A stretch of 64,000 bases of DNA. Origin: Flavobacteriaceae bacterium. Lineage in GTDB: Bacteria > Bacteroidota > Bacteroidia > Flavobacteriales > Flavobacteriaceae. The translations under genes and the position numbers were made by a program. The notes under the pieces were generated by a model that was not told the origin of the DNA, searched no databases, and was given only the letters and a program-made list of their open reading frames with translations. The stretch spans positions 1-64,000 of the forward strand of contig CANHRI010000003.1 in the NCBI GenBank assembly GCA_947463515.1, read 5' to 3'. How positions within the stretch are numbered: position 1 is the stretch's first letter; the number at the start of each line of letters is the position of its first letter. Shown here piece by piece: positions 1-64,000 of this stretch.

Positions 1-1052
1 AACCCAACCCATTGCTTCATTACTTTTTCAGGTTGAAAACGCGCAACAGACGCCATCGCTGTTGAGGCATGTGGAGTATTTGGAAAATTATGTGCAATTT
101 CACTCATTGCCGACAAATAGGCCTCCGAATTACCCTCAGGTATCAAATAACCATGTTGTTTTGTAAGCAATAATGCTCGTGGTCCAACAGGGCAATCATA
201 GGCCACGCAAGGGACTCCGCAAGCCATTGCTTCCATTAATGCCATAGGGAGACCCTCAAAACGGGATGTCATTAAAAACATACCCGATTGTGCATAAATT
301 GCCGTAATATCAGGCGTGGGTTCTTCAAAATGTACTGTATCCAAAATTCCTAATTGATGCGCTAATGCTTTTGAAGAGGTTGTGGAGCCGGATCCGAAAA
401 TATGCAGCTTCCAATCAGGATGCAACGTAATGAATTTAGCCCAAATAGGTAAAATACGATCTATCCCTTTTTCATAACTATGGCGTGCGACCATAAGCGC
501 TATTTTTTGAGGATTTTTGGGTAATGGAACAATCCAATTAGGATTGGGAATTACTACGGTTGAGGGCAACTTCCATTCCTCTTTTGCCATCTCTGACAAT
601 ACTACTAGACAATTAAAACGGGCAGCCAATCGACGTTTTATAAACAATTCAAAGTGGTATTTTACATTTTTCCATCCCCAACCGCTTGACGGATAAATGC
701 GATTGTAATACGAGCCATGCACTTCAAAAACCAGAGGAACATTTAACTTAAAAAAAGGAAGAAAGTACCCTTTAAAACCATCACAAACCACAACAGCTTC
801 TGGCATAACTTTAGCAACGGTATCTTTAATTCCTCGCCGGTATTGTTGAAAATAAGACCAGCGATTGCCCTCTAAAGTTAAGTAATGCATTTGTATACGT
901 GAATCCAATGGATAAAAAGAAGGCTTTTGGTCATGACATACAAGATGAATGTCATAATCAAAATGAGTAACTAGGTAGTTTAGCTTGAATGCGATGACAC
1001 GTTGCACCCCCCCTTCACCAGACATTCTTGGAAGTACATACAACAGTTTCAT
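1..1052 (-). CDS. Glycosyltransferase family 4, 3' end outside window
   Basis: Translating the complement from 1052 gives an open frame that runs off the left edge, so the C-terminus is missing. It opens with MKLLYVLPRMSGEGGVQR, the glycine-rich N-terminal strand and loop of GT-B glycosyltransferases. At about 230-290 it has FEGLPMALMEAMACGVP, the E-x7-E nucleotide-sugar motif of GT4 enzymes. Such proteins transfer a sugar from a nucleotide-sugar donor to a lipid-linked glycan at the inner face of the cytoplasmic membrane. The start ATG overlaps the stop of the upstream ketoisomerase gene as ATGA, so the two are almost certainly co-transcribed. The sugar and linkage cannot be told from sequence. 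Confidence 0.9.
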   Translation of the reverse strand, partial: MKLLYVLPRMSGEGGVQRVIAFKLNYLVTHFDYDIHLVCHDQKPSFYPLDSRIQMHYLTLEGNRWSYFQQYRRGIKDTVAKVMPEAVVVCDGFKGYFLPFFKLNVPLVFEVHGSYYNRIYPSSGWGWKNVKYHFELFIKRRLAARFNCLVVLSEMAKEEWKLPSTVVIPNPNWIVPLPKNPQKIALMVARHSYEKGIDRILPIWAKFITLHPDWKLHIFGSGSTTSSKALAHQLGILDTVHFEEPTPDITAIYAQSGMFLMTSRFEGLPMALMEAMACGVPCVAYDCPVGPRALLLTKQHGYLIPEGNSEAYLSAMSEIAHNFPNTPHASTAMASVARFQPEKVMKQWVG

Positions 1053-1441
1053 GAGATAAACTTCAAAAACTCTTTGTATGATCGAATATATTCTGTTTCA
1101 TCATAGGGCTCAGAGGCCAGAACCAAACAAACAGCACCTGATGAAAAATTTTCTAGTTCACGCCAGGTATTGTGAGAAATCAATAAGCCTTTATCTGGAC
1201 GATTAAGAGAAATTCGTTGGGTCGCTTTTCCATCTTTTAACACCACATCAAAACTTCCCGAAACTGCAATAAGTACTTGCTGTAAGGTCTTGTGTGCATG
1301 TCCTCCCCTTCGTGCTCCTGAAGGAACATCATATAAATAATAGACGCGTTTGACATCAAAAGGAAGTGTATCTCCTTCCAAAATCGCAATATTCCCTTTG
1401 GGATTCTTTACTTTTGGTATATCTATCCAATCAATAGTCAT
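1049..1441 (-). CDS. fdtA: FdtA/QdtA-like dTDP-4-keto-6-deoxyhexose 3,4-ketoisomerase (cupin)
   Basis: A 130-aa WxcM/FdtA-type cupin. RRGGHAHK at about residues 44-51 holds the conserved histidines (H48, H50) of sugar 3,4-ketoisomerases, which move the keto group of dTDP-4-keto-6-deoxyglucose from C4 to C3 before transamination. A longer frame exists from 1468, but the ATG at 1441 is preferred: it overlaps the stop of the upstream glycosyltransferase as ATGA, and family members begin near MTIDW. The partner aminotransferase (FdtB-like) lies at 7959-9044 on the same strand but separated by a plus-strand block. The enzymes supplying the dTDP-sugar substrate (RmlA, RmlB) are not in the window. 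Whether the product is Fuc3N or Qui3N is not resolved. Confidence 0.88.
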   Translation of the reverse strand: MTIDWIDIPKVKNPKGNIAILEGDTLPFDVKRVYYLYDVPSGARRGGHAHKTLQQVLIAVSGSFDVVLKDGKATQRISLNRPDKGLLISHNTWRELENFSSGAVCLVLASEPYDETEYIRSYKEFLKFIS

Positions 1442-2526
1442 AGTTTTTGGCTTATCAAATTTAACCACTGCGCTCCAATCTGCTCCATTGAATATTTTGC
1501 AACAGAGGACTTTGCATGGTCTTTACAGTGTAAATATAAGTCTTTATCACTAATCATTCGGTTTAATGCTTGAATAAAGGCCGTTTCATCTTGATTGGAA
1601 ACCAACAATCCATTGTATTCGTGCTGAATAATTTCGTTGGGGCCCGTTGGGCAATCGTACGCTATGACGGGAGTTCCAAAGATTAAAGACTCCAACAATA
1701 CCGTGGGAAAACCTTCATTTTTACTCGTAAGTACTGAAAACAAAGCCTTTGTATAATAATCATTTGTATTCGTCACGCGGCCTGGAAAATGAATCAACTC
1801 GGAACAAGCCAATTGGGCTGCTTGCTTTTGATATTCTGGAAGAAGATACCCTTCACCTAATACAATCAAATGAATTCCTTTTTGTGGTAATTCCGATTGG
1901 GCATACATCGCTATCAATCGATCATACTGCTTGATAGGATCATTCATACGTCCCACAGCTACAATAAATGGCGGTAAATCTAATGATGAATAAAGAGGTA
2001 AAGAGGGATAAGCAACTGGGATATGGGTAACATTTTTTAAATCATATTGCGATTCCAACAATTGTTGAATCCCCTTCGAAACAGCAACTACTGCAGCAGC
2101 CTTTTTATAAATCCAACGGGCACCCCAACTTCCCATTGGAATATACCAATCGGTTCGAGCACTATGCACCATTAATATGTAAGAACCTTTGTATATCCAA
2201 CGATGAATAAGCAACTCTTGAAGGCTTCTTTTCTTAACACGAGTGTCAATAATAACAGTAAAAGTATGGGTTTTAAAAAAATTGCGAAGGGCAAAAAAGC
2301 GACGGAAACGATGGAGAAAAAAGGGCGATTTCTTTTTCAACCGACCCAAGTTGAATACTTCACCTTTATAAGGATACTCAATCGCGTCTAAAACCAAAAC
2401 ATGGTGCACTTGAATTCCTTTTTCTACCAAGAACGTTGACAATTGCGCGGAAAATCGCTCGGCGCCTCCCCCAGCCAATTGATCAGAAACTAAACAAACG
2501 GTTATGTTATTTGATGGTACACCCAA
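1438..2526 (-). CDS. Glycosyltransferase family 4
   Basis: A 362-aa GT-B enzyme. SDQLAGGGAERF near residues 14-25 is the typical N-terminal acceptor-side loop. VAVGRMNDPIKQYDRLI opens the donor-binding domain, and EGFPTVLLESLIFGTPVIAY carries the E-x7-E donor motif. The only start before the conserved loop is a TTG at 2526, since an in-frame stop lies just upstream. It is the first gene of the minus-strand run that continues through fdtA into the partial GT4, joined by 4-bp overlaps. It is divergent from the plus-strand glycosyltransferase, with only about 35 bp between the proposed starts, so each promoter must overlap the other gene. Role: addition of one sugar to a lipid-linked surface glycan. 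Confidence 0.9.
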   Translation of the reverse strand: MGVPSNNITVCLVSDQLAGGGAERFSAQLSTFLVEKGIQVHHVLVLDAIEYPYKGEVFNLGRLKKKSPFFLHRFRRFFALRNFFKTHTFTVIIDTRVKKRSLQELLIHRWIYKGSYILMVHSARTDWYIPMGSWGARWIYKKAAAVVAVSKGIQQLLESQYDLKNVTHIPVAYPSLPLYSSLDLPPFIVAVGRMNDPIKQYDRLIAMYAQSELPQKGIHLIVLGEGYLLPEYQKQAAQLACSELIHFPGRVTNTNDYYTKALFSVLTSKNEGFPTVLLESLIFGTPVIAYDCPTGPNEIIQHEYNGLLVSNQDETAFIQALNRMISDKDLYLHCKDHAKSSVAKYSMEQIGAQWLNLISQKL

Positions 2527-2561
2527 AATTTTCTATTTTAGCCCGAACAAATATAACGAAA

Positions 2562-3710
2562 GTGAGGATATTACTGTTGGGGGAATTCAGCCGGCTGCAC
2601 AATACCTTGAAAGAAGGGTTGGAAACCTTAGGTCACGAGGTGGTGTTGGTCAACAACGGTGATGGATTTAAAAATTATTCTACCGATTTTTCCATTCGAG
2701 CGCACTTTTTTACTTCAACCTTGGGAACATTTATACGTAAAGCATGGCATCGCCTCTTTCGGCTTGATCTGGCTTTACTCGAACATGGATTGCGTTGTTG
2801 GGGATTAATAAACAAACTTCAGGGTTTTGACATTGTGCAATGCATCAACGAAAAACCCATCCAAACACTACCTGTTTTGGAGCACTATTTATTGCAAAAA
2901 ATTATTCGTCAAAACAAACACTGTTTTCTGCTCAGTTGTGGTGTCGATGCTATCAACCTTCCATACATGTTGGCACAAAAAGAACGCTATTCCATTCTGA
3001 CACCCTTTTTTGAAAATCCAAAAAATACAGCCCAAGAATATGATTTCATGTGGGATTACCAAACCCCTGCACATCAAAAAATTCATCGGCTGCTGATGAC
3101 CCATTGCCACGGTATTATAGCCTCTGATCTCGATTATGTGGCTCCCCTACGCAACCATCCCAAATACCTGGGGTTAATTCCCAATCCTATCAATACACAG
3201 AAAAACAGCTACTCCCCACCTATTCTCGGTGAAAAAGTGGTTATTTTCTTAGGGATTAATTCGGGGAATTATCACGTGAAAGGGATTCGTTTTTTTGAAA
3301 AAGCATTGCAGGAAATTCAATCGCGATGGCCCGATCAAACCGAAATTATTATCACCCGCGATGTCCCTTATGCGACCTATCACGCCCATTTTCATCGCGC
3401 TCATTTACTTTTAGACCAAGTCTATGCATTTGACCAAGGATACAATGCGCTTGAAGCTATGGCACAGGGTAAGGTGGTTTTCACGGGTGCAGAACAAGAG
3501 TTTTTAACACATTATGGGATACAAGCCAATACGGTAGCCATCAATGCATTACCCAATGTGGATTATTTAGTGAAACAAATCGAAAGCTTTATTCAATCCC
3601 CCGAAAAAATTAAAGAGGTCAGTGAACGTGCCCAAGCATTTATACGCCAGCACCATGATCACATTGCTATTGCCAAAACCTATTGCCAACGATGGGAGTC
3701 CGTAATCTAA
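2562..3710 (+). CDS. Glycosyltransferase (GT-B fold), GT4-like
   Basis: The open frame reaches back to 2436, but the part before 2562 overlaps the divergent gene. The typical family N-terminus is (V)RILLLGEFSRLHNTL, so the GTG at 2562 is the preferred start, giving about 382 aa; an ATG at 2514 is the alternative. The C-terminal half contains VVIFLGINSGNYHVKGIR and, later, DQGYNALEAMAQGKVVF, which resembles the donor-binding E-x7-E region. Its stop overlaps the next gene, starting a plus-strand operon of glycosyltransferase, membrane GT-C-like protein, UbiA-type synthase and HAD phosphatase. Substrate unknown. Confidence 0.82.
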   Translation: MRILLLGEFSRLHNTLKEGLETLGHEVVLVNNGDGFKNYSTDFSIRAHFFTSTLGTFIRKAWHRLFRLDLALLEHGLRCWGLINKLQGFDIVQCINEKPIQTLPVLEHYLLQKIIRQNKHCFLLSCGVDAINLPYMLAQKERYSILTPFFENPKNTAQEYDFMWDYQTPAHQKIHRLLMTHCHGIIASDLDYVAPLRNHPKYLGLIPNPINTQKNSYSPPILGEKVVIFLGINSGNYHVKGIRFFEKALQEIQSRWPDQTEIIITRDVPYATYHAHFHRAHLLLDQVYAFDQGYNALEAMAQGKVVFTGAEQEFLTHYGIQANTVAINALPNVDYLVKQIESFIQSPEKIKEVSERAQAFIRQHHDHIAIAKTYCQRWESVI

Positions 3711-5341
3711 GTTTTTACCTCATCCTGATGGCTGGCGCAGCCTACATTGCTACTCAGGGGTTGGACTTGTGGGATAGCGGTTATATCGTCGGTTATAGTT
3801 GGCGCATGGCTGAGGGTGCACTACCCTACAGGGATTTTTTTTACAAAGGTCCTCCGGCAACACTCTTTCTTTGGTCGATGGTATTAAAAGTGGTACCCGT
3901 TTGGGGACAGTATTATCTTTTAAAACTTATCAATTGGTTGCTTTTCGGATGGCAAATACAACTTTGGCTGGGGGGAATAGAACGGGGTTTGGGGTGGAAA
4001 ATTCCCAATCGCAACCTCATCGGATGGATTGGCGTTGTTTTTTCAGTACAGTTTTTCCCCATGTATCCCTGGCCTACCACCGATGGACTGTTGTACTGTG
4101 CGATTGCTTTTTATTTGTGGACCCTGTGTTTTAAGACCTATAAAATCAACTTTTACATTCTTTGGATTGGTCTTTTTAGTATAGCTGCAGCCTTGACCAA
4201 ACAATCCTTTTATGCGGTTCCAGTTGCTTTTTTATGTGCTACAGCCCTACGTTATCCGTTGCGAACTGTTGGCTATCTTCTTCTGAGTCAATTGTTGGGA
4301 TTGGGATTGTTTCTTGTAGGCCTTTTATCATTTACCTCCTGGGAAAATTTTCTCTCGCACACCACCGGGGAGACGACTATAACAGATTTAATTTACAGTG
4401 GAGCAATCAACTATTTCATCTCCTATCAACAACTTGAAATCCTTTGGGTACCCTTATTTTGTATAGCGTTGGCTTGGGGAATATGGGTATTAAAAACGCG
4501 AAGTGGTTGGGAAAAAAGTTTACAAATTCTTGCACTATGCTTTGGAATCTATGGCGTAATTTGGGCGGTTGTTTTCTCTTTTCAAGAGGGTTCGCGACTC
4601 CTTTGGCTTGGAATAGTATTGGGTATGATTGCTTTATTGGGCACCAAAACTAATCGACACAAAGCCAGTGTTTTGGGACTCGTTTTGGCAGTGGCATGGT
4701 GTGCCGCAATCAGTTTGGGCTATCCTTTCCCAATTTTGATGGGAACTAGCTTATTGGTACTTTTGCTGTGGCTTTTACAAACGCATTTCCCGTCTTACAT
4801 GTCACTCTCTCAAGGTATTTTGATCATCGGAATTATTTGTGGCACCGCCTACCAATACCAACCTTATGCCGAACGTCCGCTCAATGAACTGCATTACGAC
4901 TTGGGTACGGTCAGTCCAAAACTCGCTGGCATAAAAACCAGTAAAGTACATTACGAAAAGTGGTTAGAGCTTCAAAAACTTCATCGTCAATTTCGAAATA
5001 AAGCACAAATAATTGCTCCTAATATGGCTTTGTTTTATTATGCTATGGGAATCCAAAATCCGCTCCCAGCCGATTGGTTGTTGAATTGGGAAATTCATCG
5101 CGATCCCAAAACCTTGTTGGAGATTGCCAGTTCGAAAGAAAACGTTATTTTCGTGGAAAAGTCTTTTGTACGCGGGAATGAACATTTCATGCCCCAAAAA
5201 CGTGAAGATTTTAGTATGGTAACAGACTATATCATTCGTCACTTTCGCCTTCAACAGGAAACAAAACATTTTTTGATTTACAACGGAACTCCCTTAGATG
5301 CACCCTTACCTCAAACTTCTTCGCCCCGAACACTACCTTAA
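3692..5341 (+). CDS. Polytopic membrane protein, probable GT-C glycosyltransferase
   Basis: About 549 aa with many hydrophobic segments and a hydrophilic C-terminal region of about 130 residues. Near residue 25, LDLWDSGYIVGYSWRMAEG followed by PYRDFFYKGPP resembles the first periplasmic loop of PMT/ArnT-like GT-C enzymes, where an acidic residue after TM1 is catalytic. GT-C enzymes use polyprenyl-phosphate-linked sugars on the outer face of the membrane. The start is the ATG at 3692, overlapping the previous gene by 19 bp; a TTG at 3683 is possible. It overlaps the following UbiA-type gene by 44 bp. That neighbour makes polyprenyl-phosphate-linked pentose in other bacteria, so this protein is the obvious candidate user of that donor. 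The assignment to GT-C is inference from topology and context. Confidence 0.7.
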   Translation: MGVRNLSFYLILMAGAAYIATQGLDLWDSGYIVGYSWRMAEGALPYRDFFYKGPPATLFLWSMVLKVVPVWGQYYLLKLINWLLFGWQIQLWLGGIERGLGWKIPNRNLIGWIGVVFSVQFFPMYPWPTTDGLLYCAIAFYLWTLCFKTYKINFYILWIGLFSIAAALTKQSFYAVPVAFLCATALRYPLRTVGYLLLSQLLGLGLFLVGLLSFTSWENFLSHTTGETTITDLIYSGAINYFISYQQLEILWVPLFCIALAWGIWVLKTRSGWEKSLQILALCFGIYGVIWAVVFSFQEGSRLLWLGIVLGMIALLGTKTNRHKASVLGLVLAVAWCAAISLGYPFPILMGTSLLVLLLWLLQTHFPSYMSLSQGILIIGIICGTAYQYQPYAERPLNELHYDLGTVSPKLAGIKTSKVHYEKWLELQKLHRQFRNKAQIIAPNMALFYYAMGIQNPLPADWLLNWEIHRDPKTLLEIASSKENVIFVEKSFVRGNEHFMPQKREDFSMVTDYIIRHFRLQQETKHFLIYNGTPLDAPLPQTSSPRTLP

Positions 5342-6158
5342 AAACAGCTTTGTTGGGGCACCGCTTTTTTTTGCGGGTCATGAACTCGGGAAAGGGATTT
5401 GGCCTACGCTGGGTGCCTTTGTTGCCTTTTGTGGTATGGCGAGTGCCGTTTATATTTTCAATGATTACCACGATATCGCCGAAGACCGCCTACATCCTGA
5501 AAAAAAGAAACGTCCAATGGCAGCAGGTAGCATCACGGTGCAATCAGCGTGGCGTTTGGGCGGGTTACTTTGCCTATTAGCACTAGCTTTGGGCTATTAC
5601 ATACATCCTGGAGTAACTCTTGTACTCGGAATCTATGCCCTTATAAATATAGCCTATACGCTTCAGCTTAAAAATTGGCCCTACCTCGATATTACAATCA
5701 TTGCCCTCGGTTTTGTCCTCCGTTTGGCCGCAGGAAGTTATGCAAGTCAGGTAAACTTATCACCGTGGATTTTGGGAGAAACGTTTCTTCTCGCTTTATT
5801 TTTAGCCTTGGCCAAACGACGTACCGAAGTGCTGCTTTATGAACGTGGCATTGTAACGCGAAAGAATATTGACCGCTACGGACTAAAATCGGTTGATTTT
5901 GGACTAATTGTATTGAGTATTGTATTACTTTCAGGGTATATTTGGTATTGCTTTACTCCCGAAGTTATGGTGCGCTATGCCTCTGAATGGGTTTTTGTAT
6001 CGGCCGTTTTTGTGGCGATCGGACTCTTGCGTTATCTTCAATTGGCTTTAATGCAACACACCCTCAAATCGCCAAATAGCATATTGCTTGACGATCGCAT
6101 TATTCAAGCTGCAATACTGGGGTGGATTATCTTTTTGGGAGGATTATTATATGGCTAA
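5298..6158 (+). CDS. UbiA-family prenyltransferase, decaprenyl-phosphate phosphoribosyltransferase-like
   Basis: A 286-aa integral membrane protein with about eight or nine hydrophobic segments. NDYHDIAEDRLHP at residues 55-67, followed by KKKRP, is the Asp-rich NDxxDxxxD signature of the UbiA superfamily. The LHPxKxxRP extension is characteristic of the 5-phosphoribosyl-1-diphosphate:decaprenyl-phosphate branch (mycobacterial UbiA/Rv3806c type). The expected reaction is transfer of 5-phosphoribose from PRPP to a polyprenyl phosphate. The ATG at 5298 lies inside the preceding membrane-protein gene, and its stop overlaps the HAD phosphatase by 8 bp, indicating translational coupling. Activity on ubiquinone or menaquinone precursors is less likely because the motif spacing and partners fit the phosphoribosyl branch better. 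Confidence 0.85.
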   Translation: MHPYLKLLRPEHYLKNSFVGAPLFFAGHELGKGIWPTLGAFVAFCGMASAVYIFNDYHDIAEDRLHPEKKKRPMAAGSITVQSAWRLGGLLCLLALALGYYIHPGVTLVLGIYALINIAYTLQLKNWPYLDITIIALGFVLRLAAGSYASQVNLSPWILGETFLLALFLALAKRRTEVLLYERGIVTRKNIDRYGLKSVDFGLIVLSIVLLSGYIWYCFTPEVMVRYASEWVFVSAVFVAIGLLRYLQLALMQHTLKSPNSILLDDRIIQAAILGWIIFLGGLLYG

Positions 6159-6735
6159 TGGAAAAATGATTTTGGTGGATTTTGACCACACGTTATACCG
6201 TCGGGATAGTTTACTAGAATTTACCCGATATGCGGTGGGAACAAGCCGATGGTTTTTGGGTATAGTCCGATTAATGCCAATGCTTATTGCGTATCGACTC
6301 CGACTTCGTGATGGTGCCTCTACAAAAGTGATTTGGTTGCGCTATTTCTTTGGAGGATGGCCTGCCGACACTTTTCAAGCCATGGGAAAATCATTTGCGT
6401 TACATCAAATTGACCGCCACCTCAACACAACACTTTACCACTATTTAAAAACACAACACAACAGCACGATTGTAATTGTCACCGCCTCGGCAGCTGAATG
6501 GATTAGTGCATGGACTGATCGAGAGCATTTCCATCTTTTAGCCACACCTTTGGCATATGCTGATGGAAAAATAAAAGGTGACCTAAAAGGAGTGAATTGT
6601 ACAGGACCTGAAAAGGTGCGACGCGTAAAAATGGTCTATGATTTGAACCAATACACCACAATTGAAGTCTATGGAAACGGCCGAGGAGACCGCGAATTAT
6701 TGGGATTGGCGAAAACGGTACAACAGCACCAATAG
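6151..6735 (+). CDS. HAD-superfamily (IB-type) phosphatase
   Basis: A 194-aa haloacid dehalogenase-like phosphatase. Motif I is VDFDHTLYRRDS with D10 and D12 as nucleophile and acid/base. Motif II is the threonine in VIVTASA, and the GNGRGDRELL segment near the C-terminus carries the motif IV aspartate. The ATG at 6151 is preceded by GGGAGGATTA, a rare visible purine-rich ribosome site, and overlaps the UbiA stop; the longer frame from 6088 is not needed. Next to a phosphoribosyl-polyprenol synthase, the likely job is removal of the 5-phosphate from polyprenyl-phosphoryl-5-phosphoribose. That role is inferred from context. The 3' end overlaps the convergent flippase gene by 39 bp. Confidence 0.82.
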   Translation: MANGKMILVDFDHTLYRRDSLLEFTRYAVGTSRWFLGIVRLMPMLIAYRLRLRDGASTKVIWLRYFFGGWPADTFQAMGKSFALHQIDRHLNTTLYHYLKTQHNSTIVIVTASAAEWISAWTDREHFHLLATPLAYADGKIKGDLKGVNCTGPEKVRRVKMVYDLNQYTTIEVYGNGRGDRELLGLAKTVQQHQ

Positions 6736-7962
6736 CAAAAAATAGACCGCGTAATTCAAAGCATAGGCATAGAGTAAGCCCAGCAATCCATAGATTGGAA
6801 TCCATAAGGAACATAAAATAAAAAGCAAAGCCAAGGAACCTAATTCGGTGATTAAAAACTGGAGCGTTTGTCGCTTGGCAAAAAAACGATACCCCAACAA
6901 TAAGGCTAAGGCTTTACAAAAATCACCTAGCAATTGCCAGACCAACACCGAAGTAACCGGCTGAAATTCTTCGGTATACAAAAATGTAATCAAAGGATTG
7001 CGTAACAGATAAATCAAAAGCAATCCAATTCCAAACAGCGGAATAATTTTTCCATAATACGCTCGAAAAACTTCCCGATCGGCAGCACGACTTTCGGATT
7101 GTACCAGCTTGGGCAGGAAATACAATCCGATGAGGGTGGTGACAAAAACAAAATAAAAACCCGACAACCGATTCAATGCTTCCCAATATCCCGCTTGCTC
7201 CAGACCATGATAAGCAATCAATTTTTTTCGAATAAGAATCATCACCCAAGGTCCTACCACAGAAGACGCTAATGCCATAAGCGAATAATGACTCAAATTC
7301 CGTATAAATGACCATTGTACCCTAGGTCGGTAACATTGTAACGTTTTTCGCAATGCCCAAAGGGATAACCCAAACGATACTGCGGGGGCGACAACAACAG
7401 CCAACAAGGCGCCCCAAGTGGCATAGTTATACACCAACCCAACCGTGGCACCTAATCCTAAAATTGCGCCCAAGGTTTGAATTTTCACCACCTGACGAAA
7501 AGCCTCTAATCCGTTGAGAATAGCAACCAAAACAATAGCAACCAGATACCAAGGCAATGCAACGGCAATCAACCACCACAAAGAGGTATCAGCGGTATAT
7601 CCTTCAAGTAACATGGGATTCCAAAGCACGGCCAAACTCCCAATCCCCAAAGAAGTTAGAAGCGCAACTGCCGTTAACACAGTTAATACCGTATTTATAA
7701 ATGCGACTTGTTTATTGGGGTCATTGCGGTATTCGGTTGTGTATTTGACAATTCCATTGGTCATGCCAAGCGTAGCGATGTTTTCTACTGCAGTGATAAA
7801 ATTTCGAAGGTTGCCCACCCATGCCATTCCTGTGGGACCAATACATAACGCAACCACTTTGGCCGAAATTAATCCTGTCCCCATGCGCACCAATACCGAT
7901 AGACTATTGAGCGAGGTAATCCGCCAGAGTTCATGCTCTTTTATGTGTTGGCGCCATTTCAC
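6697..7962 (-). CDS. Wzx-like O-antigen / polysaccharide flippase
   Basis: A 421-aa polytopic membrane protein with around 10-12 predicted hydrophobic helices. The N-terminal region has LNSLSVLVRMGTGLISAK and GPTGMAWVGNLRNF, as in WzxE-type translocases of the MOP exporter superfamily. These flip undecaprenyl-diphosphate-linked repeat units across the cytoplasmic membrane. Translation starts at a GTG that overlaps the upstream aminotransferase stop as GTGA, so it ends an operon of FemAB-like protein, aminotransferase and flippase. The gene runs 39 bp into the convergent HAD phosphatase. It is the export step for the glycan made by the surrounding glycosyltransferases. Confidence 0.87.
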   Translation of the reverse strand: MKWRQHIKEHELWRITSLNSLSVLVRMGTGLISAKVVALCIGPTGMAWVGNLRNFITAVENIATLGMTNGIVKYTTEYRNDPNKQVAFINTVLTVLTAVALLTSLGIGSLAVLWNPMLLEGYTADTSLWWLIAVALPWYLVAIVLVAILNGLEAFRQVVKIQTLGAILGLGATVGLVYNYATWGALLAVVVAPAVSFGLSLWALRKTLQCYRPRVQWSFIRNLSHYSLMALASSVVGPWVMILIRKKLIAYHGLEQAGYWEALNRLSGFYFVFVTTLIGLYFLPKLVQSESRAADREVFRAYYGKIIPLFGIGLLLIYLLRNPLITFLYTEEFQPVTSVLVWQLLGDFCKALALLLGYRFFAKRQTLQFLITELGSLALLFILCSLWIPIYGLLGLLYAYALNYAVYFLLLVLLYRFRQSQ

Positions 7963-9044
7963 CCTGGAAATGCATTTAAACAGTCAATAATAACTTGCTG
8001 TTCCTCAAAAGTAAGTACAGGACTTATCGGCAAGCTCAATACTTCGCGATGCAACTGTTCAGTCACCGGTAGGGCATCGGTTGCGATATTTTGTAATGCC
8101 GCTTGTTTGTGAGGCGCTATAGGATAATGAATCATGGTTTGAATTCCGTTGGCCAACAAATAGGCTTGCAACGCTTCGCGCTTTGGTGTTCGAATTACAT
8201 ACAAATGAAAAGCATGCAACGATGGATCAGCGATCTGTGGCAATTGTATTTGGGGATGATTAATTCCTTTAGCATACCTTACAGCCAATTGGCGTCGGTG
8301 CTCATTTTCGTCCAACAAATGAGGTAAGCGCACCCCTAAAAATGCCGCTTGTAGTTCATCCAAACGCGAATTGGTTCCGGCCAACGTATGTACATATTTT
8401 TCGGGAGAGCCGTAATTGCGAAGAAGGCGAACCTGCGCGGCAACTTCGGCATCATCGGTTACCACAGCCCCAGCATCACCTAGTGCGCCCAAATTTTTAC
8501 CGGGATAAAAACTAAAGGTTTTACAATAATTCCCATAAAAGGAAATCCCATGTGATTGGGCAGCATCTTCAAAAAGTGCCAACTGATATTCTTCGGCCAA
8601 AGCGACCAAAGCTTCCATCGGGGCCCGTTGACCGTACAAATGCACCACCATAATCCCCTTTACTTGAGGCGTAATGGCACGTTTTGCCTGTATTGGACAA
8701 AGGGTAAACGTCACCGGATCGGGTTCGACCAACACCGGAACCAAGCCCGCTTGTTGGATACCCAAAATGGTGGCAATATACGTATTGGCAGGCACGATAA
8801 TGCTATCGCCTTCCTGCAAGCGTCCCAGTTGAATGTAAGCCCGAAGTAGTAGCGTAATCGCATCCAATCCATTGCCAACCCCAATGGCGAAACGTGCGCT
8901 GCAAAAAGTGGCAAATTCAGACTCAAATTGTTGTACCGCGTCGCCCAAGATAAACCATCCTTTGTGGAGTACTTCGTCCAGTTTTTGATGGTAAGCCTCA
9001 GTATAACGAGCGTTTATTTTTTGGAGGTCTAAAAAAGGAATCAT
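7959..9044 (-). CDS. fdtB: DegT/DnrJ/EryC1 family sugar aminotransferase, FdtB-like
   Basis: A 361-aa PLP-dependent aminotransferase of the DegT/DnrJ/EryC1/StrS family. It begins MIPFLDLQKIN, has FEDAAQSHG (D160, binding the PLP ring nitrogen) and SFYPGKNLGALGD with K183 as Schiff-base lysine. The frame extends to 9134, but the ATG at 9044 fits the family N-terminus and overlaps the upstream stop as ATGA. With the FdtA-like ketoisomerase it would convert dTDP-3-keto-6-deoxyhexose to a dTDP-3-amino-3,6-dideoxyhexose, using glutamate as amino donor. The pairing with FdtA is inferred from co-occurrence in the same locus; other nucleotide-sugar substrates remain possible. Confidence 0.85.
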   Translation of the reverse strand: MIPFLDLQKINARYTEAYHQKLDEVLHKGWFILGDAVQQFESEFATFCSARFAIGVGNGLDAITLLLRAYIQLGRLQEGDSIIVPANTYIATILGIQQAGLVPVLVEPDPVTFTLCPIQAKRAITPQVKGIMVVHLYGQRAPMEALVALAEEYQLALFEDAAQSHGISFYGNYCKTFSFYPGKNLGALGDAGAVVTDDAEVAAQVRLLRNYGSPEKYVHTLAGTNSRLDELQAAFLGVRLPHLLDENEHRRQLAVRYAKGINHPQIQLPQIADPSLHAFHLYVIRTPKREALQAYLLANGIQTMIHYPIAPHKQAALQNIATDALPVTEQLHREVLSLPISPVLTFEEQQVIIDCLNAFPG

Positions 9045-10012
9045 AGTAAAACCTGACTTAAATGGGTGTGATGTGCAGTGGGCACTTGGTAATAGTGTTG
9101 TACAACGGGTTGCGCGCCATACGATTCTTTCCAAAACTGTAATCCGCTGTTAACTTGTTTCCCTTGATTTTCATTGGAAATGCCAAAATCAAATACCTCA
9201 CTATGAGCATATACTTCGGTCATCAAATGATAGAACAAGAAGTCCAAAGCTCCAGTTTCCGTGCGGCGTTGATCGGCAGCAACATATTGCGGGTGGGCCA
9301 CCCTACCGGTATCAAAAACCGTAGTTCCAGCCACCAATTGCGCTCCTTCATACACGTTAAAATGACGAATGTGTTGCGGAAATTTTTGGTGTAAATAGGT
9401 TATTTCGTCAACGGAATGCACCGGTTGCGTTTGATGTCGATCGCGTAGGTTGGGAATCAATAAGGTATGCCAAAACGCCTCAAAATGGGTTTCTTCTACT
9501 ATCGTAAGTCCGTTTTTTTGTCCTCTACGAATACTCTCTCTGCGGGTTTTACTGATGGCCAACGGTTGCCGTAAATTGACCGTAGCTAATAAATCAGCGC
9601 GATGAATCTTAGCCCCACACAATTGCATCAAATAGGCAATGTCGCCATTGAATTCGTGACAATAAAAGGGAGGAATTTCTTTGAGATAAAGTGTTACAAA
9701 TCCTTGGGCTTCCGCATACGCCAACAACGCTTTGAATATAGCCAACACCTCCGAAAAATGGAGCCCTTTGGAAAGTACCAATCCGCCATAGGTTAGCCCA
9801 TAATGCGAATAAAGTGCCTCTTCAATGCGATGTGCCGGCAAAACAGCACAGAGTTGGCCATTTTTTTCAATGCATAAAGAATTATCATGAAAGCGATCGG
9901 CATGGTACTCCATAAAATGCCGGTGAAACAAAAAAGTACCGTTGCGGGACTGGGCTACAAAAGCATTCCAGGCTTCAAAATCGGCGGAGGTATATGTTCG
10001 AACCTGATACAA
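9041..10012 (-). CDS. FemAB-like GNAT-fold acyltransferase
   Basis: A 323-aa protein with a duplicated GNAT/FemAB-type layout: NGTFLFHRHFMEYHADRF near residue 24, a first domain to about 145, then SKTRRESIRRGQKNG and a second domain ending in VFDFGISNENQGKQVNSGLQFWKE. FemAB-like proteins use acyl-CoA or aminoacyl-tRNA donors. Here it lies directly upstream of the sugar aminotransferase with an ATGA overlap. The likely role is N-acylation of the 3-amino sugar, replacing the hexapeptide-repeat acetyltransferase FdtC, which is not seen in the window. The only possible start is a TTG at 10012, because an in-frame stop lies a few codons upstream. The function is context-based; the fold call is firmer. 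Confidence 0.7.
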   Translation of the reverse strand: MYQVRTYTSADFEAWNAFVAQSRNGTFLFHRHFMEYHADRFHDNSLCIEKNGQLCAVLPAHRIEEALYSHYGLTYGGLVLSKGLHFSEVLAIFKALLAYAEAQGFVTLYLKEIPPFYCHEFNGDIAYLMQLCGAKIHRADLLATVNLRQPLAISKTRRESIRRGQKNGLTIVEETHFEAFWHTLLIPNLRDRHQTQPVHSVDEITYLHQKFPQHIRHFNVYEGAQLVAGTTVFDTGRVAHPQYVAADQRRTETGALDFLFYHLMTEVYAHSEVFDFGISNENQGKQVNSGLQFWKESYGAQPVVQHYYQVPTAHHTHLSQVLL

Positions 10013-10121
10013 ATCGACTGGCTATCTGTTGGTTAAAGTATCGTTAGGGCAACAAACCCTTTTCAAAAATACGCATAAATCAAAATAAATCACTAATTTT
10101 CGAAGCATTAAACAAATTTCA

Positions 10122-11933
10122 ATGTCTGTGCGGTTTCTTATACTCTTCGCCTTTTGTAGTTTTTTTTCCTGGGAAATGAATGCCCAAAACATCAGCTTAT
10201 ACCAACAATTTAACGGCCGTTACGACTTTACTTTTGTGGGGAATACCCTCAATTTGGGGGAAAACAATACGAGTCAAGGGTGTGCCGAATTGATTGCGCC
10301 GTCTTCGAGTGCAGTGATGAATTTAACCCCAAGCCAACAATTGCACAAAGCCTATTTGTATTGGGCCGGCTCGGGTTCGGGTGATACCACTGTGCAACTG
10401 AACGGGCAACCGATTTCCGCCGAACGAATATTTACCAACACCTTAATTTCAAGTGGACTCACCTATTTTAGCGCTTTCGCCGACGTCACCTCGGCTGTCG
10501 CAAGTACAGGCAATGGAACCTATACGTTATCCGAATTAGATGTTAGTGCTGTACTGAATTCCAATGCGGGGTATTGCACCAACCGAACCAATTTTGCGGG
10601 CTGGACCTTGGTTATCATTTATACCGACCCTACCCTACCCATCAACCAATTGAATCTTTACGATGGGTTACAAAATATACCCACCGCCATTGATATCACA
10701 CTGACCAATTTGAATGTGGTAGATAATGTAGGAGCCAAAATTGGTTTTGTTGCTTGGGAAGGAGATCGCGGGTTGGCCGTCAATGAAAGTTTACGCATCA
10801 ACGGAACTGTCTTGAGCAATCCGCCACTAAATCCCGCCAACAATGCATTCAATGGAACCAATAGCATCACGGGGAGCAACCAATTGCACAATATGGATTT
10901 GGATATTTATTCCATTCAAAACAACATCCAATTGGGCAATACCTCAGCCTTGATACAACTTACTTCAGGTCAAGATGTGGTGCTGATGAATGTTATTTTA
11001 ACCACCTTCAACAGTCAACTCCCCGACGCCGTTTTGGCCATTGATGCGATTGAAAAAACCTGTGATTCCAAAGGCATTACGGTGCAATATACGGTCTCCA
11101 ATCCAAATGCCACCGACCCTTTACCCGCCAATACATCCATTGCGTTTTATGCTGAGGGAATCTTACTTGGACAAACGGTTACACAAACGATACTTCCTAT
11201 CAATGGGAGTGAATCAGGACAAATTACGCTTATTTTACCTAACTCGATTACTTCAACTTTCACGGTAGTGGGTCAGGTAGATGATACAGGCAATGGACAA
11301 GGGGTAGTTTTGGAGTTGAACGAAACCAACAACGGAGCGAGCTTTTCTGATACCTTGATTTTTAAACCCGAGGTGACTGATTTAGCGCCTTTGGTGAGTT
11401 GCAACTTAGGATTCACCCGTGGGAACTTTAATTTTCAAAATTATGCCGATACCGCTTTTGATGCTAGTGAAGCTACGTTCATTGGGTATTATGAAAATTT
11501 CACCAACGCTGATGCCGGAATAAATTCGATTGCCAATCCTGAAGATTATACGGCTTTACAAACACCCAAAACGATTTATTTTCGGATTGAAAATGCAAAC
11601 TGTTATCAAATTGGACAATTTGAGTTAAAAACAAAAAATTGCCCCCCAACGATTTATAATTACGTTTCAGCCAACAATGATGGAGCCAATGATTTCTTTA
11701 CAATTGAAGGACTTTATGGCATTTTTTTCCAATTTGAATTGGAAATCTACAACCGATGGGGGCGTTTGGTTTGGAAAGGAAATCATACACAATCGCCTTG
11801 GGACGGATTTGCCAACCAACCCAATACCGTGAGTAACTACATTTCCCCAAAAGGAACCTATTATTACATCCTGAGATTAAACGACCCGGGCTTTCCAGAA
11901 CCCTACGTCGGTTGGTTGTATTTCACCTTTTAA
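10122..11933 (+). CDS. T9SS type B sorting domain (gliding-motility-associated C-terminus) secreted protein
   Basis: 603 aa with an N-terminal signal peptide ending near MNAQ and a large extracellular part. This has a domain with many Asn/Gly/Thr residues up to about 300 and a CARDB-like segment around 305-410 (YTVSNPNATDPLPANTS). The last ~90 residues contain ANNDGANDFFTIEGL, LEIYNRWGRLVWKG and SPKGTYYYILRL, the gliding-motility-associated (CHU_C) type B sorting domain recognised by the type IX secretion system. The protein is therefore expected to be exported by T9SS and attached to or released from the cell surface. It stands alone between two oppositely organised regions. Its ligand or activity is unknown. 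Confidence 0.88.
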   Translation: MSVRFLILFAFCSFFSWEMNAQNISLYQQFNGRYDFTFVGNTLNLGENNTSQGCAELIAPSSSAVMNLTPSQQLHKAYLYWAGSGSGDTTVQLNGQPISAERIFTNTLISSGLTYFSAFADVTSAVASTGNGTYTLSELDVSAVLNSNAGYCTNRTNFAGWTLVIIYTDPTLPINQLNLYDGLQNIPTAIDITLTNLNVVDNVGAKIGFVAWEGDRGLAVNESLRINGTVLSNPPLNPANNAFNGTNSITGSNQLHNMDLDIYSIQNNIQLGNTSALIQLTSGQDVVLMNVILTTFNSQLPDAVLAIDAIEKTCDSKGITVQYTVSNPNATDPLPANTSIAFYAEGILLGQTVTQTILPINGSESGQITLILPNSITSTFTVVGQVDDTGNGQGVVLELNETNNGASFSDTLIFKPEVTDLAPLVSCNLGFTRGNFNFQNYADTAFDASEATFIGYYENFTNADAGINSIANPEDYTALQTPKTIYFRIENANCYQIGQFELKTKNCPPTIYNYVSANNDGANDFFTIEGLYGIFFQFELEIYNRWGRLVWKGNHTQSPWDGFANQPNTVSNYISPKGTYYYILRLNDPGFPEPYVGWLYFTF

Positions 11934-11978
11934 GGTTTCCTACTTTTCTTGTATTTTAGCCGTTTAAAATCAGTTGTT

Positions 11979-12770
11979 TTGAAACAAATACAATCGCCAC
12001 AAAATCCATTGATAAAATCGTTGCTGCTCCTGCAAGAAAAAGCCAAAGCGCGCAAACAATCGGGCACTTTTCTCATTGAAGGCCAGCGGGAAATCACGTT
12101 GGCTTTGCAAGGAGGATATCAATTGGAAACGGTTTTATTTGTCCCCGAAATGATGGCGAAAACATCCCTTCAGTCCCAAGTACCCCACACGGTAGCCTGG
12201 ATTGAAATCAGTCGAGAAGTGTATCAAAAATTAGCCTATCGCGATACCACAGAGGGAATTATTGCGGTGGCAAAAATGCAAAATCACGAACTCGAGACGT
12301 TGATTCTCCCCCAAAACCCGCTGCTACTTGTGGCTGAGGCTATTGAAAAACCTGGAAATCTAGGCGCTTTGTTACGAACTGCCGATGCCGTGGGCGCCGA
12401 TGCCGTGGTAATTGCCAATCCCAAGACCGATTTGTACAATCCCAACATTGTGCGTTCGAGTGTAGGATGCTTATTTACCAATTCAATTGCTACGGGAACT
12501 TCAGCCGAGGTTATTTCTTTTTTACAACAAAAAAACATTGCCATATACAGTGCCACGCTGCAAAACGCCAATGCCTATCATGAAAATGATTACACCGGAC
12601 CAACCGCTTTGGTCGTTGGAACAGAAGCCACCGGACTCACTGAAGCGTGGCGTGAAGCCGCAACACAAAACATTATCATTCCCATGTCGGGGACCATCGA
12701 TTCGATGAATGTATCGGTAGCCGCCGCAATTTTACTTTTCGAAGCCAAACGTCAACGCGGCTTTTCATAA
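11979..12770 (+). CDS. TrmH/SpoU family RNA 2'-O-methyltransferase
   Basis: About 263 aa. The N-terminal substrate-binding part includes IQSPQNPLIKSLLLLQEKAKARKQSGTFL-type sequence (about residues 4-35), then the SPOUT catalytic domain with EAIEKPGNLGALLRTADAVG, VVGTEATGL and IPMSGTIDSMNVSVAAAILL. These are motifs 1-3, which form the knot that binds S-adenosylmethionine. It should methylate a ribose 2'-OH in rRNA or tRNA. Two TTG starts are possible (11949 and 11979). The first lies in TTGTATTTTAG, which looks like a promoter -7 region, so 11979, giving (M)KQIQSPQ, is favoured. The 12-bp gap to the following serine hydrolase allows co-transcription. The target nucleotide is unknown. Confidence 0.9.
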   Translation: MKQIQSPQNPLIKSLLLLQEKAKARKQSGTFLIEGQREITLALQGGYQLETVLFVPEMMAKTSLQSQVPHTVAWIEISREVYQKLAYRDTTEGIIAVAKMQNHELETLILPQNPLLLVAEAIEKPGNLGALLRTADAVGADAVVIANPKTDLYNPNIVRSSVGCLFTNSIATGTSAEVISFLQQKNIAIYSATLQNANAYHENDYTGPTALVVGTEATGLTEAWREAATQNIIIPMSGTIDSMNVSVAAAILLFEAKRQRGFS

Positions 12771-12782
12771 AATCTTTCCCCC

Positions 12783-14330
12783 ATGAAACAACTCTTTTTT
12801 TCAATACTTATCCTTTCTATAGGAAGTGTACAAGCCCAAATTACAGAAGCGCAAGTCGATGATGTGGTCGAACGAACCCGCAAAGCCTTTAATGTTCCCG
12901 GAATCGCCGTAGGCATTGTCAAAGATGGAAAACTTGTGCTAGCCAAAGGATATGGAATACGAAATGCCAAAACCCAGGAAAAAGTCGATGCCCAAACCTT
13001 ATTTGCGGTAGCCTCCAATACCAAAGCCATGACCGCAGCGGCCTTGGGGCAGTTGGTCGACCAAAAGAAATTACACTGGGACGATAAGGTGGTACAATAC
13101 CTTCCTAATTTTAAAATGTATAATGCGTATGTAACCGCCGAATTTACCATCAGGGATTTACTGACGCATCGCAGTGGCTTAGGATTGGGTGCAGGAGATT
13201 TGATGATTTGGCCCGACGGACATAATTTCACGCGAAATGATATCGTGCAAAACATCCAGTATTTAAAACCTGTTTCGGGATTCCGCGCCAAATACGATTA
13301 CGACAATCTGTTGTATATTATTGCGGGCGAAGTTGTTGCAAAAGTAAGTGGTCAATCGTGGAATGCCTATGTGGAACAACATTTGATGACCCCTTTACGC
13401 ATGTCGCGTAGTGCCACTTCATGGGAACGGGTAAAAGATACCACCAATTGCAGTGTACCGCATGTGCCTACCGAGAATGGATTACAAGTGATTCCGCGCT
13501 ACACCAATTCAATTTTTGATGCCGCTGCTGGCGTGTATACCTCAGTTGAAGATTGGAGCCATTGGGTTATAGCGCAGTTGCAACAGGGAACTTATGGCCC
13601 TTTGGCAACGGAAACCCTTTTTTCGAAAACCACACACCAAGAAATGTGGAAGCCCCAAACGTTGATGCCTATCACAGGAGTGGCTCCCTACCGATGCCAT
13701 TTTAAAGCCTACGGACTGGGCTGGCAATTAACCGATATCAACGGTCATTTACAAGTTTCACACACGGGAGGTTTGGATGGAATGGTCACCCAAACCGTAC
13801 TGTTTCCTGAGCTGCAACTGGGCATCATCGTGTTTACCAACCAACAAAGTGGCGCCGCTTTCACCGCAATTTCCAACACCATCAAAGATGCCTACTTGGG
13901 TTTGCAACACCCCGATCATGTAACCACGCTGCAATCGGATCGTGCCACCAAAGAAGCGCAAGCCGATCAGATTACTGCTGCCATCTGGCGACAAGTAACC
14001 GAAAACGAGCAGGCAAAAGGCTATCGCCCGAAAAAGTTCATGCTGGGGGAGTATCATGACCCTTGGTTTGGAGCGGTTACCATCAGCGAAGGCAAAAACA
14101 AAATATTATTTACCTCCCACCGTTCGCCTCGCCTCACAGGAACATTGCACTGGGTTAAAGACGATCACTTTGCCGTAAAATGGTTCAACCGCAGTATGAT
14201 GGCCGACGCTCATGTGTATGTAAAACGCAATGCCGATGGAAAACTCATCGGTTTTACCATGGCACCTATTTCGCCATTGACCGATTTTAGTTACGATTTT
14301 CAGGATTTGGAGTTTACAAAAGTCGATTAG
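12783..14330 (+). CDS. Serine hydrolase, class C beta-lactamase-related, with C-terminal DUF3471-like domain
   Basis: 515 aa with a signal peptide (MKQLFFSILILSIGSVQAQ), so periplasmic or exported. The penicillin-binding-protein/beta-lactamase fold carries all three catalytic motifs: SNTK at 78-81 (SxxK), YDN at 173-175 (YxN) and HTGGLDG near 330 (the KTG box with H for K). After about residue 410 the C-terminal part (MLGEYHDPWFGAVTISEG) resembles the DUF3471 beta-barrel domain. Relatives include D-aminopeptidases, esterases and peptidoglycan-modifying enzymes; it is not predicted to be a dedicated resistance beta-lactamase. It follows the methyltransferase gene closely. Substrate not assignable. 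Confidence 0.88.
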   Translation: MKQLFFSILILSIGSVQAQITEAQVDDVVERTRKAFNVPGIAVGIVKDGKLVLAKGYGIRNAKTQEKVDAQTLFAVASNTKAMTAAALGQLVDQKKLHWDDKVVQYLPNFKMYNAYVTAEFTIRDLLTHRSGLGLGAGDLMIWPDGHNFTRNDIVQNIQYLKPVSGFRAKYDYDNLLYIIAGEVVAKVSGQSWNAYVEQHLMTPLRMSRSATSWERVKDTTNCSVPHVPTENGLQVIPRYTNSIFDAAAGVYTSVEDWSHWVIAQLQQGTYGPLATETLFSKTTHQEMWKPQTLMPITGVAPYRCHFKAYGLGWQLTDINGHLQVSHTGGLDGMVTQTVLFPELQLGIIVFTNQQSGAAFTAISNTIKDAYLGLQHPDHVTTLQSDRATKEAQADQITAAIWRQVTENEQAKGYRPKKFMLGEYHDPWFGAVTISEGKNKILFTSHRSPRLTGTLHWVKDDHFAVKWFNRSMMADAHVYVKRNADGKLIGFTMAPISPLTDFSYDFQDLEFTKVD

Positions 14331-14347
14331 AAAAAGCCATTTGAGTG

Positions 14348-14379
14348 TTGCAAAATTGCCTGAAAAAGTTGTACATTTA
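14348..14379 (+). promoter_or_regulatory. Predicted promoter of the rsh gene
   Basis: TTG at 14348-14350, then 21 bp, then TACATTTA at 14372-14379. This is one mismatch from the Bacteroidota TTG-N19-21-TAnnTTTG primary sigma consensus and leaves a leader of roughly 15 nt before the ATG at 14399. Confidence 0.5.
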
Positions 14380-14398
14380 GCCAACTAAGCGATTTCCC

Positions 14399-16615
14399 AT
14401 GCACGAGATAGATTTAGAAGCAGAAAAAAAAGCACTGGCGCGCGAATACAAGGAGTTGTTGCGTATCAGTTATCAAACCCTCAGTGTGGAGGATAAAAAA
14501 CTGATTCGCAAAGCATTTGATGTCGCGGTAGATGCCCACAAAGACCAACGTCGTAAGTCGGGAGAGGCCTATATTTTTCATCCCATTGGCGTAGCCAAAA
14601 TAGTCGCTTCCGAGATTGGTTTAGGCGCTACCGGAATTGCAGCGGCTTTGTTGCACGATGTGGTGGAAGATACTCCTATTTCGGTGGAGGACATTGAGCG
14701 CTTATTCAATCCAAAAATTGCGCAATTGGTCGCTGGATTGACCAAGATTTCGCAAGTAAAAAAGGACATGAACATCTCGATGCAGGCCGAGAATTTCCGT
14801 AAAATGTTACTCACCTTAAACGATGATGTTCGAGTCATTCTCATCAAAATCGCCGATCGCTTGCACAATATGCAAACCATGGATTCCATGCCGCAGTACA
14901 AGCAGGAAAAAATCGCTTCTGAAACGCTTTACATTTATGCCCCACTCGCCCACCGTTTGGGCTTGTACAACATCAAAACGCAGTTGGAGGACTTAGGGTT
15001 AAAATATACCGAACCCGCCATTTACAGTGATATTGTGAGTAAAATTAAAGAAACCAAAGAGGAGCAAGATGCCTATATTAAAATGGTATCTGATGTGTTG
15101 CGCAAATCGTTGGATGAAGAAGGGATTGAGTATACGTTGAAAGGCCGTCCTAAGTCTATTTACTCCATCCGACGTAAAATGCTGGTGCAACGGGTCACTT
15201 TTGATGAAGTGTACGACAAATTTGCCCTGCGGATTATTTACAAGTCCAATCCCCATGATGAAAAATTCCTAGCCTGGAAGATTTACTCCGTTGTAACCGA
15301 CCACTATCGTCCGAGTCCGAGCCGCCTCCGCGATTGGATTTCCTCTCCCAAATCGACGGGTTACGAAGCCTTGCACATCACCGTTATGGGTCCGAAAGGC
15401 CGCTGGGTCGAGATTCAGGTTCGCAGCGAACGCATGGATGAAATTGCCGAAAAAGGGTATGCCGCCCATTACAAATACAAACAAGGAGCCACCGAAGAAT
15501 CCGGCTTAGAAAAATGGCTGAACCTTTTGAAAGAAGCCTTAGAAAACTCCGAAACCAACGCGGTAGACTTTGTGGAGGATTTCAAAATGAACTTGTATGC
15601 CAAGGAGATTTTTGTTTTCACCCCCAAAGGCGAAATCAAATCGTTACCGAAAGGGGCTACTTCTCTAGATTTTGCTTTTAGCATCCACTCTGAAATCGGA
15701 ATCAAAACGCGCGGTACTCGGGTCAATGGACGATTAGTGCCTTTAAACCATGAATTGAAAAGTGGCGATCAGATTGAAGTCATCACTTCACCGCACCAAA
15801 AGCCCACGATCAACTGGTTGGACTACGTAACGACCTCTCGGGCGAAGAATAAAATTCGCAGCGTACTCAACGAAAACACCAAAAAAATTGCCGAAGAAGG
15901 CAAGGAATTACTGACGCGAAAATTAAAGCATTTAAAGATTACCTTAAATGAATCGGTGGTGAATGAATTGGTCAATTATTTCAAATTGAGAACCAGTTTG
16001 GACCTGTTTTATCGGGTGGGGATTGGCGCCATAGAAAACCAGCAACTGAAAGACTATGCCGCACAGAAAAGCAATACGTTAATTAATTTCTTCAAGAATA
16101 AAATCAAACGCAGCCATACCAATAATCCTGAAGAAATCAACCGTCCCGAGTTGACGAGTAACTATGATCTATTGGTTTTTGGTAAAGAACAAGACCGCTT
16201 GGATTATAAATTGGCGTCCTGTTGCAATCCCATCCCAGGAGACGAAGTTTTCGGATTTGTGACCATCAACGAGGGCATCAAGGTTCATAAAAAGGACTGT
16301 CCCAATGCCATCAGCTTACAATCCAATTACGCTTACCGCATTATGCAAGCCCGTTGGATTGATTCGACCAAACAAGAGTTTAAAGTGATGCTAAACATTA
16401 CAGGAATGGATACCTTAGGCTTAACCAATGAATTAACCAAGGTAATTTCCAACCAAATGCACGTTAATATTCAAAGCATTTCCTTGAATGGCGAAGCGGG
16501 AATTTTCAACGGTCAAGTTACCGTGATTGTCCAAAATAATCAGATTTTAAAGCGTATGATTGAAAATATCAAAAAGATTGACGGTATTGAAAAAGTGACC
16601 CGTGTGTACAGTTAA
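14399..16615 (+). CDS. RelA/SpoT family bifunctional (p)ppGpp synthetase/hydrolase
   Basis: 738 aa with the full long-RSH layout. The HD hydrolase domain has HKDQRRKSGEAYIFHP and LLHDVVEDT (H86-D87, E90-D91). The nucleotidyltransferase domain includes SPKSTGYEALHI and VEIQVRSERMDEIAEKGYAAHY, followed by a TGS domain (VFTPKGEIKSLPKGATSLDF), a helical/Cys region (DYKLASCCNPIPGDEVFGF) and a C-terminal ACT domain. Both catalytic halves look intact, so it should make and degrade the alarmone ppGpp in response to amino-acid starvation at the ribosome. As the only long RSH here it is probably the SpoT/Rel-type enzyme. A shared bidirectional terminator follows. Confidence 0.96.
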   Translation: MHEIDLEAEKKALAREYKELLRISYQTLSVEDKKLIRKAFDVAVDAHKDQRRKSGEAYIFHPIGVAKIVASEIGLGATGIAAALLHDVVEDTPISVEDIERLFNPKIAQLVAGLTKISQVKKDMNISMQAENFRKMLLTLNDDVRVILIKIADRLHNMQTMDSMPQYKQEKIASETLYIYAPLAHRLGLYNIKTQLEDLGLKYTEPAIYSDIVSKIKETKEEQDAYIKMVSDVLRKSLDEEGIEYTLKGRPKSIYSIRRKMLVQRVTFDEVYDKFALRIIYKSNPHDEKFLAWKIYSVVTDHYRPSPSRLRDWISSPKSTGYEALHITVMGPKGRWVEIQVRSERMDEIAEKGYAAHYKYKQGATEESGLEKWLNLLKEALENSETNAVDFVEDFKMNLYAKEIFVFTPKGEIKSLPKGATSLDFAFSIHSEIGIKTRGTRVNGRLVPLNHELKSGDQIEVITSPHQKPTINWLDYVTTSRAKNKIRSVLNENTKKIAEEGKELLTRKLKHLKITLNESVVNELVNYFKLRTSLDLFYRVGIGAIENQQLKDYAAQKSNTLINFFKNKIKRSHTNNPEEINRPELTSNYDLLVFGKEQDRLDYKLASCCNPIPGDEVFGFVTINEGIKVHKKDCPNAISLQSNYAYRIMQARWIDSTKQEFKVMLNITGMDTLGLTNELTKVISNQMHVNIQSISLNGEAGIFNGQVTVIVQNNQILKRMIENIKKIDGIEKVTRVYS

Positions 16616-16637
16616 GTAAAATAACCTATTACTCCAT

Positions 16638-16674
16638 AAAAAAGGAATCCAACGATTAATTGGATTCCTTTTTT
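16638..16674. terminator. Bidirectional intrinsic terminator
   Basis: AAAAAAGGAATCCAA (16638-16652) pairs with TTGGATTCCTTTTTT (16660-16674) around a 7-nt loop. A-tract and T-tract on the two sides let it stop transcription of both rsh (+) and the 70-aa gene (-). The loop contains the stop codon of the minus-strand gene (16656-16658). Confidence 0.85.
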
Positions 16675-16868
16675 ACTTCTTTTTTATCCTCAATTTTGAG
16701 AGGTTTAGTATCGGTAAAATGACCGTTTTCATCCACATAGATGAGCATGCTATCAAACCCTTTGCCCTTGTTATTGTGTAACTTTCGGTCGGCTTTCTTT
16801 TGGTCTTTTTCTTTTTGCTTGAGAACTTTTTTCTTGTGTTGTTGTTTTTTGGAAAACGAGTCTGCCAT
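16656..16868 (-). CDS. Small basic protein resembling the N-terminal extension of Bacteroidota cold-shock proteins
   Basis: 70 aa, highly charged: SKKQQHKKKVLKQKEKDQKK at 5-24 is Lys/Gln-rich and probably helical. It is followed by KGKGFDSMLIYVDENGHFTD, a segment I recognise from the N-terminal extension of the ~150-aa Bacteroidota cold-shock-domain proteins (KGKSLDDM-x-YVDEDGNxTDTPP). The OB-fold cold-shock domain that normally follows is absent; the protein ends in an acidic/basic tail and the stop lies in the terminator loop. The DEAD-box helicase is directly upstream on the same strand (14-bp gap) and an RRM protein lies further up, so a role in RNA remodelling is plausible but unproven. 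Confidence 0.75.
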   Translation of the reverse strand: MADSFSKKQQHKKKVLKQKEKDQKKADRKLHNNKGKGFDSMLIYVDENGHFTDTKPLKIEDKKEVKKESN

Positions 16869-16882
16869 AGAGAATTATCGAA

Positions 16883-17998
16883 TTAATGAGTAAGTTGATG
16901 AATTGGTTTGCCATTTTGTTTGACGATTTGACGCCACATGGCCGATTCGTTGGGCGTACAAAAACTAATCGCTTGACCGCTCAATCCGGCGCGACCTGTT
17001 CGACCAATACGATGCACATAAGTTTCCACTTCGGTCGGTAAGTCGTAATTGATCACCAAAGGCAAGGCTTCGATATCAATGCCACGGGCGGCAATGTCGG
17101 TAGCCACCATCACTTGAATGGTTTGCGCTTTGAAATCAGCCAATGCTTTTTGACGGGCCGATTGCGACTTGTTGCCGTGAATAGCTGCCGCAGTAACGCC
17201 TTGTTTGCTTAATTTTTGAACCAATTTATTAGCACCGTGCTTGGTTTTGGTAAACAACAAACATTGGTGCCCGTTATGATTGCGCAATACCGATAACAAA
17301 ATCGGTTCTTTATCTTGCGGTTCCACAACATATACGGCCTGTTCAATAACCGCTTTAATCGACGACACCGGTTGGGCATCAACTTGCTTTGGATTGTTGA
17401 GAAAAAGCGGAATTAATTTGCGAATGGTATCGGGAAATGTGGCCGTAAAAAACAAGGTCTGACGCTGTTGCGGTAAAAAACGCAATAAGGCTTTCATATC
17501 GTGAATGAATCCCATGTCGAGCATGCGATCGGCTTCATCCAAAACAAGGGTTTCTAAACTGCGAAGATCAATAAGATTACGACGTAATAAATCCAACAAT
17601 CGCCCAGGAGTCGCCACAATAATAGCCGGCTTTTGGTGCAACGCTTGAATTTGTTTTCCTTCCGAAACACCGCCAAAAATGGGCTGAGAACGAAAAGGCA
17701 ATCCCGAGCCCAATTGCGTAAAAGTAGCTTCAACTTGAAGCGCCAATTCGCGGGTGGGGGTCACGACCAATACACGGATTTGTCCCGTGGTGACGGGTTT
17801 ATTTTGAGTAAGTTGTTGTAAAATGGGCAACACGAAAGCAGCCGTTTTTCCGGTTCCTGTTTGGGCGCAACCAATGAGATCGTGGCCTTGTAACAATAGT
17901 GGAATAGCTTTTTGTTGAATGAGTGAAGGCTGGGTGTAGCCGGCTTCGGTGATCGCTTTTTGGAGCACAGGAAGCAATGAAAAATCTTGAAATGTCAT
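16883..17998 (-). CDS. DEAD-box RNA helicase, RhlE-like
   Basis: 371 aa with the two RecA-like domains and little else. The Q-motif region is FSLLPVLQKAITEAGYTQPS, motif I GCAQTGTGKTAAF, motif II DEADRMLD, motif III TATF (SAT variant) and motif VI HRIGRTGRAG. It uses ATP to unwind short RNA duplexes; RhlE/CsdA-like enzymes act in ribosome assembly, mRNA decay and cold adaptation. There is almost no C-terminal extension, which is shorter than many flavobacterial homologues that end in basic tails. Upstream is a stem-loop and the RRM protein gene; downstream, 14 bp away, is the 70-aa basic protein. Confidence 0.94.
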   Translation of the reverse strand: MTFQDFSLLPVLQKAITEAGYTQPSLIQQKAIPLLLQGHDLIGCAQTGTGKTAAFVLPILQQLTQNKPVTTGQIRVLVVTPTRELALQVEATFTQLGSGLPFRSQPIFGGVSEGKQIQALHQKPAIIVATPGRLLDLLRRNLIDLRSLETLVLDEADRMLDMGFIHDMKALLRFLPQQRQTLFFTATFPDTIRKLIPLFLNNPKQVDAQPVSSIKAVIEQAVYVVEPQDKEPILLSVLRNHNGHQCLLFTKTKHGANKLVQKLSKQGVTAAAIHGNKSQSARQKALADFKAQTIQVMVATDIAARGIDIEALPLVINYDLPTEVETYVHRIGRTGRAGLSGQAISFCTPNESAMWRQIVKQNGKPIHQLTH

Positions 17999-18075
17999 AG
18001 GATCGAATGTAAAATTAAATTCGAACTTCCTATAGTATTCGTCTTATGAAGTAGAAAGGGAAAAACAGGATTGAC

Positions 18076-18118
18076 CAACAACGCACAGAACGTCAGAATT
18101 GACGCTCTGCATTGTTGT
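18076..18118 (-). terminator. Stem-loop between RRM gene and helicase gene
   Basis: CAACAA (18076-18081) pairs with TTGTTG (18113-18118). Inside, a 10-bp stem with one mismatch (18086-18095 with 18100-18109) closes a GAAT tetraloop. On the minus strand it is followed by a moderately T-rich stretch (CTGTTTTTCCC). It may end the RRM transcript or protect its 3' end; the T-run is interrupted, so termination is uncertain. Confidence 0.45.
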
Positions 18119-18169
18119 AGGGCTATAGAGCGACTCTTGCACGCCTAAAGGCAAATACCAAGAAGTCGT

Positions 18170-18460
18170 TTAGTACCTTTTGTACGATTGAAACGAGTTA
18201 CGCGATTGTGGACGCTCTTCACGAGGACGAGCTTCAGCAACGTTAATGTCGAAATTGTCTACCGAAGTGTTGTTTAATCCTTGAATCGCACGTTGGCCTT
18301 CTTCTTTTTGAGCCATCTCCACGAAAGCAAATCCACGAGGACGTCCCGTTTCACGATCTGTAATAATTTTTGTAGAAGTAACTTCACCATACGCGCTGAA
18401 TAATTCGCGCAAATCTGATTCTGAGGTATGGTAGCTCAGGTTGGAAACATAAATGTTCAT
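18170..18460 (-). CDS. RRM-domain RNA-binding protein
   Basis: 96 aa, a single RNA-recognition motif from residue 1 to about 78. RNP2 is IYVSNL and RNP1 is RGFAFVEM, both with aromatic residues in place to stack on RNA bases. The short tail is Arg/Ser/Gln-rich (REERPQSRNSFQSYKRY). Small bacterial RRM proteins bind single-stranded RNA and are often cold-induced. It precedes a DEAD-box helicase on the same strand, with a stem-loop between them. The leader is unusually long for this genome, suggesting post-transcriptional control. Confidence 0.93.
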   Translation of the reverse strand: MNIYVSNLSYHTSESDLRELFSAYGEVTSTKIITDRETGRPRGFAFVEMAQKEEGQRAIQGLNNTSVDNFDINVAEARPREERPQSRNSFQSYKRY

Positions 18461-18617
18461 AATAAAATTGTTTTAATGATTAAAAAAGGCAGTACTGAAA
18501 CGCCAAAACTGAAAAAGAAAAGAAGTCATTAAAACAAAATTCACTATCCAGAACGAGCATTGGCAGAGAACCAATCGGGTACAAAGGTAGCGGTAAAGTA
18601 ACGTTTCCGCTTTCAAA
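18461..18617 (-). promoter_or_regulatory. Predicted promoter and ~115-nt leader of the RRM gene
   Basis: On the minus strand TACCTTTG (18589-18582) matches the TAnnTTTG -7 consensus. A TTTG at 18617-18614 lies 24 bp upstream, slightly longer than usual. Transcription would start near 18575, leaving about 115 nt of untranslated leader with several U-rich runs. The open frame at 18473-18736 lies within this leader region and shows no protein features. Confidence 0.5.
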
Positions 18618-18800
18618 AACATATTTATTTTCATTTTTACAGTCATACCAAGGGTTGCCAAAGCGGGTAAAACGAGTAAAAAAGGGAATCCAGCGTTTAA
18701 AACAACGATTTTTAAACTATTGACAGGCATCATCATTGCCCAATTTTTACAGCTGTTTAGGGAATGAAAATAGGATTCGTTTAAAAATGAGCGTCAAGTT

Positions 18801-18830
18801 TTGCCTCTTGGCAACAAAAAAGTATCTTTG
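18801..18830 (+). promoter_or_regulatory. Consensus promoter of the Fur-family gene
   Basis: TTG at 18801-18803, 19 bp, TATCTTTG at 18823-18830: an exact Bacteroidota consensus. The -7 element ends 6 nt before the ATG at 18837, so the mRNA should have no leader or only a nucleotide or two. Confidence 0.8.
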
Positions 18831-18836
18831 TAACCT

Positions 18837-19289
18837 ATGACACAAATTGCTTCGGATAACGCTAAAAATCAGGAGACCGTAAAGAATGTTTTTACGGCCT
18901 ATTTGGAAACCAACGGGCATCGAAAAACACCCGAACGCTATGCCATTTTAAAAGAAATTTATGATAGCGAGGAACATTTTGACATCGAAAATTTGTATAT
19001 CAAAATGAAAAACAAAAACTATCGGGTGAGTCGAGCGACCTTGTACAATACAATTGAACTCCTTCTCGATTGTGGACTGGTGCGCAAACATCAATTTGGT
19101 CAAAATCAGGCGCATTATGAAAAATCATACTTCGACAAGCAACACGACCATATTATTATGACCGATACAGGCGAAGTGATCGAATTTTGTGATCCACGTA
19201 TTCAAACCATCAAAAAAACCATGGAAGAAATTTTTGGGATAGAAATTCACAACCATTCCCTCTATTTCTACGCCAGTAAAAAAGCATAA
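18837..19289 (+). CDS. Fur-family metalloregulator
   Basis: 150 aa. The N-terminal winged helix has [20 protein letters not shown] and [18 protein letters not shown], the typical Fur recognition-helix region. The dimerisation domain has [19 protein letters not shown], holding the metal-site His/Asp/Glu residues, and ends with HNHSLYFYA. The CxxC pairs that bind structural zinc in many Fur/Zur proteins are missing, a trait also seen in some Bacteroidota Fur proteins. It should act as a metal- or peroxide-responsive repressor; iron, zinc or peroxide sensing cannot be separated here. purA follows after 26 bp and may be co-transcribed. Confidence 0.9.
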
Positions 19290-19315
19290 CTCCACACAAC
19301 ACAAACAACACAACA

Positions 19316-20587
19316 ATGACTGTAGATTTACTGTTAGGATTACAATGGGGTGACGAAGGCAAAGGAAAAATTGTCGACGTACTGACCTCAAAGTATGACA
19401 TTATTGCCCGTTTTCAGGGCGGACCCAATGCGGGGCACACTTTAGAATTTGACGGCATCAAACACGTATTACGAACTATTCCTTCGGGGATTTTTCATGC
19501 TAATTCCATCAATATCATTGGGAATGGAGTGGTAATTGATCCTGTGGTCTTTCAAAAAGAAATTGAAGGCCTGGCACAATTCAATATGGATGTAACGTCC
19601 AAATTGTTCATTTCACGAAAAGCACATCTTATTTTACCGACCCATCGTTTATTGGATGCCGCCTCAGAAACCGCCAAAGGAAAAGCCAAAATCGGTTCTA
19701 CCCTCAAAGGTATTGGTCCAACCTACATGGATAAAACGGGACGTAACGGAATACGTGTAGGCGATATTGAGTTGAATGACTTCAAGGAACGCTACCGTAA
19801 TTTGGCCAATAAACATGAGGAAATGATTAAGTTCTACGATGTGGCCATTCAATACAATTTGGCTGAAATGGAAGCCGAATTTTTTGCAGCCATCGAAGAA
19901 TTGAAAAAATTGACCTTTATCGACAGTGAAGAATATTTAGCCAAAGCCCAAAAAGCGGGAAAATCCATTTTGTGTGAAGGCGCTCAGGGTTCGCTACTAG
20001 ATGTTGACTTTGGCACCTATCCTTTTGTCACTTCTTCCAACACAACAGCTGCCGGTGCGTGTACCGGATTAGGTATTGCACCGAATAAAATCAAAGATGT
20101 TTTCGGAATTTTCAAAGCCTATACCACGCGTGTGGGAAGTGGCCCCTTCCCTACTGAATTGTTTGACGAAGTCGGGGCGACAATGGCTCGAGTGGGGAAT
20201 GAATTTGGATCGGTAACGGGGCGCCAACGGCGCTGCGGATGGTTGGACCTCGTGGCTTTAAAATATGCCATTCAAATCAATGGCGTCACCCAATTAATGA
20301 TGATGAAAGGCGATGTACTTTCGGGATTTGAAACGTTGAAAGTCTGCACCGCTTACCAATACAAAGGAAAAACCATTCACCATTTACCCTACAATATTGA
20401 AGAGGAAAATGTCACGCCAATATATACGGAATTCAAAGGCTGGAACGCCGATTTAACAGGGTTAACTACCTATGACAGTTTGCCCCAAGAATTAAAAGAA
20501 TATATTGCATTTATCGAACAGGAAGTCGAAGTACCTATTAAAGTCGTCTCCGTCGGTCCCGATCGAAAACAAACGATATTGAGATAA
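19316..20587 (+). CDS. purA: Adenylosuccinate synthetase
   Basis: 423 aa, full length. The N-terminus LLGLQWGDEGKGKIVD holds the GDEGKGK P-loop with catalytic Asp. QGGPNAGHT, GIGPTYMDKTGRNGIR and EGAQGSLLDVDFGTYPFVTSSNTTAAG are the IMP and GTP sites. It catalyses GTP-dependent condensation of IMP and aspartate, the first committed step to AMP. The gene sits 26 bp after the Fur-family gene, consistent with one transcript, and ends at a strong bidirectional terminator. Confidence 0.98.
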   Translation: MTVDLLLGLQWGDEGKGKIVDVLTSKYDIIARFQGGPNAGHTLEFDGIKHVLRTIPSGIFHANSINIIGNGVVIDPVVFQKEIEGLAQFNMDVTSKLFISRKAHLILPTHRLLDAASETAKGKAKIGSTLKGIGPTYMDKTGRNGIRVGDIELNDFKERYRNLANKHEEMIKFYDVAIQYNLAEMEAEFFAAIEELKKLTFIDSEEYLAKAQKAGKSILCEGAQGSLLDVDFGTYPFVTSSNTTAAGACTGLGIAPNKIKDVFGIFKAYTTRVGSGPFPTELFDEVGATMARVGNEFGSVTGRQRRCGWLDLVALKYAIQINGVTQLMMMKGDVLSGFETLKVCTAYQYKGKTIHHLPYNIEEENVTPIYTEFKGWNADLTGLTTYDSLPQELKEYIAFIEQEVEVPIKVVSVGPDRKQTILR

Positions 20588-20616
20588 AAAAAACCGTTCG
20601 TAATGAACGGTTTTTT
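20588..20616. terminator. Bidirectional intrinsic terminator between purA and the amylase gene
   Basis: AAAAAACCGTTC (20588-20599) pairs with GAACGGTTTTTT (20605-20616) around the loop GTAAT. Symmetrical A/T tracts serve purA on the plus strand and the convergent amylase gene on the minus strand. Confidence 0.92.
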
Positions 20617-20619
20617 GTT

Positions 20620-22500
20620 TTATAACTTTAACACCAAGGATTCACTCCCTTTTAACTTAACAGGGAGCAGCCCTTTGCCTTGACTCACTTTCAATGGGAC
20701 CGTACTGCCGTACAAAACATCTTTCAACGGATAAGAACCATCTTTAAGTCCCCACAACCGAATCAACTCTGCTGGAATTTGCAACGTATAGTCCACCTCA
20801 CGGTACGAATCAAAATTGGACACAATGATCAACTTCTCCGTCGCCGACCAACGTGCAAAAGCGTATTGCTGTCCATCGTAATTGGGTGTTGAAGCATTGG
20901 GTGCGTGCAAGTCCATATAATTGCCCATCACCGCCGAACTTTTGGCACTAAAGGTCAATAATCGCTTGTAGAAATCCCGTAGTGCTTTTTCACTATCTGA
21001 AAGTTGTCCGCCATCAAATTTACCGTTGTTCATCCATCGTTGGTGATGCGGAACGCCTACGTAATCAAAAATACTGGTACGCGTTGGTTTCCCGAAGCCA
21101 CCTTCTTCCAAACCGGGTTCGCCTACTTCCTGTCCAAAATAAATCATGATTGGGGCTGAACTCAAAAGGGTTGAAACCACCATCAACGGTTTCCCGCGTT
21201 CTGGAGTTCCCGCAAAATCAATACTTGCCAAACGTTGCTCGTCATGGTTGTCTAAAAAGTGTAACATGTGACGCTCAATATCTTGGTTGCGTTTGCGAAT
21301 GTCGGTCAATCCATCAGAAAGCGCCTGCCCACGAATCATCGCTTTCAAATGATCATAGGTCTCCACCTTGTCGTAGAGGTAATCCATTTTACCTTTAAAA
21401 ATATAATTACGGTACTCGTTGGGATTGTATACTTCGGCCAAAAGAAAGGCTTCAGGATTTTTCATTTTGATCGTTGAGTTCAAAAAACTCCAAAATTCAT
21501 ACGGTACCATTTCAGCCATATCATAACGGAAACCATCAACTCCTTTTTCCAACCAATACAGGGCAATCTCGCGAAACTTCAACCACGAATTGGGCACATC
21601 CTTGTCTTTCCAATAGGCATAATGCTCAGCATAGGTTTTTTTCTCAAAACCCTCGGGTAATTCAGGGAAATCTTTGGAACCATCGGGACGAACACCATAA
21701 TTTACCTTAACCGTTTCGTACCAATCGTTAATGTCGGGTTTTGCCGCACGAGAACCGTTCCCGGTCCATTTCGCTGGATTTTCATCAAATTGTCCATCCA
21801 ATAACGGATGTTCATCCCCGCCAAGAGGCTTGTAATCGGGTGATGTGGGCACTTGAAACGGTTGCCCAGGAATGTAATAAAAATTGTTATTGCGGTTGTA
21901 CTCTTGGGTCACGTCATCGTCTTCCCCAAAGTCTTTTACCCCCTCGGGTTTTGACAAACTCTTGTATTTACGGGCAATGTGGTTGGGAACGATATCAATG
22001 ATGACTTTCATCCCGTTTTTATGGGTGCGTTCAATCAAGGCTTCAAATTCTTGCAAACGCGTCAAGGGATCGACAGCTAAGTCGGGATTTACATTGTAAT
22101 AATCCTTCACCGCATAAGGCGAACCTGCTCGTCCTTTGACCACATCGGGATCGTCGTCACTAATGCCGTAGGGCTTGTAATCGGCTACCACCGCGTGATG
22201 GGGCACTCCAGTATACCAAATGTGCGTGACGCCCAAGCCTTTGATTTCCTCCAGCGCTTTGTCGGTGAAATCATTAAACTTTCCAACGCCATTTTCTTCT
22301 TTGGTACCCCAAGGTTTGTTGGTGGTATTGGTATTGCCAAATAATCGGGTAAAAACTTGATAAACGACTTTTTTCTGTTCCACAGGTATTACTTTTTTGG
22401 GGGGTTGTGATGGGGTTTTGGGGGCTTGTGCTTGCACTTGAAAGGCAAATGCTAAGCCGGCCATCCAGATGTATTTACGCATGGTTTTTTGTTTTTTCAT
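20620..22500 (-). CDS. Alpha-amylase family (GH13) glycoside hydrolase, exported
   Basis: About 626 aa. A signal peptide is visible (MRKYIWMAGLAFAFQVQAQ), then a short Pro-rich linker and a GH13 TIM barrel. Region I ends VPNH; region II GFRYDMAEM holds the nucleophile Asp, region III LLAEVYN the acid/base Glu, and region IV FLDNHDEQ the transition-state Asp. The C-terminal beta domain follows. It should cleave alpha-1,4-glucans in the periplasm or outside the cell; no SusC/D partners are nearby. The frame extends to a TTG at 22512, but the promoter -7 element covers 22510-22517, so the ATG at 22500 (or 22482, just before the signal peptide) is the start. Confidence 0.92.
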   Translation of the reverse strand: MKKQKTMRKYIWMAGLAFAFQVQAQAPKTPSQPPKKVIPVEQKKVVYQVFTRLFGNTNTTNKPWGTKEENGVGKFNDFTDKALEEIKGLGVTHIWYTGVPHHAVVADYKPYGISDDDPDVVKGRAGSPYAVKDYYNVNPDLAVDPLTRLQEFEALIERTHKNGMKVIIDIVPNHIARKYKSLSKPEGVKDFGEDDDVTQEYNRNNNFYYIPGQPFQVPTSPDYKPLGGDEHPLLDGQFDENPAKWTGNGSRAAKPDINDWYETVKVNYGVRPDGSKDFPELPEGFEKKTYAEHYAYWKDKDVPNSWLKFREIALYWLEKGVDGFRYDMAEMVPYEFWSFLNSTIKMKNPEAFLLAEVYNPNEYRNYIFKGKMDYLYDKVETYDHLKAMIRGQALSDGLTDIRKRNQDIERHMLHFLDNHDEQRLASIDFAGTPERGKPLMVVSTLLSSAPIMIYFGQEVGEPGLEEGGFGKPTRTSIFDYVGVPHHQRWMNNGKFDGGQLSDSEKALRDFYKRLLTFSAKSSAVMGNYMDLHAPNASTPNYDGQQYAFARWSATEKLIIVSNFDSYREVDYTLQIPAELIRLWGLKDGSYPLKDVLYGSTVPLKVSQGKGLLPVKLKGSESLVLKL

Positions 22501-22509
22501 GATGAAACA

Positions 22510-22517
22510 CAAATATA
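22510..22517 (-). promoter_or_regulatory. -7 element of the amylase gene
   Basis: TATATTTG read on the minus strand (22517-22510), 9 nt before the ATG at 22500. It rules out the TTG at 22512 as start codon. No clear TTG is seen at -33. Confidence 0.6.
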
Positions 22518-22586
22518 GAAATTCGTTGGGGATTCTCTAGGCTAATAAAAAAAACTTAATACCGAAAACCAACGGGGGCTTTTTCA

Positions 22587-22594
22587 TAAATTTG
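22587..22594 (+). promoter_or_regulatory. -7 element of the OstA-like gene
   Basis: TAAATTTG, 8 nt before the ATG at 22603. The -33 region is poorly conserved. Confidence 0.5.
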
Positions 22595-22602
22595 CCCAAC
22601 TA

Positions 22603-24252
22603 ATGTATAGGAATTTGAGACGTATCCTTGTTTTTCTTTTTTTATTACTCGGGTTTTGCGAATATGCCTTTGGGCAACGTCCCCCGGGGAGTATCCAAAT
22701 TGAAAATGCCGACTTTCAAGACATTAACCAATTTGAAATTCCCGATGCCGTTTTGCTTACGGGAAATGTTCGCGTGCGTCATGAAGGGGTCGTTATGACC
22801 TGCAACAAAGCCTATTTTTTTCAAAAAGAAAATTACATCAAAGCCTTTGGACAAGTACAAATGGTGCAAGGCGATACATTGTACCTCAATAGCACCTATG
22901 CCGAGTACAATGGAAATGTCAAAAAAGCCTATGCCACGGGGAATGTTGTCATGCGCTCACCCGAATCGAGTTTGGTGACTGATACCATTCATTTTGACCG
23001 AATGAAACAAGAAGCCTTTTATAAAACCAAAGGCGTAATTACCAATAGAAATAATACACTCAAAAGCAATGCAGGTACCTATTACGTCAAAGAAAAAAAA
23101 TACCGATTTCTTACCGCAGTAGAACTCAAAAATCCAGAATATACCATTCTCTCCAATCATTTGGACTATTATACTAGTTCGGGGCATTCGTACCTCTTCG
23201 GTCCTTCGACTATCACGGGGAAAGACAACTTTATTTACACCGAGAACGGATTTTACAATACCAAAAAAAATGTAGGCCACTTTCTTAGGAAGTCGTATAT
23301 CAAATACAAGGACCGGAAAATTGAAGGCGACAGTTTGTATTTTGACCGAACGCGGGAATTCTCTTCGGGAACACGAAATGTAAAAATCACTGATACCATC
23401 AACCGCGCCATCATCAAAGGGCATTATGCCGAATTGTACAAAAAACTAGATTCCGTATACATGACCCGTCGCGCTTCGGTGCGCTATTGGGTAGAAAACG
23501 ACTCGATGTTTGTGCATGCCAAGAAAATTTATCTCACCGGAAAACCTGGGGAGCGGATTATTCGTGGGGAAAAAAACGTGCGGTTTTTCAAAACGGACAT
23601 GAGTGGAAAATGCGACTCCTTGCACTCCGATCAAAAAGTGGCGCTAACCAAACTCATCGGGAAACCGATACTTTGGAATGGCGACAAACAACTTACCGGC
23701 GATGTCATGCATCTCATTGGCAATAATGCAACGGAAAAACTCGATTCGCTTAAAGTGCTCAACAATGCGTTTATCATTTCCAAAGACACGCTGGGCGCGG
23801 GGTTCAATCAGGTGAAAGGGATAAATCTGTATGGGAAGTTTCGAGAAAATAAATTATATGAAGTGGATGTGGTCAAAAATAACGAAGTCATTTACTTTAT
23901 GCGCAACGATAAAAACGAACTCATAGGCATAAATAAAACGGCTTGTAGTCGCATAAACATGACCCTCAACGGGAATGATGTAGATACGATTACCTTTTTT
24001 GATCGCGTAAACGGAACATTATACCCTGAGGAAGATTTTCCCGAAAATGTGCGGAAACTCCGGGGATTTGTATGGCGTATTGAGGAGCGAATAAATTCTA
24101 AGGAAGACATTTTCCCGCCCGAAGAAGCCGAAGCCGAAGCGGCTTTGCAAGAACAAGCGCGCAAAGATGCCGCAAAACCCGCTGTCCCGATGCCTATTCG
24201 AAAAGAGACATTAAATTACGATAAAACGACCCGTTCGACCAAAACGAAATAA
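22603..24252 (+). CDS. OstA/LptA-like protein (LPS transport related)
   Basis: 549 aa with an N-terminal signal peptide (RILVFLFLLLGFCEYAFGQ). Repeated beta-jellyroll segments of OstA/LptA type follow: VLLTGNVRVRHEGVVMTCNKAYFF, GDTLYLNSTYAEYNG, AYATGNVVMRSPESSL, LFGPSTITG. OstA-like domains bind lipid A and form the periplasmic bridge of the Lpt system that carries LPS to the outer membrane. It is longer than LptA and lacks an evident LptD barrel, the usual state of flavobacterial OstA-like proteins. The last ~50 residues are Glu/Ala-rich. The class III aminotransferase gene starts 20 bp downstream. Confidence 0.88.
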   Translation: MYRNLRRILVFLFLLLGFCEYAFGQRPPGSIQIENADFQDINQFEIPDAVLLTGNVRVRHEGVVMTCNKAYFFQKENYIKAFGQVQMVQGDTLYLNSTYAEYNGNVKKAYATGNVVMRSPESSLVTDTIHFDRMKQEAFYKTKGVITNRNNTLKSNAGTYYVKEKKYRFLTAVELKNPEYTILSNHLDYYTSSGHSYLFGPSTITGKDNFIYTENGFYNTKKNVGHFLRKSYIKYKDRKIEGDSLYFDRTREFSSGTRNVKITDTINRAIIKGHYAELYKKLDSVYMTRRASVRYWVENDSMFVHAKKIYLTGKPGERIIRGEKNVRFFKTDMSGKCDSLHSDQKVALTKLIGKPILWNGDKQLTGDVMHLIGNNATEKLDSLKVLNNAFIISKDTLGAGFNQVKGINLYGKFRENKLYEVDVVKNNEVIYFMRNDKNELIGINKTACSRINMTLNGNDVDTITFFDRVNGTLYPEEDFPENVRKLRGFVWRIEERINSKEDIFPPEEAEAEAALQEQARKDAAKPAVPMPIRKETLNYDKTTRSTKTK

Positions 24253-24272
24253 AACCTACAACGCTACGGTAT

Positions 24273-25484
24273 ATGACCTTGAAATCGGACTTTTTACGAT
24301 ACCAGGCCCAAACCTCACCCTACCCACTCGGGATGGAAGTTTCCCATGCCGTGGGTTCGTATATTTATGACACCCAAAACAAAGCTTACTTGGATTTTGT
24401 GGCGGGCGTTTCGGCTTGCTCCTTGGGACATCAGCATCCACGGGTAAATCAAGCGATTATTGATCAATTAAACAAGTACTCGCACGTTATGGTGTATGGC
24501 GAATATGCACAACATCCAGCAACGGAATACTGTAAGTTATTGGTGCACCATTTACCACCCGAATTAAACAAAGTTTATTTGGTCAATTCAGGTACCGAAG
24601 CCACAGAAGGCGCACTCAAATTGGCCCGCCGCGTCACTGGAAGGAGTCAGCTTATTTCCTGCCACAACGCCTATCATGGCAACACCATGGGTTCGATGAG
24701 TGTGATGGGTTTTGAAGAGCGCAAACAAATCTTTCGTCCCTTGGTGCCCGATGTCGAATTTATCACGTTCAATAACGAAGCTGACATCACTAAAATTACG
24801 ACACGTACAGCCGGAATTATCTTGGAAAGTATTCAGGGTGGTGCAGGATTTATCCAACCCGAAAATGATTTCTTGTTGAAAGTCAAACAGCGTTGTGAAG
24901 CTGTAGGAGCCCTGATGATTGTCGATGAAATCCAACCCGGATTTGGACGCACGGGGAAATTGTTTGGTTTTGAAAACTACAATGTAGTGCCCGATGTAGT
25001 GATTATTGGCAAAGGTATGGCAGGTGGAATGCCCGTTGGAGGTTTTATCGCCAATGAACGCTACATGGATTTATTAAGTCACGACCCTAAACTCGGTCAT
25101 ATTACAACCTTTGGGGGACATCCCGTGATTGCCGCTGCTAGTTTAGCCACGTTACAAGAAATACTCGAAAAAGACTATGCGGCCCAAGCTTTGGAAAAAG
25201 AAAAATTGTTCCGAAGTCTTTTGGTACACCCTTTGATAGAAGAAGTTAGGGGCCGCGGATTAATGTTGGCGGCGATGACCGCTGATCCTGAGATTACGAA
25301 TCGCGCCATTTTCAAATGCCAAGACAAAGGACTCATCCTATTTTGGTTGTTGTTTGAAGGAAAAGCCATACGGATTACCCCACCGCTGACCGTTTCTGAG
25401 GCGGAAATTCGCGAAGGTTGTGCCATCCTATTGGAGGCGTTAGACGAGATTATGACTGAGGATAAGCACATTAACCTTGGTTAG
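24273..25484 (+). CDS. Class III PLP-dependent aminotransferase
   Basis: 403 aa, fold type I. Recognisable parts are FVAGVSACSLGHQHP (substrate entry), LVNSGTEATEGALKLAR (phosphate cup), CHNAYHGNTMGSMS, VDEIQPGFGRTGKLFGFE (Asp for the pyridine nitrogen) and VIIGKGMAGGMPVGGF with the Schiff-base lysine. Relatives are ornithine, acetylornithine, 4-aminobutyrate and lysine aminotransferases. No arginine-pathway genes are adjacent, so the substrate is open. It is 20 bp after the OstA-like gene and before a TPR protein gene. Confidence 0.92.
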   Translation: MTLKSDFLRYQAQTSPYPLGMEVSHAVGSYIYDTQNKAYLDFVAGVSACSLGHQHPRVNQAIIDQLNKYSHVMVYGEYAQHPATEYCKLLVHHLPPELNKVYLVNSGTEATEGALKLARRVTGRSQLISCHNAYHGNTMGSMSVMGFEERKQIFRPLVPDVEFITFNNEADITKITTRTAGIILESIQGGAGFIQPENDFLLKVKQRCEAVGALMIVDEIQPGFGRTGKLFGFENYNVVPDVVIIGKGMAGGMPVGGFIANERYMDLLSHDPKLGHITTFGGHPVIAAASLATLQEILEKDYAAQALEKEKLFRSLLVHPLIEEVRGRGLMLAAMTADPEITNRAIFKCQDKGLILFWLLFEGKAIRITPPLTVSEAEIREGCAILLEALDEIMTEDKHINLG

Positions 25485-25493
25485 TGTTAATTA

Positions 25494-25520
25494 AATTGTT
25501 TAAAACAATTCCTATTTTTT
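25494..25520 (+). terminator. Weak stem-loop and T-run after the aminotransferase gene
   Basis: AATTGTT (25494-25500) pairs with AACAATT (25504-25510), followed after four bases by six T. The stem is all A/T-rich, so termination may be inefficient. Confidence 0.35.
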
Positions 25521-25572
25521 ACCGTTTTTGATTAAGGGATACGTACCTTTAAGTAGTGCAACCTAAACCCCA

Positions 25573-26973
25573 ATGGCTATGTATTTGAATCACGAAGAAG
25601 ACGACTACAATTTATCGCTTTCCCGCTTTGAGTCGATGTTGAAAACCAACAAGGTGTTCTTCTTTGATTCGGAGGAATTTGAAGAAATTATCTTGTATTA
25701 TTTGGACATGGGAAAAACCAATTTGGCCAAAAAAGCGCTCAAATTAGGCTTGGAACAGCATCCAAAGTCAACTGGGTTAAAATTGGTTCAAGTGGAAATG
25801 TTGGTGTACGAAGACAAATTGGACGCCGCTGAAAAACTATTGAATGAATTGTATGCCATTGAACCGCACAACGAAGAAATTTATATCCAACGCGCCAGCA
25901 TTTACTCCAAACGCGACAACCATGAAAAAGCGGTAGCCTGTTTGAAAAAAGCGCTTGAGTATACCGATGACCATGCCGATGTCTACAATTTGATGGGGAT
26001 GGAATATTTGTTTATGGACGATTTAGAATCGGCTAAATCCTGTTTCATTCAATGTTTGGAAGAAGATATTGCAGATCAATCGGCCTTGTACAATGTGGTG
26101 TATTGTTTTGAATTTCTGGACCAAAATGCAGCTGCTATCGACTATTTGAAAACCTATATTGATCGTAATCCCTACAGTGAAATTGCTTGGCATCAATCGG
26201 GACGGTTATATTATGGGTTAAAAGATTATAAAAATGCCGTGCGTGCTTTTGAATTTGCTACCTATATCGACGAGACCTTTGTAGGCGCTTTTATGGAAAA
26301 AGGAAAGGCTTTGGAACGTTTAAAACGCTATACCGAAGCCATTGAAAGTTACGAGCAAACCCTTGCCTTAGACGACCCTACGTCGTATGCTTTGTTGCGA
26401 ATTGGCAAATGCTACGAAAAAGTGGGCAATAAGGTGGCCGCACTTAAATACTTCAACCAAACGGTTCACGAAGATCCGTTATTGGACAAAGGATGGATTG
26501 CGATTACCGATTTTTATATTCGTCAAAAAAATTATTCCAAAGCGCTCTATTACGTTAATAAAGCCCTCGGAATTGACGATCAAAACAGCAGCTACTGGAA
26601 ACGGTATGCAACCATCAATAAAGCACTCTTTTTATTTGAAGAAGCCGAACACGGGTACCGAAAAGCCGTTGAGTTCGGCGATTACGAATTGGATACCTGG
26701 TTGTTTTGGGTAGACATGATGTGTCAAATGGGTGAAAATGATAATGCAATACTTGCGTTACTTCAAGCCAGTGAATATTTTCCCGAAGCCTATGAAATTG
26801 AGTACCGAATGGCAGGCTTGTATTTTACTCTTGAAATGGAGGAAAAAGGGAGTTATCATCTTGCCAACGCCTTACGCTTGAATGCAACACATTACACCTT
26901 ATTGGAAGAGTTATTTCCGCAAGTAATGGACTTGAATAGCATTCAAAAAGCACTCCGAAAATACCGAAAATAA
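25573..26973 (+). CDS. Tetratricopeptide-repeat protein
   Basis: 466 aa without signal peptide or membrane segment, so cytoplasmic. It is built almost entirely of helical TPR pairs, for example EEIYIQRASIYSKRDNHEKAVACLKKAL, ADVYNLMGMEYLFMDDLESAKSCFIQCL and AFMEKGKALERLKRYTEAIESYEQTLAL (each within 40 residues of the next), giving roughly ten or eleven repeats. TPR arrays hold proteins together; no enzymatic domain is present. Its TAA overlaps the start of aroE as TAATG, indicating translational coupling. This TPR-aroE-DUF349 order is, from memory, common in Flavobacteriaceae. Confidence 0.9.
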   Translation: MAMYLNHEEDDYNLSLSRFESMLKTNKVFFFDSEEFEEIILYYLDMGKTNLAKKALKLGLEQHPKSTGLKLVQVEMLVYEDKLDAAEKLLNELYAIEPHNEEIYIQRASIYSKRDNHEKAVACLKKALEYTDDHADVYNLMGMEYLFMDDLESAKSCFIQCLEEDIADQSALYNVVYCFEFLDQNAAAIDYLKTYIDRNPYSEIAWHQSGRLYYGLKDYKNAVRAFEFATYIDETFVGAFMEKGKALERLKRYTEAIESYEQTLALDDPTSYALLRIGKCYEKVGNKVAALKYFNQTVHEDPLLDKGWIAITDFYIRQKNYSKALYYVNKALGIDDQNSSYWKRYATINKALFLFEEAEHGYRKAVEFGDYELDTWLFWVDMMCQMGENDNAILALLQASEYFPEAYEIEYRMAGLYFTLEMEEKGSYHLANALRLNATHYTLLEELFPQVMDLNSIQKALRKYRK

Positions 26974-27731
26974 TGGCCCATTCTTCCGAAAAACGCTTTG
27001 GCCTTTTGGGACGAAACATTGACTATTCCTTTTCTCGTGGGTATTTTGCGCAAAAGTTTGAGGCTCCGCAATGGCAGAACTGTCGCTATGACAATTATGA
27101 CCTGCCCGATGCCGCTCAAATTAAACCATTGCTACAAACCCAACCGTATCTGAATGGCTTAAACGTGACCGTTCCCTACAAAGAAGCCGTCATCCCTTTT
27201 TTGGATGATTTGGATCCTATTGCCCGCCAAATTGGCGCTGTAAATACGATTCAATGGTTACCCGACGGTACAACCCTAGGCCACAACACGGATTGGTACG
27301 GATTTCAACAAGCATTAGAACCTTATCTTGCGTCCCACCATCAACGCGCCCTTGTCTTGGGAACCGGAGGCGCTGCCAAAGCGATACGTTTCACCCTGCA
27401 GCATTTAGGAATACCCTACACTTTAGTCAGTCGTACAGGGGAAGAAGGAACCCTTTCCTACGCCGAAATCACCCCCGAAATCATGCACGCCCACACCCTT
27501 GTCATTCAATGTACGCCTTTGGGAACCTATCCCGAGGTAGAGGCCTGTCCCCCAATACCCTACTCCCATTTCACGCCGCTTCACCTTGCTTTTGATTTGG
27601 TATACAATCCACCTAAAACCCGTTTTCTAACCTTAGCTGAAGCACAAGGCGCCTCGATTGAAAATGGGTATTCCATGTTGGTTCACCAAGCAGAAAAGGC
27701 CTGGGAAATCTGGAACAGCACCAAAGTATAG
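26973..27731 (+). CDS. aroE: Shikimate dehydrogenase
   Basis: 252 aa. The substrate domain has NGLNVTVPYKEAVIPFLDD with the catalytic lysine, and GAVNTI and GHNTDWYGF with catalytic Asp. The NADP-binding Rossmann domain has VLGTGGAAKAI. The enzyme reduces 3-dehydroshikimate to shikimate in aromatic amino-acid synthesis. The start ATG shares an A with the TAA stop of the TPR gene. It is slightly shorter than E. coli AroE (272 aa), normal for this phylum. Confidence 0.95.
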   Translation: MAHSSEKRFGLLGRNIDYSFSRGYFAQKFEAPQWQNCRYDNYDLPDAAQIKPLLQTQPYLNGLNVTVPYKEAVIPFLDDLDPIARQIGAVNTIQWLPDGTTLGHNTDWYGFQQALEPYLASHHQRALVLGTGGAAKAIRFTLQHLGIPYTLVSRTGEEGTLSYAEITPEIMHAHTLVIQCTPLGTYPEVEACPPIPYSHFTPLHLAFDLVYNPPKTRFLTLAEAQGASIENGYSMLVHQAEKAWEIWNSTKV

Positions 27732-27783
27732 CCGTAAATCCAGTCTTTTCAACTTCTTTACACACAGAATCACGGGTTTTACT

Positions 27784-27813
27784 TTGAATTTTAGGACTAC
27801 TTTAGTATCTTTC
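27784..27813 (+). promoter_or_regulatory. Predicted promoter of the DUF349 gene
   Basis: TTG at 27784-27786, 19 bp, TATCTTTC at 27806-27813: one mismatch (final C for G) from consensus. The leader to the ATG at 27850 is about 30 nt. Confidence 0.65.
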
Positions 27814-27849
27814 GCCCTAATTATTGTATAACCCCTACAACCTAAACGA

Positions 27850-30042
27850 ATGTCTGAAGTAGTGAATGACAACCTGAATCCCGAAATGGACGGTTCAGAT
27901 GGAATGGAAAACCAAGCGAACGTAGACGCGAATACGACCGAAAACGCAACTACACCCGAGGAATCAACCCCTGTGGAGAGTCCGATTCCCGATACTGAAG
28001 TGGAAGCAGCTTTATCGGAGGAAACGGAAGAAACGCCTGAAATTGAAGTAATTTCGGGTGAAGAAGCCGATGCTCCTGTAGCGCAAGAAACTGCTGTGGC
28101 ATCGAATGAAATCACAGCCGCCGAAGCAACCCCAGAGAGTGAAGAAACGACGCCTTCGGAAACTACAGAAGCGGTGACTCCCGAAGAAAGTCAGGAATCC
28201 GCTGCCCCTGAAACCCATGAAGAAGCCCTTTCGGCTATCGCTGAAGCCAATGCCGAAGAAAGCGAAGATGAAACCCTGAAGGGTCGTCACGAGATTCCGA
28301 TGGAAGATTATGATGCCTTTTCTATGGAGCAATTGGTAGCCGCTTTAGAAGGTTTGGTCGCTGTTGAGCACGTGATGACCGTTCGTGAGCATGTGGAAGA
28401 AGTTCGCAAAGCCTTCCTTTCCAAATTCCACCATTTTATCGATGAAAAACGCGATGAGTTTTTGGCGGAAAACCCCGACACTACTGAAGATTTCCACTAT
28501 GATTTCCCTTTAAAAAAGCGATTTGACACGCTTTATACCACCTATCGTGACAAAAAGAATGCCCATTTCAAATCGTTGCAAAACGCGTTAAAATCCAATT
28601 TGGAGAAGCGCGAAGCTTTGGTAGAAGAATTGAAAAATGTGGTAGCCCAATCCGGAGGTAATATTGCCCAAGCCTTGAAACAGCTCGCTGACATTCGCGA
28701 ACGCTGGAAAAATGCAGGACCTATCCCAAAAGACAAATACAATCACGTTTGGAACAACTATCACTTCCATTTGGAAAACTTCTATGATGTTTTGCATTTG
28801 GACCGTGAGGCCCGTGATTTGGAATTCAAAAATAATTTAGAGCAAAAGCAACGGATTATCGCCCGTGTTGAGGAATTAACGCAAGAAAGCGATATCAACA
28901 AAGCCTTCCGCGAGTTGCAAGACCTTCACCGCATTTGGAAAGAAGACATCGGTCCTGTTTCCAAAGAGGTACGTGAGAGTTTGTGGCAACGTTTTAGCGA
29001 GCTCACCAAACAAATGCATGACAAACGCGAATCGTTATCCGAAGAATTCCGTAAACGCGAGCAGGAAAATCTAGCGAAAAAGCAAGAAATCATTGCTGCT
29101 TTGGAGGTACTTGCTACCGAGCGCGTGGACAGTCATGCTTTATGGGTGCAACAAATTGCCAAAGTAGAAGCGTTACGCAATACTTTTTTTGCCACCGGTA
29201 AAGTACCTTCAGAGGTGAATGAAGCGACTTGGGCAGCATTTAAAACAGCCGTTCGTAATTTTAACGCTTTAAAAAATTCCTTCTACAAGGACATTAAAAA
29301 AGGGCAAAACGATAATTTGAGTCGCAAGCAAGCCTTGGTGGCTCGTGCCAATGAATTGAAAGATGCCGATGATTTTGCCGCAACCACGCCCATCATGAAA
29401 CAGATTCAGGAAGAGTGGAAAACCATTGGCCATGTTCCACGAAAATTCTCTGACAGTTTGTGGAAAGAATTTAAAGAAGCTTGCAACACCTACTTTGACC
29501 GCTTGAAAGAAAGTAAGAAAGAAGAGAATTCGGTCGAATTGGAAGCTTTCAACAACAAAAAAGCGTATTTAGAACAATTGCGTTCTTTTGAATTGGTGGG
29601 CGATCACAAAACCGACTTGGAGGCCATCAAAGCGCATATCGAGCAATGGAAAAGTTTTGGTAAGGTTCCTTTCAACCGCCGTCATATTGAAGGTAAATTC
29701 AACAAAATTTTGGATGCTTTATTTGAAAAATTAAGCGCTAGCAAAAAAGAAGGCGAGATGCATCGTTTTTCAAGCAAGTTAGAATCATTTGCGGGCGATG
29801 GCAGTCGTAAATTGGATCATGAAAAATTGTTCATCATGCGTAAAATTGACGAAGTGCAGCATGAAATCTTCCAGTTGGAAAACAATATTCAATTCTTCCA
29901 AAATGCCAAAAACAACCCCATTGTCAACGAAGTGAAGAAAAACATCGAGCGCCATAAAGCTGATTTAGCAACGTGGAAAGAGAAGCTCAAACAAATTAAT
30001 GTTTTGATAAAACAACAACAACAACAAGAATCCGCTGAATAA
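27850..30042 (+). CDS. DUF349-repeat protein
   Basis: 730 aa. Residues 1 to about 150 are acidic and low-complexity (Glu, Thr, Pro, Ala) and probably disordered. The rest is helical and carries repeated DUF349 units marked by W-K/R-x-x-G-P/K-V/I-P-K motifs: RWKNAGPIPKDKYNHVW, IWKEDIGPVSKEVRESLWQRF, EWKTIGHVPRKFSDSLWKEF and QWKSFGKVPFNRRHIEGKF. The C-terminus is a coiled coil ending in a Gln run. DUF349 proteins are typical of Bacteroidota and Actinobacteria; their function is unknown. The stop codon lies in the loop of the terminator. Confidence 0.92.
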   Translation: MSEVVNDNLNPEMDGSDGMENQANVDANTTENATTPEESTPVESPIPDTEVEAALSEETEETPEIEVISGEEADAPVAQETAVASNEITAAEATPESEETTPSETTEAVTPEESQESAAPETHEEALSAIAEANAEESEDETLKGRHEIPMEDYDAFSMEQLVAALEGLVAVEHVMTVREHVEEVRKAFLSKFHHFIDEKRDEFLAENPDTTEDFHYDFPLKKRFDTLYTTYRDKKNAHFKSLQNALKSNLEKREALVEELKNVVAQSGGNIAQALKQLADIRERWKNAGPIPKDKYNHVWNNYHFHLENFYDVLHLDREARDLEFKNNLEQKQRIIARVEELTQESDINKAFRELQDLHRIWKEDIGPVSKEVRESLWQRFSELTKQMHDKRESLSEEFRKREQENLAKKQEIIAALEVLATERVDSHALWVQQIAKVEALRNTFFATGKVPSEVNEATWAAFKTAVRNFNALKNSFYKDIKKGQNDNLSRKQALVARANELKDADDFAATTPIMKQIQEEWKTIGHVPRKFSDSLWKEFKEACNTYFDRLKESKKEENSVELEAFNNKKAYLEQLRSFELVGDHKTDLEAIKAHIEQWKSFGKVPFNRRHIEGKFNKILDALFEKLSASKKEGEMHRFSSKLESFAGDGSRKLDHEKLFIMRKIDEVQHEIFQLENNIQFFQNAKNNPIVNEVKKNIERHKADLATWKEKLKQINVLIKQQQQQESAE

Positions 30043-30056
30043 GCGGATTTTTTTTG
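30029..30056 (+). terminator. Intrinsic terminator of the DUF349 gene
   Basis: AATCCGCT (30029-30036) pairs with AGCGGATT (30042-30049), followed by a T-run to 30055. The loop contains the TAA stop (30040-30042). Confidence 0.9.
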
Positions 30057-30060
30057 GTGC

Positions 30061-30104
30061 ATGATAAATATCATACCCTACGCCATGGCCACATCCTATC
30101 TTTG
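30061..30104 (+). promoter_or_regulatory. FNR-type box and -7 element upstream of hemN
   Basis: ATGATAAATATCAT (30061-30074) is an inverted repeat of the TGAT-N4-ATCA class bound by FNR-type regulators, centred at 30067.5. TATCTTTG at 30097-30104 is a consensus -7 element, and there is no TTG at -33. The box centre is 29.5 bp from the first T of the -7 element, placing it near -42, the class II activator position. Oxygen-independent haem synthesis genes are classical FNR targets. Confidence 0.75.
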
Positions 30105-30121
30105 AGGCAAATTCTCTAGCC

Positions 30122-31486
30122 ATGGCCACTTCTCTCATTCAAAAATACAACGTGCCGGGACCCCGATACACCAGTTATCCCACGGTTCCGTACTGGAATG
30201 ATGCGACTTTTAGCACCGAGGGATGGCTCCACACTTTGCTGCAAGCTTTTCACGAAACCAATGCGACGCAAGGCATAAGTCTCTATATTCATCTCCCCTT
30301 TTGCGAAAGTTTATGCACGTTTTGTGGCTGTCACAAACGCATTACCAAGCGGCATGAGGTAGAACACCCTTATATCGAGGCAGTATTGAAGGAATGGAAT
30401 TTATACTGTGAGTTATTGCCCAAGAAACCCCATATACGCGAAATCCATTTGGGCGGAGGCACGCCTACCTTTTTTTCTGCTGCTAATCTTAAGCGACTCA
30501 TTCACGGAATATTGAAGGAAGCCCATGTAGTTCCCGAACATGAATTTAGCTTCGAAGGGCATCCCAACAATACCACACGCGAACATTTACAGGTGTTGTA
30601 CGACCTAGGTTTTCGTCGTGTGAGTTTTGGCGTACAAGATTACTCGCCAACCGTTCAAAACGCCATTCATCGCGTGCAATCGTTTCATCAAGTGGCGAAA
30701 GTTACTTTTTGGGCACGGGAAATTGGCTATACATCCATCGGACATGATATCATCTTTGGGTTGCCGTTTCAAACCCTTGCCGACGTAGAAGACACTATCG
30801 ACAAAACCAAATCCCTACTCCCCGACCGCCTCGCTTTTTACAGTTATGCCCATGTACCGTGGATAAAAGGCAATGGCCAACGCGGATTTCAGGATCAAGA
30901 TGTACCGCGTGATGAGGTGAAGCGGCAATTGTATGAAGAAGGGAAAAAACGCTTGTTGGCACATCATTACCACGAAATTGGGATGGACCATTTTGCTCGA
31001 ACTACCGATTCGATGTACCATGCCTTTGAAAACGGCACCTTGCACCGGAACTTCATGGGATATACCGTGACACAAACCAAAGTAATGATCGGATTGGGCG
31101 TTTCGTCGATTGGCGACAGTTGGTATGGTTTTGCACAAAACGAAAAGGTCTTAGAAACCTACTATGCCCGCTTGGAGGCCAACGAATTCCCTGTGCTTCG
31201 GGGCCATCTTCTCACGGAGGAAGACCTGATTATCCGCCGTCATATTCTCAATTTAATGTGCCATTTTGAAACCCAATGGGAAACCGAAGACCTTTATTTC
31301 ATGGAAATTCCAAAGGTTTTGGCACAACTCCAAGAAATGGAGCACGACGGTTTGGTTATAATTGGACTGGATCACCTGGTTGTAACCGAAAAAGGCAAAC
31401 CCTTTATCCGTAACATTTGTATGGCGTTTGACTTGCATTTGCAACGTTCGGCTCCCCAAACACAGCTGTTTTCGATGACGGTTTAA
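30122..31486 (+). CDS. hemN: Oxygen-independent coproporphyrinogen III dehydrogenase
   Basis: 454 aa, radical-SAM enzyme of true HemN type. The N-terminal YNVPGPRYTSYP motif is diagnostic of HemN as opposed to HemW. HLPFCESLCTFCGCHKR carries CxxxCxxC for the [4Fe-4S] cluster plus the following Cys. GGGTPTFF, SFGVQDYSPTVQNAIHR and GHDIIFGLP follow. It decarboxylates coproporphyrinogen III to protoporphyrinogen IX without oxygen. The upstream FNR-type box indicates induction at low oxygen, in step with the cbb3 oxidase genes 3-10 kb away. Confidence 0.97.
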   Translation: MATSLIQKYNVPGPRYTSYPTVPYWNDATFSTEGWLHTLLQAFHETNATQGISLYIHLPFCESLCTFCGCHKRITKRHEVEHPYIEAVLKEWNLYCELLPKKPHIREIHLGGGTPTFFSAANLKRLIHGILKEAHVVPEHEFSFEGHPNNTTREHLQVLYDLGFRRVSFGVQDYSPTVQNAIHRVQSFHQVAKVTFWAREIGYTSIGHDIIFGLPFQTLADVEDTIDKTKSLLPDRLAFYSYAHVPWIKGNGQRGFQDQDVPRDEVKRQLYEEGKKRLLAHHYHEIGMDHFARTTDSMYHAFENGTLHRNFMGYTVTQTKVMIGLGVSSIGDSWYGFAQNEKVLETYYARLEANEFPVLRGHLLTEEDLIIRRHILNLMCHFETQWETEDLYFMEIPKVLAQLQEMEHDGLVIIGLDHLVVTEKGKPFIRNICMAFDLHLQRSAPQTQLFSMTV

Positions 31487-31493
31487 GGGGTTG

Positions 31494-31573
31494 TTTCAAG
31501 TTTTAAGTTTCAGGTTGGTTGCAGTGTGAGTTGTTGATTGGTGGAAAAGTGGAGCGGGTGGAAAAGTGTAGGG
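31494..31573. repeat. Low-complexity tail after hemN
   Basis: Directly after the hemN stop lies CAAGTTTTAAGTTTCAGGTT, and a shortened copy (CAAGTTTCAGGTTC) follows dapD at 50956. GTGGAAAAGTGGAGCGGGTG and GTGGAAAAGTGTAGGG are imperfect copies of one another. No coding signal was seen. Confidence 0.45.
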
Positions 31574-31691
31574 TAACTGCTCTTTCACCATGCGAAAGGA
31601 CTGACTTTATCGAATTTAATTTCGTCCAGCAGCAGTTATCGGGCCGCAAAGTCGGGAGACTGTTGCGGAGCAGAGTGCTACTTAAAACACT
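31574..31691. ncRNA. Strongly structured non-coding element (candidate)
   Basis: TAACTGCT (31574-31581) pairs with AGCAGTTA (31631-31638), enclosing CTTTC/GAAAG (31582-31586 with 31594-31598) and CGAA/TTCG (31611-31614 with 31621-31624). A second hairpin follows at 31644-31668: CCGCAA-AGTC, loop GGGA, GACT-G-TTGCGG. A third small one pairs AGTG (31674) with CACT (31688). The density of stems suggests a folded RNA or a mobile-repeat end rather than protein; the 71-aa frame here (31519-31734) has no recognisable features. It lies at the border of the AT-rich island. Direction of transcription is unknown. Confidence 0.4.
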
Positions 31692-31730
31692 TTGCGGAGC
31701 TGGGGCTGGGGTCTGTTATGTGCAGTATTT

Positions 31731-32141
31731 TTAAAGTTCACCTTTTTTAAACTTTTCAAGAAGATCATCCTCTACTGTTTTTGTGTATTCAAATTCATTT
31801 TTATAGATGTTATATTGAACATCTAATTCAACAATAATTTTTTTTACTTCTCCCTCGGTAAAATTTCCTTCTTTTATTTTGTCGCAAATTTCTTCACAAT
31901 ATTCTTTTTCAAGAATTTGCTTAATGGTATTATGAGTTTCTTTATAAGTAAGATTACTATTCAAAGGTTTATTTTCCCAAGTTTCGAATATATCACAATA
32001 GCAATCAATTAAAATATCATAATCGACCATTAGTTCTAAGTTTCTAAAATATTTAGAATTTAACTCTTCAATGTAGCTAGGTCTGATTGTTTCTTGTTTC
32101 GAGTTACTTTTCTTTTCGAATAGTTTCCTTAAAAAATACAT
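31731..32141 (-). CDS. Hypothetical protein, AT-rich accessory gene
   Basis: The frame opens at a GTG at 32189, but its first 16 codons lie in the GC-richer spacer; the ATG at 32141 gives MYFLRKLFEKKSN and about 136 aa. The protein is charged (Lys/Glu/Asp), with YKETHNTIKQILEKEYCEEICDKIKEG-like helical stretches, no signal peptide, no membrane segment and no motif I recognise. Codons are visibly more A/T-rich than in hemN or the cco genes. It lies downstream of the GIY-YIG-like gene on the same strand and ends beside the structured element. Function unknown; it could be a partner or immunity-type protein of its neighbour. Confidence 0.7.
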   Translation of the reverse strand: MYFLRKLFEKKSNSKQETIRPSYIEELNSKYFRNLELMVDYDILIDCYCDIFETWENKPLNSNLTYKETHNTIKQILEKEYCEEICDKIKEGNFTEGEVKKIIVELDVQYNIYKNEFEYTKTVEDDLLEKFKKGEL

Positions 32142-32310
32142 ATTTCTGGGTATTGCAGGATTTAAATATTGCCCGTAACGTTCTACCACTAGCCGACTGT
32201 GGCCGTCTTAGCGATACGATTATTTCTTACTAAGATAAATGTTTTTCGTTTAAAACAAACGCCAAACTTTCACTTGCCAACAATAGCGACTAGCTGCTTT
32301 TATAGGCAGG
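32142..32310 (-). other. Spacer of the accessory island with inverted end motif
   Basis: 169 bp without a gene, containing a GC-richer stretch at 32171-32215 (GCCCGTAACG ... CTTAGCGA). CTTAGCGA at 32207-32214 is the inverse of TCGCTAAG at 33320-33327 on the other side of the GIY-YIG-like gene, and the bases next to both are similar (ATACGATT versus the complement of AACGAT). CGTTA is also present near both. This resembles recombination-cassette borders but matches no site I can name. Confidence 0.4.
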
Positions 32311-33291
32311 CTAATACATATTAAATTCGTCGTCTGTTATTTCGGTTGACTTTAAATAATTATGCTTAGGAAAATATTTTACTATGTGTCTATATTTCGG
32401 TTCAATAGTTTGAGAATAAGTTCTACATAAGTTTGTCAAATCTGTTTCCACTATTATTGAAGAAAATTTTGATTTCTCAACAGCCTGATAATAAGAATGT
32501 GTTTTTTTTCCAAACGAACCTATAAAATCAACATTAAACTCTTTTGTGTCAAAATAATCAATAAGTGCGGCTTCAGTAACTTTTGTCGTTAACTCTTTTG
32601 TAGCATTCAAATCTTCAATATTTTTTCTCAACTCCTCCAAAATTTTTTTTCCTGAATTTTTGTATTCTGCAAACTCTTCAGTCATTGCCATTAAGTTGAT
32701 TTTTTTTACATAAGAACACAGAATAACATATACTTCCTTATCTAAATATTTTTGAGTGCATTTGAACAAAATCTTTTTAATTTTTTCATGATTGTTTATT
32801 CTTTTAACTGGGGATATTTTCTTGTCCATTTTTAATGATTTTCCAATATATAAGATTTGCAAATCATTAAAATTCATGTCAGTTTTATGCATAGAATACC
32901 TTAATGCATACAGCGCTTTTACTGCTATTTCATTGTCATTAACCAAATCAGGATGTTGTTTATCAAAAAAATATCCATTTTCATCTTTAATGTTAAATCT
33001 TGAATATGGAAATTCTGATTCGAGTCTAACAATACCTTTGACTTCACGCTTTAAAGGCAGTAAACCAATTACTTCATGAAAGTTATGTTCTTTTTGAATT
33101 TTAAATTTAAGCTTTACAAACTCACCATCAATTTCAAAATAATTTGGGTCGATTATAACTCTTGGTCTTATTCCAACCAAATAAATATTACAAGGTTCTT
33201 CCTCAGAAAAATGCTTGTTATAATTCACAAATCTGAATTCGTCTTCTTGAGTTTCCCAATAATTTTTAAGATAAATGTTGAAGTGTAGCAT
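32311..33291 (-). CDS. Putative GIY-YIG-type nuclease-like protein
   Basis: 326 aa, no signal peptide or membrane segment. From about residue 144 the order of motifs fits the GIY-YIG fold: LQILYIGKS (Y148-I-G), then R164 with NNH at 166-168, then TEAALIDYF (E230, the metal-binding Glu position) and EFN (N243). A clear GIY tripeptide before YIG is not visible, so the active site may be divergent. The N-terminal ~110 residues (MLHFNIYLKNYWETQEDEF...) match no family I know. The gene is AT-rich, flanked by inverted TCGCTAAG motifs and followed by a small unknown ORF. A role in DNA cleavage or phage/plasmid defence is inference. Confidence 0.6.
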   Translation of the reverse strand: MLHFNIYLKNYWETQEDEFRFVNYNKHFSEEEPCNIYLVGIRPRVIIDPNYFEIDGEFVKLKFKIQKEHNFHEVIGLLPLKREVKGIVRLESEFPYSRFNIKDENGYFFDKQHPDLVNDNEIAVKALYALRYSMHKTDMNFNDLQILYIGKSLKMDKKISPVKRINNHEKIKKILFKCTQKYLDKEVYVILCSYVKKINLMAMTEEFAEYKNSGKKILEELRKNIEDLNATKELTTKVTEAALIDYFDTKEFNVDFIGSFGKKTHSYYQAVEKSKFSSIIVETDLTNLCRTYSQTIEPKYRHIVKYFPKHNYLKSTEITDDEFNMY

Positions 33292-33580
33292 ATTTGTTGT
33301 CTAGCTTGACTATAACGATTCGCTAAGTTCAAATCCCTCGCAAATTAAAAAATATTCTACAATTCCCACTAGGGTTTTTCCTATTTTGGGGAGGGTTTTT
33401 TCCGTATAGTGACTTGTTATGAAATTTTAAATTATAAATTTTAAATTATAAATTGGTTTTCAGCTCACGTCATATGACTGATGACTGATGACTGATGACT
33501 GATGACTTACGACTGATGACTTACGACTTAAGACTAGCCATTCATTCAAAATTTAAAATAACACCATTTACAATAATAAA
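33292..33580. repeat. Intergenic stretch with AT-rich duplication and heptad repeats
   Basis: Contains TATAACGATTCGCTAAG (33311-33327), the right border motif of the island, and an AT-rich direct duplication near 33426-33454 (TTTTAAATTATAAA twice). A period-7 array lies at 33475-33533; on the minus strand it reads CAGTCAT repeated, degenerating to AAGTCGT. No gene was seen. Confidence 0.6.
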
Positions 33581-33581
33581 A

Positions 33582-33606
33582 AAAGCACGCCTCCCAGCGT
33601 GCTTTT
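33582..33606. terminator. Terminator of the cco operon (bidirectional)
   Basis: AAAGCACGC (33582-33590) pairs with GCGTGCTTT (33597-33605) around CTCCCA, with an A-tract before and T-tract after. It lies 19 bp past the DUF465 gene stop on the minus strand and ends the cytochrome oxidase gene set. Confidence 0.9.
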
Positions 33607-33624
33607 CATTCTAAACCCAAAAAA

Positions 33625-33855
33625 TTACTTTTGCAAGCGACGGTAAAGGTCGTCTTTCAAATGGAGTAATTTTGCTTTTAACACATGGGCGTGTTCGTCT
33701 GTAACGACTTCTTCGCTCGTGTTGATGCGGTGAATTTGATGCTCCAATTCGTCGTAAGCATCAAATAATTTGCGAAAATGAACATCGCTCACTTTCAACG
33801 CGTGAATGCGGTCGGCGAGTTCTGGAAATTCGTGTAGTAAACTATGTCGTTCCAT
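33625..33855 (-). CDS. DUF465 / YdcH-family small protein
   Basis: 76 aa. LLHEFPELADRIHALKVSDVHFRKLFDAYDELEHQI within residues 5-41 is the hallmark of the DUF465 (YdcH) family: a short antiparallel coiled coil with conserved HEFPE and LFDxYxxLxxxI. The protein is cytoplasmic and its function is unknown. It is last in the cbb3 oxidase gene run, 24 bp after the SafE-like gene, and is followed by a strong terminator, so it is probably on the same transcript. Confidence 0.9.
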   Translation of the reverse strand: MERHSLLHEFPELADRIHALKVSDVHFRKLFDAYDELEHQIHRINTSEEVVTDEHAHVLKAKLLHLKDDLYRRLQK

Positions 33856-33879
33856 ATTTATTGATTTTTAGTGTTAGAT

Positions 33880-34581
33880 TTAATGACAATTGGCTTGGGC
33901 TTGCACCCATAGCGAAGTAGTAGTGGGCGAAATATAAGGGATGCCCAATCCCATGCCGCGAACAATAAACAAGACGCCTATACCTACCGCCACAACGGGA
34001 ATGAGTTGCTGCAAACGCTGCCGCACGGGAACCGTAATCCACGATTGGGCATACACCACAAGGCTCATCAACGGCATTGTCCCCAAACCGTACAAAAGCA
34101 TGTAGCTCACACTTTCGGTAAGTCGCGGCATCGCCAAGGCGCCAAACAGAGCGGCATACACCATTCCACAGGGCAAAAATCCGTTCAAGAGTCCGATAGT
34201 AAATAACGCATCGGGTGATTTACGCTTAAACTGTTGTCCCAAATGACTTTTGACCACTGCAATGACTCGGTAAACGGGTTGTGAAAAATTGTATCGGGCA
34301 AAGACCTTTTCGGGAATCAATGCGATGGCAATCATTAAAATCCCAACCGCGATGGACAGTTGCTGTTGCATGCCGGCGAGATAAAACCCACGGCCAAGGA
34401 GTCCAAACACGAGTCCCAGCACCCCATACGCCGTCAATCGACCCAAGTGATACAACACGATTTGCAGGGCTTTAAGGGACGTATTTGCACGATCGACAGG
34501 CAAAAGCAAGGCTATGGGTCCACACATGCCGATGCAGTGTAAACTGCTGATGATTCCGAGAAATAAGGCCGCGATCAACAT
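33880..34581 (-). CDS. SafE/TauE-like membrane protein linked to cbb3 oxidase (DsbD-type domain)
   Basis: 233 aa with about six transmembrane helices. FLGIISSLHCIGMCGPIALL in TM1 and GLLNGFLPCGMVYAAL in TM4 carry paired cysteines, as in the DsbD/CcdA-like and 'sulfite exporter TauE/SafE' proteins found after ccoH in many cco operons. A CcoS/CcoI-related role in copper or thiol handling for oxidase assembly is the usual proposal, not experimental fact here. It follows ccoH after 3 bp, so it is certainly co-transcribed with it. Confidence 0.85.
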   Translation of the reverse strand: MLIAALFLGIISSLHCIGMCGPIALLLPVDRANTSLKALQIVLYHLGRLTAYGVLGLVFGLLGRGFYLAGMQQQLSIAVGILMIAIALIPEKVFARYNFSQPVYRVIAVVKSHLGQQFKRKSPDALFTIGLLNGFLPCGMVYAALFGALAMPRLTESVSYMLLYGLGTMPLMSLVVYAQSWITVPVRQRLQQLIPVVAVGIGVLFIVRGMGLGIPYISPTTTSLWVQAQANCH

Positions 34582-34584
34582 GGG

Positions 34585-35031
34585 TTAAAAAAATAAGGTT
34601 TGCTTGCTAATGTATCCTTTACCTTCGTAAGTCCAATGAATGGAAATGTCCCAACGACCGTCTGCCAAAGCGCTTTTAGGTATGAGCAAATGTGGACTGG
34701 ATAACGAAATCGGAATTTCGAAATCGAGCTTTTGACTAGACGGTCTGTAAAAGGACACTTTTCCACTAATTTTTGTACAATCAAACGAGGATGGAAAAGC
34801 CACCTCAATGCCCTCGGGCGTTTTGGTGCATACCACTTTCTCGTGAAGACCCAAAGCATTGTTCTCGCGTTCTAAATCCCGTTCGAAGGTCTGCTCTTTT
34901 AAATAATATTTTTCGACTACCAATTCGTTGTCGTATTTTGAATTGGACTGTACGCGAAATACAAAGAATAAGATAAAACTCATAAAGAGTATAAACGCGA
35001 TGACAATTCCGGTTCCCCAATTTATTTTCAT
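34585..35031 (-). CDS. ccoH: Cytochrome cbb3 assembly protein CcoH (FixH)
   Basis: 148 aa. One N-terminal membrane helix (GIVIAFILFMSFILFFVF, about residues 8-25), then a periplasmic beta-rich domain with DNELVVEKYYLKE and a C-terminal GRWDISIHWTYEGKGY, matching the FixH/CcoH family. It stabilises assembly of the cbb3 oxidase together with CcoI and CcoG. It is separated from ccoG by a 312-bp repeat-filled gap, unusually wide inside this operon, and followed at once by the SafE-like gene. Confidence 0.93.
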   Translation of the reverse strand: MKINWGTGIVIAFILFMSFILFFVFRVQSNSKYDNELVVEKYYLKEQTFERDLERENNALGLHEKVVCTKTPEGIEVAFPSSFDCTKISGKVSFYRPSSQKLDFEIPISLSSPHLLIPKSALADGRWDISIHWTYEGKGYISKQTLFF

Positions 35032-35040
35032 GGTGTTTTG

Positions 35041-35343
35041 TTTTTAGTGATTAGTGATTAGTGATTAGTGATTAGTGATTAGTGATTAGTGATTAGTGAT
35101 TAGTGATTAGTGACTGGTGACTAGTGATTAGTGACTGGTGACTAGTGACTAGTGACTGGTGACTAGTGACTGGTGACCTGCCTATGCCGGCAGGCAGGCT
35201 AGTGATTAGTTGATTAGTAGCCCCTTACTCCAAAGGGGAATACTTTCTAATAAAATGAACACTGATAATTCCATTCTGCTACTGCATTCTGATCACTGAT
35301 CACTGCTTACTGAATACTGAACACTGCTTACTGCGACTACCAA
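35041..35343. repeat. Period-7 tandem repeats with palindrome inside the cco operon
   Basis: 35045 to about 35170 is a tandem array of TAGTGAT drifting to TAGTGAC and TGGTGAC (plus-strand reading). At 35177-35194 CCTGCC-TATGCC-GGCAGG forms a GC-rich hairpin, with the half-site repeated once more. From about 35275 to the ccoG stop at 35344 the minus strand reads CAGTAAG/CAGTGTT/CAGTATT/CAGTGAT, the same heptad class in opposite orientation. No gene was seen. The insert separates ccoG from ccoH. Confidence 0.9.
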
Positions 35344-36768
35344 CTAATTAAACCTCCTCGGTCCGTTAAAATTCGCAGTGGTCGATTCAATCCGTTCATT
35401 TCCTTCATATACCTCGATTTTCAACACGAGTTTTTCATCGTGAAGCAAACGTTCGGGGATTTTGATAAACAAGGTCGCTTCGCCAAGCGCATCCGCGGGA
35501 ACTTTCAGTGAAGTTGCCCCCACCAGTTGAATGACGCCTTCGGAAGGGTCGACCAACTTGAATGTGACCTTTTTAAAATCGGTGGTGGTTTTGTTGACCA
35601 CTTTGCAATTGTAAATGTTGACAATCGTATCTTTTTCTTGCAAAAACAACTGCCCTGGTGCCGATAATATCGTAGCTTCAACTTGATTTCGCAAAAAAAG
35701 CATACCGATAAAAATCCCAGTGAGGATCGCCAATACCGCTGCATACCCTTTCATGCGAAGCGTAAACTTAAACGGCTCCTTTTTGTTGATCTCGTCTTCG
35801 CTGGCATAGCGAATCAAACCTTTGGGCAATCCAACACGCTCCATAATCGTATCGCATTCATCGATACAAGCGGTGCAATTCACACATTCGAGCTGAGTTC
35901 CGTTGCGAATATCAATGCCCGTTGGACACACATGGATACAGGCTTTACAATCGATACAATCGCCTTTACCCACCGCTTCACGGTCTTCGTCTTTGACATA
36001 TTTGGCACGTCCCGATGCCCCTTCGCCCCGAACGTGATCGTAGGCTACATTGATTGATTTATTGTCCAACAACACGCCTTGCAAACGTCCATACGGACAA
36101 GCGATAATGCATACCTGCTCGCGAAACCAAGCGTAGATAAAATAAAATACCGCCGAGAAAATCAATACCGCAATAAGCGTTGACGTATTGTGTGTGGGAC
36201 CTTCTTTGATAAAAGTGATAACAGTATCACTGCCTTTCAAATAGGCCAAAAACACATTGGCAATGGCAAATGAAATCAGGTAAAACACGATCCATTTCGT
36301 AACGCGTTTACGTATTTTCTCGCCATCCCAATCTTGCTTAGCCAGACGAATTTGCTGGTTACGGTCGTCTTCAATCCAATATTCAATACGGCGAAACACC
36401 ATTTCCATAAAAATCGTTTGGGGACAAAACCATCCGCAAAAAATTCGTCCAAAGGCCACCGTAAAGAGGGCCAATCCCACTACCCCAATGATCATTGAAA
36501 TCACAAACAGGTGAAAGTCTTGGGGCCAAAACGGGAATCCGAAAATATTGAAACGACGTTCAAGAACGTTAAAGAGCAAAAATTGGTGGCCGTTGATTTT
36601 TACAAACGGCGCTCCGAAGAGAAACACCAACAAGAAATAACTTACTATTTTTCTGCGGTCGTAATACCGTCCCACAGGTTTTTTGGGAAAAATAAAGGCG
36701 CGTTTTCCTTTTTGATCGATAGTAGCTATCGTATCGCGGAAACTGTCGTCATGCAACGGACTGGCCAT
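35344..36768 (-). CDS. ccoG: CcoG/RdxA-type cytochrome oxidase assembly ferredoxin
   Basis: 474 aa. Several N-terminal membrane helices with FGRIFCGWFCPQTIFME (CGWxCP motif) are followed by a polyferredoxin region with CIDCKACIHVCPTGIDI and CVNCTACIDECDTIM, two [4Fe-4S] binding sets. One more helix precedes a C-terminal Ig-like periplasmic domain. CcoG is a cupric reductase supplying Cu(I) for the cbb3 active site. It lies 59 bp downstream of ccoP, with a perfect 7-bp hairpin between, and its stop codon directly abuts heptad repeats. Confidence 0.95.
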   Translation of the reverse strand: MASPLHDDSFRDTIATIDQKGKRAFIFPKKPVGRYYDRRKIVSYFLLVFLFGAPFVKINGHQFLLFNVLERRFNIFGFPFWPQDFHLFVISMIIGVVGLALFTVAFGRIFCGWFCPQTIFMEMVFRRIEYWIEDDRNQQIRLAKQDWDGEKIRKRVTKWIVFYLISFAIANVFLAYLKGSDTVITFIKEGPTHNTSTLIAVLIFSAVFYFIYAWFREQVCIIACPYGRLQGVLLDNKSINVAYDHVRGEGASGRAKYVKDEDREAVGKGDCIDCKACIHVCPTGIDIRNGTQLECVNCTACIDECDTIMERVGLPKGLIRYASEDEINKKEPFKFTLRMKGYAAVLAILTGIFIGMLFLRNQVEATILSAPGQLFLQEKDTIVNIYNCKVVNKTTTDFKKVTFKLVDPSEGVIQLVGATSLKVPADALGEATLFIKIPERLLHDEKLVLKIEVYEGNERIESTTANFNGPRRFN

Positions 36769-36795
36769 GATAATTAGGGTTTGGGTTTAGCAATT

Positions 36796-36819
36796 GGGTC
36801 CCGAGTCGCCTTGGGACCC
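36796..36819 (-). other. Intercistronic hairpin between ccoP and ccoG
   Basis: GGGTCCC (36796-36802) and GGGACCC (36813-36819) form a perfect GC-rich 7-bp stem with a 10-nt loop. There is no T-run, so it is not a standard terminator. It may mark RNA processing or lower downstream expression. Confidence 0.55.
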
Positions 36820-36827
36820 GTGAATGA

Positions 36828-37763
36828 TTATTTTGCGCTAGGAATCGAATCCGCAGGCTTGGAAGCATCGGCTGTGGGAGCAGCATCGTCTTTCCTTACA
36901 TCGCCTTCGGCTGGCTTGGCACCCGCAGGTTTTGTCCCTTGCAAACTCCAAACATAGCTAGCCACTTTTTGAACGTCTTTGGCATCCAAGGTTTTCCCCC
37001 AAGCGGCCATCGTGGGATTACGAGGGCTACCGTCGTGAATGACTTTGAATACATTCTTGATACCGCCGCCGTTTAACCAATGGGCATCGGCAAGATTGGG
37101 TCCTACCAACCCACCGCCTTCAGCTCCGTGACAGGCAGCGCACACATTTTTATAAATTTCTTGCCCTTTCGACAAACTGGCAGGATCGGTTAAAGCGGTA
37201 ACTTGATCAAGTGAAATCGTCTCTTTGGGACTGTTGCCTTTGAATTTCAACATTTCCTCTTCGGCGAGAGCCACTTCTGTTTCAAACTCTTGTGCTTGGT
37301 TTTCACCGCCAAAGAAGTGGTAACGCACCAGGTAAATACCCGCAAAAATGATGGTCACATAAAAAAGGTACACCCACCACGGAGGCAATACATTATCAAG
37401 TTCGCGAATGCCATCGTAGTCGTGATCGAGCATTACATCGGCTTCTTGCTCCACTGCTTTCGAACGGGTGAGTTTCGACATCCAATGTTGGTACCATTGG
37501 CTATCCACAAATGAAACGGATTGCGCCTCCTCGAGCTGTTTCTTTTGCTCTTCGGTCAATAAATGATAGGTGACTTTATCTACGGCACTTACTACAATTT
37601 CAATGGCGACCAAAAGGAAGAGAAAAACCGCCAAAAACAAGGCTACCATGGGATACTTCACAAAAGCCGGTCTATCGCCCGAATCGATGAAATACTCCAA
37701 TGCGACCAGCACAATGGCAAAGAGTAAGGGCACGCGTACGTAGGATGGAAATAAATTTTTCAT
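36828..37763 (-). CDS. ccoP: cbb3 cytochrome c oxidase subunit III (CcoP), single haem c
   Basis: 311 aa. Two N-terminal membrane helices are followed by a linker with DGIRELDNVLPPWWVYLFYV, the conserved CcoP anchor motif preceding another helix. A cytochrome c domain with CAACHG and distal Met region (NPTMAAWG) follows, then an Ala/Pro/Lys-rich tail. Only one CxxCH is present, whereas proteobacterial CcoP has two. It passes electrons from the donor to the CcoO haem. The start overlaps the ccoQ stop by one base (TAATG). Confidence 0.95.
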   Translation of the reverse strand: MKNLFPSYVRVPLLFAIVLVALEYFIDSGDRPAFVKYPMVALFLAVFLFLLVAIEIVVSAVDKVTYHLLTEEQKKQLEEAQSVSFVDSQWYQHWMSKLTRSKAVEQEADVMLDHDYDGIRELDNVLPPWWVYLFYVTIIFAGIYLVRYHFFGGENQAQEFETEVALAEEEMLKFKGNSPKETISLDQVTALTDPASLSKGQEIYKNVCAACHGAEGGGLVGPNLADAHWLNGGGIKNVFKVIHDGSPRNPTMAAWGKTLDAKDVQKVASYVWSLQGTKPAGAKPAEGDVRKDDAAPTADASKPADSIPSAK

Positions 37764-37960
37764 TAGAAATTATGTTTTTCAGTTAGTGATTCGTCATCGT
37801 TTAAAGGGAGATTGCTCACGGTATTCAGAGTTTCCTTGCTGTAGGTCATGGCCCAAACGGTAAACAACACAAAGGCAGTAAAGAAAATCGAAAGGGAAAT
37901 AATCGGATAAATCTCTACCCCAGCAATCGTTTCTAAATTATGTTTTACAAACTTCAACAT
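37763..37960 (-). CDS. ccoQ: CcoQ-like small subunit of cbb3 oxidase
   Basis: 65 aa with one membrane helix (IYPIISLSIFFTAFVLFTVWAM, about 17-38) and a charged C-terminal tail (LPLNDDESLTEKHNF). It is placed between ccoNO and ccoP like CcoQ/FixQ proteins, which stabilise the oxidase complex. Sequence conservation in CcoQ is low, so the call relies on size, topology and position. Five bases separate it from ccoNO. Confidence 0.9.
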   Translation of the reverse strand: MLKFVKHNLETIAGVEIYPIISLSIFFTAFVLFTVWAMTYSKETLNTVSNLPLNDDESLTEKHNF

Positions 37961-37965
37961 GTTAA

Positions 37966-40143
37966 TTAAGGTTTAGGTTTAGCTGCGGTATCCGTGCCTA
38001 AGCGTTGTAAATAAGCAATCAAGGCAATAATTTCACGATCCTTCAGCGGCACATTGGTTTCTGCTCCAAATGATTTTTGGATTTGCGAATCCTTCATCAA
38101 ACTCGCTTCAATCTTTTTGGCTTGCGCTTCCATGTGTTGGGGCGCATTAGCAATGTCTTCTGGTGAATACGGTACTCCTAAAGAAACCATGGCTTCCATT
38201 TTTTTCTGGGTCAAATGGGTATCCAATTTGTCGTGAATCAACCATTGGTAACGCGGCATAATCGAACCCGAAGAAATACTTTGGGGATCATACATGTGAT
38301 TAAAATGCCACACATCGGGACGTCCACCGTTAAATGGTTTACCCGTTACGCCCTCGCGGTGCAAATCGGGACCTGTACGTTTTGAACCCCATAGGAAGGG
38401 ATGATCGTACACATATTCACCCGATTTGGAGTAATCGCCATAACGTTCAACTTCGGAGCGGAACGGACGAATTAATTGCGAGTGACAGCTCACACAACCT
38501 TCACGGATGTACAAATCACGCCCTTCTAATTCCAACGGTGTATAGGGTTTTACCGCAGCTATAGTAGGAATATTAGACTCTACGAAAATGGTGGGTAAAA
38601 TTTGCACCACACCTCCAATTAAAATGGCCAAAGTGGTGTAGAGTGAAAATTTAACCGGTTTGCGTTCCAACCAAGCGTGCCAGCCTTCACCTTTCAATCG
38701 GTTGGGACTGATAGGCGCTAAGACAGGAGCTTCTGCAAAATCGTCGGCTACTGCTGCGCCTTTACGAACGGTCATCACAATGTTGTACACCAACACAAAT
38801 ACCCCAATTAAATATAAAGTTCCCCCAATGGCGCGCATCCAATACATCGGCATCAATTGCGTTACTGTTTCTAGAAAGTTTCCATATTGTAAGGCACTCC
38901 CATCGGGTTTAAATTGTTTCCACAAAGACGCTTGGGTGAATCCAGAAACGTACATCGGTAGAGCATAGAAAATAATTCCTAAAGTGCCAATCCAAAAGTG
39001 GAAATTGGCCAATTTTTCAGAGAATAACTTGGTTTTGGTCAAACGAGGAACCAACCAATAGAACATCCCGAAAGACAAGAATCCGTTCCAAGCCAAAGCA
39101 CCCACGTGAACGTGTGCAATGATCCAATCAGTAAAGTGGGCAATCGCATTTACATTTTTCAAGGAAAGCATCGGACCCTCAAAGGTAGCCATCCCGTAGC
39201 CCGTAATTGCTACCACGAAGAATTTCAACACCGCATCGGTACGTACTTTATCCCAAACACCACGAAGGGTCAATAATCCGTTAATCATCCCTCCCCAAGA
39301 AGGGGCAATTAACATTACCGAGAATACTACCCCAAGGTTTTGCGCCCAATCGGGTAACGCAGAATACAACAAATGGTGGGGTCCTGCCCAGATGTAAATG
39401 AAAATCAACGACCAGAAGTGGATAATTGACAAACGGTAGGAATATACAGGACGGTTGGCCGCTTTCGGAACGAAATAGTACATCATTCCCAAAAACGGTG
39501 TGGTCAAGAAAAACGCCACCGCATTGTGACCGTACCACCATTGTACCAAGGCATCTTGTACCCCAGCGTAGACGGAATACGATTTTAAACCGGCAACGGG
39601 TAATTCTAAACTGTTGAAAATGTGAAGCACCGCTACCGTAACGAAAGTGGCGATATAAAACCAAATGGCAACATAAATGTGACGCTCTCTTCGTTTGATA
39701 ATGGTCCCAATCATATTGATTCCAAAAACCACCCAAATCAGCGCAATGGCAATATCAATGGGCCATTCCAACTCGGCATATTCTTTAGATGTTGTGTATC
39801 CTAACGGTAAAGTGATGGCAGCCGCTACGATAATCAATTGCCAGCCCCAAAAATGAATTTTGCTTAATACATCGCTAAACATGCGGGCTTTGAGCAAGCG
39901 TTGCATCGAGTAATACACCCCTGCAAACATGGCATTGCCCACAAAGGCAAAAATCACCGCATTGGTATGCAACGGGCGAAGTCTACCAAAACTCAAAAAA
40001 GAGACACCACTCGTAAGGTTAGGGAACATAAAGAGGAACGCCAGAAGCAATCCGACGAGCATCCCTACCACCCCAAAAACGATACTGGCATAGATGAAAT
40101 TTCGAACAATCTTGTTGTCGTAATGAAATTGTTGCATTTCCAT
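37966..40143 (-). CDS. ccoN: Fused cbb3 oxidase subunits I and II (CcoN-CcoO)
   Basis: 725 aa. Residues 1 to about 480 are CcoN: 12 or more helices with haem-copper ligands, for example LRPLHTNAVIFAFVGN, WWYGHNAVAFFLTTP and WIIAHVHVGALAWNG. Residues from about 510 are CcoO: a membrane anchor, then VESNIPTIAAVKPYTPLE, GCVSCHSQLIRPF (haem c CxxCH), WGSKRTGPDL and a distal Met segment (GSIMPRY). This N-O fusion is usual in Bacteroidota. The enzyme reduces oxygen to water at very low oxygen tension and pumps protons. Confidence 0.97.
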   Translation of the reverse strand: MEMQQFHYDNKIVRNFIYASIVFGVVGMLVGLLLAFLFMFPNLTSGVSFLSFGRLRPLHTNAVIFAFVGNAMFAGVYYSMQRLLKARMFSDVLSKIHFWGWQLIIVAAAITLPLGYTTSKEYAELEWPIDIAIALIWVVFGINMIGTIIKRRERHIYVAIWFYIATFVTVAVLHIFNSLELPVAGLKSYSVYAGVQDALVQWWYGHNAVAFFLTTPFLGMMYYFVPKAANRPVYSYRLSIIHFWSLIFIYIWAGPHHLLYSALPDWAQNLGVVFSVMLIAPSWGGMINGLLTLRGVWDKVRTDAVLKFFVVAITGYGMATFEGPMLSLKNVNAIAHFTDWIIAHVHVGALAWNGFLSFGMFYWLVPRLTKTKLFSEKLANFHFWIGTLGIIFYALPMYVSGFTQASLWKQFKPDGSALQYGNFLETVTQLMPMYWMRAIGGTLYLIGVFVLVYNIVMTVRKGAAVADDFAEAPVLAPISPNRLKGEGWHAWLERKPVKFSLYTTLAILIGGVVQILPTIFVESNIPTIAAVKPYTPLELEGRDLYIREGCVSCHSQLIRPFRSEVERYGDYSKSGEYVYDHPFLWGSKRTGPDLHREGVTGKPFNGGRPDVWHFNHMYDPQSISSGSIMPRYQWLIHDKLDTHLTQKKMEAMVSLGVPYSPEDIANAPQHMEAQAKKIEASLMKDSQIQKSFGAETNVPLKDREIIALIAYLQRLGTDTAAKPKP

Positions 40144-40145
40144 AA

Positions 40146-40340
40146 TTATTGTTTTTCTTCGGTTATATTTAATTGATTTTTGTTTTTCGTTGTGTTGATA
40201 ATTTCATCGTCAAATAACATACGTACCGACGGTGTATAATCGTCGTCGTATTGACCGGATTGTACCGCTTTTATAAAGGCCACCATGAAAAAAACGGCCA
40301 CGACGATACTGATACTGATTAAAAAATAAATGACACTCAT
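40146..40340 (-). CDS. ccoS: cbb3 oxidase maturation protein CcoS
   Basis: 64 aa with one N-terminal helix (SVIYFLISISIVVAVFFMVAF, within residues 2-22) and the conserved AVQSGQYDD motif followed by acidic residues. CcoS is needed to insert redox cofactors into CcoN. It is the first gene of the minus-strand run ccoS-NO-Q-P-G, 2 bp before ccoNO, and is preceded by its own FNR-type promoter. Confidence 0.93.
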   Translation of the reverse strand: MSVIYFLISISIVVAVFFMVAFIKAVQSGQYDDDYTPSVRMLFDDEIINTTKNKNQLNITEEKQ

Positions 40341-40358
40341 ACCTTAAATTTGTGTTAA

Positions 40359-40402
40359 CAAAGTTAGATTCACCCCTTGGCTTAAAACATGACATTTATC
40401 AT
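40359..40402 (-). promoter_or_regulatory. FNR-type box and -7 element for the ccoS-NO-Q-P operon
   Basis: On the minus strand ATGATAAATGTCAT (40402-40389, centre 40395.5) is a near-perfect inverted repeat, and TAACTTTG (40366-40359) is a consensus -7 element. The distance from centre to the first T is 29.5 bp, identical to hemN. The box overlaps the ccoI stop codon (40399-40401), so the operon can be induced independently of ccoI. The leader to the ccoS ATG is about 12-18 nt. Confidence 0.78.
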
Positions 40403-42813
40403 TCCGCTGCATTTTTCACTGTTTTTTTCGCCTCAAAAATTCGTCCACTGGCATACGCATTGCTCATCAAGGTGACAAAACTCACAATGGTAATCGTACT
40501 CAAAGGCATAATAATCGCCGCCACGATGGGCAACAAATTTCCAGTTACCGCATAGGTCAATCCCACGACATTGTATAAGAGTGAAATCGTAAAACTCATA
40601 TAAATGATCTTCATCGCATTGCGGGAGTACTGCATGAAATAGCCGATTTTCGAAAACTGAGACGCATCCAATATCCCATCGCAGGCGGGAGAAAATACAT
40701 TCACATTCTCTGAAATCGAAATTCCCACATTGCTTTGGGCCAAAGCACCTGCATCGTTCAGCCCATCCCCTACCATCATGACGTTTTTGCCCTCTTGTTG
40801 CAAAGCCTCGATGTAGGCCAACTTCGCTTCGGGTTTTTGGTTGAAAACCAACGTAGTACCCGCGGGCAACATTTTCTCTAAAATCCTTCGCTCCCCATCG
40901 TTATCGCCCGAAAGCACAACCAAATTATAGGATGCACTCAACCGTTCAAACAACGCCTCCAAGCCTTCGCGGTATTGGTTGTTGAACACATAACTGCCTT
41001 TGTAAGCGCCATCAATTTCAACATGCACTTTGGTTTTCTTGTGGGTATTTTCACTGAGATGCTGTAAAAACTGAGACGAACCCAATTTGACCGAGTGACC
41101 TTCCACCGTAGCAAATACCCCTTTGCCCGTCACTTCTTCAAAATGGGTGACCGTGGCTTTCTCTTGAGGCGGTAAATACTCGTAAAGCCTGCGACTTAAG
41201 GGGTGATTGGAGCCGCGAAGAGTATTTTTCAACAACTGAAGTTCGTGCGCGTCGAGTGCGCTACCTTCATACGTTATCGCTGTTTTCTTGTTGGTGGTAA
41301 TGGTTCCCGTTTTATCAAAAACAATTGTATCGACTTGGGCCATTTGTTCAATCACCTGGGCATTTTTTAAGTACAACTGCTGTCTTCCCAAAATCCGCAA
41401 AACATTGCCCAACGTAAAAGGAGCCGTCAACGCCAAGGCACAAGGACAGGCTACGATTAAAATGGCGGTGAACACATTGAAAGCGGTATCGGTATCGATG
41501 AAAATCCAATAGCCAAAAGACACCAGCGCCAATAATAATAAGGCAGGCGTAAAATAATGGCTGATGCGGTCGGTAATGTTTTTGTGTTTGGATTGTAATT
41601 TCTTTTGAAACACATCATTGCTCCACAATTGGGTGAGGTAACTTTGGGAAACCGAGAACAAGACTTCCATTTCGATGACTTTGCCCAGCTGCTTGCCGCC
41701 AGCGTAGATTTTATCGCCCGACTTTTTTTCAATAGGAACCGCCTCTCCCGTGACAAAACTGTAATCGATAGCCGCTTTTTCTGAAATCAAAATACCATCT
41801 ACGGGAATCAACTCTTGGTTGCGAATCAACAGGCGATCGCCCTTTTCAATGGCATAGACTTGTACGGGTTCTTCGGTGCCGTTGGGACTAATTTTGGTCA
41901 CCGCAATGGGGAAATAAGACTTATAATCGCGTTCAAAAGAGAGGAAGTTGTAGGTTTTCTGCTGAAACAATTTCCCCAACAACATGAAGAAAATCAGACC
42001 GCACATGCTGTCAAAAAAACCTTGGCCATAATCCATCACGATATCGACCGTACTGCGCACAAACATGACAATAATACCCAGTGCAATCGGGATTTCGATA
42101 TTGAGCATTTTGGCACGGATACTTTTCCACGCTGAAACATAGTAACCACTGGCTGAATACAACAAAGGAGGCAACGACAAGAAGAAAATCAACCACCGAA
42201 AAAAGCCGCGGTACTGATTGATCCAAAATTCCTCGACTTCAAAATACTCGGGAAACGACAAAAGCATAATGTTGCCAAATGAGAAAAAGGCCACCCCGAT
42301 TTTGTAGATCAACGAGCGGTCGATTTTGTGTTTTTCCCCTTCGTAATTTTCCAAACTGATGTAGGGTTCATAGCCGATCGAACATAGTAATTCGACCAAG
42401 GCTTTGAGAGAAATCTGTTGGGGATCAAAGGAGATGCGAACTTTTTTGGCGGGAAAGTTTACCTGCGCCCTGCCAATACCCGGGTGTAACTTGTGTAGAT
42501 TTTCCAAAATCCAAATACACGAGCTGCAGTGAATATGCGGTAGGTACAGTGAAACAATATGGGTTGAAGCTTCTTCAAATTCGAGTAATTTGCTGACGAT
42601 GGTGGCGTCGGTTAAAAAATCATATTTTCCATTAATGTCCGCGGGAGTGGCCCCGGGTGCGGCTTGAAAATCATAGTAGCACGTGAGATCGTTTTGACGA
42701 AAGATTTCGTAAACCGTTTTACAACCGGTGCAACAGAATTCTTTTTCCTCAAAAACAAGTACGTCCGTATCTTGAATTGTTAAGCCACAATGATAACAGT
42801 GCATTGTGTCCAT
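40399..42813 (-). CDS. ccoI: Copper-translocating P-type ATPase CcoI (FixI)
   Basis: About 804 aa. The N-terminus has Cys motifs HCYHCGL and FCCTGCKTV, then a heavy-metal-associated domain with CSSCIW, eight helices with the CPC copper channel (VACPCALAL), DKTGTIT phosphorylation site and GDGLNDAGAL hinge. It moves copper to the cbb3 oxidase assembly pathway. The frame begins at a TTG at 42840, but this base lies inside the predicted -7 element, so translation must start at the ATG at 42813 (MDTMHCYHC) or at 42804. It is the first gene of the cco locus on this strand. Confidence 0.94.
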   Translation of the reverse strand: MDTMHCYHCGLTIQDTDVLVFEEKEFCCTGCKTVYEIFRQNDLTCYYDFQAAPGATPADINGKYDFLTDATIVSKLLEFEEASTHIVSLYLPHIHCSSCIWILENLHKLHPGIGRAQVNFPAKKVRISFDPQQISLKALVELLCSIGYEPYISLENYEGEKHKIDRSLIYKIGVAFFSFGNIMLLSFPEYFEVEEFWINQYRGFFRWLIFFLSLPPLLYSASGYYVSAWKSIRAKMLNIEIPIALGIIVMFVRSTVDIVMDYGQGFFDSMCGLIFFMLLGKLFQQKTYNFLSFERDYKSYFPIAVTKISPNGTEEPVQVYAIEKGDRLLIRNQELIPVDGILISEKAAIDYSFVTGEAVPIEKKSGDKIYAGGKQLGKVIEMEVLFSVSQSYLTQLWSNDVFQKKLQSKHKNITDRISHYFTPALLLLALVSFGYWIFIDTDTAFNVFTAILIVACPCALALTAPFTLGNVLRILGRQQLYLKNAQVIEQMAQVDTIVFDKTGTITTNKKTAITYEGSALDAHELQLLKNTLRGSNHPLSRRLYEYLPPQEKATVTHFEEVTGKGVFATVEGHSVKLGSSQFLQHLSENTHKKTKVHVEIDGAYKGSYVFNNQYREGLEALFERLSASYNLVVLSGDNDGERRILEKMLPAGTTLVFNQKPEAKLAYIEALQQEGKNVMMVGDGLNDAGALAQSNVGISISENVNVFSPACDGILDASQFSKIGYFMQYSRNAMKIIYMSFTISLLYNVVGLTYAVTGNLLPIVAAIIMPLSTITIVSFVTLMSNAYASGRIFEAKKTVKNAAE

Positions 42814-42837
42814 AATTTGCTCATTTTTTACCTGTAA

Positions 42838-42902
42838 CAAAGGTCACACAACCGCATTTTGTAAAATATGACATTTGTCATGCGAATATTTTTCTACATT
42901 TG
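42838..42902. promoter_or_regulatory. Divergent ccoI / crp-fnr control region with shared FNR-type box
   Basis: ATGACATTTGTCAT (42868-42881, centre 42874.5) is an inverted repeat with two central bases. Towards ccoI the element GACCTTTG (minus, 42845-42838) begins 29.5 bp from the centre, the activating distance. Towards the regulator gene TACATTTG (42895-42902) begins 20.5 bp from the centre, so the box covers the -33 region, the position expected for repression. The arrangement suggests ccoI activation with negative autoregulation. Confidence 0.72.
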
Positions 42903-42937
42903 AATAACAAAAAACAAAAACAAAAAAACACACTCTT

Positions 42938-43618
42938 ATGGGGAAATGTGAACAGTGCATTGTTCGGGAATTCAGCTCTCTGAAAGCACTTACCAAAGAC
43001 GAACTCCTGCACATGGCGGAGTGTAAAGCGTCGTACACCATTAAGAAAGGTGAAGCAATTTTTGAAGAAGGTGAAAGCATCAATGGGGTCTATTGCGTCA
43101 AAGAAGGCATCTGTAAAATGTCGAAACTGAGTTCGAACGGGAAAGACCAGATTGTCAAACTCGTCAAACCGGGCGAACTCCTCGGACAGCGTTCGTTAAT
43201 CAGTGAAGAACCCGCCAATTTAAGTGCCGTAGCGCTCGAAGATATGCAAGTTTGTTTCATCCCAAAATCGGAAATCATGTCGTTTTTCAACAAAAACAAC
43301 AATTTCTCGATGAACATGATGCGTACCATTTGTGGCGACCTGCGCGACGCCGACGACCATATGGTGACCCTAGCGCAAAAAACAGTCAAAGAACGCTTGG
43401 CCGAAACCTTGTTGTACCTCGAGGACAGTTTTGGCAAAAACGACGACGGCACCTTGCGTATTCAGCTCTCCCGTGAAGAACTCGCGGGCATGATTGGCAC
43501 AGCTACTGAGAGTTGCATACGCCTGTTATCAGAACTCAACAAGTTAGGGTATATCGAATTAATCGGTAAAAAAATAGCCTTGAAAGAACGCCAAAAACTC
43601 AAGCGAATGGCCGAGTAA
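42938..43618 (+). CDS. Crp/Fnr family transcriptional regulator
   Basis: 226 aa. A cyclic-nucleotide-binding-like beta roll spans about 20-140 (GEAIFEEGESINGVYCVKEG, PGELLGQRSLI), a dimer helix about 140-165, and a C-terminal HTH has LSREELAGMIGTATESCIRLLSELNKLGYIE. In the recognition helix Glu and Arg are spaced as in FNR/CRP, which contact the GA of TGA half-sites. Cysteines C4 and C7 (KCEQC) and C29 could hold a redox cofactor, but spacing differs from E. coli FNR. Divergent from ccoI, it is the natural regulator of the three boxes in this window. The ligand is unknown. Confidence 0.92.
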   Translation: MGKCEQCIVREFSSLKALTKDELLHMAECKASYTIKKGEAIFEEGESINGVYCVKEGICKMSKLSSNGKDQIVKLVKPGELLGQRSLISEEPANLSAVALEDMQVCFIPKSEIMSFFNKNNNFSMNMMRTICGDLRDADDHMVTLAQKTVKERLAETLLYLEDSFGKNDDGTLRIQLSREELAGMIGTATESCIRLLSELNKLGYIELIGKKIALKERQKLKRMAE

Positions 43619-44276
43619 ATGACGTACGTTCTTTGGGTGGGTTGTTGATTTAAAATTTGGGGGTTCAGGTTTTAGGATTAAGAGTTATGAATTATGAGTT
43701 ATGAATTATGAGTTATGAGTTATGAATTATGACTGGTGACTAATAATTTGAAAATGAGTTGATTTGAAGATTTGAAAATGTTCTTTCTAAGAAATATGTG
43801 TTGACTTACGACTGTTGACTGATCACTGCCAACTGATGACTGACGATTGCCGACTTACGACTCTTTGACTTACGACTTACGACTTTCCGATTTACGACTG
43901 TTGACTGATCACTGCCCACTGATTTCTGTCTACTACCCTTTAACGCGGATTTACTTTCTGCTTTAACAATTTAATTCCCTCCAAACCCTTTTTACAATCA
44001 AGTATAGTTCCCGCAGTAGCCGTAGCGTTAGCTGAACAGACGAAGTTCTTCCGCTTTTGGGTGTAGATAATAAATATAGAAAAAAACAAAAAACTTACTT
44101 AGGGAAGCGTAGACACTAATTGCTAATCGCTGATAGCTAAAGACTGAAAGCTAATGGCTATCCCCTGTCAACCAACCCCCGATAGTTCGAATTTAAGTCC
44201 TGAAGTCAAACCCTTTACCTTCTTTAGCACTATGACTTACGACTCTTTGACTTACGACTAATTGACTTACGACTAA
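43619..44276. repeat. Intergenic repeat region, no gene seen
   Basis: 658 bp between convergent genes. 43681-43735 is a period-7 array of AGTTATG/AATTATG (plus sense); 43747-43780 has TTTGAARA octamers. 43800-43925 and 44230-44276 contain CTTACGA- and CTGATCA-type units that read AAGTCGT and CAGTNNN on the minus strand; the last unit runs into the permease stop at 44277. 44101-44160 holds CTAATnGCTnA-type units. A short unique stretch (about 43925-44100) shows no reading frame of note. Confidence 0.8.
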
Positions 44277-45716
44277 TCACAACCCTCTCTTATTCAAAAA
44301 CAAATAATACACCGGTACGCCCAAAGCTACAATTCCCAAGCCTAAGCCGGCGTTGCGGGTGTCGTATACCAACAAGGCAATACAAATCGCTGCCGTTATC
44401 ACCATATACAACAAGGGTACAAAAGGATAGCCAAACGCTTTGTAGGGTCGTTCCGCATCGGGTTCGCGCTTTCGCAGGATAAAGAGTCCGCCAATAGTCA
44501 AAATATAAAACAACAACGAAGCAAAGGTGGCATAGGTGAGTAAATCGCCATACTTACCCGTCATGCACAAAAAAGAAGCCCAAACTGCTTGTACCCACAA
44601 GGCGCGAGCCGGCACTTCTTTGTCGTTGAGTTGGCCTGCCTTTTTGAAGAACAAACCGTCTTGAGCCATCGCATAAAACAAACGTCCCCCACTTAAAATA
44701 AGTCCGCTGTTGCAACCAAACGTCGACACCATAATCAACCCAGCCATGACCAATACACCCACATTGCCCATAATCACACTGGCCGCTGCCGCACCCACCC
44801 GATCTTCAGACGCAAACATAATCCCGCGCTCCATAACTGTAGTGCCGTCGGGCGAACCGTTGAGCGGCAATAAAGACAAATACGCCACATTCGCCAACAA
44901 ATAGATGATGGTTACAATCAAAGTGCCCAAAAACAAACTGCGGGGAATATTACGCTTCGGGTCTTTGATTTCCCCGGCGATAAATGTGACATTATTCCAC
45001 GCATCACTCGAAAACAACGGATTGATAATGGTTGCACCCATAACGCCCAACAACGCCACGCCACTCAATAGCGAAACCGTCAGGGTGCCGTCGTTTTGAA
45101 CCGTTTTTTTGGCGTCCCATGCCGAGGCAAAATTCGCCGTAAGCACCTCCGATTGCAATCCTACGTACAACCCGAGGATGATTAACGCAAAAAGTGCAAT
45201 CAACTTGGCCGAAGTAAACACCAATTGGATAATCTTCCCGTTTTGAACGCCACGGGTATTGATGTAGGTCAGTAGAAAAATACTGAGTATCGCCAAAATT
45301 TGTTTGTTGGTAAATACAAAACTTTCGTAGGCAAAAATCTTTTGTTCCAACACTGGAAAAAATACCGCCGTGTAATTGGCAAACGCCACAGCAACCGCCG
45401 CTATCACCCCCGTTTGAATAACGGTAAAAACCGTCCATCCGTAGAGAAATGACACGAGTTTTCCATAGGCGCGCTGAATATACACAAACTGTCCACCCGC
45501 ATTCGGCATCATACCCGCCAACTCCCCATAACTCAATGCCGCCGACATGGTAAGGAGCCCTGTCACAAACCACAATACCAAAATCCAAGCGGCCGAACCC
45601 ACATCACGGGCCATAGCTGATGTTACCAAAAAGATCCCCGAACCAATCATCGAGCCCGCTACCAAACTGGTCGCGTCAATGAGTCCGAGTGTGCGTTTTA
45701 ATTCGTGTTTTTCCAT
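44277..45716 (-). CDS. APC-superfamily amino-acid permease
   Basis: 479 aa with about 12 transmembrane helices. The N-terminus LGLIDATSLVAGSMIGSGIF carries the GSGIF substrate-site motif of the APC superfamily in helix 1, followed by AALSYGELAGMMPNAGGQFVY. It resembles the LAT/CAT-like exchangers annotated as amino acid permeases in Flavobacteriaceae. It probably imports or exchanges amino acids across the cytoplasmic membrane; specificity is not visible. It is a single gene flanked by repeats on its 3' side; the TGA stop is part of the last repeat-like unit. Confidence 0.9.
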   Translation of the reverse strand: MEKHELKRTLGLIDATSLVAGSMIGSGIFLVTSAMARDVGSAAWILVLWFVTGLLTMSAALSYGELAGMMPNAGGQFVYIQRAYGKLVSFLYGWTVFTVIQTGVIAAVAVAFANYTAVFFPVLEQKIFAYESFVFTNKQILAILSIFLLTYINTRGVQNGKIIQLVFTSAKLIALFALIILGLYVGLQSEVLTANFASAWDAKKTVQNDGTLTVSLLSGVALLGVMGATIINPLFSSDAWNNVTFIAGEIKDPKRNIPRSLFLGTLIVTIIYLLANVAYLSLLPLNGSPDGTTVMERGIMFASEDRVGAAAASVIMGNVGVLVMAGLIMVSTFGCNSGLILSGGRLFYAMAQDGLFFKKAGQLNDKEVPARALWVQAVWASFLCMTGKYGDLLTYATFASLLFYILTIGGLFILRKREPDAERPYKAFGYPFVPLLYMVITAAICIALLVYDTRNAGLGLGIVALGVPVYYLFLNKRGL

Positions 45717-45750
45717 AGTAGTCGTTAGACTTTAGTTGTTATTAAGTTTC

Positions 45751-45787
45751 ATTTTCAAATTTTCAAATCATCAAATCATCAAATCTT
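45751..45787 (-). repeat. TTTGA octamer repeats at the mazG 3' end
   Basis: Minus-strand reading: TTTGATGA, TTTGATGA, TTTGAAAA, TTTGAAAA. The first unit supplies the mazG stop codon (45781-45779). The same octamer family follows tsaC and lies near 43747. Confidence 0.75.
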
Positions 45788-46552
45788 CTTCGCCTCATTC
45801 CAATACACATCCATCTCCGCCAAGGTCATATCGGCTAGGGATTTTCCCATAGCGTTGACCTTTTCCTCCAAATATTGAAAGCGCTTGATAAACTTTTTGT
45901 TGGTACGTTCTAAAGCGTCTTCGGGATTGACATTCAAAAACCGAGCGTAATTGATCATCGAAAACAGCACATCACCAAACTCCGATTCGATACGGTCCAG
46001 GTTGCCTGTCGCCACTTCTTCCTGCAATTCTTGTAATTCTTCTTGAACCTTTTCCCAAACCTGTTCGGGTTGCTCCCAATCGAAGCCCACGCCTTTGGCC
46101 TTATCTTGCACCCGACTGGCTTTAACCATAGCAGGTAAACCTTTGGGCACACCTTCCAAAACCGATTTTTTGCCTTCTTTTAATTTGAGTTTTTCCCAAT
46201 TGCGCTTCACTTCCTCTTCATCGGCCACGACCACATCACCATAAATATGCGGATGCCGGTGGATGAGTTTATCGCAAATTTCGTTGGCCACATCGGCTAT
46301 ATCAAAAGCTTGGGTTTCACTTCCAATTTTGGCATAAAAAACGATGTGCAACAGGAGGTCGCCCAACTCTTTTTTGACTTCTTCCAAGTTGTTGTCCAAA
46401 ATAGCATCGCCCAATTCATAGGTTTCTTCAATAGTCAAATGTCGGAGGGATTGCAGGGTTTGCTTCTTGTCCCAGGGACATTTTTCCCGTAAATCGTCCA
46501 TAATATCGAGCAATCGATTGAAGGCTTGCAGTTGTGCTTCGCGGGTATTCAT
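45779..46552 (-). CDS. mazG: Nucleoside triphosphate pyrophosphohydrolase MazG
   Basis: 257 aa with two MazG domains. The N-terminal one has LTIEETYELGDAILDNN and EVKKELGDLLLHIVFYAKI, the EExxE and ExxD metal-binding helices. The C-terminal one has EELQELQEEVATGN and ESEFGDVLFSMINYARF. The enzyme hydrolyses NTPs to NMP and pyrophosphate; E. coli MazG lowers ppGpp-related stress and removes damaged nucleotides. The final codons (AKKI) and stop merge into TTTGA repeats. The gene upstream (DUF5606) is separated by a terminator-like hairpin. Confidence 0.95.
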   Translation of the reverse strand: MNTREAQLQAFNRLLDIMDDLREKCPWDKKQTLQSLRHLTIEETYELGDAILDNNLEEVKKELGDLLLHIVFYAKIGSETQAFDIADVANEICDKLIHRHPHIYGDVVVADEEEVKRNWEKLKLKEGKKSVLEGVPKGLPAMVKASRVQDKAKGVGFDWEQPEQVWEKVQEELQELQEEVATGNLDRIESEFGDVLFSMINYARFLNVNPEDALERTNKKFIKRFQYLEEKVNAMGKSLADMTLAEMDVYWNEAKKI

Positions 46553-46580
46553 GGGTATCGTTTTGGGTAAAAATAAGAAA

Positions 46581-46604
46581 TCCCGACCGTTAAATCGATC
46601 GGGA
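46581..46604 (-). terminator. Terminator after the DUF5606 gene
   Basis: Minus strand: TCCCGATCG (46604-46596) pairs with CGGTCGGGA (46589-46581) with one G-T pair and a 6-nt loop, followed by TTTCTTATTTTT. It lies between the DUF5606 gene and mazG. Confidence 0.7.
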
Positions 46605-46633
46605 AATTAGATATTTAGTTCCCCACGAGAATT

Positions 46634-47107
46634 TTATTCGCTTTTCTTCGTAGTTTTCTTTTTGGCTTTCACCTCTTCTACTACTTGTTCTTTGATTTCT
46701 TCCGCATTTTCAACCACGGGTTCGTCTTTTGAAACCATCCCTTTGGCTTGTAAGATATTGTACCAATTCAATACTTTTTTGATATCAGAAGCATACACGC
46801 GGTCCTGATCGTAATCAGGCAACACGGTTTCAAAATACGCAATCAATTTGGCATTATCTTCTTTGTGGGAAATCACTGGACCTTCGTTTTCCAATTGTGC
46901 AATGGCACGCAACACCTCAACCAAGGGTTTTTCTTCGGTATAGGTGTACATTGAAATTTCCGACAACAAACTCACATTACTGCGTAAGCCAACGGTAATT
47001 CGTTTTCCGTCCAATAACGATTCGGCAACGAAACCCGAACGCGTTTGTATTTTCAACTCATAAAGCCCGGGTTTTCCGGAAATGGCCAATATTTTATCAA
47101 TTTTCAT
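46634..47107 (-). CDS. DUF5606 domain protein
   Basis: 157 aa. The N-terminal KIDKILAISGKPGLYELKIQ and ESLLDGKRITVGLRSNVSLL are the recognisable core of DUF5606, a Bacteroidota-specific small cytoplasmic protein family. The C-terminal ~35 residues are Glu/Lys-rich and probably disordered. It sits 46 bp downstream of the peptide deformylase gene on the same strand, and I recall def-DUF5606-mazG as a frequent order in flavobacteria. Function unknown. Confidence 0.9.
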   Translation of the reverse strand: MKIDKILAISGKPGLYELKIQTRSGFVAESLLDGKRITVGLRSNVSLLSEISMYTYTEEKPLVEVLRAIAQLENEGPVISHKEDNAKLIAYFETVLPDYDQDRVYASDIKKVLNWYNILQAKGMVSKDEPVVENAEEIKEQVVEEVKAKKKTTKKSE

Positions 47108-47152
47108 ACTGAGTGTATTTTTAATGGGGGCAAATATATTTATTTGTTTGCA

Positions 47153-47740
47153 TTAACGTCCTTTTTTGTTGTAAAAACGCATACGATAGTCAGGGCGCGC
47201 CTTTCCATCCATAATATTCTGAAGTTTTTTCTTAATTAACGTGCGTTTCAGCATCGAAATTTTATCGGTAAATAAAATCCCTTCAATGTGGTCGTATTCG
47301 TGCTGAATCACCCGCGCGATTAATCCATCGAAAACTTCTGTTTTTTCCACAAAATGCTCGTCACAATACTGCAAAGTCACTCGTTCTTTTCGGTACACAT
47401 CTTCGCGAACATCGGGAATACTCAAACAGCCTTCGTTAAATCCCCACTCCTCGCCTTCCTCTTTGAGAATTTGCGCATTAATAAAGGTGCGCTTAAATCC
47501 TTTCAGTTGGGCACTTTCCTCCGCGCTCAGGGATTCACTATCCGCAAAAGGCTCGGTATCAATCACAAACAAGCGAATGGGCAGTCCGATTTGAGGAGCC
47601 GCCAATCCCACGCCATACGCATTGTACATGGTATCGTACATGTTGTGAATGAGTTCGGATAACTGCGGATAATCGGGTGTAATGGATTCCCCAACCTTTC
47701 GTAAAACTGGGTCGCCGTAACCCACAATGGGTAAAATCAT
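47153..47740 (-). CDS. def: Peptide deformylase
   Basis: 195 aa with the three class signatures: GVGLAAPQIGLP (motif 1), EGCLSIPDV (motif 2, Cys metal ligand) and QHEYDHIEG (motif 3, HExxH-type His ligands and catalytic Glu). It removes the formyl group from N-terminal Met of new proteins using Fe(II). The neighbour ruvX is upstream on the same strand after about 57 bp. Confidence 0.97.
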   Translation of the reverse strand: MILPIVGYGDPVLRKVGESITPDYPQLSELIHNMYDTMYNAYGVGLAAPQIGLPIRLFVIDTEPFADSESLSAEESAQLKGFKRTFINAQILKEEGEEWGFNEGCLSIPDVREDVYRKERVTLQYCDEHFVEKTEVFDGLIARVIQHEYDHIEGILFTDKISMLKRTLIKKKLQNIMDGKARPDYRMRFYNKKGR

Positions 47741-47797
47741 GGATGTATTTTTAAGGATGGGGCAAAAGTAGGAAAAAAAACAGCGATGCTAAAGGAT

Positions 47798-48214
47798 TTA
47801 TATCATTTTACGGCTCAGATAATCTTGCAATAAAATGGTGGCTGCAATCTCATCGACCAATCCTTTATTTTGGCGTTGCTTCTTCGTGAGTCCGCTATCA
47901 ATCATCGTTTGAAAAGCCATTTTTGAGGTAAAACGCTCGTCCACGCGCACCACTGGGATTTCAGGAAAAGTGGCTTGAAATTGCACCACAAAAGCGTCTA
48001 CCAATGGGGCACTTTCCGAGGGTAAACCGTTCATCTGTTTGGGTTCGCCTATTAAAACGCTTCGCACGTCCTCTTTTTTAAAATAATCGACCAAAAAAGG
48101 AAACAATTGCGCCGTGTCGACCGTGGTGAGTCCAGAGGCAATAATTTGCAAATCATCTGTAACGGCTATTCCCGTGCGTTTGCGTCCGTAATCGATGGCT
48201 AAAATTCGTGGCAT
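47798..48214 (-). CDS. ruvX: RuvX/YqgF Holliday junction resolvase-like protein
   Basis: 138 aa with RNase H-like fold: RILAIDYGRKRTGIAVTD (first catalytic Asp), SVLIGEPKQMNG, VVRVDERFTSKMA and KGLVDEIAATILLQDYL (last Asp). Family members process 16S rRNA ends or resolve junctions. The frame extends to 48451, but the ATG at 48214 fits the family and lies 4 nt after a TATCTTTG promoter element, giving an apparently leaderless mRNA. The promoter lies just beyond the stop of the NlpE/META gene. Confidence 0.94.
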   Translation of the reverse strand: MPRILAIDYGRKRTGIAVTDDLQIIASGLTTVDTAQLFPFLVDYFKKEDVRSVLIGEPKQMNGLPSESAPLVDAFVVQFQATFPEIPVVRVDERFTSKMAFQTMIDSGLTKKQRQNKGLVDEIAATILLQDYLSRKMI

Positions 48215-48218
48215 GCTA

Positions 48219-48226
48219 CAAAGATA
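48219..48226 (-). promoter_or_regulatory. -7 element of ruvX
   Basis: TATCTTTG on the minus strand (48226-48219), then TAGC, then ATG. Expected transcription start coincides with the start codon. Confidence 0.6.
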
Positions 48227-48230
48227 CAGA

Positions 48231-49079
48231 TTATTTGGCCGCGGTAAATTGGGCCAATACCGTTTTCCCTTGACGCAGCAGCAATTGGTCTTTTTGGATG
48301 GAATAGGCATCGACTTGCGATAACATTTTGACAAACGCCGCCTCGACTTGATCATCGGGGCAGGCCATCTTGGTCGAAATGATTGCCGTAAAAGCCAACC
48401 CATCCACCGAAGGCATAATATATTGTCCACCGATTTGATTACAACCCACATACGCGGTAAAACGAGCGTCTTTGGACAGTAACGTCAGGGTAAATGTTTT
48501 TTTGGAGGATTGAATTTTCTTTTTCAAAAGGGTATGCAAGCGCCATTCGGTTCCTGCTAAGGCAAAGGTAACGGGTGCGGCAGGCGTTGTTCCTTTGACC
48601 ACCGTAGCTTCTTTGGCTACTAGCAATTCTCCTGTTTGTGCATCTTTTTTCATTTTCGTCAAACGATAGCGGGAGGCTAAATCGCCCGTAATGGGTTTTC
48701 CCTGCAAATCCAATTGCTGTAGCACTCCCTCCAAAACGGCATACGCATAGGGACCGCGCTTTTTATCGTCAAGCTGAATTTGCGTTTCGTTGGCATTCCA
48801 ACCATAAGTCCCGCGCACCACAAAAGGCGTATCGGACTTACCCAAATAACGGGTCGTTAAAACAAAATGGGTGGTATCCTGCAATTCCAACTGCGTCTCT
48901 ATCCCTTCACAATCGGCACAGGGCAACACGCCTTTATACACCCCGAGATAATCCAAAGTTTGTTTGGCAGAGGTTACCTTTGGGTTCGTTTGGGGAGAAG
49001 GTTCCGGTTTGGCTTCTTTGGAAGTACAGGAAAAAAAGGTAAACGCTAAAGTAAAAAGAAGGGAAATGAGGTACCGCAT
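48231..49079 (-). CDS. NlpE-like and META-domain lipoprotein
   Basis: 282 aa. The N-terminus MRYLISLLFTLAFTFFSC with FFSC is a lipobox, so the protein is a membrane-anchored lipoprotein. GVYKGVLPCADCEGIETQLEL at about 46-66 carries the PCADCxGI motif of the NlpE N-terminal domain, linked to copper tolerance and envelope stress. From about residue 175, GTEWRLHTL, YVGCNQIGGQY and TKMACPD form a META/HslJ domain. The combination in one chain looks like a fusion of two envelope-stress modules. Role inferred: surface or metal-stress sensing. Confidence 0.88.
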   Translation of the reverse strand: MRYLISLLFTLAFTFFSCTSKEAKPEPSPQTNPKVTSAKQTLDYLGVYKGVLPCADCEGIETQLELQDTTHFVLTTRYLGKSDTPFVVRGTYGWNANETQIQLDDKKRGPYAYAVLEGVLQQLDLQGKPITGDLASRYRLTKMKKDAQTGELLVAKEATVVKGTTPAAPVTFALAGTEWRLHTLLKKKIQSSKKTFTLTLLSKDARFTAYVGCNQIGGQYIMPSVDGLAFTAIISTKMACPDDQVEAAFVKMLSQVDAYSIQKDQLLLRQGKTVLAQFTAAK

Positions 49080-49175
49080 AATGGAATTATTTTGAGTTCA
49101 AAACTAAATAGATTACGGAACAATTTTCTTAAAAAATGTGTAAACTTTAGCACAACGCAAACGCAACGAGATTGG

Positions 49176-49183
49176 TATATTTG
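49176..49183 (+). promoter_or_regulatory. -7 element of the glycosyltransferase at 49188
   Basis: TATATTTG, then four bases (TGGA), then the ATG at 49188. It argues against the longer frame from 49092 and for a leaderless mRNA. Confidence 0.55.
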
Positions 49184-49187
49184 TGGA

Positions 49188-50072
49188 ATGAATGCAACAC
49201 AGCACCTCTTGTTTGTCGCTTTTGGGAACCGGGACTATCAAAATGAATTGATTTGGGCACTGATCTCCTTGGCGCGTGTGCATCCAGAACCCGCATTTCA
49301 CATCCATATTTTCTCCGACGATACGGCGTACCTTCAATCGCAAATTCCCTTACCTATAACCTACCATACGCTGACGCCCAACCAACTTACCGAGGCAAAA
49401 GGATCGTCCGATTATCCTTATCGCGTCAAGATTAAAATACTACAAGACTGCTTGGAACGCTACACGGGCTCATTCTTGTACCTTGACACCGACTGTTTGA
49501 TCACAGCGTCTTTGACTCCCGTTTTTGAAGCCCTCGAAAAAGGAACGGTGTTTATGGATAGAAATGAAGGAGCGTTAAAGGCCAATACCGGAGGAATCGC
49601 CCGTAAAATGAAAAAAGTGTTGCGTAAACAGTCCTCTTTTCCCTTACCCAACGGCGAAATTGTTACGTTGAGTGAAGCCTTTGAAATTTGGAATTCAGGA
49701 TGTATTGGGGTTTCCAACCAACATCTCCCGCTTTTGTACCGCGCCGAAGCCTTCATGGATGCGTTGTATGCTACCTACCCGTTGTTTAGTATGGAACAGA
49801 TCGCCGTTACGGAAGCGCTGCAACGTGAACCCCTTGCGGAAAGTAAAAATTGGATGCATCATTATTGGTATTTTAAAGAATTCAGACCCGTAATTCATGC
49901 TTTTTTGGCGTATTATTCCGTTTGGGAAGAACGATTGGAAAAGGCTCCGCTGTGGGATCCACGGCAACTTTCGGCAAGCAAACGTCGGTACAAACAACTC
50001 GGATTTTGGGGTCGAACTTACCAAAAAATTCGCTTTGGCTACCGATGGAAAAATCCAGAGTTCCGTCCGTAA
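49188..50072 (+). CDS. Putative glycosyltransferase (GT-A-like)
   Basis: 294 aa from the ATG at 49188; the 32 codons before it overlap the promoter. FLYLDTDCLI near residue 93 contains a DTD triad, the DxD metal/nucleotide-sugar motif of GT-A enzymes such as GT8. VFMDRNEGALKANTGG and FEIWNSGCIGVSNQHL follow, typical of acceptor-site loops (NxG). It has no membrane segment. It stands between an envelope lipoprotein and dapD, and the main LPS glycosyltransferase cluster begins 2.7 kb downstream. Donor and acceptor unknown. Confidence 0.75.
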   Translation: MNATQHLLFVAFGNRDYQNELIWALISLARVHPEPAFHIHIFSDDTAYLQSQIPLPITYHTLTPNQLTEAKGSSDYPYRVKIKILQDCLERYTGSFLYLDTDCLITASLTPVFEALEKGTVFMDRNEGALKANTGGIARKMKKVLRKQSSFPLPNGEIVTLSEAFEIWNSGCIGVSNQHLPLLYRAEAFMDALYATYPLFSMEQIAVTEALQREPLAESKNWMHHYWYFKEFRPVIHAFLAYYSVWEERLEKAPLWDPRQLSASKRRYKQLGFWGRTYQKIRFGYRWKNPEFRP

Positions 50073-50088
50073 AAAACAAACAAACTGC

Positions 50089-50096
50089 TATCTTTG
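50089..50096 (+). promoter_or_regulatory. -7 element of dapD
   Basis: TATCTTTG, 17 nt before the ATG at 50114. No TTG at the right distance. Confidence 0.5.
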
Positions 50097-50113
50097 TCAC
50101 TCAATTTTTAGAT

Positions 50114-50929
50114 ATGACAACACTACAACAAACCATAGAAAAAGCGTGGGAAAACCGCGAATTATTGAAAGATGAAACCACTCAAAATACTATCCGCGAG
50201 GTGATTAACCTTTTGGATGCAGGAACACTTCGGGTCGCCCAACCCATCGAAGGCGGTTGGCAAGTAAACGAATGGGTGAAGAAAGCCGTCGTGATGTACT
50301 TCCCCATTCAAAAAATGGAAACCTTTGAAGTGGGAATTTTCGAATACCACGACAAAATGCCTTTAAAACGGGGATATGCCGAAAAAGGAATTCGCGTGGT
50401 ACCCAATGCCGTAGCGCGTCACGGGGCCTATATTTCCAAAGGTGTAATTTTAATGCCGAGTTATGTTAACATCGGTGCCTATGTCGATGAAGGTACGATG
50501 GTCGATACCTGGGCCACCGTGGGAAGTTGTGCACAAATCGGGAAAGACGTCCACCTAAGTGGTGGTGTGGGTATTGGTGGGGTTTTGGAACCCTTACAAG
50601 CGGCCCCCGTAATCATTGAAGATGGTGCGTTCATTGGTTCGCGTTGCATCGTGGTTGAAGGAGTTCGGGTGGAAAAAGAAGCCGTTTTAGGAGCCAATGT
50701 ATGCTTGACCGCCTCAACGAAAATCATAGATGTGACAGGAAGCGAACCCGTTGAATACAAAGGCGTAGTCCCTGCCCGCTCTGTTGTTATCCCAGGAAGT
50801 TATACCAAAGAATTTGGCGCCGGAAGTTACCAAGTTCCTTGTGCACTCATCATCGGAAAACGCAAACCCTCGACCGACTTAAAAACGTCGTTGAATGATG
50901 CGTTACGCGAGTATGATGTAGCGGTGTAG
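50114..50929 (+). CDS. dapD: 2,3,4,5-tetrahydropyridine-2,6-dicarboxylate N-succinyltransferase
   Basis: 271 aa from the ATG at 50114 (MTTLQQTIEKAWENREL), matching the usual DapD length; the longer frame to 49922 overlaps the previous gene. The left-handed beta-helix shows hexapeptide turns (GAYVDEGTMVDTWATVGSCAQIGKDVHLS within about 125-155) and ends with PARSVVIPGS. The enzyme succinylates tetrahydrodipicolinate in the lysine/diaminopimelate route that feeds peptidoglycan. It has its own promoter. Confidence 0.96.
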   Translation: MTTLQQTIEKAWENRELLKDETTQNTIREVINLLDAGTLRVAQPIEGGWQVNEWVKKAVVMYFPIQKMETFEVGIFEYHDKMPLKRGYAEKGIRVVPNAVARHGAYISKGVILMPSYVNIGAYVDEGTMVDTWATVGSCAQIGKDVHLSGGVGIGGVLEPLQAAPVIIEDGAFIGSRCIVVEGVRVEKEAVLGANVCLTASTKIIDVTGSEPVEYKGVVPARSVVIPGSYTKEFGAGSYQVPCALIIGKRKPSTDLKTSLNDALREYDVAV

Positions 50930-50940
50930 CGGAGTTTCTC

Positions 50941-51000
50941 CCGAAATTTCGGAATCAAGTTTCAGGTTCTTACCGTTAAAAGAAGATATTACTCTTTTAA
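50941..51000 (+). other. Hairpins after dapD
   Basis: CCGAAATTTCGG (50941-50952) is a perfect palindrome. TTAAAAGA (50976-50983) pairs with TCTTTTAA (50993-51000). Between them is CAAGTTTCAGGTTC, also found after hemN. Possible 3'-end structures; no strong T-run. Confidence 0.4.
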
Positions 51001-51045
51001 GGAACCCTTTAGCATTTAAAATTCAAAATTTACAATAATCAAACA

Positions 51046-51612
51046 ATGATTCGCTCCCTCTCTCCCCAGGAAATCCTCTTTTGTTTCGCGTTAAAATCCG
51101 AAGCGGCCGATGTCTTTGAGGGACAAAACGTACTCTTTACAGGAATCGGTAAAGTGCAAGCGGCCTTTGCGTTGACCAAAGCCATAGCGATACAACGTCC
51201 CAAACTGATCATTAATCTGGGAACTGTGGGCAGTACCCATTTTCCTAAAGGATCCGTGGTGCATTGCACCCAATTTGTCCAACGCGATATGGATGTGCGT
51301 GGGTTGGGTTTTAAATTGTATGAAACACCGTTGTCGGGTCTTCCTGTTGTGTTGGAGTATGGCGAATCCTTTGCGGGACTCCCTCATGCGGTGTGTGGTT
51401 CGGGGGACAGTTTTGAAATGGAACATGCCGAATCGTTGTATACCGTAGTCGATATGGAAGCCTATGCCCTCGCCTACATCGCCCAACAAGAAAAAATTCC
51501 GTTTTTATGCCTTAAATACATCTCCGACGGCGCCGATGACAATGCCGCCACCGACTGGACCGAACAGGTGCATAAAGCGGCTGAGGCGTATGGGAGGCTT
51601 TTGTTGGGTTGA
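51046..51612 (+). CDS. Phosphorylase-superfamily (MTA/SAH nucleosidase-like) protein
   Basis: 188 aa. FTGIGKVQAAFALTKAI and LIINLGTVGS match the nucleoside phosphorylase fold. CGSGDSFE and VVDMEAYALAYIAQQEKIPFLCLKYISDGAD give the purine pocket and the MEA ribose-binding Glu of 5'-methylthioadenosine/S-adenosylhomocysteine nucleosidases. It is 40 or so residues shorter than E. coli MTAN, lacking part of the N-terminal region. The expected reaction is cleavage of a nucleoside to base and ribose derivative; the exact substrate is uncertain. Confidence 0.82.
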   Translation: MIRSLSPQEILFCFALKSEAADVFEGQNVLFTGIGKVQAAFALTKAIAIQRPKLIINLGTVGSTHFPKGSVVHCTQFVQRDMDVRGLGFKLYETPLSGLPVVLEYGESFAGLPHAVCGSGDSFEMEHAESLYTVVDMEAYALAYIAQQEKIPFLCLKYISDGADDNAATDWTEQVHKAAEAYGRLLLG

Positions 51613-51939
51613 TGAAGCTGCTGATCCCGATCCTTCGGGGGCTAAGCTCCTGTGCAATCCACGAATTGTAAAGACAGTTGTGATCGAACACCTTCCAACG
51701 TCTAACGACTAAAGTCTAATGTCTGCCCACTGCGACTGAGACTGAGACTGAGACTGAGACTGAAAACTGCGACTGCGACTACCTCAACCGACTTACGACT
51801 TTATGACTTACGACTTACGACTAAACACTGCGACTGCAAACTGAGACTGAACACTGCGACTGAGACTGAGACTGCGACTGAGACTGCGACTGAAAACTAC
51901 AACTGCGACTGCCCACTGAACACTGCCCACTGAACACTG
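51613..51939. repeat. Intergenic 6- and 7-bp repeats, no gene seen
   Basis: 327 bp. 51735-51765 repeats GACTGA (plus) and 51780-51830 has CTTACGA units. 51840-51939 mixes ACTGCG, ACTGAG and ACTGAAC units that read CAGTNNN on the minus strand. The array abuts the TAG stop (51942-51940) of the minus-strand kinase gene. The first ~90 bp after the nucleosidase gene are unique sequence without a recognisable feature. Confidence 0.85.
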
Positions 51940-52692
51940 CTACCGCAACTTCCGCTTCAACCATTTCTTCCTGTTGATTTTACGCTTAAAATCCTGCGAA
52001 GTTTGCCAAAGCACCGGCCATAGTTCACTTTCAGGTGTGCCACTCAAACGCGCATAATTCGCCGCTACGGTTCTCAACATCGTTTTTGAAAGCCACATTT
52101 TTTTAAAATTGTCCATACGTTGCGCGATCGAAAGGGTGCGAAACTGCATACGATTTAAATCAATAAGGTAAAAATCGTATTGACCATTGCCCAAATCTTT
52201 TATTAGGGTATTTCCTGGCGAATGGTCCAAAAAATGAATGCGAGCCTCATGCATGCGAAAAGTAAACGCCGTAAATTGTTCCAAAATCGCCACTCTATTG
52301 GGAAATAAGGGATCGTGTATGAGTTCGCGTATCGTAAAATCATAGTCGATATGTCGACAGAAATAAAAACTATTGGTCAACATTCCCCACCCGTTGCGCT
52401 CCTCAATGTATCCGATGGGAAAAGGAGTCAAAATACCGTGCTGCTGTAAATACCGCGCATAATCAAATGATCGTTTGGCCTTGCTGGAACGAAACCACGA
52501 ATAAATGATGGACTTCAAAAACCCGGGCTTTTTAAAAAACTTAATACTCACCGTCTCCCCATTCAACACATTGGTTTTAATAGCATTGCGCGCTCCTTGC
52601 ACAACTAATGTCCCCGAATGCGGAAATTCTGCCGCTAAGGTCTCAAGCGCTTGCTGATTGGGTAAATAATCGGGATGAACAATTGTGGGCAC
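51940..52692 (-). CDS. Lipopolysaccharide (Kdo-type) kinase-like protein
   Basis: 250 aa, protein-kinase-like fold of the KdkA/WaaP class. VSIKFFKKPG holds the ATP lysine. IHFLDHSPGNTLI is the catalytic loop (Asp and Asn in HxxDxxxxN) and YLIDLNRMQF is the DFG-equivalent metal-binding Asp. These enzymes phosphorylate Kdo or heptose of LPS inner core on the cytoplasmic side. The start is a GTG at 52692, diverging from the heptosyltransferase-like gene, which fits an inner-core role. The C-terminus is strongly basic (KRKINRKKWLKRKLR), suitable for binding acidic lipids. Confidence 0.85.
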   Translation of the reverse strand: MPTIVHPDYLPNQQALETLAAEFPHSGTLVVQGARNAIKTNVLNGETVSIKFFKKPGFLKSIIYSWFRSSKAKRSFDYARYLQQHGILTPFPIGYIEERNGWGMLTNSFYFCRHIDYDFTIRELIHDPLFPNRVAILEQFTAFTFRMHEARIHFLDHSPGNTLIKDLGNGQYDFYLIDLNRMQFRTLSIAQRMDNFKKMWLSKTMLRTVAANYARLSGTPESELWPVLWQTSQDFKRKINRKKWLKRKLR

Positions 52693-52754
52693 GGGTTCGT
52701 TTTAGTTTGGGTAAATGTATTAAAAAATTGTACTTTGCACCAAGATTTTATGGT

Positions 52755-53819
52755 ATGCAAAAAATTCTTATCATCCAAAACAAACGGATTGGCGATGTAT
52801 TGATCGCCTCGGTCATTGCCAACAACTTCAAACGGAAGTATCCCGATAGCGAGGTGCATTTTATGGCGTACGACTTTACAACAGGCGTTTTGGAACACAA
52901 TCCCAACATCGATAAAATCATTCCCATTCGCGAAAAAGAACTCAAGAAATGGCGCAACCTGCTTCAATTCATCCGTTGGGTTCGGAAGCAAAAATACGAC
53001 ATCATCTTTGATCCGTATTCCAAGACGCAAAGCCGTTTGATTTGTAAATTTTCGGGGGCCAAAATGACCATCGGCCATAAATCGCGAAAGAAATGGGGCA
53101 ACTTTAATTTTTACACCCATCCTACTGTGGGACTTGAAAAATCGGATAAATTTTGCGGTAAAGCCATCGAAGATCGGGTACATCTCATTGAATATGCTGG
53201 TGATTTTTCCCCCATCGATTATGAACCTAAAATCTTTTTAACGGAAGCCGAAAAAAAGGAAGACCTACTCGGAAAATACAAGGATAAAAAAGTAATCATG
53301 CTCGGCGTATTGGGCAGTACACCCCAAAAATCGATGCCCTATGCCTATGTTGCTGAAGTTTGCGACCGCATTGCCACGACCTTTGATGCCTATTTACTTT
53401 TCAATTATGCCCCGTACCAAAAGGAAGAAGCATTAAAAATCTTTGCCCTTTGTCAGCATAAAGACCGAATTATTTTGGACATTTATGCGCCTACGATTCG
53501 GGATTTTATCAAATTAATGGCCCAATGTGATGTACTCGTGGCCAATGAAGGCGGAACCGTTCACATTGCGAAAGCCTTACAAAAACCGACTTTTACCCTA
53601 TTTTCTCCCTATGTCAACAAAGAACATTGGGCGAGTTTTGAAGACGGAATAATGCATACCTCCATTCACCTTCGGGAAGAAAAACCAGAGCTGTATACTG
53701 AATTTACCTATGAAGCGCGTAAAAAAATGGAAGCCGACCCCAGTCCGTGGTACCGCGAACTGAAACCGGCCTTGTATTGGGAACGTTTGCAAGCGTTTTT
53801 AAAGCATCACTTGGGCTAA
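52755..53819 (+). CDS. GT9 family heptosyltransferase-like glycosyltransferase
   Basis: 354 aa from the ATG at 52755; the frame to 52608 overlaps the divergent kinase gene. It begins MQKILIIQNKRIGDVLIASVI, the typical GT9 opening with RxGDvl. IIFDPYSKTQSR and, in the C-terminal domain, VLVANEGGTVHIAKALQKPT correspond to the donor site (SGPxH-like region with NEGG in place). GT9 enzymes add heptose to the LPS inner core. The donor could differ in Bacteroidota, whose core chemistry is less known. Confidence 0.88.
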   Translation: MQKILIIQNKRIGDVLIASVIANNFKRKYPDSEVHFMAYDFTTGVLEHNPNIDKIIPIREKELKKWRNLLQFIRWVRKQKYDIIFDPYSKTQSRLICKFSGAKMTIGHKSRKKWGNFNFYTHPTVGLEKSDKFCGKAIEDRVHLIEYAGDFSPIDYEPKIFLTEAEKKEDLLGKYKDKKVIMLGVLGSTPQKSMPYAYVAEVCDRIATTFDAYLLFNYAPYQKEEALKIFALCQHKDRIILDIYAPTIRDFIKLMAQCDVLVANEGGTVHIAKALQKPTFTLFSPYVNKEHWASFEDGIMHTSIHLREEKPELYTEFTYEARKKMEADPSPWYRELKPALYWERLQAFLKHHLG

Positions 53820-53823
53820 ATAC

Positions 53824-55311
53824 TTAGGGGTTTGGAGCTTCTTTGCGAATGCCGAAAGGTGTCCATTTGATCTTTTGCTGTTTGACTTCTTTACGAATGG
53901 CCAAGTTGGCGGCCAACGACTCAGGGGTTTTGTACCCCCGCGGATGGTCCAAATGCAACACGACTGCTTTGTGACGAATTTGCTTCCCTTTAATGCCATT
54001 GTTTTCCAAACGTTCCCCAAACTCACGATCGGGTCCGCCGTACTTCATCCGTTCATCATACCCGTTAATGGCAATCATATCACTACGAAAACCGGAGGAA
54101 TTACAATTGTTAAACGAAGGCGTCGTGGGGGAAATAAGATCCAAAAGCCAAGCCGACCACATTTGCGCGCTCAATTTTAAGGTATTGGAAAATCCTAAGC
54201 GATCAATAGATTTCAACCAACCCACTTCAAAACAACGCTGCGATACAATATCGTCGGGAGCAATATGCTTGCTTGTTTTCATCGGAAGTTTGCAATATCC
54301 GCCTGAGAGAAAACGACCTTGCTCGGCTTCAAGGGCATGTATTTCCACAAAATCTTTCCGCGGAATACAATCGCCATCGGTCATAATAATATACTCATGA
54401 GCCGCTTCCATGATGGTCACATTCAATATCTCTTGACGGCGATACCCTAAATCTTCATGCCATAAATGACGAACAGGTACGGGATAGTTTGCAGCATACC
54501 GATCAATGAGCGCCTTGGTCTCGGGACGCGAACCGTCGTCGGCTACAATCAATTCAAAATCGGTATAGGTTTGCACCGAATATCCAATTAAGACTTTCTC
54601 CAACCATTCTTCGGCATTGTACGTACTCACAATCACCGAGATTTTCAAATTTTTATCGCGTGCGGCTGCCATAAGTAAAGTGGTATTTTTAACTGATTTT
54701 TGTTGTAATCCTGGCCATTCCCGATAATAACGATGCGCGGGATAGCGTTCGTCCCAAGTCCCTGACTCCAATAAAGCAAGGCAATCCGTCTTCCAAAGGG
54801 AAGTATTCGAAAAGTTGAAAGGCAACTCAGGAAGGCAATAATCCAAGAGTGCGGCCCAACTTCCAGGTTCAATCGCACGAAAGGCTTTAAGTCCTTTAAC
54901 AGTGGCGTGTTGGGCTAAAAAAGTAGTGCTAAAATAATGTCCCGATTCAATTCCCTCCAAAGTCAACGTATCAAAAACCGCATCTTGAATAAAAAAACGA
55001 GCCCCCGTTAAATAATAGCCCTCTTCCCGATGTTTCACATGTTCCTCCACAAAATCTTCCCGCGGAACCGCATGCGCATCGGCAAAGATGACATAATCGG
55101 TCAGCGATTGGGTTAAATGTGAGGACAAACGTGCGGGAGGACAAAAATAAAGAGGGAAAAAACATGCCGAATGGGCAACCTCCAGCGGTTTATCCTGAAG
55201 AAGAACGATCTCAAAGTTACGGTAGTTTTGCGTGGTATAGCCCCACAAAACCCTTTGTATGGTGGGTAAATCGGTTCCATTTGTTAAAACAACGGTAACA
55301 TTCTTTTGCAT
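53824..55311 (-). CDS. Tandem GT2 glycosyltransferase with degenerate first domain
   Basis: 495 aa made of two related GT-A units. The second (about 223-495) is typical: ISVIVSTYNAEEWLEKVL, IVADDGS, MTDGDCIPRKDF (DGD at 312-314) and NGYDERMKYGGPDREF. The first (1 to about 215) has the same order, FADAHAVPREDF (DAH at 78-80 instead of DxD) and NTSLWKTDCLALLESGTWDERY, but no GGPDREF equivalent. The first unit is probably structural or acceptor-binding. The ATG at 55311 follows a TACCTTTG element by 5 nt. It is convergent with the GT9 gene and divergent from the next GT2. Confidence 0.88.
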   Translation of the reverse strand: MQKNVTVVLTNGTDLPTIQRVLWGYTTQNYRNFEIVLLQDKPLEVAHSACFFPLYFCPPARLSSHLTQSLTDYVIFADAHAVPREDFVEEHVKHREEGYYLTGARFFIQDAVFDTLTLEGIESGHYFSTTFLAQHATVKGLKAFRAIEPGSWAALLDYCLPELPFNFSNTSLWKTDCLALLESGTWDERYPAHRYYREWPGLQQKSVKNTTLLMAAARDKNLKISVIVSTYNAEEWLEKVLIGYSVQTYTDFELIVADDGSRPETKALIDRYAANYPVPVRHLWHEDLGYRRQEILNVTIMEAAHEYIIMTDGDCIPRKDFVEIHALEAEQGRFLSGGYCKLPMKTSKHIAPDDIVSQRCFEVGWLKSIDRLGFSNTLKLSAQMWSAWLLDLISPTTPSFNNCNSSGFRSDMIAINGYDERMKYGGPDREFGERLENNGIKGKQIRHKAVVLHLDHPRGYKTPESLAANLAIRKEVKQQKIKWTPFGIRKEAPNP

Positions 55312-55316
55312 GGATG

Positions 55317-55344
55317 CAAAGGTAACCTAATTTTACTAAATTTG
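55317..55344. promoter_or_regulatory. Back-to-back -7 elements between two glycosyltransferase genes
   Basis: Minus strand: TACCTTTG (55324-55317), 5 nt before the ATG at 55311. Plus strand: TAAATTTG (55337-55344), 17 nt before the ATG at 55362. Each promoter's -33 region overlaps the other's -7 region, so they may compete. Confidence 0.55.
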
Positions 55345-55361
55345 TTTTTCAATTTTCAAGA

Positions 55362-56099
55362 ATGCACACCCTCTCGGTTATCATCCCCACCTTTAATGAA
55401 ATTTCGTATTTGGAAGACGCCGTGGCCTCCGTACGTTTTGCGCAACAAATCATTGTGATTGATTCGTATAGTACAGACGGTACCGCAGAACTCGCCAAAC
55501 GATTGGGATGTGAGGTAATGCAGCGAAAATTTGATCATTTTTCAGCCCAAAAAAATGCCGCGATTGCTTTGGCCAAAGGCGATTGGATTTTATTTATCGA
55601 CGCTGATGAACGGGTAACAACCAAATTGAAATTGGAAATTTTGGACACCTTAAAAAATCCGAAACACCAAGGCTATAAATTGCGTTTTCCCCACTATTTT
55701 ATGAATCGCTTTTTATACCACAAAGTTGATCGCGTGACCCGTTTAGTGAAAAATGACGGCGTACATTTCACGGGAGAAGTTCATGAAAAACTCCACGTCA
55801 ACGGAAGTATCGGGCAATTGGAGGCGTTCATGATTCATTACACCTACAAAGGGTTGTTTCATACGTTGAGTAAAAAGAACTCCTATGCCTGGTTTCAAGC
55901 CGATATGGCCCGTCAAAAAGGAAAAAAAGTAACCCTTTTGCATTTGTTTTTCAAACCCTTGTACCGTTTTTTCTCGGCTTATATTTTGAAAAAAGGATTT
56001 ATGGATGGACTCCCCGGATTGGCTTTAGCGAGTGTCAATGCGTATGGCGTGTTTTCACGGTACGTTAAAATGATGCTCCTCGAACGAAAAATGGAGTAA
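55362..56099 (+). CDS. GT2 glycosyltransferase, WaaE/KdtX-like
   Basis: 245 aa. LSVIIPTFNEISYLEDAVASV, IIVIDSYSTDGTAELAKRLG and WILFIDADERVTTKL (DAD, the DxD motif) match the WaaE/KdtX-type beta-glucosyltransferases that extend LPS inner core. The C-terminal third is basic with a short amphipathic or hydrophobic region near 190-215, suited to membrane contact. A paralogue with the same design lies at 56926-57696. It begins a mainly plus-strand LPS assembly run. Confidence 0.9.
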   Translation: MHTLSVIIPTFNEISYLEDAVASVRFAQQIIVIDSYSTDGTAELAKRLGCEVMQRKFDHFSAQKNAAIALAKGDWILFIDADERVTTKLKLEILDTLKNPKHQGYKLRFPHYFMNRFLYHKVDRVTRLVKNDGVHFTGEVHEKLHVNGSIGQLEAFMIHYTYKGLFHTLSKKNSYAWFQADMARQKGKKVTLLHLFFKPLYRFFSAYILKKGFMDGLPGLALASVNAYGVFSRYVKMMLLERKME

Positions 56100-56134
56100 C
56101 TACGCCGACAATCTTACAAGAATCCTCTCGTAAT

Positions 56135-56860
56135 TTACCACAACCGTAGGCGTCCCCATCGAAGTTTCCATCGAAAACGAAGCAAATGATCTTCGCCTTT
56201 AATATCAATGCGCGGAATAACATAGGGATTGGACCACGGAAAACGACTTACCGTATTCCCTATACGAAAGCCAAACGCAATACCATTTTCTTGTAGTTGG
56301 GTAAAAAAGTGAGACTGCACGGGTTGTTGACGCGGAAAGTTCCCATAGGGATAAGCCAATGCTGGAAAGATAGAAAGCTGCTCGGCTGCCATAACCTGCT
56401 GCGCTTGGTCAAAATCCTGTTGTAGGGCTTCCGAAGTAAGGGTGGCCAAACGCGGGTGAGCAAACGAATGATGCGCCAACTCAATCACATTGGGGTCCAA
56501 AGCACGCAGTTGCTCGGCAGTCATAATCGGATGTGCAGCGGCGCCCGAAGAGGCATTCCACGCATCGGTTTTACCCAAATAGGCAAAAGGCACAAAAAAA
56601 ACTGCTTTGAATCCGTATTTAATCAAGAGTGGTACGGCAAATTCCCACTGACTTACAGTAACATCGTCAAAAGTGAGCACAACACTGCGCTTGGGCAAAG
56701 TCGTTTGAACCGATAATTCAGAGAGAAAAAACGACTGGTAACCCTTTGACCGCAAATACATTAGCTGTTGCTCAAAACGAGAAGCCGCCAAAGTAAGTCC
56801 TTTACTCGCTTCCTCTTGGGCACAAAAATTATGATACATCAATACGGGAAGTCGTGTCAC
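56135..56860 (-). CDS. Polysaccharide deacetylase family protein (CE4/NodB-like)
   Basis: 241 aa without signal peptide. LPVLMYHNF opens the family fold. VVLTFDDVTVS holds the catalytic Asp and metal Asp, IELAHHSFAHPRLATLT gives the HxxxH metal ligands, and ALAYPYGNFP is motif 3. Such enzymes remove N- or O-acetyl groups from sugars in surface glycans. It starts at a GTG (56860) and lies opposite to its neighbours, within the glycosyltransferase cluster, so it likely modifies the same glycan. Confidence 0.88.
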   Translation of the reverse strand: MTRLPVLMYHNFCAQEEASKGLTLAASRFEQQLMYLRSKGYQSFFLSELSVQTTLPKRSVVLTFDDVTVSQWEFAVPLLIKYGFKAVFFVPFAYLGKTDAWNASSGAAAHPIMTAEQLRALDPNVIELAHHSFAHPRLATLTSEALQQDFDQAQQVMAAEQLSIFPALAYPYGNFPRQQPVQSHFFTQLQENGIAFGFRIGNTVSRFPWSNPYVIPRIDIKGEDHLLRFRWKLRWGRLRLW

Positions 56861-56878
56861 TGCCGTAAATTTTAAAAA

Positions 56879-56906
56879 TTGGAATGGAGTAAAAATACTA
56901 TATTTG
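56879..56906 (+). promoter_or_regulatory. Predicted promoter of the GT2-GT4 operon
   Basis: TTG at 56879-56881, 17 bp, TATATTTG at 56899-56906, 19 nt before the ATG at 56926. The spacing is slightly short but both elements are present. Confidence 0.55.
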
Positions 56907-56925
56907 TTGCTTTGATTGCAAATCT

Positions 56926-57696
56926 ATGGCCGAAAATACCGCTGTACCTAAAATCACCGCATTGGCGATCTCCTACAACGAAGCGCTCAATGTGGAGCGG
57001 TATATCGAACGATTGAAGTTTGCCGATGAAATCATTTTTGTCGATTCAGAAAGTACCGACAATACGCAAACCCTCGCGGCCCAGATGGGAGCCAAAGTGA
57101 TCACACGTCCATTTACCAATTTCTCCGAACAACGGAATTTTGCCATTGCGCAAGCCACCCACGACTGGATTCTTTTCTTTGACTTGGATGAAATTATCAC
57201 CCCTGAACTGGAGGAAGAAATCAAAGCGACCGTCAAAAATCCAGGCGACAAAAATGCTTTCTTTGTCAAGCGAACCTTTCATTTTATGGGGAAACGCATC
57301 CGTTTTGGAGGATGGCAAAATGACAAAGCAATACGTCTTTTCAACAAAAATCACGGAGCGTACAACGGCAATTTGGTGCACGAAGAAGTCAAAGCCGATG
57401 GCAAAGTGGGCGTTCTTAAAAACCGTTTAAATCATTACAGCTACAAAAGTTTTGACAACTATAACGATAAACTAAACTTGTACAGCAAGTTACAAGCCTT
57501 AAACCTGTACCAAAAGAAAGTGCGTCCCAACGTGTACCACTTTTTTATTCGTCCCCTGTACCGCTTCATGTGGCAATATTTTTTCCGTTTAGGGGTACTC
57601 GATGGGAAAGAAGGCTTTATTCTGGCTTACGTCCACTCCTTTTCTGTATTCAAACGGTATTTGCAGTTGTGGATGATGTACCGAAAAATTGACTAA
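56926..57696 (+). CDS. GT2 glycosyltransferase, WaaE/KdtX-like paralogue
   Basis: 256 aa. ITALAISYNEALNVERYIERL, IIFVDSESTDNTQTLAAQMG and WILFFDLDEIITPELEEE (DLD as DxD) resemble the enzyme at 55362, with which it also shares a basic C-terminal half containing NRLNHYSYKSF and FFIRPLYRFMWQYFFRLG. Such paralogues usually add successive or alternative sugars. The following GT4 begins only one base after the stop, so they form an operon. Confidence 0.9.
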   Translation: MAENTAVPKITALAISYNEALNVERYIERLKFADEIIFVDSESTDNTQTLAAQMGAKVITRPFTNFSEQRNFAIAQATHDWILFFDLDEIITPELEEEIKATVKNPGDKNAFFVKRTFHFMGKRIRFGGWQNDKAIRLFNKNHGAYNGNLVHEEVKADGKVGVLKNRLNHYSYKSFDNYNDKLNLYSKLQALNLYQKKVRPNVYHFFIRPLYRFMWQYFFRLGVLDGKEGFILAYVHSFSVFKRYLQLWMMYRKID

Positions 57697-57697
57697 C

Positions 57698-58801
57698 ATG
57701 CGGTTACTTCAAATCACAGCGTCCAACGTGTGGCGCGGTCACGAACAGCAGATTGTTTATTATTACGATGCCTTTGCCACCAAAGGAATTCACCAAGTCT
57801 TGCTATGTACACCCGATACCCGATTGCACGAAATTGCGCAGGAAAAAAACTATCGCGTCCATACACTGCCCTTCCATTCGGAATACGACCGAAAATGGAT
57901 GAAAAAAATCAATCAAATCGTTCGTGAAGAAAAAATCGATCTCATTCTCATTCACAACAGTACTGCCCACACGCTTTGTGTGCTTTCGTCATTAGTATAC
58001 GGATGGAAAACGCCTATGGTATTTTTCCGTACCTTAATTAAAAAGGTCGACACCAACTTTTTTCGCAAGTGGAAATACAACTACAGCGGGTTGAAAAAAA
58101 TCGTTTGTGTCTCACAAGCTGTTATCGATGTTTTAGCCCCTGCCATCAAAGATAAAAGCCGACTTTCCATTGTAGGAAGTGCCACCGATTTGGAGGAATT
58201 CCACCGTACCCAACCTACAGGATGGTTACGAAAGGAATTAGGATTGACCGACGATACTGTCATCATTGGAAACATTGCCGCTTTTGTAGGGTTTAAAGAC
58301 CATGTCACTTTGGTCCATGCTGCTGCCGAGATTGTCAAAAAAATCCCTAAAGTCGTCTTTGTTTTGGCAGGAAAAGGCGAACTTGAAGAAAATATTAAAG
58401 CGCTTGTAGCCGAAAAAGAATTGACCCAACATTTTGTGTTTTTAGGGTTTCGAAAAGATATTCCCGAACTCTTTCCTGAGTTTGACCTTTTTCTTTTTAC
58501 GTCCAAACTCGAACCCACAGGAGGTGTTTTACTTGAAGCCTATGCCAGTCATGTACCCATTATAGCTACCCGTGCAGGAGGAATTCCTGAAGTGGTGGTC
58601 GAGGGAGAAACGGGCTTGCTTTGTGAGAAAGAAAATCCGATTGACTTTGCAGAAAAAACGGTACAACTTCTCCAAGATAAAGCGTTGCAACAGCGATTGG
58701 TGGCCAACGGGTATCAGCATTTGTTGACCCATTTTACCAAAGAAGTCATTGCAGAGGCGATGTATAAGGAATTGGAACTTGTTTATCGCGCCTCACTATG
58801 A
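57698..58801 (+). CDS. GT4 glycosyltransferase
   Basis: 367 aa from the ATG at 57698 (MRLLQITASNVWRGHEQQ). The acceptor loop WRGHEQQ is typical of LPS GT4 enzymes, KIVCVSQAVIDVL marks the domain boundary, and TSKLEPTGGVLLEAYASHVPII carries the E-x7-E donor motif. It is coupled to the next gene by an ATGA overlap. It transfers a sugar in LPS or polysaccharide assembly; specificity unknown. Confidence 0.92.
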   Translation: MRLLQITASNVWRGHEQQIVYYYDAFATKGIHQVLLCTPDTRLHEIAQEKNYRVHTLPFHSEYDRKWMKKINQIVREEKIDLILIHNSTAHTLCVLSSLVYGWKTPMVFFRTLIKKVDTNFFRKWKYNYSGLKKIVCVSQAVIDVLAPAIKDKSRLSIVGSATDLEEFHRTQPTGWLRKELGLTDDTVIIGNIAAFVGFKDHVTLVHAAAEIVKKIPKVVFVLAGKGELEENIKALVAEKELTQHFVFLGFRKDIPELFPEFDLFLFTSKLEPTGGVLLEAYASHVPIIATRAGGIPEVVVEGETGLLCEKENPIDFAEKTVQLLQDKALQQRLVANGYQHLLTHFTKEVIAEAMYKELELVYRASL

Positions 58802-59772
58802 AAATCACGATCATCAGTTTTGACTATTTTGACTTCGATAAAAACATCATGGAAGCGCTGCAAAAAAAAGGCATCGAAGCGCATCACATCGATATTTCAA
58901 AGTTTAAATACCGTTACAAATCGTTTGGGGAAAAAGTCAAGAATTTTTTCTCAAAGTTGCTTTTGGGCACCAATGTAAAACGGGTACAAATGGAAGCCTT
59001 CGTGCTGCGGGAACTGGAACAATGGGGCATGCAAGATCAGATTTTGGTCATTCGTCCCGACCGTATTAGTCGGAAAACCCATGAAATCATAAAAACCAAA
59101 ACAAAACAATACCGTGCGTATTTGTACGACAGCACCAACCGGTTTTCCATCAAACATCTGGAAAAAGGATTGTTTGATCTCATTTATACCTTCGACCGCG
59201 ATGATGCGCAAAAGTTTGGTTACCATCCCATCAGTAATTTTATTTATTTTCCCAAAAAAGCAGTAGTCCCCGCAAGTGCATTACCCGTAGCGCTGTTTAT
59301 GATTGCCTCCATCGATGAGCGTCTTCCCTTATGGAATGCGGTAGCTGCGTATTGCCGAAAAATGCAACTGCCAACCGATTTTATTGCGGTGGGAAAACGA
59401 GAACCGGCTCAGTTGGATGCAGGAATTGTCTATTCGAAAACCAATCTCTTTTTGGACGCCATTACCGCGCGGATGGACCAATCCCAAGCGTTTTTGGATT
59501 TGATTCGAGAAGAGCAAAACGGATTGAGCTTTCGGGTTTTTGAAGCCATGGGTTACCAACGAAAATTGATTACTTCCAATGCTTCCGTAGTGGAGTATCC
59601 CTTTTACAATCCCGCCAATATTTTTGTGCTCACCCGAGATAATATCGATCAAATCCAAACATTTTTGGCAGTTCCTTTTGAACCTTTACCCGAAGCATTG
59701 TACCATCAATTTACTGTTGAACATTGGGTAGATACCGTATTTGAGTTGGAGGAAAAGACCTCCCTATCCTAA
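58798..59772 (+). CDS. Probable LPS biosynthesis protein, GT-B/CgeB-like
   Basis: 324 aa. ITIISFDYFDFDKNIMEAL begins a Rossmann-like half. The C-terminal half has NGLSFRVFEAMGYQRKLITSN, resembling the donor-binding region of CgeB-type and related 'lipopolysaccharide biosynthesis' glycosyltransferases (F-E-A-M-G for E-x7-E-like helix). No membrane segment or signal peptide. It overlaps the preceding GT4 by 4 bp. The glycosyltransferase call rests on this motif plus context, and is moderate. Confidence 0.7.
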   Translation: MKITIISFDYFDFDKNIMEALQKKGIEAHHIDISKFKYRYKSFGEKVKNFFSKLLLGTNVKRVQMEAFVLRELEQWGMQDQILVIRPDRISRKTHEIIKTKTKQYRAYLYDSTNRFSIKHLEKGLFDLIYTFDRDDAQKFGYHPISNFIYFPKKAVVPASALPVALFMIASIDERLPLWNAVAAYCRKMQLPTDFIAVGKREPAQLDAGIVYSKTNLFLDAITARMDQSQAFLDLIREEQNGLSFRVFEAMGYQRKLITSNASVVEYPFYNPANIFVLTRDNIDQIQTFLAVPFEPLPEALYHQFTVEHWVDTVFELEEKTSLS

Positions 59773-59780
59773 ACAAATAC

Positions 59781-59788
59781 TATCTTTG
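59781..59788 (+). promoter_or_regulatory. -7 element before the GT2 gene at 59820
   Basis: TATCTTTG at 59781-59788, about 31 nt before the ATG. The intervening CGCTGCGCTAACGCACACAG is GC-rich. No matching -33 TTG. Confidence 0.45.
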
Positions 59789-59819
59789 CACGCTGCGCTA
59801 ACGCACACAGTCGATTCCT

Positions 59820-60800
59820 ATGGCAAAAATTTCAGTCGCCTTATGTACTTACAATGGAGCCCGTTTTCTAAACGAGCAGTTGCTTTCTATTGTTGAACAA
59901 ACGCATCCCGTTGATGAAATTGTAATTTCAGATGACGGTTCTACCGATTCCACGATGAACTTACTACTCGAGTGGCAATCGCGCTATCCTGACCGTATTT
60001 TTGTACACCAAAATCCTGTGAATTTAAAAAGTAATGCCAACTTTGAACAAACACTGCAACGGTGCACGGGCGATTTCCTGTTTTTGGCCGATCAAGACGA
60101 TGCTTGGCATCCTGAAAAGGTGCAACGGTTTATGGAAACTTTTGCCCAAAATCCCGAAACGGAAGCGCTATTTTCAGATGGAAGTTTTATGGATGACGAA
60201 GGGAATCTCCTCCACGAACCCTTATCGTTGTGGGAAAGCGTACGATTCTTCCCTGAAAATCCCCACAATCCTGACGCCTTGCTCCACTCCCTACTTTTCA
60301 ATGCCAATTTCCTGACAGGAGCAACCCTATGCATACGAAGAGAAAGTTTGAAGCACGCCTTGCCGTTTCGAACCGGAAAAGGATTTTTACATGATGAATG
60401 GTTGGCCTTTGTTTTTGCGCAACGGCAAACATTACGTGCCATTCCTGAGCGCTTAATTCGTTATCGTTTGCACGGCCAACAACAAGTAGGTGTGAGCAAA
60501 ATAAATGACCCTGTGCAGGTACGACAAGAAAAGTGGGACTACCAGCAATTGGTCCTGGGACAGCGCGAACCCCACACCCTAAACGATTACAAGACAAAGG
60601 CAAAAACCTATTTTAACCAATACGAAAAATACCTATTTTTATACCGTGCCCATACTTTGGAGGCTTTTCAAAGCGTCAGCGATACTTTAAAAAACCACTA
60701 CATTCAAGCGGATCAAGCCATGAAACGCAAGAACATCTTGGCCTACACCGTTTTGAAACTGGTAGATCGCTTGAAAGGAAAACGGCAATTACATCACTAA
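59820..60800 (+). CDS. GT2 glycosyltransferase, rhamnosyltransferase-like
   Basis: 326 aa. ISVALCTYNGARFLNEQLLSI, IVISDDGSTDSTMNLLLEW, FLFLADQDDAWHPEKV (DQDD as DxD), FMDDEGNLL and FLHDEWLAFVFA follow the order of GT2 enzymes annotated as rhamnosyl- or alpha-1,3-glycosyltransferases. The C-terminal part is basic and helical. A promoter-like element precedes it, and the FkbM methyltransferase gene follows after 13 bp, suggesting joint action on the same glycan. Confidence 0.9.
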   Translation: MAKISVALCTYNGARFLNEQLLSIVEQTHPVDEIVISDDGSTDSTMNLLLEWQSRYPDRIFVHQNPVNLKSNANFEQTLQRCTGDFLFLADQDDAWHPEKVQRFMETFAQNPETEALFSDGSFMDDEGNLLHEPLSLWESVRFFPENPHNPDALLHSLLFNANFLTGATLCIRRESLKHALPFRTGKGFLHDEWLAFVFAQRQTLRAIPERLIRYRLHGQQQVGVSKINDPVQVRQEKWDYQQLVLGQREPHTLNDYKTKAKTYFNQYEKYLFLYRAHTLEAFQSVSDTLKNHYIQADQAMKRKNILAYTVLKLVDRLKGKRQLHH

Positions 60801-60813
60801 ATGCAACCGAACC

Positions 60814-61578
60814 ATGCTTAAAAAATTAGTTTACTTAAAACAACTTAAAAAACATTTTCAATTTTTAGACGTTCTGGCGCTCCTATGGGGATTGTCATTA
60901 AAAAAAGAACGCATTCGGTTGCCACAAAGTAAACGCAGTATTTACTTGCGAAGAAAAACAAAAGACACCGAAACTTTCAAAGAAATTTTCATCACTTCGC
61001 TTTACCACATGCGACTGCCGATGCAACCCAAAACGATTGTGGATGCGGGTGCCAATGTAGGGTTAGCGTCACTATTTTTCCATTTAAAATTCCCCAAAGC
61101 GGCTATCGTAGCCTTGGAAATTGAGGCCCAAAATGCAGCGTGTATTCGCAAAAACACCGCAGGTATCGCCACCATAGAAGTGTTGGAAAAAGCCTTATAC
61201 AACCGAACGTCGTTTTTTAAAATTGAAGATCCCTACAACGCCAGTAATAGTTTTCAAATCAAAGAAGTGAGCGGTACGGAACCCTATGATATCGCCTCTA
61301 TCACCTTAGATACCCTTATGGCCGAACGCGGTTGGGAAACCATTGATGTGTTAAAAATCGACATTGAAGGGGCCGAAAAAGAATTGTTTGAAAGCCATTA
61401 TGAAAATTGGTTGCCCAAAACCAAAGTAATTATGATCGAAACCCACGACCGCATGATTCCAAAATGCTCGTATACCGTGATGGAAACGATCAATCGGTAT
61501 GATTTTATCTTGTATACCACTACCGAAGGTACCCTGATCTATTTCAATACCGCATTAGTAGATCTTACGGGGTTCTAA
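60814..61578 (+). CDS. FkbM family methyltransferase
   Basis: 254 aa, SAM-dependent. TIVDAGANVGLASLFFH is motif I, VALEIEAQN the acidic end of strand 2, and DVLKIDIEGAEKELF the FkbM signature. FkbM enzymes O-methylate sugars or other hydroxyls; in surface-glycan loci they usually methylate a terminal sugar. It lies 13 bp after a GT2 gene and 3 bp before tsaC. Confidence 0.92.
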   Translation: MLKKLVYLKQLKKHFQFLDVLALLWGLSLKKERIRLPQSKRSIYLRRKTKDTETFKEIFITSLYHMRLPMQPKTIVDAGANVGLASLFFHLKFPKAAIVALEIEAQNAACIRKNTAGIATIEVLEKALYNRTSFFKIEDPYNASNSFQIKEVSGTEPYDIASITLDTLMAERGWETIDVLKIDIEGAEKELFESHYENWLPKTKVIMIETHDRMIPKCSYTVMETINRYDFILYTTTEGTLIYFNTALVDLTGF

Positions 61579-61581
61579 CGT

Positions 61582-62154
61582 ATGAAAAGTGAATTAACAC
61601 AAGAGGTTCATCGCGCCTATGAAGTAATCCAAGCTGGCGGTATTATCTTGTATCCCACCGATACGGTTTGGGGCATTGGGTGTGATGCCACCAACGAAGC
61701 GGCTGTCCAAAAGATTTATGCCTTAAAACAACGCGAAGAATCCAAAAGCATGATTGTATTGATGCACAGCGAACGCTTGGTGCATTCGGTATTTCATCAA
61801 ATTCCTGAAGTGGCCTGGCAGCTCTTGGAGTTTGCTACCAAACCCACTACGCTTATTTTGGACCAACCCAAAAATGTGGCTTCCAACCTTATCAGCGCCG
61901 ATAATTCCCTCGGTATGCGGTTGGTGACCGAACCTTTTTGTTATCAATTAATGGAGCGAATGAAACGCCCGTTGGTGTCGACTTCGGCCAATATCTCGGG
62001 GGCACCAACACCGAGCACGTTTCACCAAATTCACCCCGACATTGTGCAAGGGGTTGATTATGTCGTGCAATTGCATCACGATCGCGTGACTAGCAAACCG
62101 TCGACGATTATCAAACTTACCCTTGATGCGCAAGTAACGGTGATACGGAAATAA
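61582..62154 (+). CDS. tsaC: L-threonylcarbamoyladenylate synthase (TsaC/YrdC/Sua5)
   Basis: 190 aa. GGIILYPTDTVWGIGCDATN is the YrdC signature. KQREESKSMIVLM and SLGMRLVTEPFC form the ATP/threonine pocket, and PLVSTSANISGAPTPSTF is the ATP-binding loop. With TsaBDE it makes the t6A base at position 37 of ANN-decoding tRNAs. It is a single-domain YrdC/TsaC type without the Sua5 extension. Its stop codon abuts TTTGAARA octamer repeats. Confidence 0.95.
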   Translation: MKSELTQEVHRAYEVIQAGGIILYPTDTVWGIGCDATNEAAVQKIYALKQREESKSMIVLMHSERLVHSVFHQIPEVAWQLLEFATKPTTLILDQPKNVASNLISADNSLGMRLVTEPFCYQLMERMKRPLVSTSANISGAPTPSTFHQIHPDIVQGVDYVVQLHHDRVTSKPSTIIKLTLDAQVTVIRK

Positions 62155-62203
62155 TTTGAAAATTTGAAGATTTGAAAATTTGAAGATTTGAAGATTTGAA
62201 AAA
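62152..62203 (+). repeat. TTTGAARA octamer array at the tsaC stop codon
   Basis: Six tandem units TTTGAAAA/TTTGAAGA start within two bases of the TAA stop, in sense orientation. The same unit occurs near 43747 and, on the minus strand, at the mazG stop (45751-45787). Confidence 0.85.
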
Positions 62204-62208
62204 CGTGA

Positions 62209-62325
62209 TTCATGCACCGATTGCACCAGCGGTAGCCCCGAAGTAACGGGAGGCATCCTTTTATGAAGCGGCAGCGAAATAAAAGATACAGCGGATAACG
62301 CGCCCGGGAATCTAAATTACCAACG
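62209..62325. ncRNA. Structured dispersed-repeat-like element upstream of the CCA gene (candidate)
   Basis: Contains CCCG/CGGG (62237-62240 with 62247-62250) and a second stem in which ATC-C-TTTTAT (62255-62264) pairs with ATAAAAGAT (62279-62287), a single C bulged. AGCGG occurs at 62229 and again at 62290, with GCGGCAGCG in between. From memory, flavobacterial genomes carry many intergenic copies of an element with the order AGCGG, a short GC hairpin, GGCATCC, then a stem ending in AAAGATA-AGCGGA. Identity and function are unproven, and no reading frame with protein features is present. Confidence 0.4.
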
Positions 62326-62333
62326 TGAATTAG

Positions 62334-62341
62334 TACTTTTG
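62334..62341 (+). promoter_or_regulatory. -7 element of the CCA-adding enzyme gene
   Basis: TACTTTTG, 17 nt before the TTG start at 62359, supporting that start codon. Confidence 0.5.
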
Positions 62342-62358
62342 CAAAAAAATATTTCTCT

Positions 62359-63774
62359 TTGAAAACCAATTACGCTGACGTTTTAGACCAAAAGATTTTC
62401 AAAATCATAGCCCAGGCTGCAGCCGAATTGCAGTTGGAGAGCTATGTTATTGGCGGTTTTGTAAGGGATATTTTGTTGCAACGGAACCACAAAAAGGACA
62501 TTGACATTGTGTCGGTGGGGTCGGGAATTGATTTGGCGCTGAAAGTAAGTAGCCTGCTTCCCCATCAACCCAAAGTGCAAGTTTTTAAAAACTACGGAAC
62601 GGCCATGTTGCGCTACAAGGATATGGATATCGAATTTGTTGGCGCGCGAAAAGAAAGTTACACCGAAGAAAGTCGCAACCCCTTGGTCGATACCGGCACT
62701 TTGGAAGACGATCAAAACCGACGGGATTTTACCATCAATGCCTTGGCTTTTTCACTGAATTCGACCAATTTTGGGGCGTTGATTGATCCGTTTGGGGGCG
62801 TTTCAGACCTGGAGGCCAAAGTGATCCGCACGCCTTTGGACCCTGATATTACCTACTCTGACGATCCGTTGCGGATGTTGCGCGCCATTCGGTTTGCGAC
62901 GCAATTGGACTTTACCATTGCTCCAGAATCGTTGGAAGCGATAGCGCGAAATGCATACCGTATCGATATCATTTCGGGGGAACGCATTGTGGATGAGTTG
63001 CATAAAATACTGCAAACTCCGCAGCCGTCGACGGGCTTTTTATTGTTGTACCAAACCCAACTTTTGGAACGAATTTTACCGGAATTGACCGCTTTAAATT
63101 TGGTCGAAGAAGTCGAAGGGCATACCCATAAAAACAATTTTTACCATACGCTAGAAGTCGTCGATAACATTTGTAAAACGACCGATGATTTGTGGTTGCG
63201 ATGGGCAGCACTGTTACATGATATCGGGAAGGCGCCCACCAAACGATTTCACAAAAAACAAGGATGGACCTTTCACGGGCACGAATTTTTGGGCGGTAAA
63301 ATGGTTAAGAAACTCTTTGCCCGTTTGCACATGCCCTTGAATCAAAAGATGAAGTTTGTGCAAAAAATGGTCATGATGAGTTCCCGCCCGATTGTACTTT
63401 CGCAAGAGATTGTGACGGATAGTGCCGTGCGCCGCTTAATTTTTGATGCCGGTGAAGATGTAGAGTCGCTGATGACGTTGTGTGAAGCCGATATTACGAC
63501 GAAAAATCCGAAGAAGTTTGAAAAATACCATAAAAACTTTGAACTCGTTCGCCAAAAAATAGTTGAAGTTGAAGCTCGAGACCAAGTGCGCAATTTCCAA
63601 CCGCCCATCACGGGAGAGGAAATTATGGAGCGATTCAACCTAAAACCCTCACGCGAAGTGGGTCAATTGAAAGAGGCCGTAAAAGAAGCCATTTTGGAAG
63701 GAGAAATTCCCAACGAATACGAAGCGGCTTATGCTTTTGTGTTGGCGAAAGCGAAAGAAATGGGGTTGGTGTAG
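62359..63774 (+). CDS. cca: CCA tRNA nucleotidyltransferase with HD domain
   Basis: 471 aa, class II nucleotidyltransferase. [21 protein letters not shown] (D47, D49 catalytic), [18 protein letters not shown] and [15 protein letters not shown] cover the head and neck. The C-terminal half has an HD domain ([19 protein letters not shown]) as in bifunctional bacterial enzymes. It adds or repairs the 3' CCA of tRNAs. No in-frame ATG precedes the conserved region, and a promoter element lies 17 nt upstream of the TTG at 62359, so TTG is the likely start. It follows tsaC, another tRNA-modifying gene. Confidence 0.94.
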
Positions 63775-63830
63775 CTTCTGAGTTACTTAGACGCTGAGAC
63801 ACTAAGCTTCTGAGTTAAAAACTTTGAAAC
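63775..63830 (+). repeat. Repeat-like sequence at the cca stop codon
   Basis: GCTTCTGAGTTA occurs directly after the TAG stop and again from about 63806; between them ACTTAGACGCTGAGACACTA repeats the motifs CTTAG and CTGAG. It resembles the stop-codon-attached repeats seen elsewhere in the window. The next ~85 bp show nothing beyond the promoter at 63918. Confidence 0.5.
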
Positions 63831-63917
63831 GAATTTACGCTACTTTTCTACTCTTTATTCTTCGAAAAAAACAAAAAATTAACCACCGTTTAATCGATGC
63901 AATTCAAGTCTGTACTG

Positions 63918-63925
63918 TACCTTTG
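63918..63925 (+). promoter_or_regulatory. -7 element of the last partial gene
   Basis: TACCTTTG, 20 nt before the ATG at 63946. Confidence 0.55.
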
Positions 63926-63945
63926 TGGGGCTTAAAAATTTTCTT

Positions 63946-64000
63946 ATGAAAGCGGATAAAGGCGTTATCAATTGGTTGTTTACCGGTTGTATTTTGGTTT
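63946..64000 (+). CDS. Partial CDS, N-terminus of a probable membrane protein
   Basis: Only 18 codons are visible: MKADKGVINWLFTGCILV. After four charged residues a hydrophobic segment begins, like the first helix of an inner-membrane protein. The opening resembles flavobacterial haem A synthase (CtaA/COX15) starts, but 18 residues are too few to decide. The reading frame is open to the window edge and is preceded by a good promoter element. Confidence 0.5.
   Translation, partial: MKADKGVINWLFTGCILV

What the first reader, a model, noticed from the sequence alone, without database searches (positions are those of the whole stretch)
30061..42902. Three FNR-type palindromes with identical 29.5-bp spacing to the -7 element define a low-oxygen regulon
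The sequence shows ATGATAAATATCAT before hemN, ATGATAAATGTCAT (minus) before ccoS and ATGACATTTGTCAT before ccoI: consensus ATGAYAnnTRTCAT. In all three the box centre lies exactly 29.5 bp from the first base of a TAnnTTTG-type element (TATCTTTG, TAACTTTG, GACCTTTG). All three lack a proper -33 TTG. FNR/CRP class II activators bind near -41.5, which this spacing reproduces. Identical geometry at three separate loci is very unlikely by chance. A Crp/Fnr gene lies in the locus and its recognition helix keeps the Glu and Arg that read TGA half-sites. The inference is one redox or oxygen regulon covering respiration and haem synthesis.
Basis: partly seen in the sequence, partly recalled or inferred. 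Interest (0 to 1): 0.82.

Follow-up and report, generated by a model that had tools for sequence, protein, structure and literature searches.

The report
Flavobacterial low-oxygen switch and its promoters
Three identical-geometry DNA switches in this Flavobacterium genome are real and conserved in many relatives, and they most likely turn on high-affinity respiration and haem synthesis at low oxygen through an FNR-like protein whose cysteine layout differs from the textbook one.

Summary
The three palindromes are the only exact ATGAYAnnTRTCAT matches in the 2.45-Mb genome, each 29.5 bp from the -7 element. Published Flavobacterium johnsoniae promoter numbering puts their centres at -41.5, the class II activator position. 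Among promoters with a box, TTTG sits at the exact offset in 85 of 85 ccoS, 51 of 54 hemN and 78 of 100 ccoI cases, 98 of 100 within 1 bp. In 149 family genomes box+27 bp+TTTG occurs 588 times, its reversed control 22 times. Sites elsewhere precede nirK, nrfH, pflB and pta. The box also overlaps the fnr promoter, suggesting autoregulation. The regulator is FNR-like, not canonical: Cys20, Cys23 and Cys122 equivalents are kept, Cys29 is replaced, and an invariant C53 lies elsewhere; 19 of 20 non-family homologues examined show the same four cysteines. Genomes with a receiver-CRP protein but no such FNR also keep box promoters (30 of 30); with neither regulator, 12 of 30 have any and 2 of 30 have cbb3 oxidase. 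Binding, activation and oxygen sensing are inferred, not shown.

The parts
30061..30074 (.). box 1, ATGATAAATATCAT, upstream of hemN
   Evidence: hemN box in 47 of 65 FNR-positive genomes examined, window included
30097..30104 (+). -7 element TATCTTTG of the hemN promoter, 29.5 bp from the box centre
   Evidence: TTTG at this offset in 51 of 54 hemN boxes
30122..31486 (+). hemN, oxygen-independent coproporphyrinogen III oxidase
   Evidence: NCBIfam TIGR00538 407.7 bits, over cut-off
40389..40402 (.). box 2, ATGATAAATGTCAT on the minus strand, upstream of ccoS; overlaps the ccoI stop codon
   Evidence: found in 67 of 75 named Flavobacterium loci with enough flank
40359..40366 (-). -7 element TAACTTTG of the ccoS promoter
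   Evidence: TTTG at this offset in 85 of 85 ccoS boxes
40146..40340 (-). ccoS, 64 aa, first gene behind box 2
   Evidence: Pfam FixS 8.4e-20; coordinates
37966..40143 (-). ccoNO fusion, cbb3 oxidase subunits I/II
   Evidence: NCBIfam NF011053 1316.5 bits, over cut-off
36828..37763 (-). ccoP, cbb3 oxidase subunit III
   Evidence: Pfam FixP_N and Cytochrome_CBB3; NCBIfam ccoP 107.8 bits is below its cut-off 179.95
35344..36768 (-). ccoG
   Evidence: NCBIfam TIGR02745 414.8 bits, over cut-off
34585..35031 (-). fixH/ccoH-like
   Evidence: Pfam FixH 1.7e-23
33880..34581 (-). DsbD_2 family membrane protein, possibly cbb3 assembly
   Evidence: Pfam PF13386 6.7e-48; role by context
42868..42881 (.). 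box 3, ATGACATTTGTCAT, between divergent ccoI and fnr
   Evidence: present in 72 of 80 named Flavobacterium loci
42838..42845 (-). -7-type element GACCTTTG of the ccoI promoter
   Evidence: TTTG at the exact offset in 78 of 100, within 1 bp in 98 of 100
40399..42840 (-). ccoI, heavy-metal/copper P-type ATPase (longest ORF; likely ATG start at 42813)
   Evidence: Pfam ATPase-cat_bd, HMA, E1-E2_ATPase; NCBIfam copper and heavy-metal ATPase models match below cut-off; name ccoI by context
42895..42902 (+). -7 element TACATTTG facing fnr; box centre 20.5 bp upstream, so the box overlaps this promoter
   Evidence: toward fnr TTTG at +33.5 in 0 of 100
42938..43618 (+). fnr-like Crp/Fnr regulator, 226 aa, with C4, C7, C53, C106
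   Evidence: Pfam cNMP_binding and HTH_Crp_2; translation; cysteines

Best explanation
An FNR-like dimer, encoded divergently from ccoI, binds ATGAYAnnTRTCAT palindromes centred at -41.5 and activates the main RNA polymerase in the class II manner at promoters with a TAnnTTTG-type -7 element and little or no -33 element. In this genome it drives hemN, the ccoS-ccoNO-ccoP-ccoG operon and ccoI, and probably an MBL/rhodanese gene on another contig; the same box overlaps the fnr promoter and probably limits its own synthesis. The likely signal is low oxygen, read by a [4Fe-4S] cluster held by C4, C7, C53 and C106. Shown: box, spacing, conservation, the genes behind the sites, cysteine conservation. 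Inferred: binding, activation, operon extent, cluster, oxygen.
For: Only 3 exact full boxes in the genome, all in this cluster. TTTG at +33.5 from the box centre: ccoS 85 of 85, hemN 51 of 54, ccoI 78 of 100. Of 141 box-TTTG pairs with gaps 14-40 in 8 of 14 genomes (those listed completely), 47 have gap 27; the other gaps average 3.6, maximum 10. 588 sites against 22 control in 149 family genomes. -7 numbering T-12 to G-5 (PMC6847099, passages) gives -41.5. Sites in FNR-positive genomes precede nirK, nrfH, pflB, pta, hemA and a PEPCK gene. E191 and R195 invariant in 41 of 41. C4, C7, C53, C106 present in 41 of 41 family proteins, 80 of 80 Flavobacterium and 19 of 20 non-family homologues examined.
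Against: 18 of 65 FNR-positive genomes have no strict hemN box within 300 bp; 8 of 80 named Flavobacterium loci have no strict divergent box and 8 of 75 no strict ccoS box. FNR-negative genomes with a receiver-CRP protein keep box promoters (30 of 30, mean 3.8), and 12 of 30 genomes with neither regulator still have at least one, up to 5, so the box alone does not identify the regulator. The own genome holds two further Crp/Fnr proteins. Outside the family a strict box lies within 400 bp before the gene in 1 of 20 loci. The Cys29 position of FNR is not cysteine, and the one homologue fetched from another family of the same order, L345, has none of the four cysteines. No expression, binding or spectroscopic data.
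Confidence: 0.84

Rival explanations
1. The boxes are used in this genome mainly by another Crp/Fnr paralogue: the receiver-CRP protein on contig 43 or the 208-aa Crp/Fnr on contig 59, with the cluster fnr acting only locally.
For: Receiver-CRP proteins of relatives carry a recognition helix (ATESLIRTLS in L055 and L366; AIES or ALES variants in others) close to that of FNR (TATESAIRVLS in L055). FNR-negative receiver-CRP-positive genomes have mean 3.8 box promoters, against 0.7 with neither. All 7 FNR-negative genomes with a hemN box have the receiver-CRP.
Against: 16 of 19 FNR-negative genomes without a hemN box have the receiver-CRP too. This genome's receiver-CRP is only 32% identical to the query of that class, its helix reads PETVSR, and the alignment shows Glu where the others have Asp in the receiver. 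FNR-positive genomes without the receiver-CRP class have mean 4.3 box promoters. fnr is physically linked to box 3.
Confidence: 0.1
2. The regulator is the cluster protein, but the signal is nitric oxide, persulfide or general thiol redox rather than oxygen, so this is a redox or NO regulon.
For: One own-genome site lies before an MBL/rhodanese gene (a link to persulfides is recalled, not tested); nirK and nrfH are among the genes behind sites; the cysteine set is not the classical FNR set.
Against: hemN and cbb3 oxidase sites are the ones found conserved most widely and fit low oxygen; pflB and pta are anaerobic functions; three of four FNR ligand positions are cysteine.
Confidence: 0.12
3. 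The three boxes and their spacing are a chance resemblance.
For: One-mismatch sites are about as frequent as the control in this genome.
Against: Conservation at separate promoters in relatives and a sharp peak at one spacing.
Confidence: 0.01

Closest known systems
FNR of Escherichia coli and Aliivibrio fischeri (solved structures 5cvr, 5e44, 9qly and others)
   Same: Crp/Fnr fold; cysteines at the positions of Cys20, Cys23 and Cys122 (alignment to A. fischeri chains; E. coli numbering recalled); class II centre at -41.5 and respiration, fermentation and denitrification targets (recalled for FNR)
   Different: Cys29 position is Ser or Asn here and N, S, T or G in the non-family homologues with the motif; C53 where FNR has Ala; box ATGAYAnnTRTCAT rather than TTGATnnnnATCAA (recalled); partner polymerase reads TAnnTTTG; NCBIfam Fnr model 88.7 bits, cut-off 228
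FixK2 of Bradyrhizobium and the FixLJ-FixK cascade
   Same: control of cbb3 oxidase and hemN (recalled); FixK2 is reported as induced by FixLJ and negatively auto-repressed (start of abstract of PMC9104804); some Flavobacteriaceae carry a PAS kinase plus receiver-CRP beside fnr or together
   Different: FixK model 72.1 bits against cut-off 300; receiver and CRP parts are one protein in the Flavobacteriaceae version
Porphyromonas gingivalis Crp/Fnr protein 2gau
   Same: best sequence and fold match among solved structures, also Bacteroidota
   Different: its alignment begins at profile position 35, after C4 and C7, and it has Tyr and Leu at the C53 and C106 positions
Flavobacteriales Crp/Fnr homologues called MalR-like in an anammox bioreactor study (PMC8510549, passages)
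   Same: Crp/Fnr proteins of the same order
   Different: that study predicted carbon sensing; whether its protein is an orthologue of this one was not tested

Membership tests
FNR (oxygen-sensing, canonical) | cNMP-binding fold plus Crp-type HTH | tested here: met
   Pfam cNMP_binding 1.7e-22 and HTH_Crp_2 3.3e-16; Foldseek matches to 5e44 and 9qly
FNR (oxygen-sensing, canonical) | four ligand cysteines at the Cys20, Cys23, Cys29 and Cys122 positions | tested here: not met
   three of four; the Cys29 position is Ser in this protein; C53 elsewhere is invariant
FNR (oxygen-sensing, canonical) | curated Fnr model score | tested here: not met
   NF008365 88.7 bits, cut-off 228, though it is the best-scoring NCBIfam model
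FNR (oxygen-sensing, canonical) | recognition-helix Glu and Arg for TGA half-sites | tested here: met
   E191 and R195 invariant in 41 of 41
FNR (oxygen-sensing, canonical) | class II sites centred at -41.5 | tested here: met
   with -7 numbering from PMC6847099; transcript starts in this organism not mapped
FNR (oxygen-sensing, canonical) | oxygen-labile [4Fe-4S] cluster and low-oxygen activation | not testable with these tools
   needs purified protein and cells
FixK | curated FixK model score | tested here: not met
   NF050806 72.1 bits, cut-off 300
CRP (cAMP-activated) | curated CRP model score | tested here: not met
   NF008732 54.1 bits, cut-off 266
CRP (cAMP-activated) | cAMP binding | not tested
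   no assay; sequence determinants were not examined

The most novel reading that the evidence does not exclude
Bacteroidota carry a distinct FNR lineage in which the third N-terminal cluster ligand has moved: C53, on a beta-roll strand, replaces FNR Cys29, giving a C4-C7-C53-C106 [4Fe-4S] oxygen sensor. In Flavobacteriaceae this sensor shares one promoter code (box at -41.5, TAnnTTTG) with a two-component receiver-CRP protein, and lineages can exchange the direct oxygen sensor for the kinase-fed one while the target promoters stay in place.
Probability: 0.5. Interest if true: 0.75.

Novelty: new variant of a known kind. Interest (0 to 1): 0.6.

Why it matters
Bacteroidota use an unusual sigma factor and promoter, and ten searches of the held open-access library listed no paper that I recognised as describing an oxygen regulon of Flavobacteriaceae (subscription papers not covered, long hit lists seen only in part). 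A short, scannable promoter code would predict which flavobacteria switch on cbb3 oxidase, nitrite reduction and fermentation at low oxygen. A relocated Fe-S ligand would give a natural variant for asking what sets FNR oxygen sensitivity.

Tried and rejected
Loosening the full box by one mismatch gives about background, so the 12-bp core TGAYAnnTRTCA plus spacing was used instead; the core alone occurs 11 times in the own genome, reversed control 3. Of the two further own-genome sites with box+27+TTTG, C30:3239-3281 has no ORF of 90 aa or more starting within 200 bp and was set aside as chance; C59:4813-4855 was kept. Rfam gave no hit in the window. The Thioredoxin_9, YceI, FadL-type and other sites were not pursued. 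C29 and C59 were considered as cluster ligands and rejected because 30 of 80 Flavobacterium orthologues lack both and 3 lack C59 only. The AlphaFold model (mean pLDDT 82) came without coordinates, so distances between the cysteines could not be measured. The co-occurrence test is confounded: many genomes with neither regulator are small or incomplete (sizes), and species share ancestry; 12 of 30 of them have at least one site, G048, G138 and G147 having 3 to 5. The FNR-positive class is 89 of 149 genomes (window genome included), by a match of about 175 bits or more; the partial matches G020 and G043 were counted as negative. The receiver-CRP class is E below 1e-100, 61 genomes; five weaker matches, the own genome among them, were counted as negative. 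Both lists were typed by hand. hemN upstream regions were examined for 91 of the 102 genomes with hemN over cut-off. Cysteines were read in 40 of 88 FNR-positive relatives, plus named Flavobacterium and phylum samples; the 20 non-family loci (19 genomes) were chosen mostly from the best hits, so weaker homologues were not sampled. In one search, boxes outside the set distance ranges or too near a contig end were dropped. Target annotation used 30 loci that the tool chose (31 sites; 5 without an ORF of 90 aa within 200 bp) plus own-genome and hand-picked sites, so it is not a census. Non-family loci: 13 of 20 have no TGA-N6-TCA within 400 bp before the gene; L335, L336 and L346 have one with the 27-bp geometry. 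A first look for the MBL/rhodanese starts missed most loci through too strict a pattern and was replaced.
Full report
The observation. The pattern ATGAYANNTRTCAT occurs three times in the window, at 30061, 40389 and 42868, against a shuffle mean of 0.03, and exactly three times in the whole 2.45-Mb genome, which is 99.81% complete. All three lie in one cluster: hemN, the cbb3 oxidase genes with ccoS and ccoI, and a Crp/Fnr gene. Random triples of window positions share any common TTTG offset from 20 to 45 in 114 of 400,000 trials. The window belongs to Flavobacterium: the Crp/Fnr protein is 98% identical to a Flavobacterium MAG and 93% to F. stagni.

Conservation. I fetched the fnr region of 40 relatives from the family, 80 named loci, nearly all Flavobacterium, and hemN upstream regions of 90 family genomes. 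In the family set, 28 of 40 relatives have the strict box just upstream of fnr. Four more (L055, L059, L067, L079) have it about 3.4 kb upstream, beyond inserted genes, in a context resembling the ccoI promoter. In the named set the divergent box is in 72 of 80, of which 52 have TTTG at the exact offset toward ccoI, and the ccoS box is in 67 of 75 with enough flank, all 67 with TTTG at the exact offset. With the window counted, hemN has the box within 300 bp in 47 of 65 FNR-positive genomes, 45 of them with TTTG at the exact offset, and in 7 of 26 FNR-negative ones, 6 with TTTG. Pooled, with a near-duplicate of the window (L217) and five loci with inserted genes left out, TTTG is at +33.5 from the box centre in 85 of 85 ccoS, 51 of 54 hemN and 78 of 100 ccoI boxes; 17 further ccoI boxes have it 1 bp further and 3 have it 1 bp nearer. 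These sequences are related and the genus is densely sampled, so the counts are not independent events; the bases between box and -7 element vary much more.

Spacing test. In 14 genomes I searched the core box with TTTG at any gap from 14 to 40 bp. Across 149 family genomes the box+27+TTTG pattern occurs 588 times, the reversed control 22 times. A study of F. johnsoniae numbers the -7 element T-12, A-11, T-8, T-7, T-6, G-5, with starts 4-5 nt beyond it (PMC6847099, passages read). With that numbering the box centre is at -41.5, the class II position. TTG is found in the expected -33 zone in 7 of 100 ccoI, 10 of 85 ccoS and 8 of 54 hemN promoters, but the same passages say the -33 motif is weak in F. 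johnsoniae generally, so its absence is not diagnostic.

The fnr side. Toward fnr, TTTG stands at +33.5 in 0 of 100 loci; a -7-like element instead starts near +15.5 or +16.5 in a good part of them (TTTG at +19.5 in 20 and at +20.5 in 19 of 100), and at 20.5 in the window. The box would then lie between about -27 and -33 of an inferred fnr start, where a bound protein would block polymerase. This suggests negative autoregulation (inference).

Genes behind other sites. In the own genome the core box plus spacing gives five sites: the three in the window, one on contig 59 whose TAACTTTG lies 17 bp before an MBL/rhodanese gene, and one on contig 30 without an ORF of 90 aa starting within 200 bp. 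For the MBL/rhodanese gene I examined 30 loci (29 of 30 Flavobacterium loci, own one included, one dropped for short flank, and L205 of genome G026): 9 carry the strict box, 6 with TTTG and 3 with TTTA at the same offset; the more distant Flavobacterium copies mostly lack it. In other family genomes, sites precede hemN and ccoI-like genes and, by profile match, pflB (G125), pta (G125), a PEPCK gene (G119), nrfH (G145), copper nitrite reductase (G110), hemA (G125) and a thioredoxin-reductase-like flavoprotein (G119); a cytochrome gene two genes before nosZ and a universal stress protein come from G101, which lacks this FNR and has the receiver-CRP. G110, G125 and some others carry both regulators. 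Many of these are functions of low-oxygen and anaerobic life. The sites are a mixture of tool-chosen and hand-picked ones, and some lie 80 to 167 bp before the gene.

The regulator. The 226-aa protein has the cNMP-binding and Crp HTH domains, and its predicted model matches solved Crp/Fnr proteins, 2gau best and A. fischeri FNR among them. E191 and R195 of the recognition helix are invariant in 41 of 41. Alignment to A. fischeri FNR places C4, C7 and C106 on the FNR ligand positions Cys20, Cys23 and Cys122 (E. coli numbering recalled), shows Asn in the family profile (Ser in this protein) at the Cys29 position, and puts C53 where FNR has Ala. C4, C7, C53 and C106 are present in 41 of 41 family proteins read and 80 of 80 named loci, and in 19 of 20 non-family loci; in L335 C4 lies one residue before the start codon first chosen, and the exception, L345 from another family of the same order, has none of the four. 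C29 and C59 are not kept: 30 of 80 named loci lack both. The simplest reading is a [4Fe-4S] cluster held by C4, C7, C53 and C106. Because one defining feature of FNR (Cys29) was tested and not met, and the curated Fnr cut-off is not reached, I call it FNR-like rather than FNR.

A second regulator for the same box. In five family loci (L055, L059, L067, L070, L079) a PAS-type histidine kinase, a receiver-CRP protein and a universal stress protein lie directly upstream of fnr (domains confirmed by profile on the equivalent genes of L366). The receiver-CRP recognition helix is close to that of FNR, and the protein lacks the FNR cysteines. Cross-tabulating 149 genomes by FNR, receiver-CRP and box promoters: both present, n=31, mean 6.5, 31 of 31 with at least one; FNR only, n=58, mean 4.3, 55 of 58; receiver-CRP only, n=30, mean 3.8, 30 of 30; neither, n=30, mean 0.7, 12 of 30. 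cbb3 oxidase over cut-off is found in 30 of 31, 55 of 58, 28 of 30 and 2 of 30 respectively. Genome size, completeness and ancestry confound this, and 16 of 19 FNR-negative genomes without a hemN box have the receiver-CRP too. It still suggests that two regulators share one promoter code. The own genome's receiver-CRP is a distant form (32% identity to the query) with Glu where the others have Asp in the receiver.

Literature. Ten searches of the open-access library listed no paper that I recognised as describing this regulon or a Bacteroidota FNR with this cysteine set (one search found none, searches showed only part of their hits). I saw search listings, passages of PMC8510549 and PMC6847099 and abstract starts, among them that of PMC9104804. 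Subscription journals are not covered, so absence from print is not claimed.

Verdict. The finding is real and its interpretation holds in the main. The geometry is that of a classical class II FNR site; what differs is the host polymerase, the cysteine layout of the sensor, and the apparent sharing of the box with a receiver-CRP protein.

Noticed in passing
L348:1878-4834 (own genome contig 59): MBL/rhodanese gene with a box+27+TAACTTTG promoter, beside TauE/SafE and a 208-aa Crp/Fnr gene; a probable fourth target in this genome.
   Followed up: partly
L347:3870-4922 (own genome contig 43): Receiver-CRP protein in which the alignment shows Glu where related receivers have Asp (ILCEVFMSE), so it may no longer be phosphorylated.
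   Followed up: no
L055, L059, L067, L070, L079; L366:1640-6992: PAS histidine kinase, receiver-CRP and universal stress protein genes beside fnr or together, a possible FixL-FixJ-FixK-like system with receiver and CRP fused.
   Followed up: partly
L209, L355, L360, L361: Box sites 160-167 bp before nrfH or nrfH-like genes, a longer leader than at hemN or ccoS (L361 by profile, the others by resemblance; L209 and L361 are one site).
   Followed up: no
L350, L352, L353: Box promoter before a similar 205-aa protein in three genera (L350 is Thioredoxin_9 by Pfam), role unknown.
   Followed up: no
window 30030-30055: Terminator-like hairpin with T run at the end of the DUF349 gene, directly before box 1.
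   Followed up: no
window 32311-33291: 325-aa ORF downstream of the cco genes with no Pfam or NCBIfam match.
   Followed up: no
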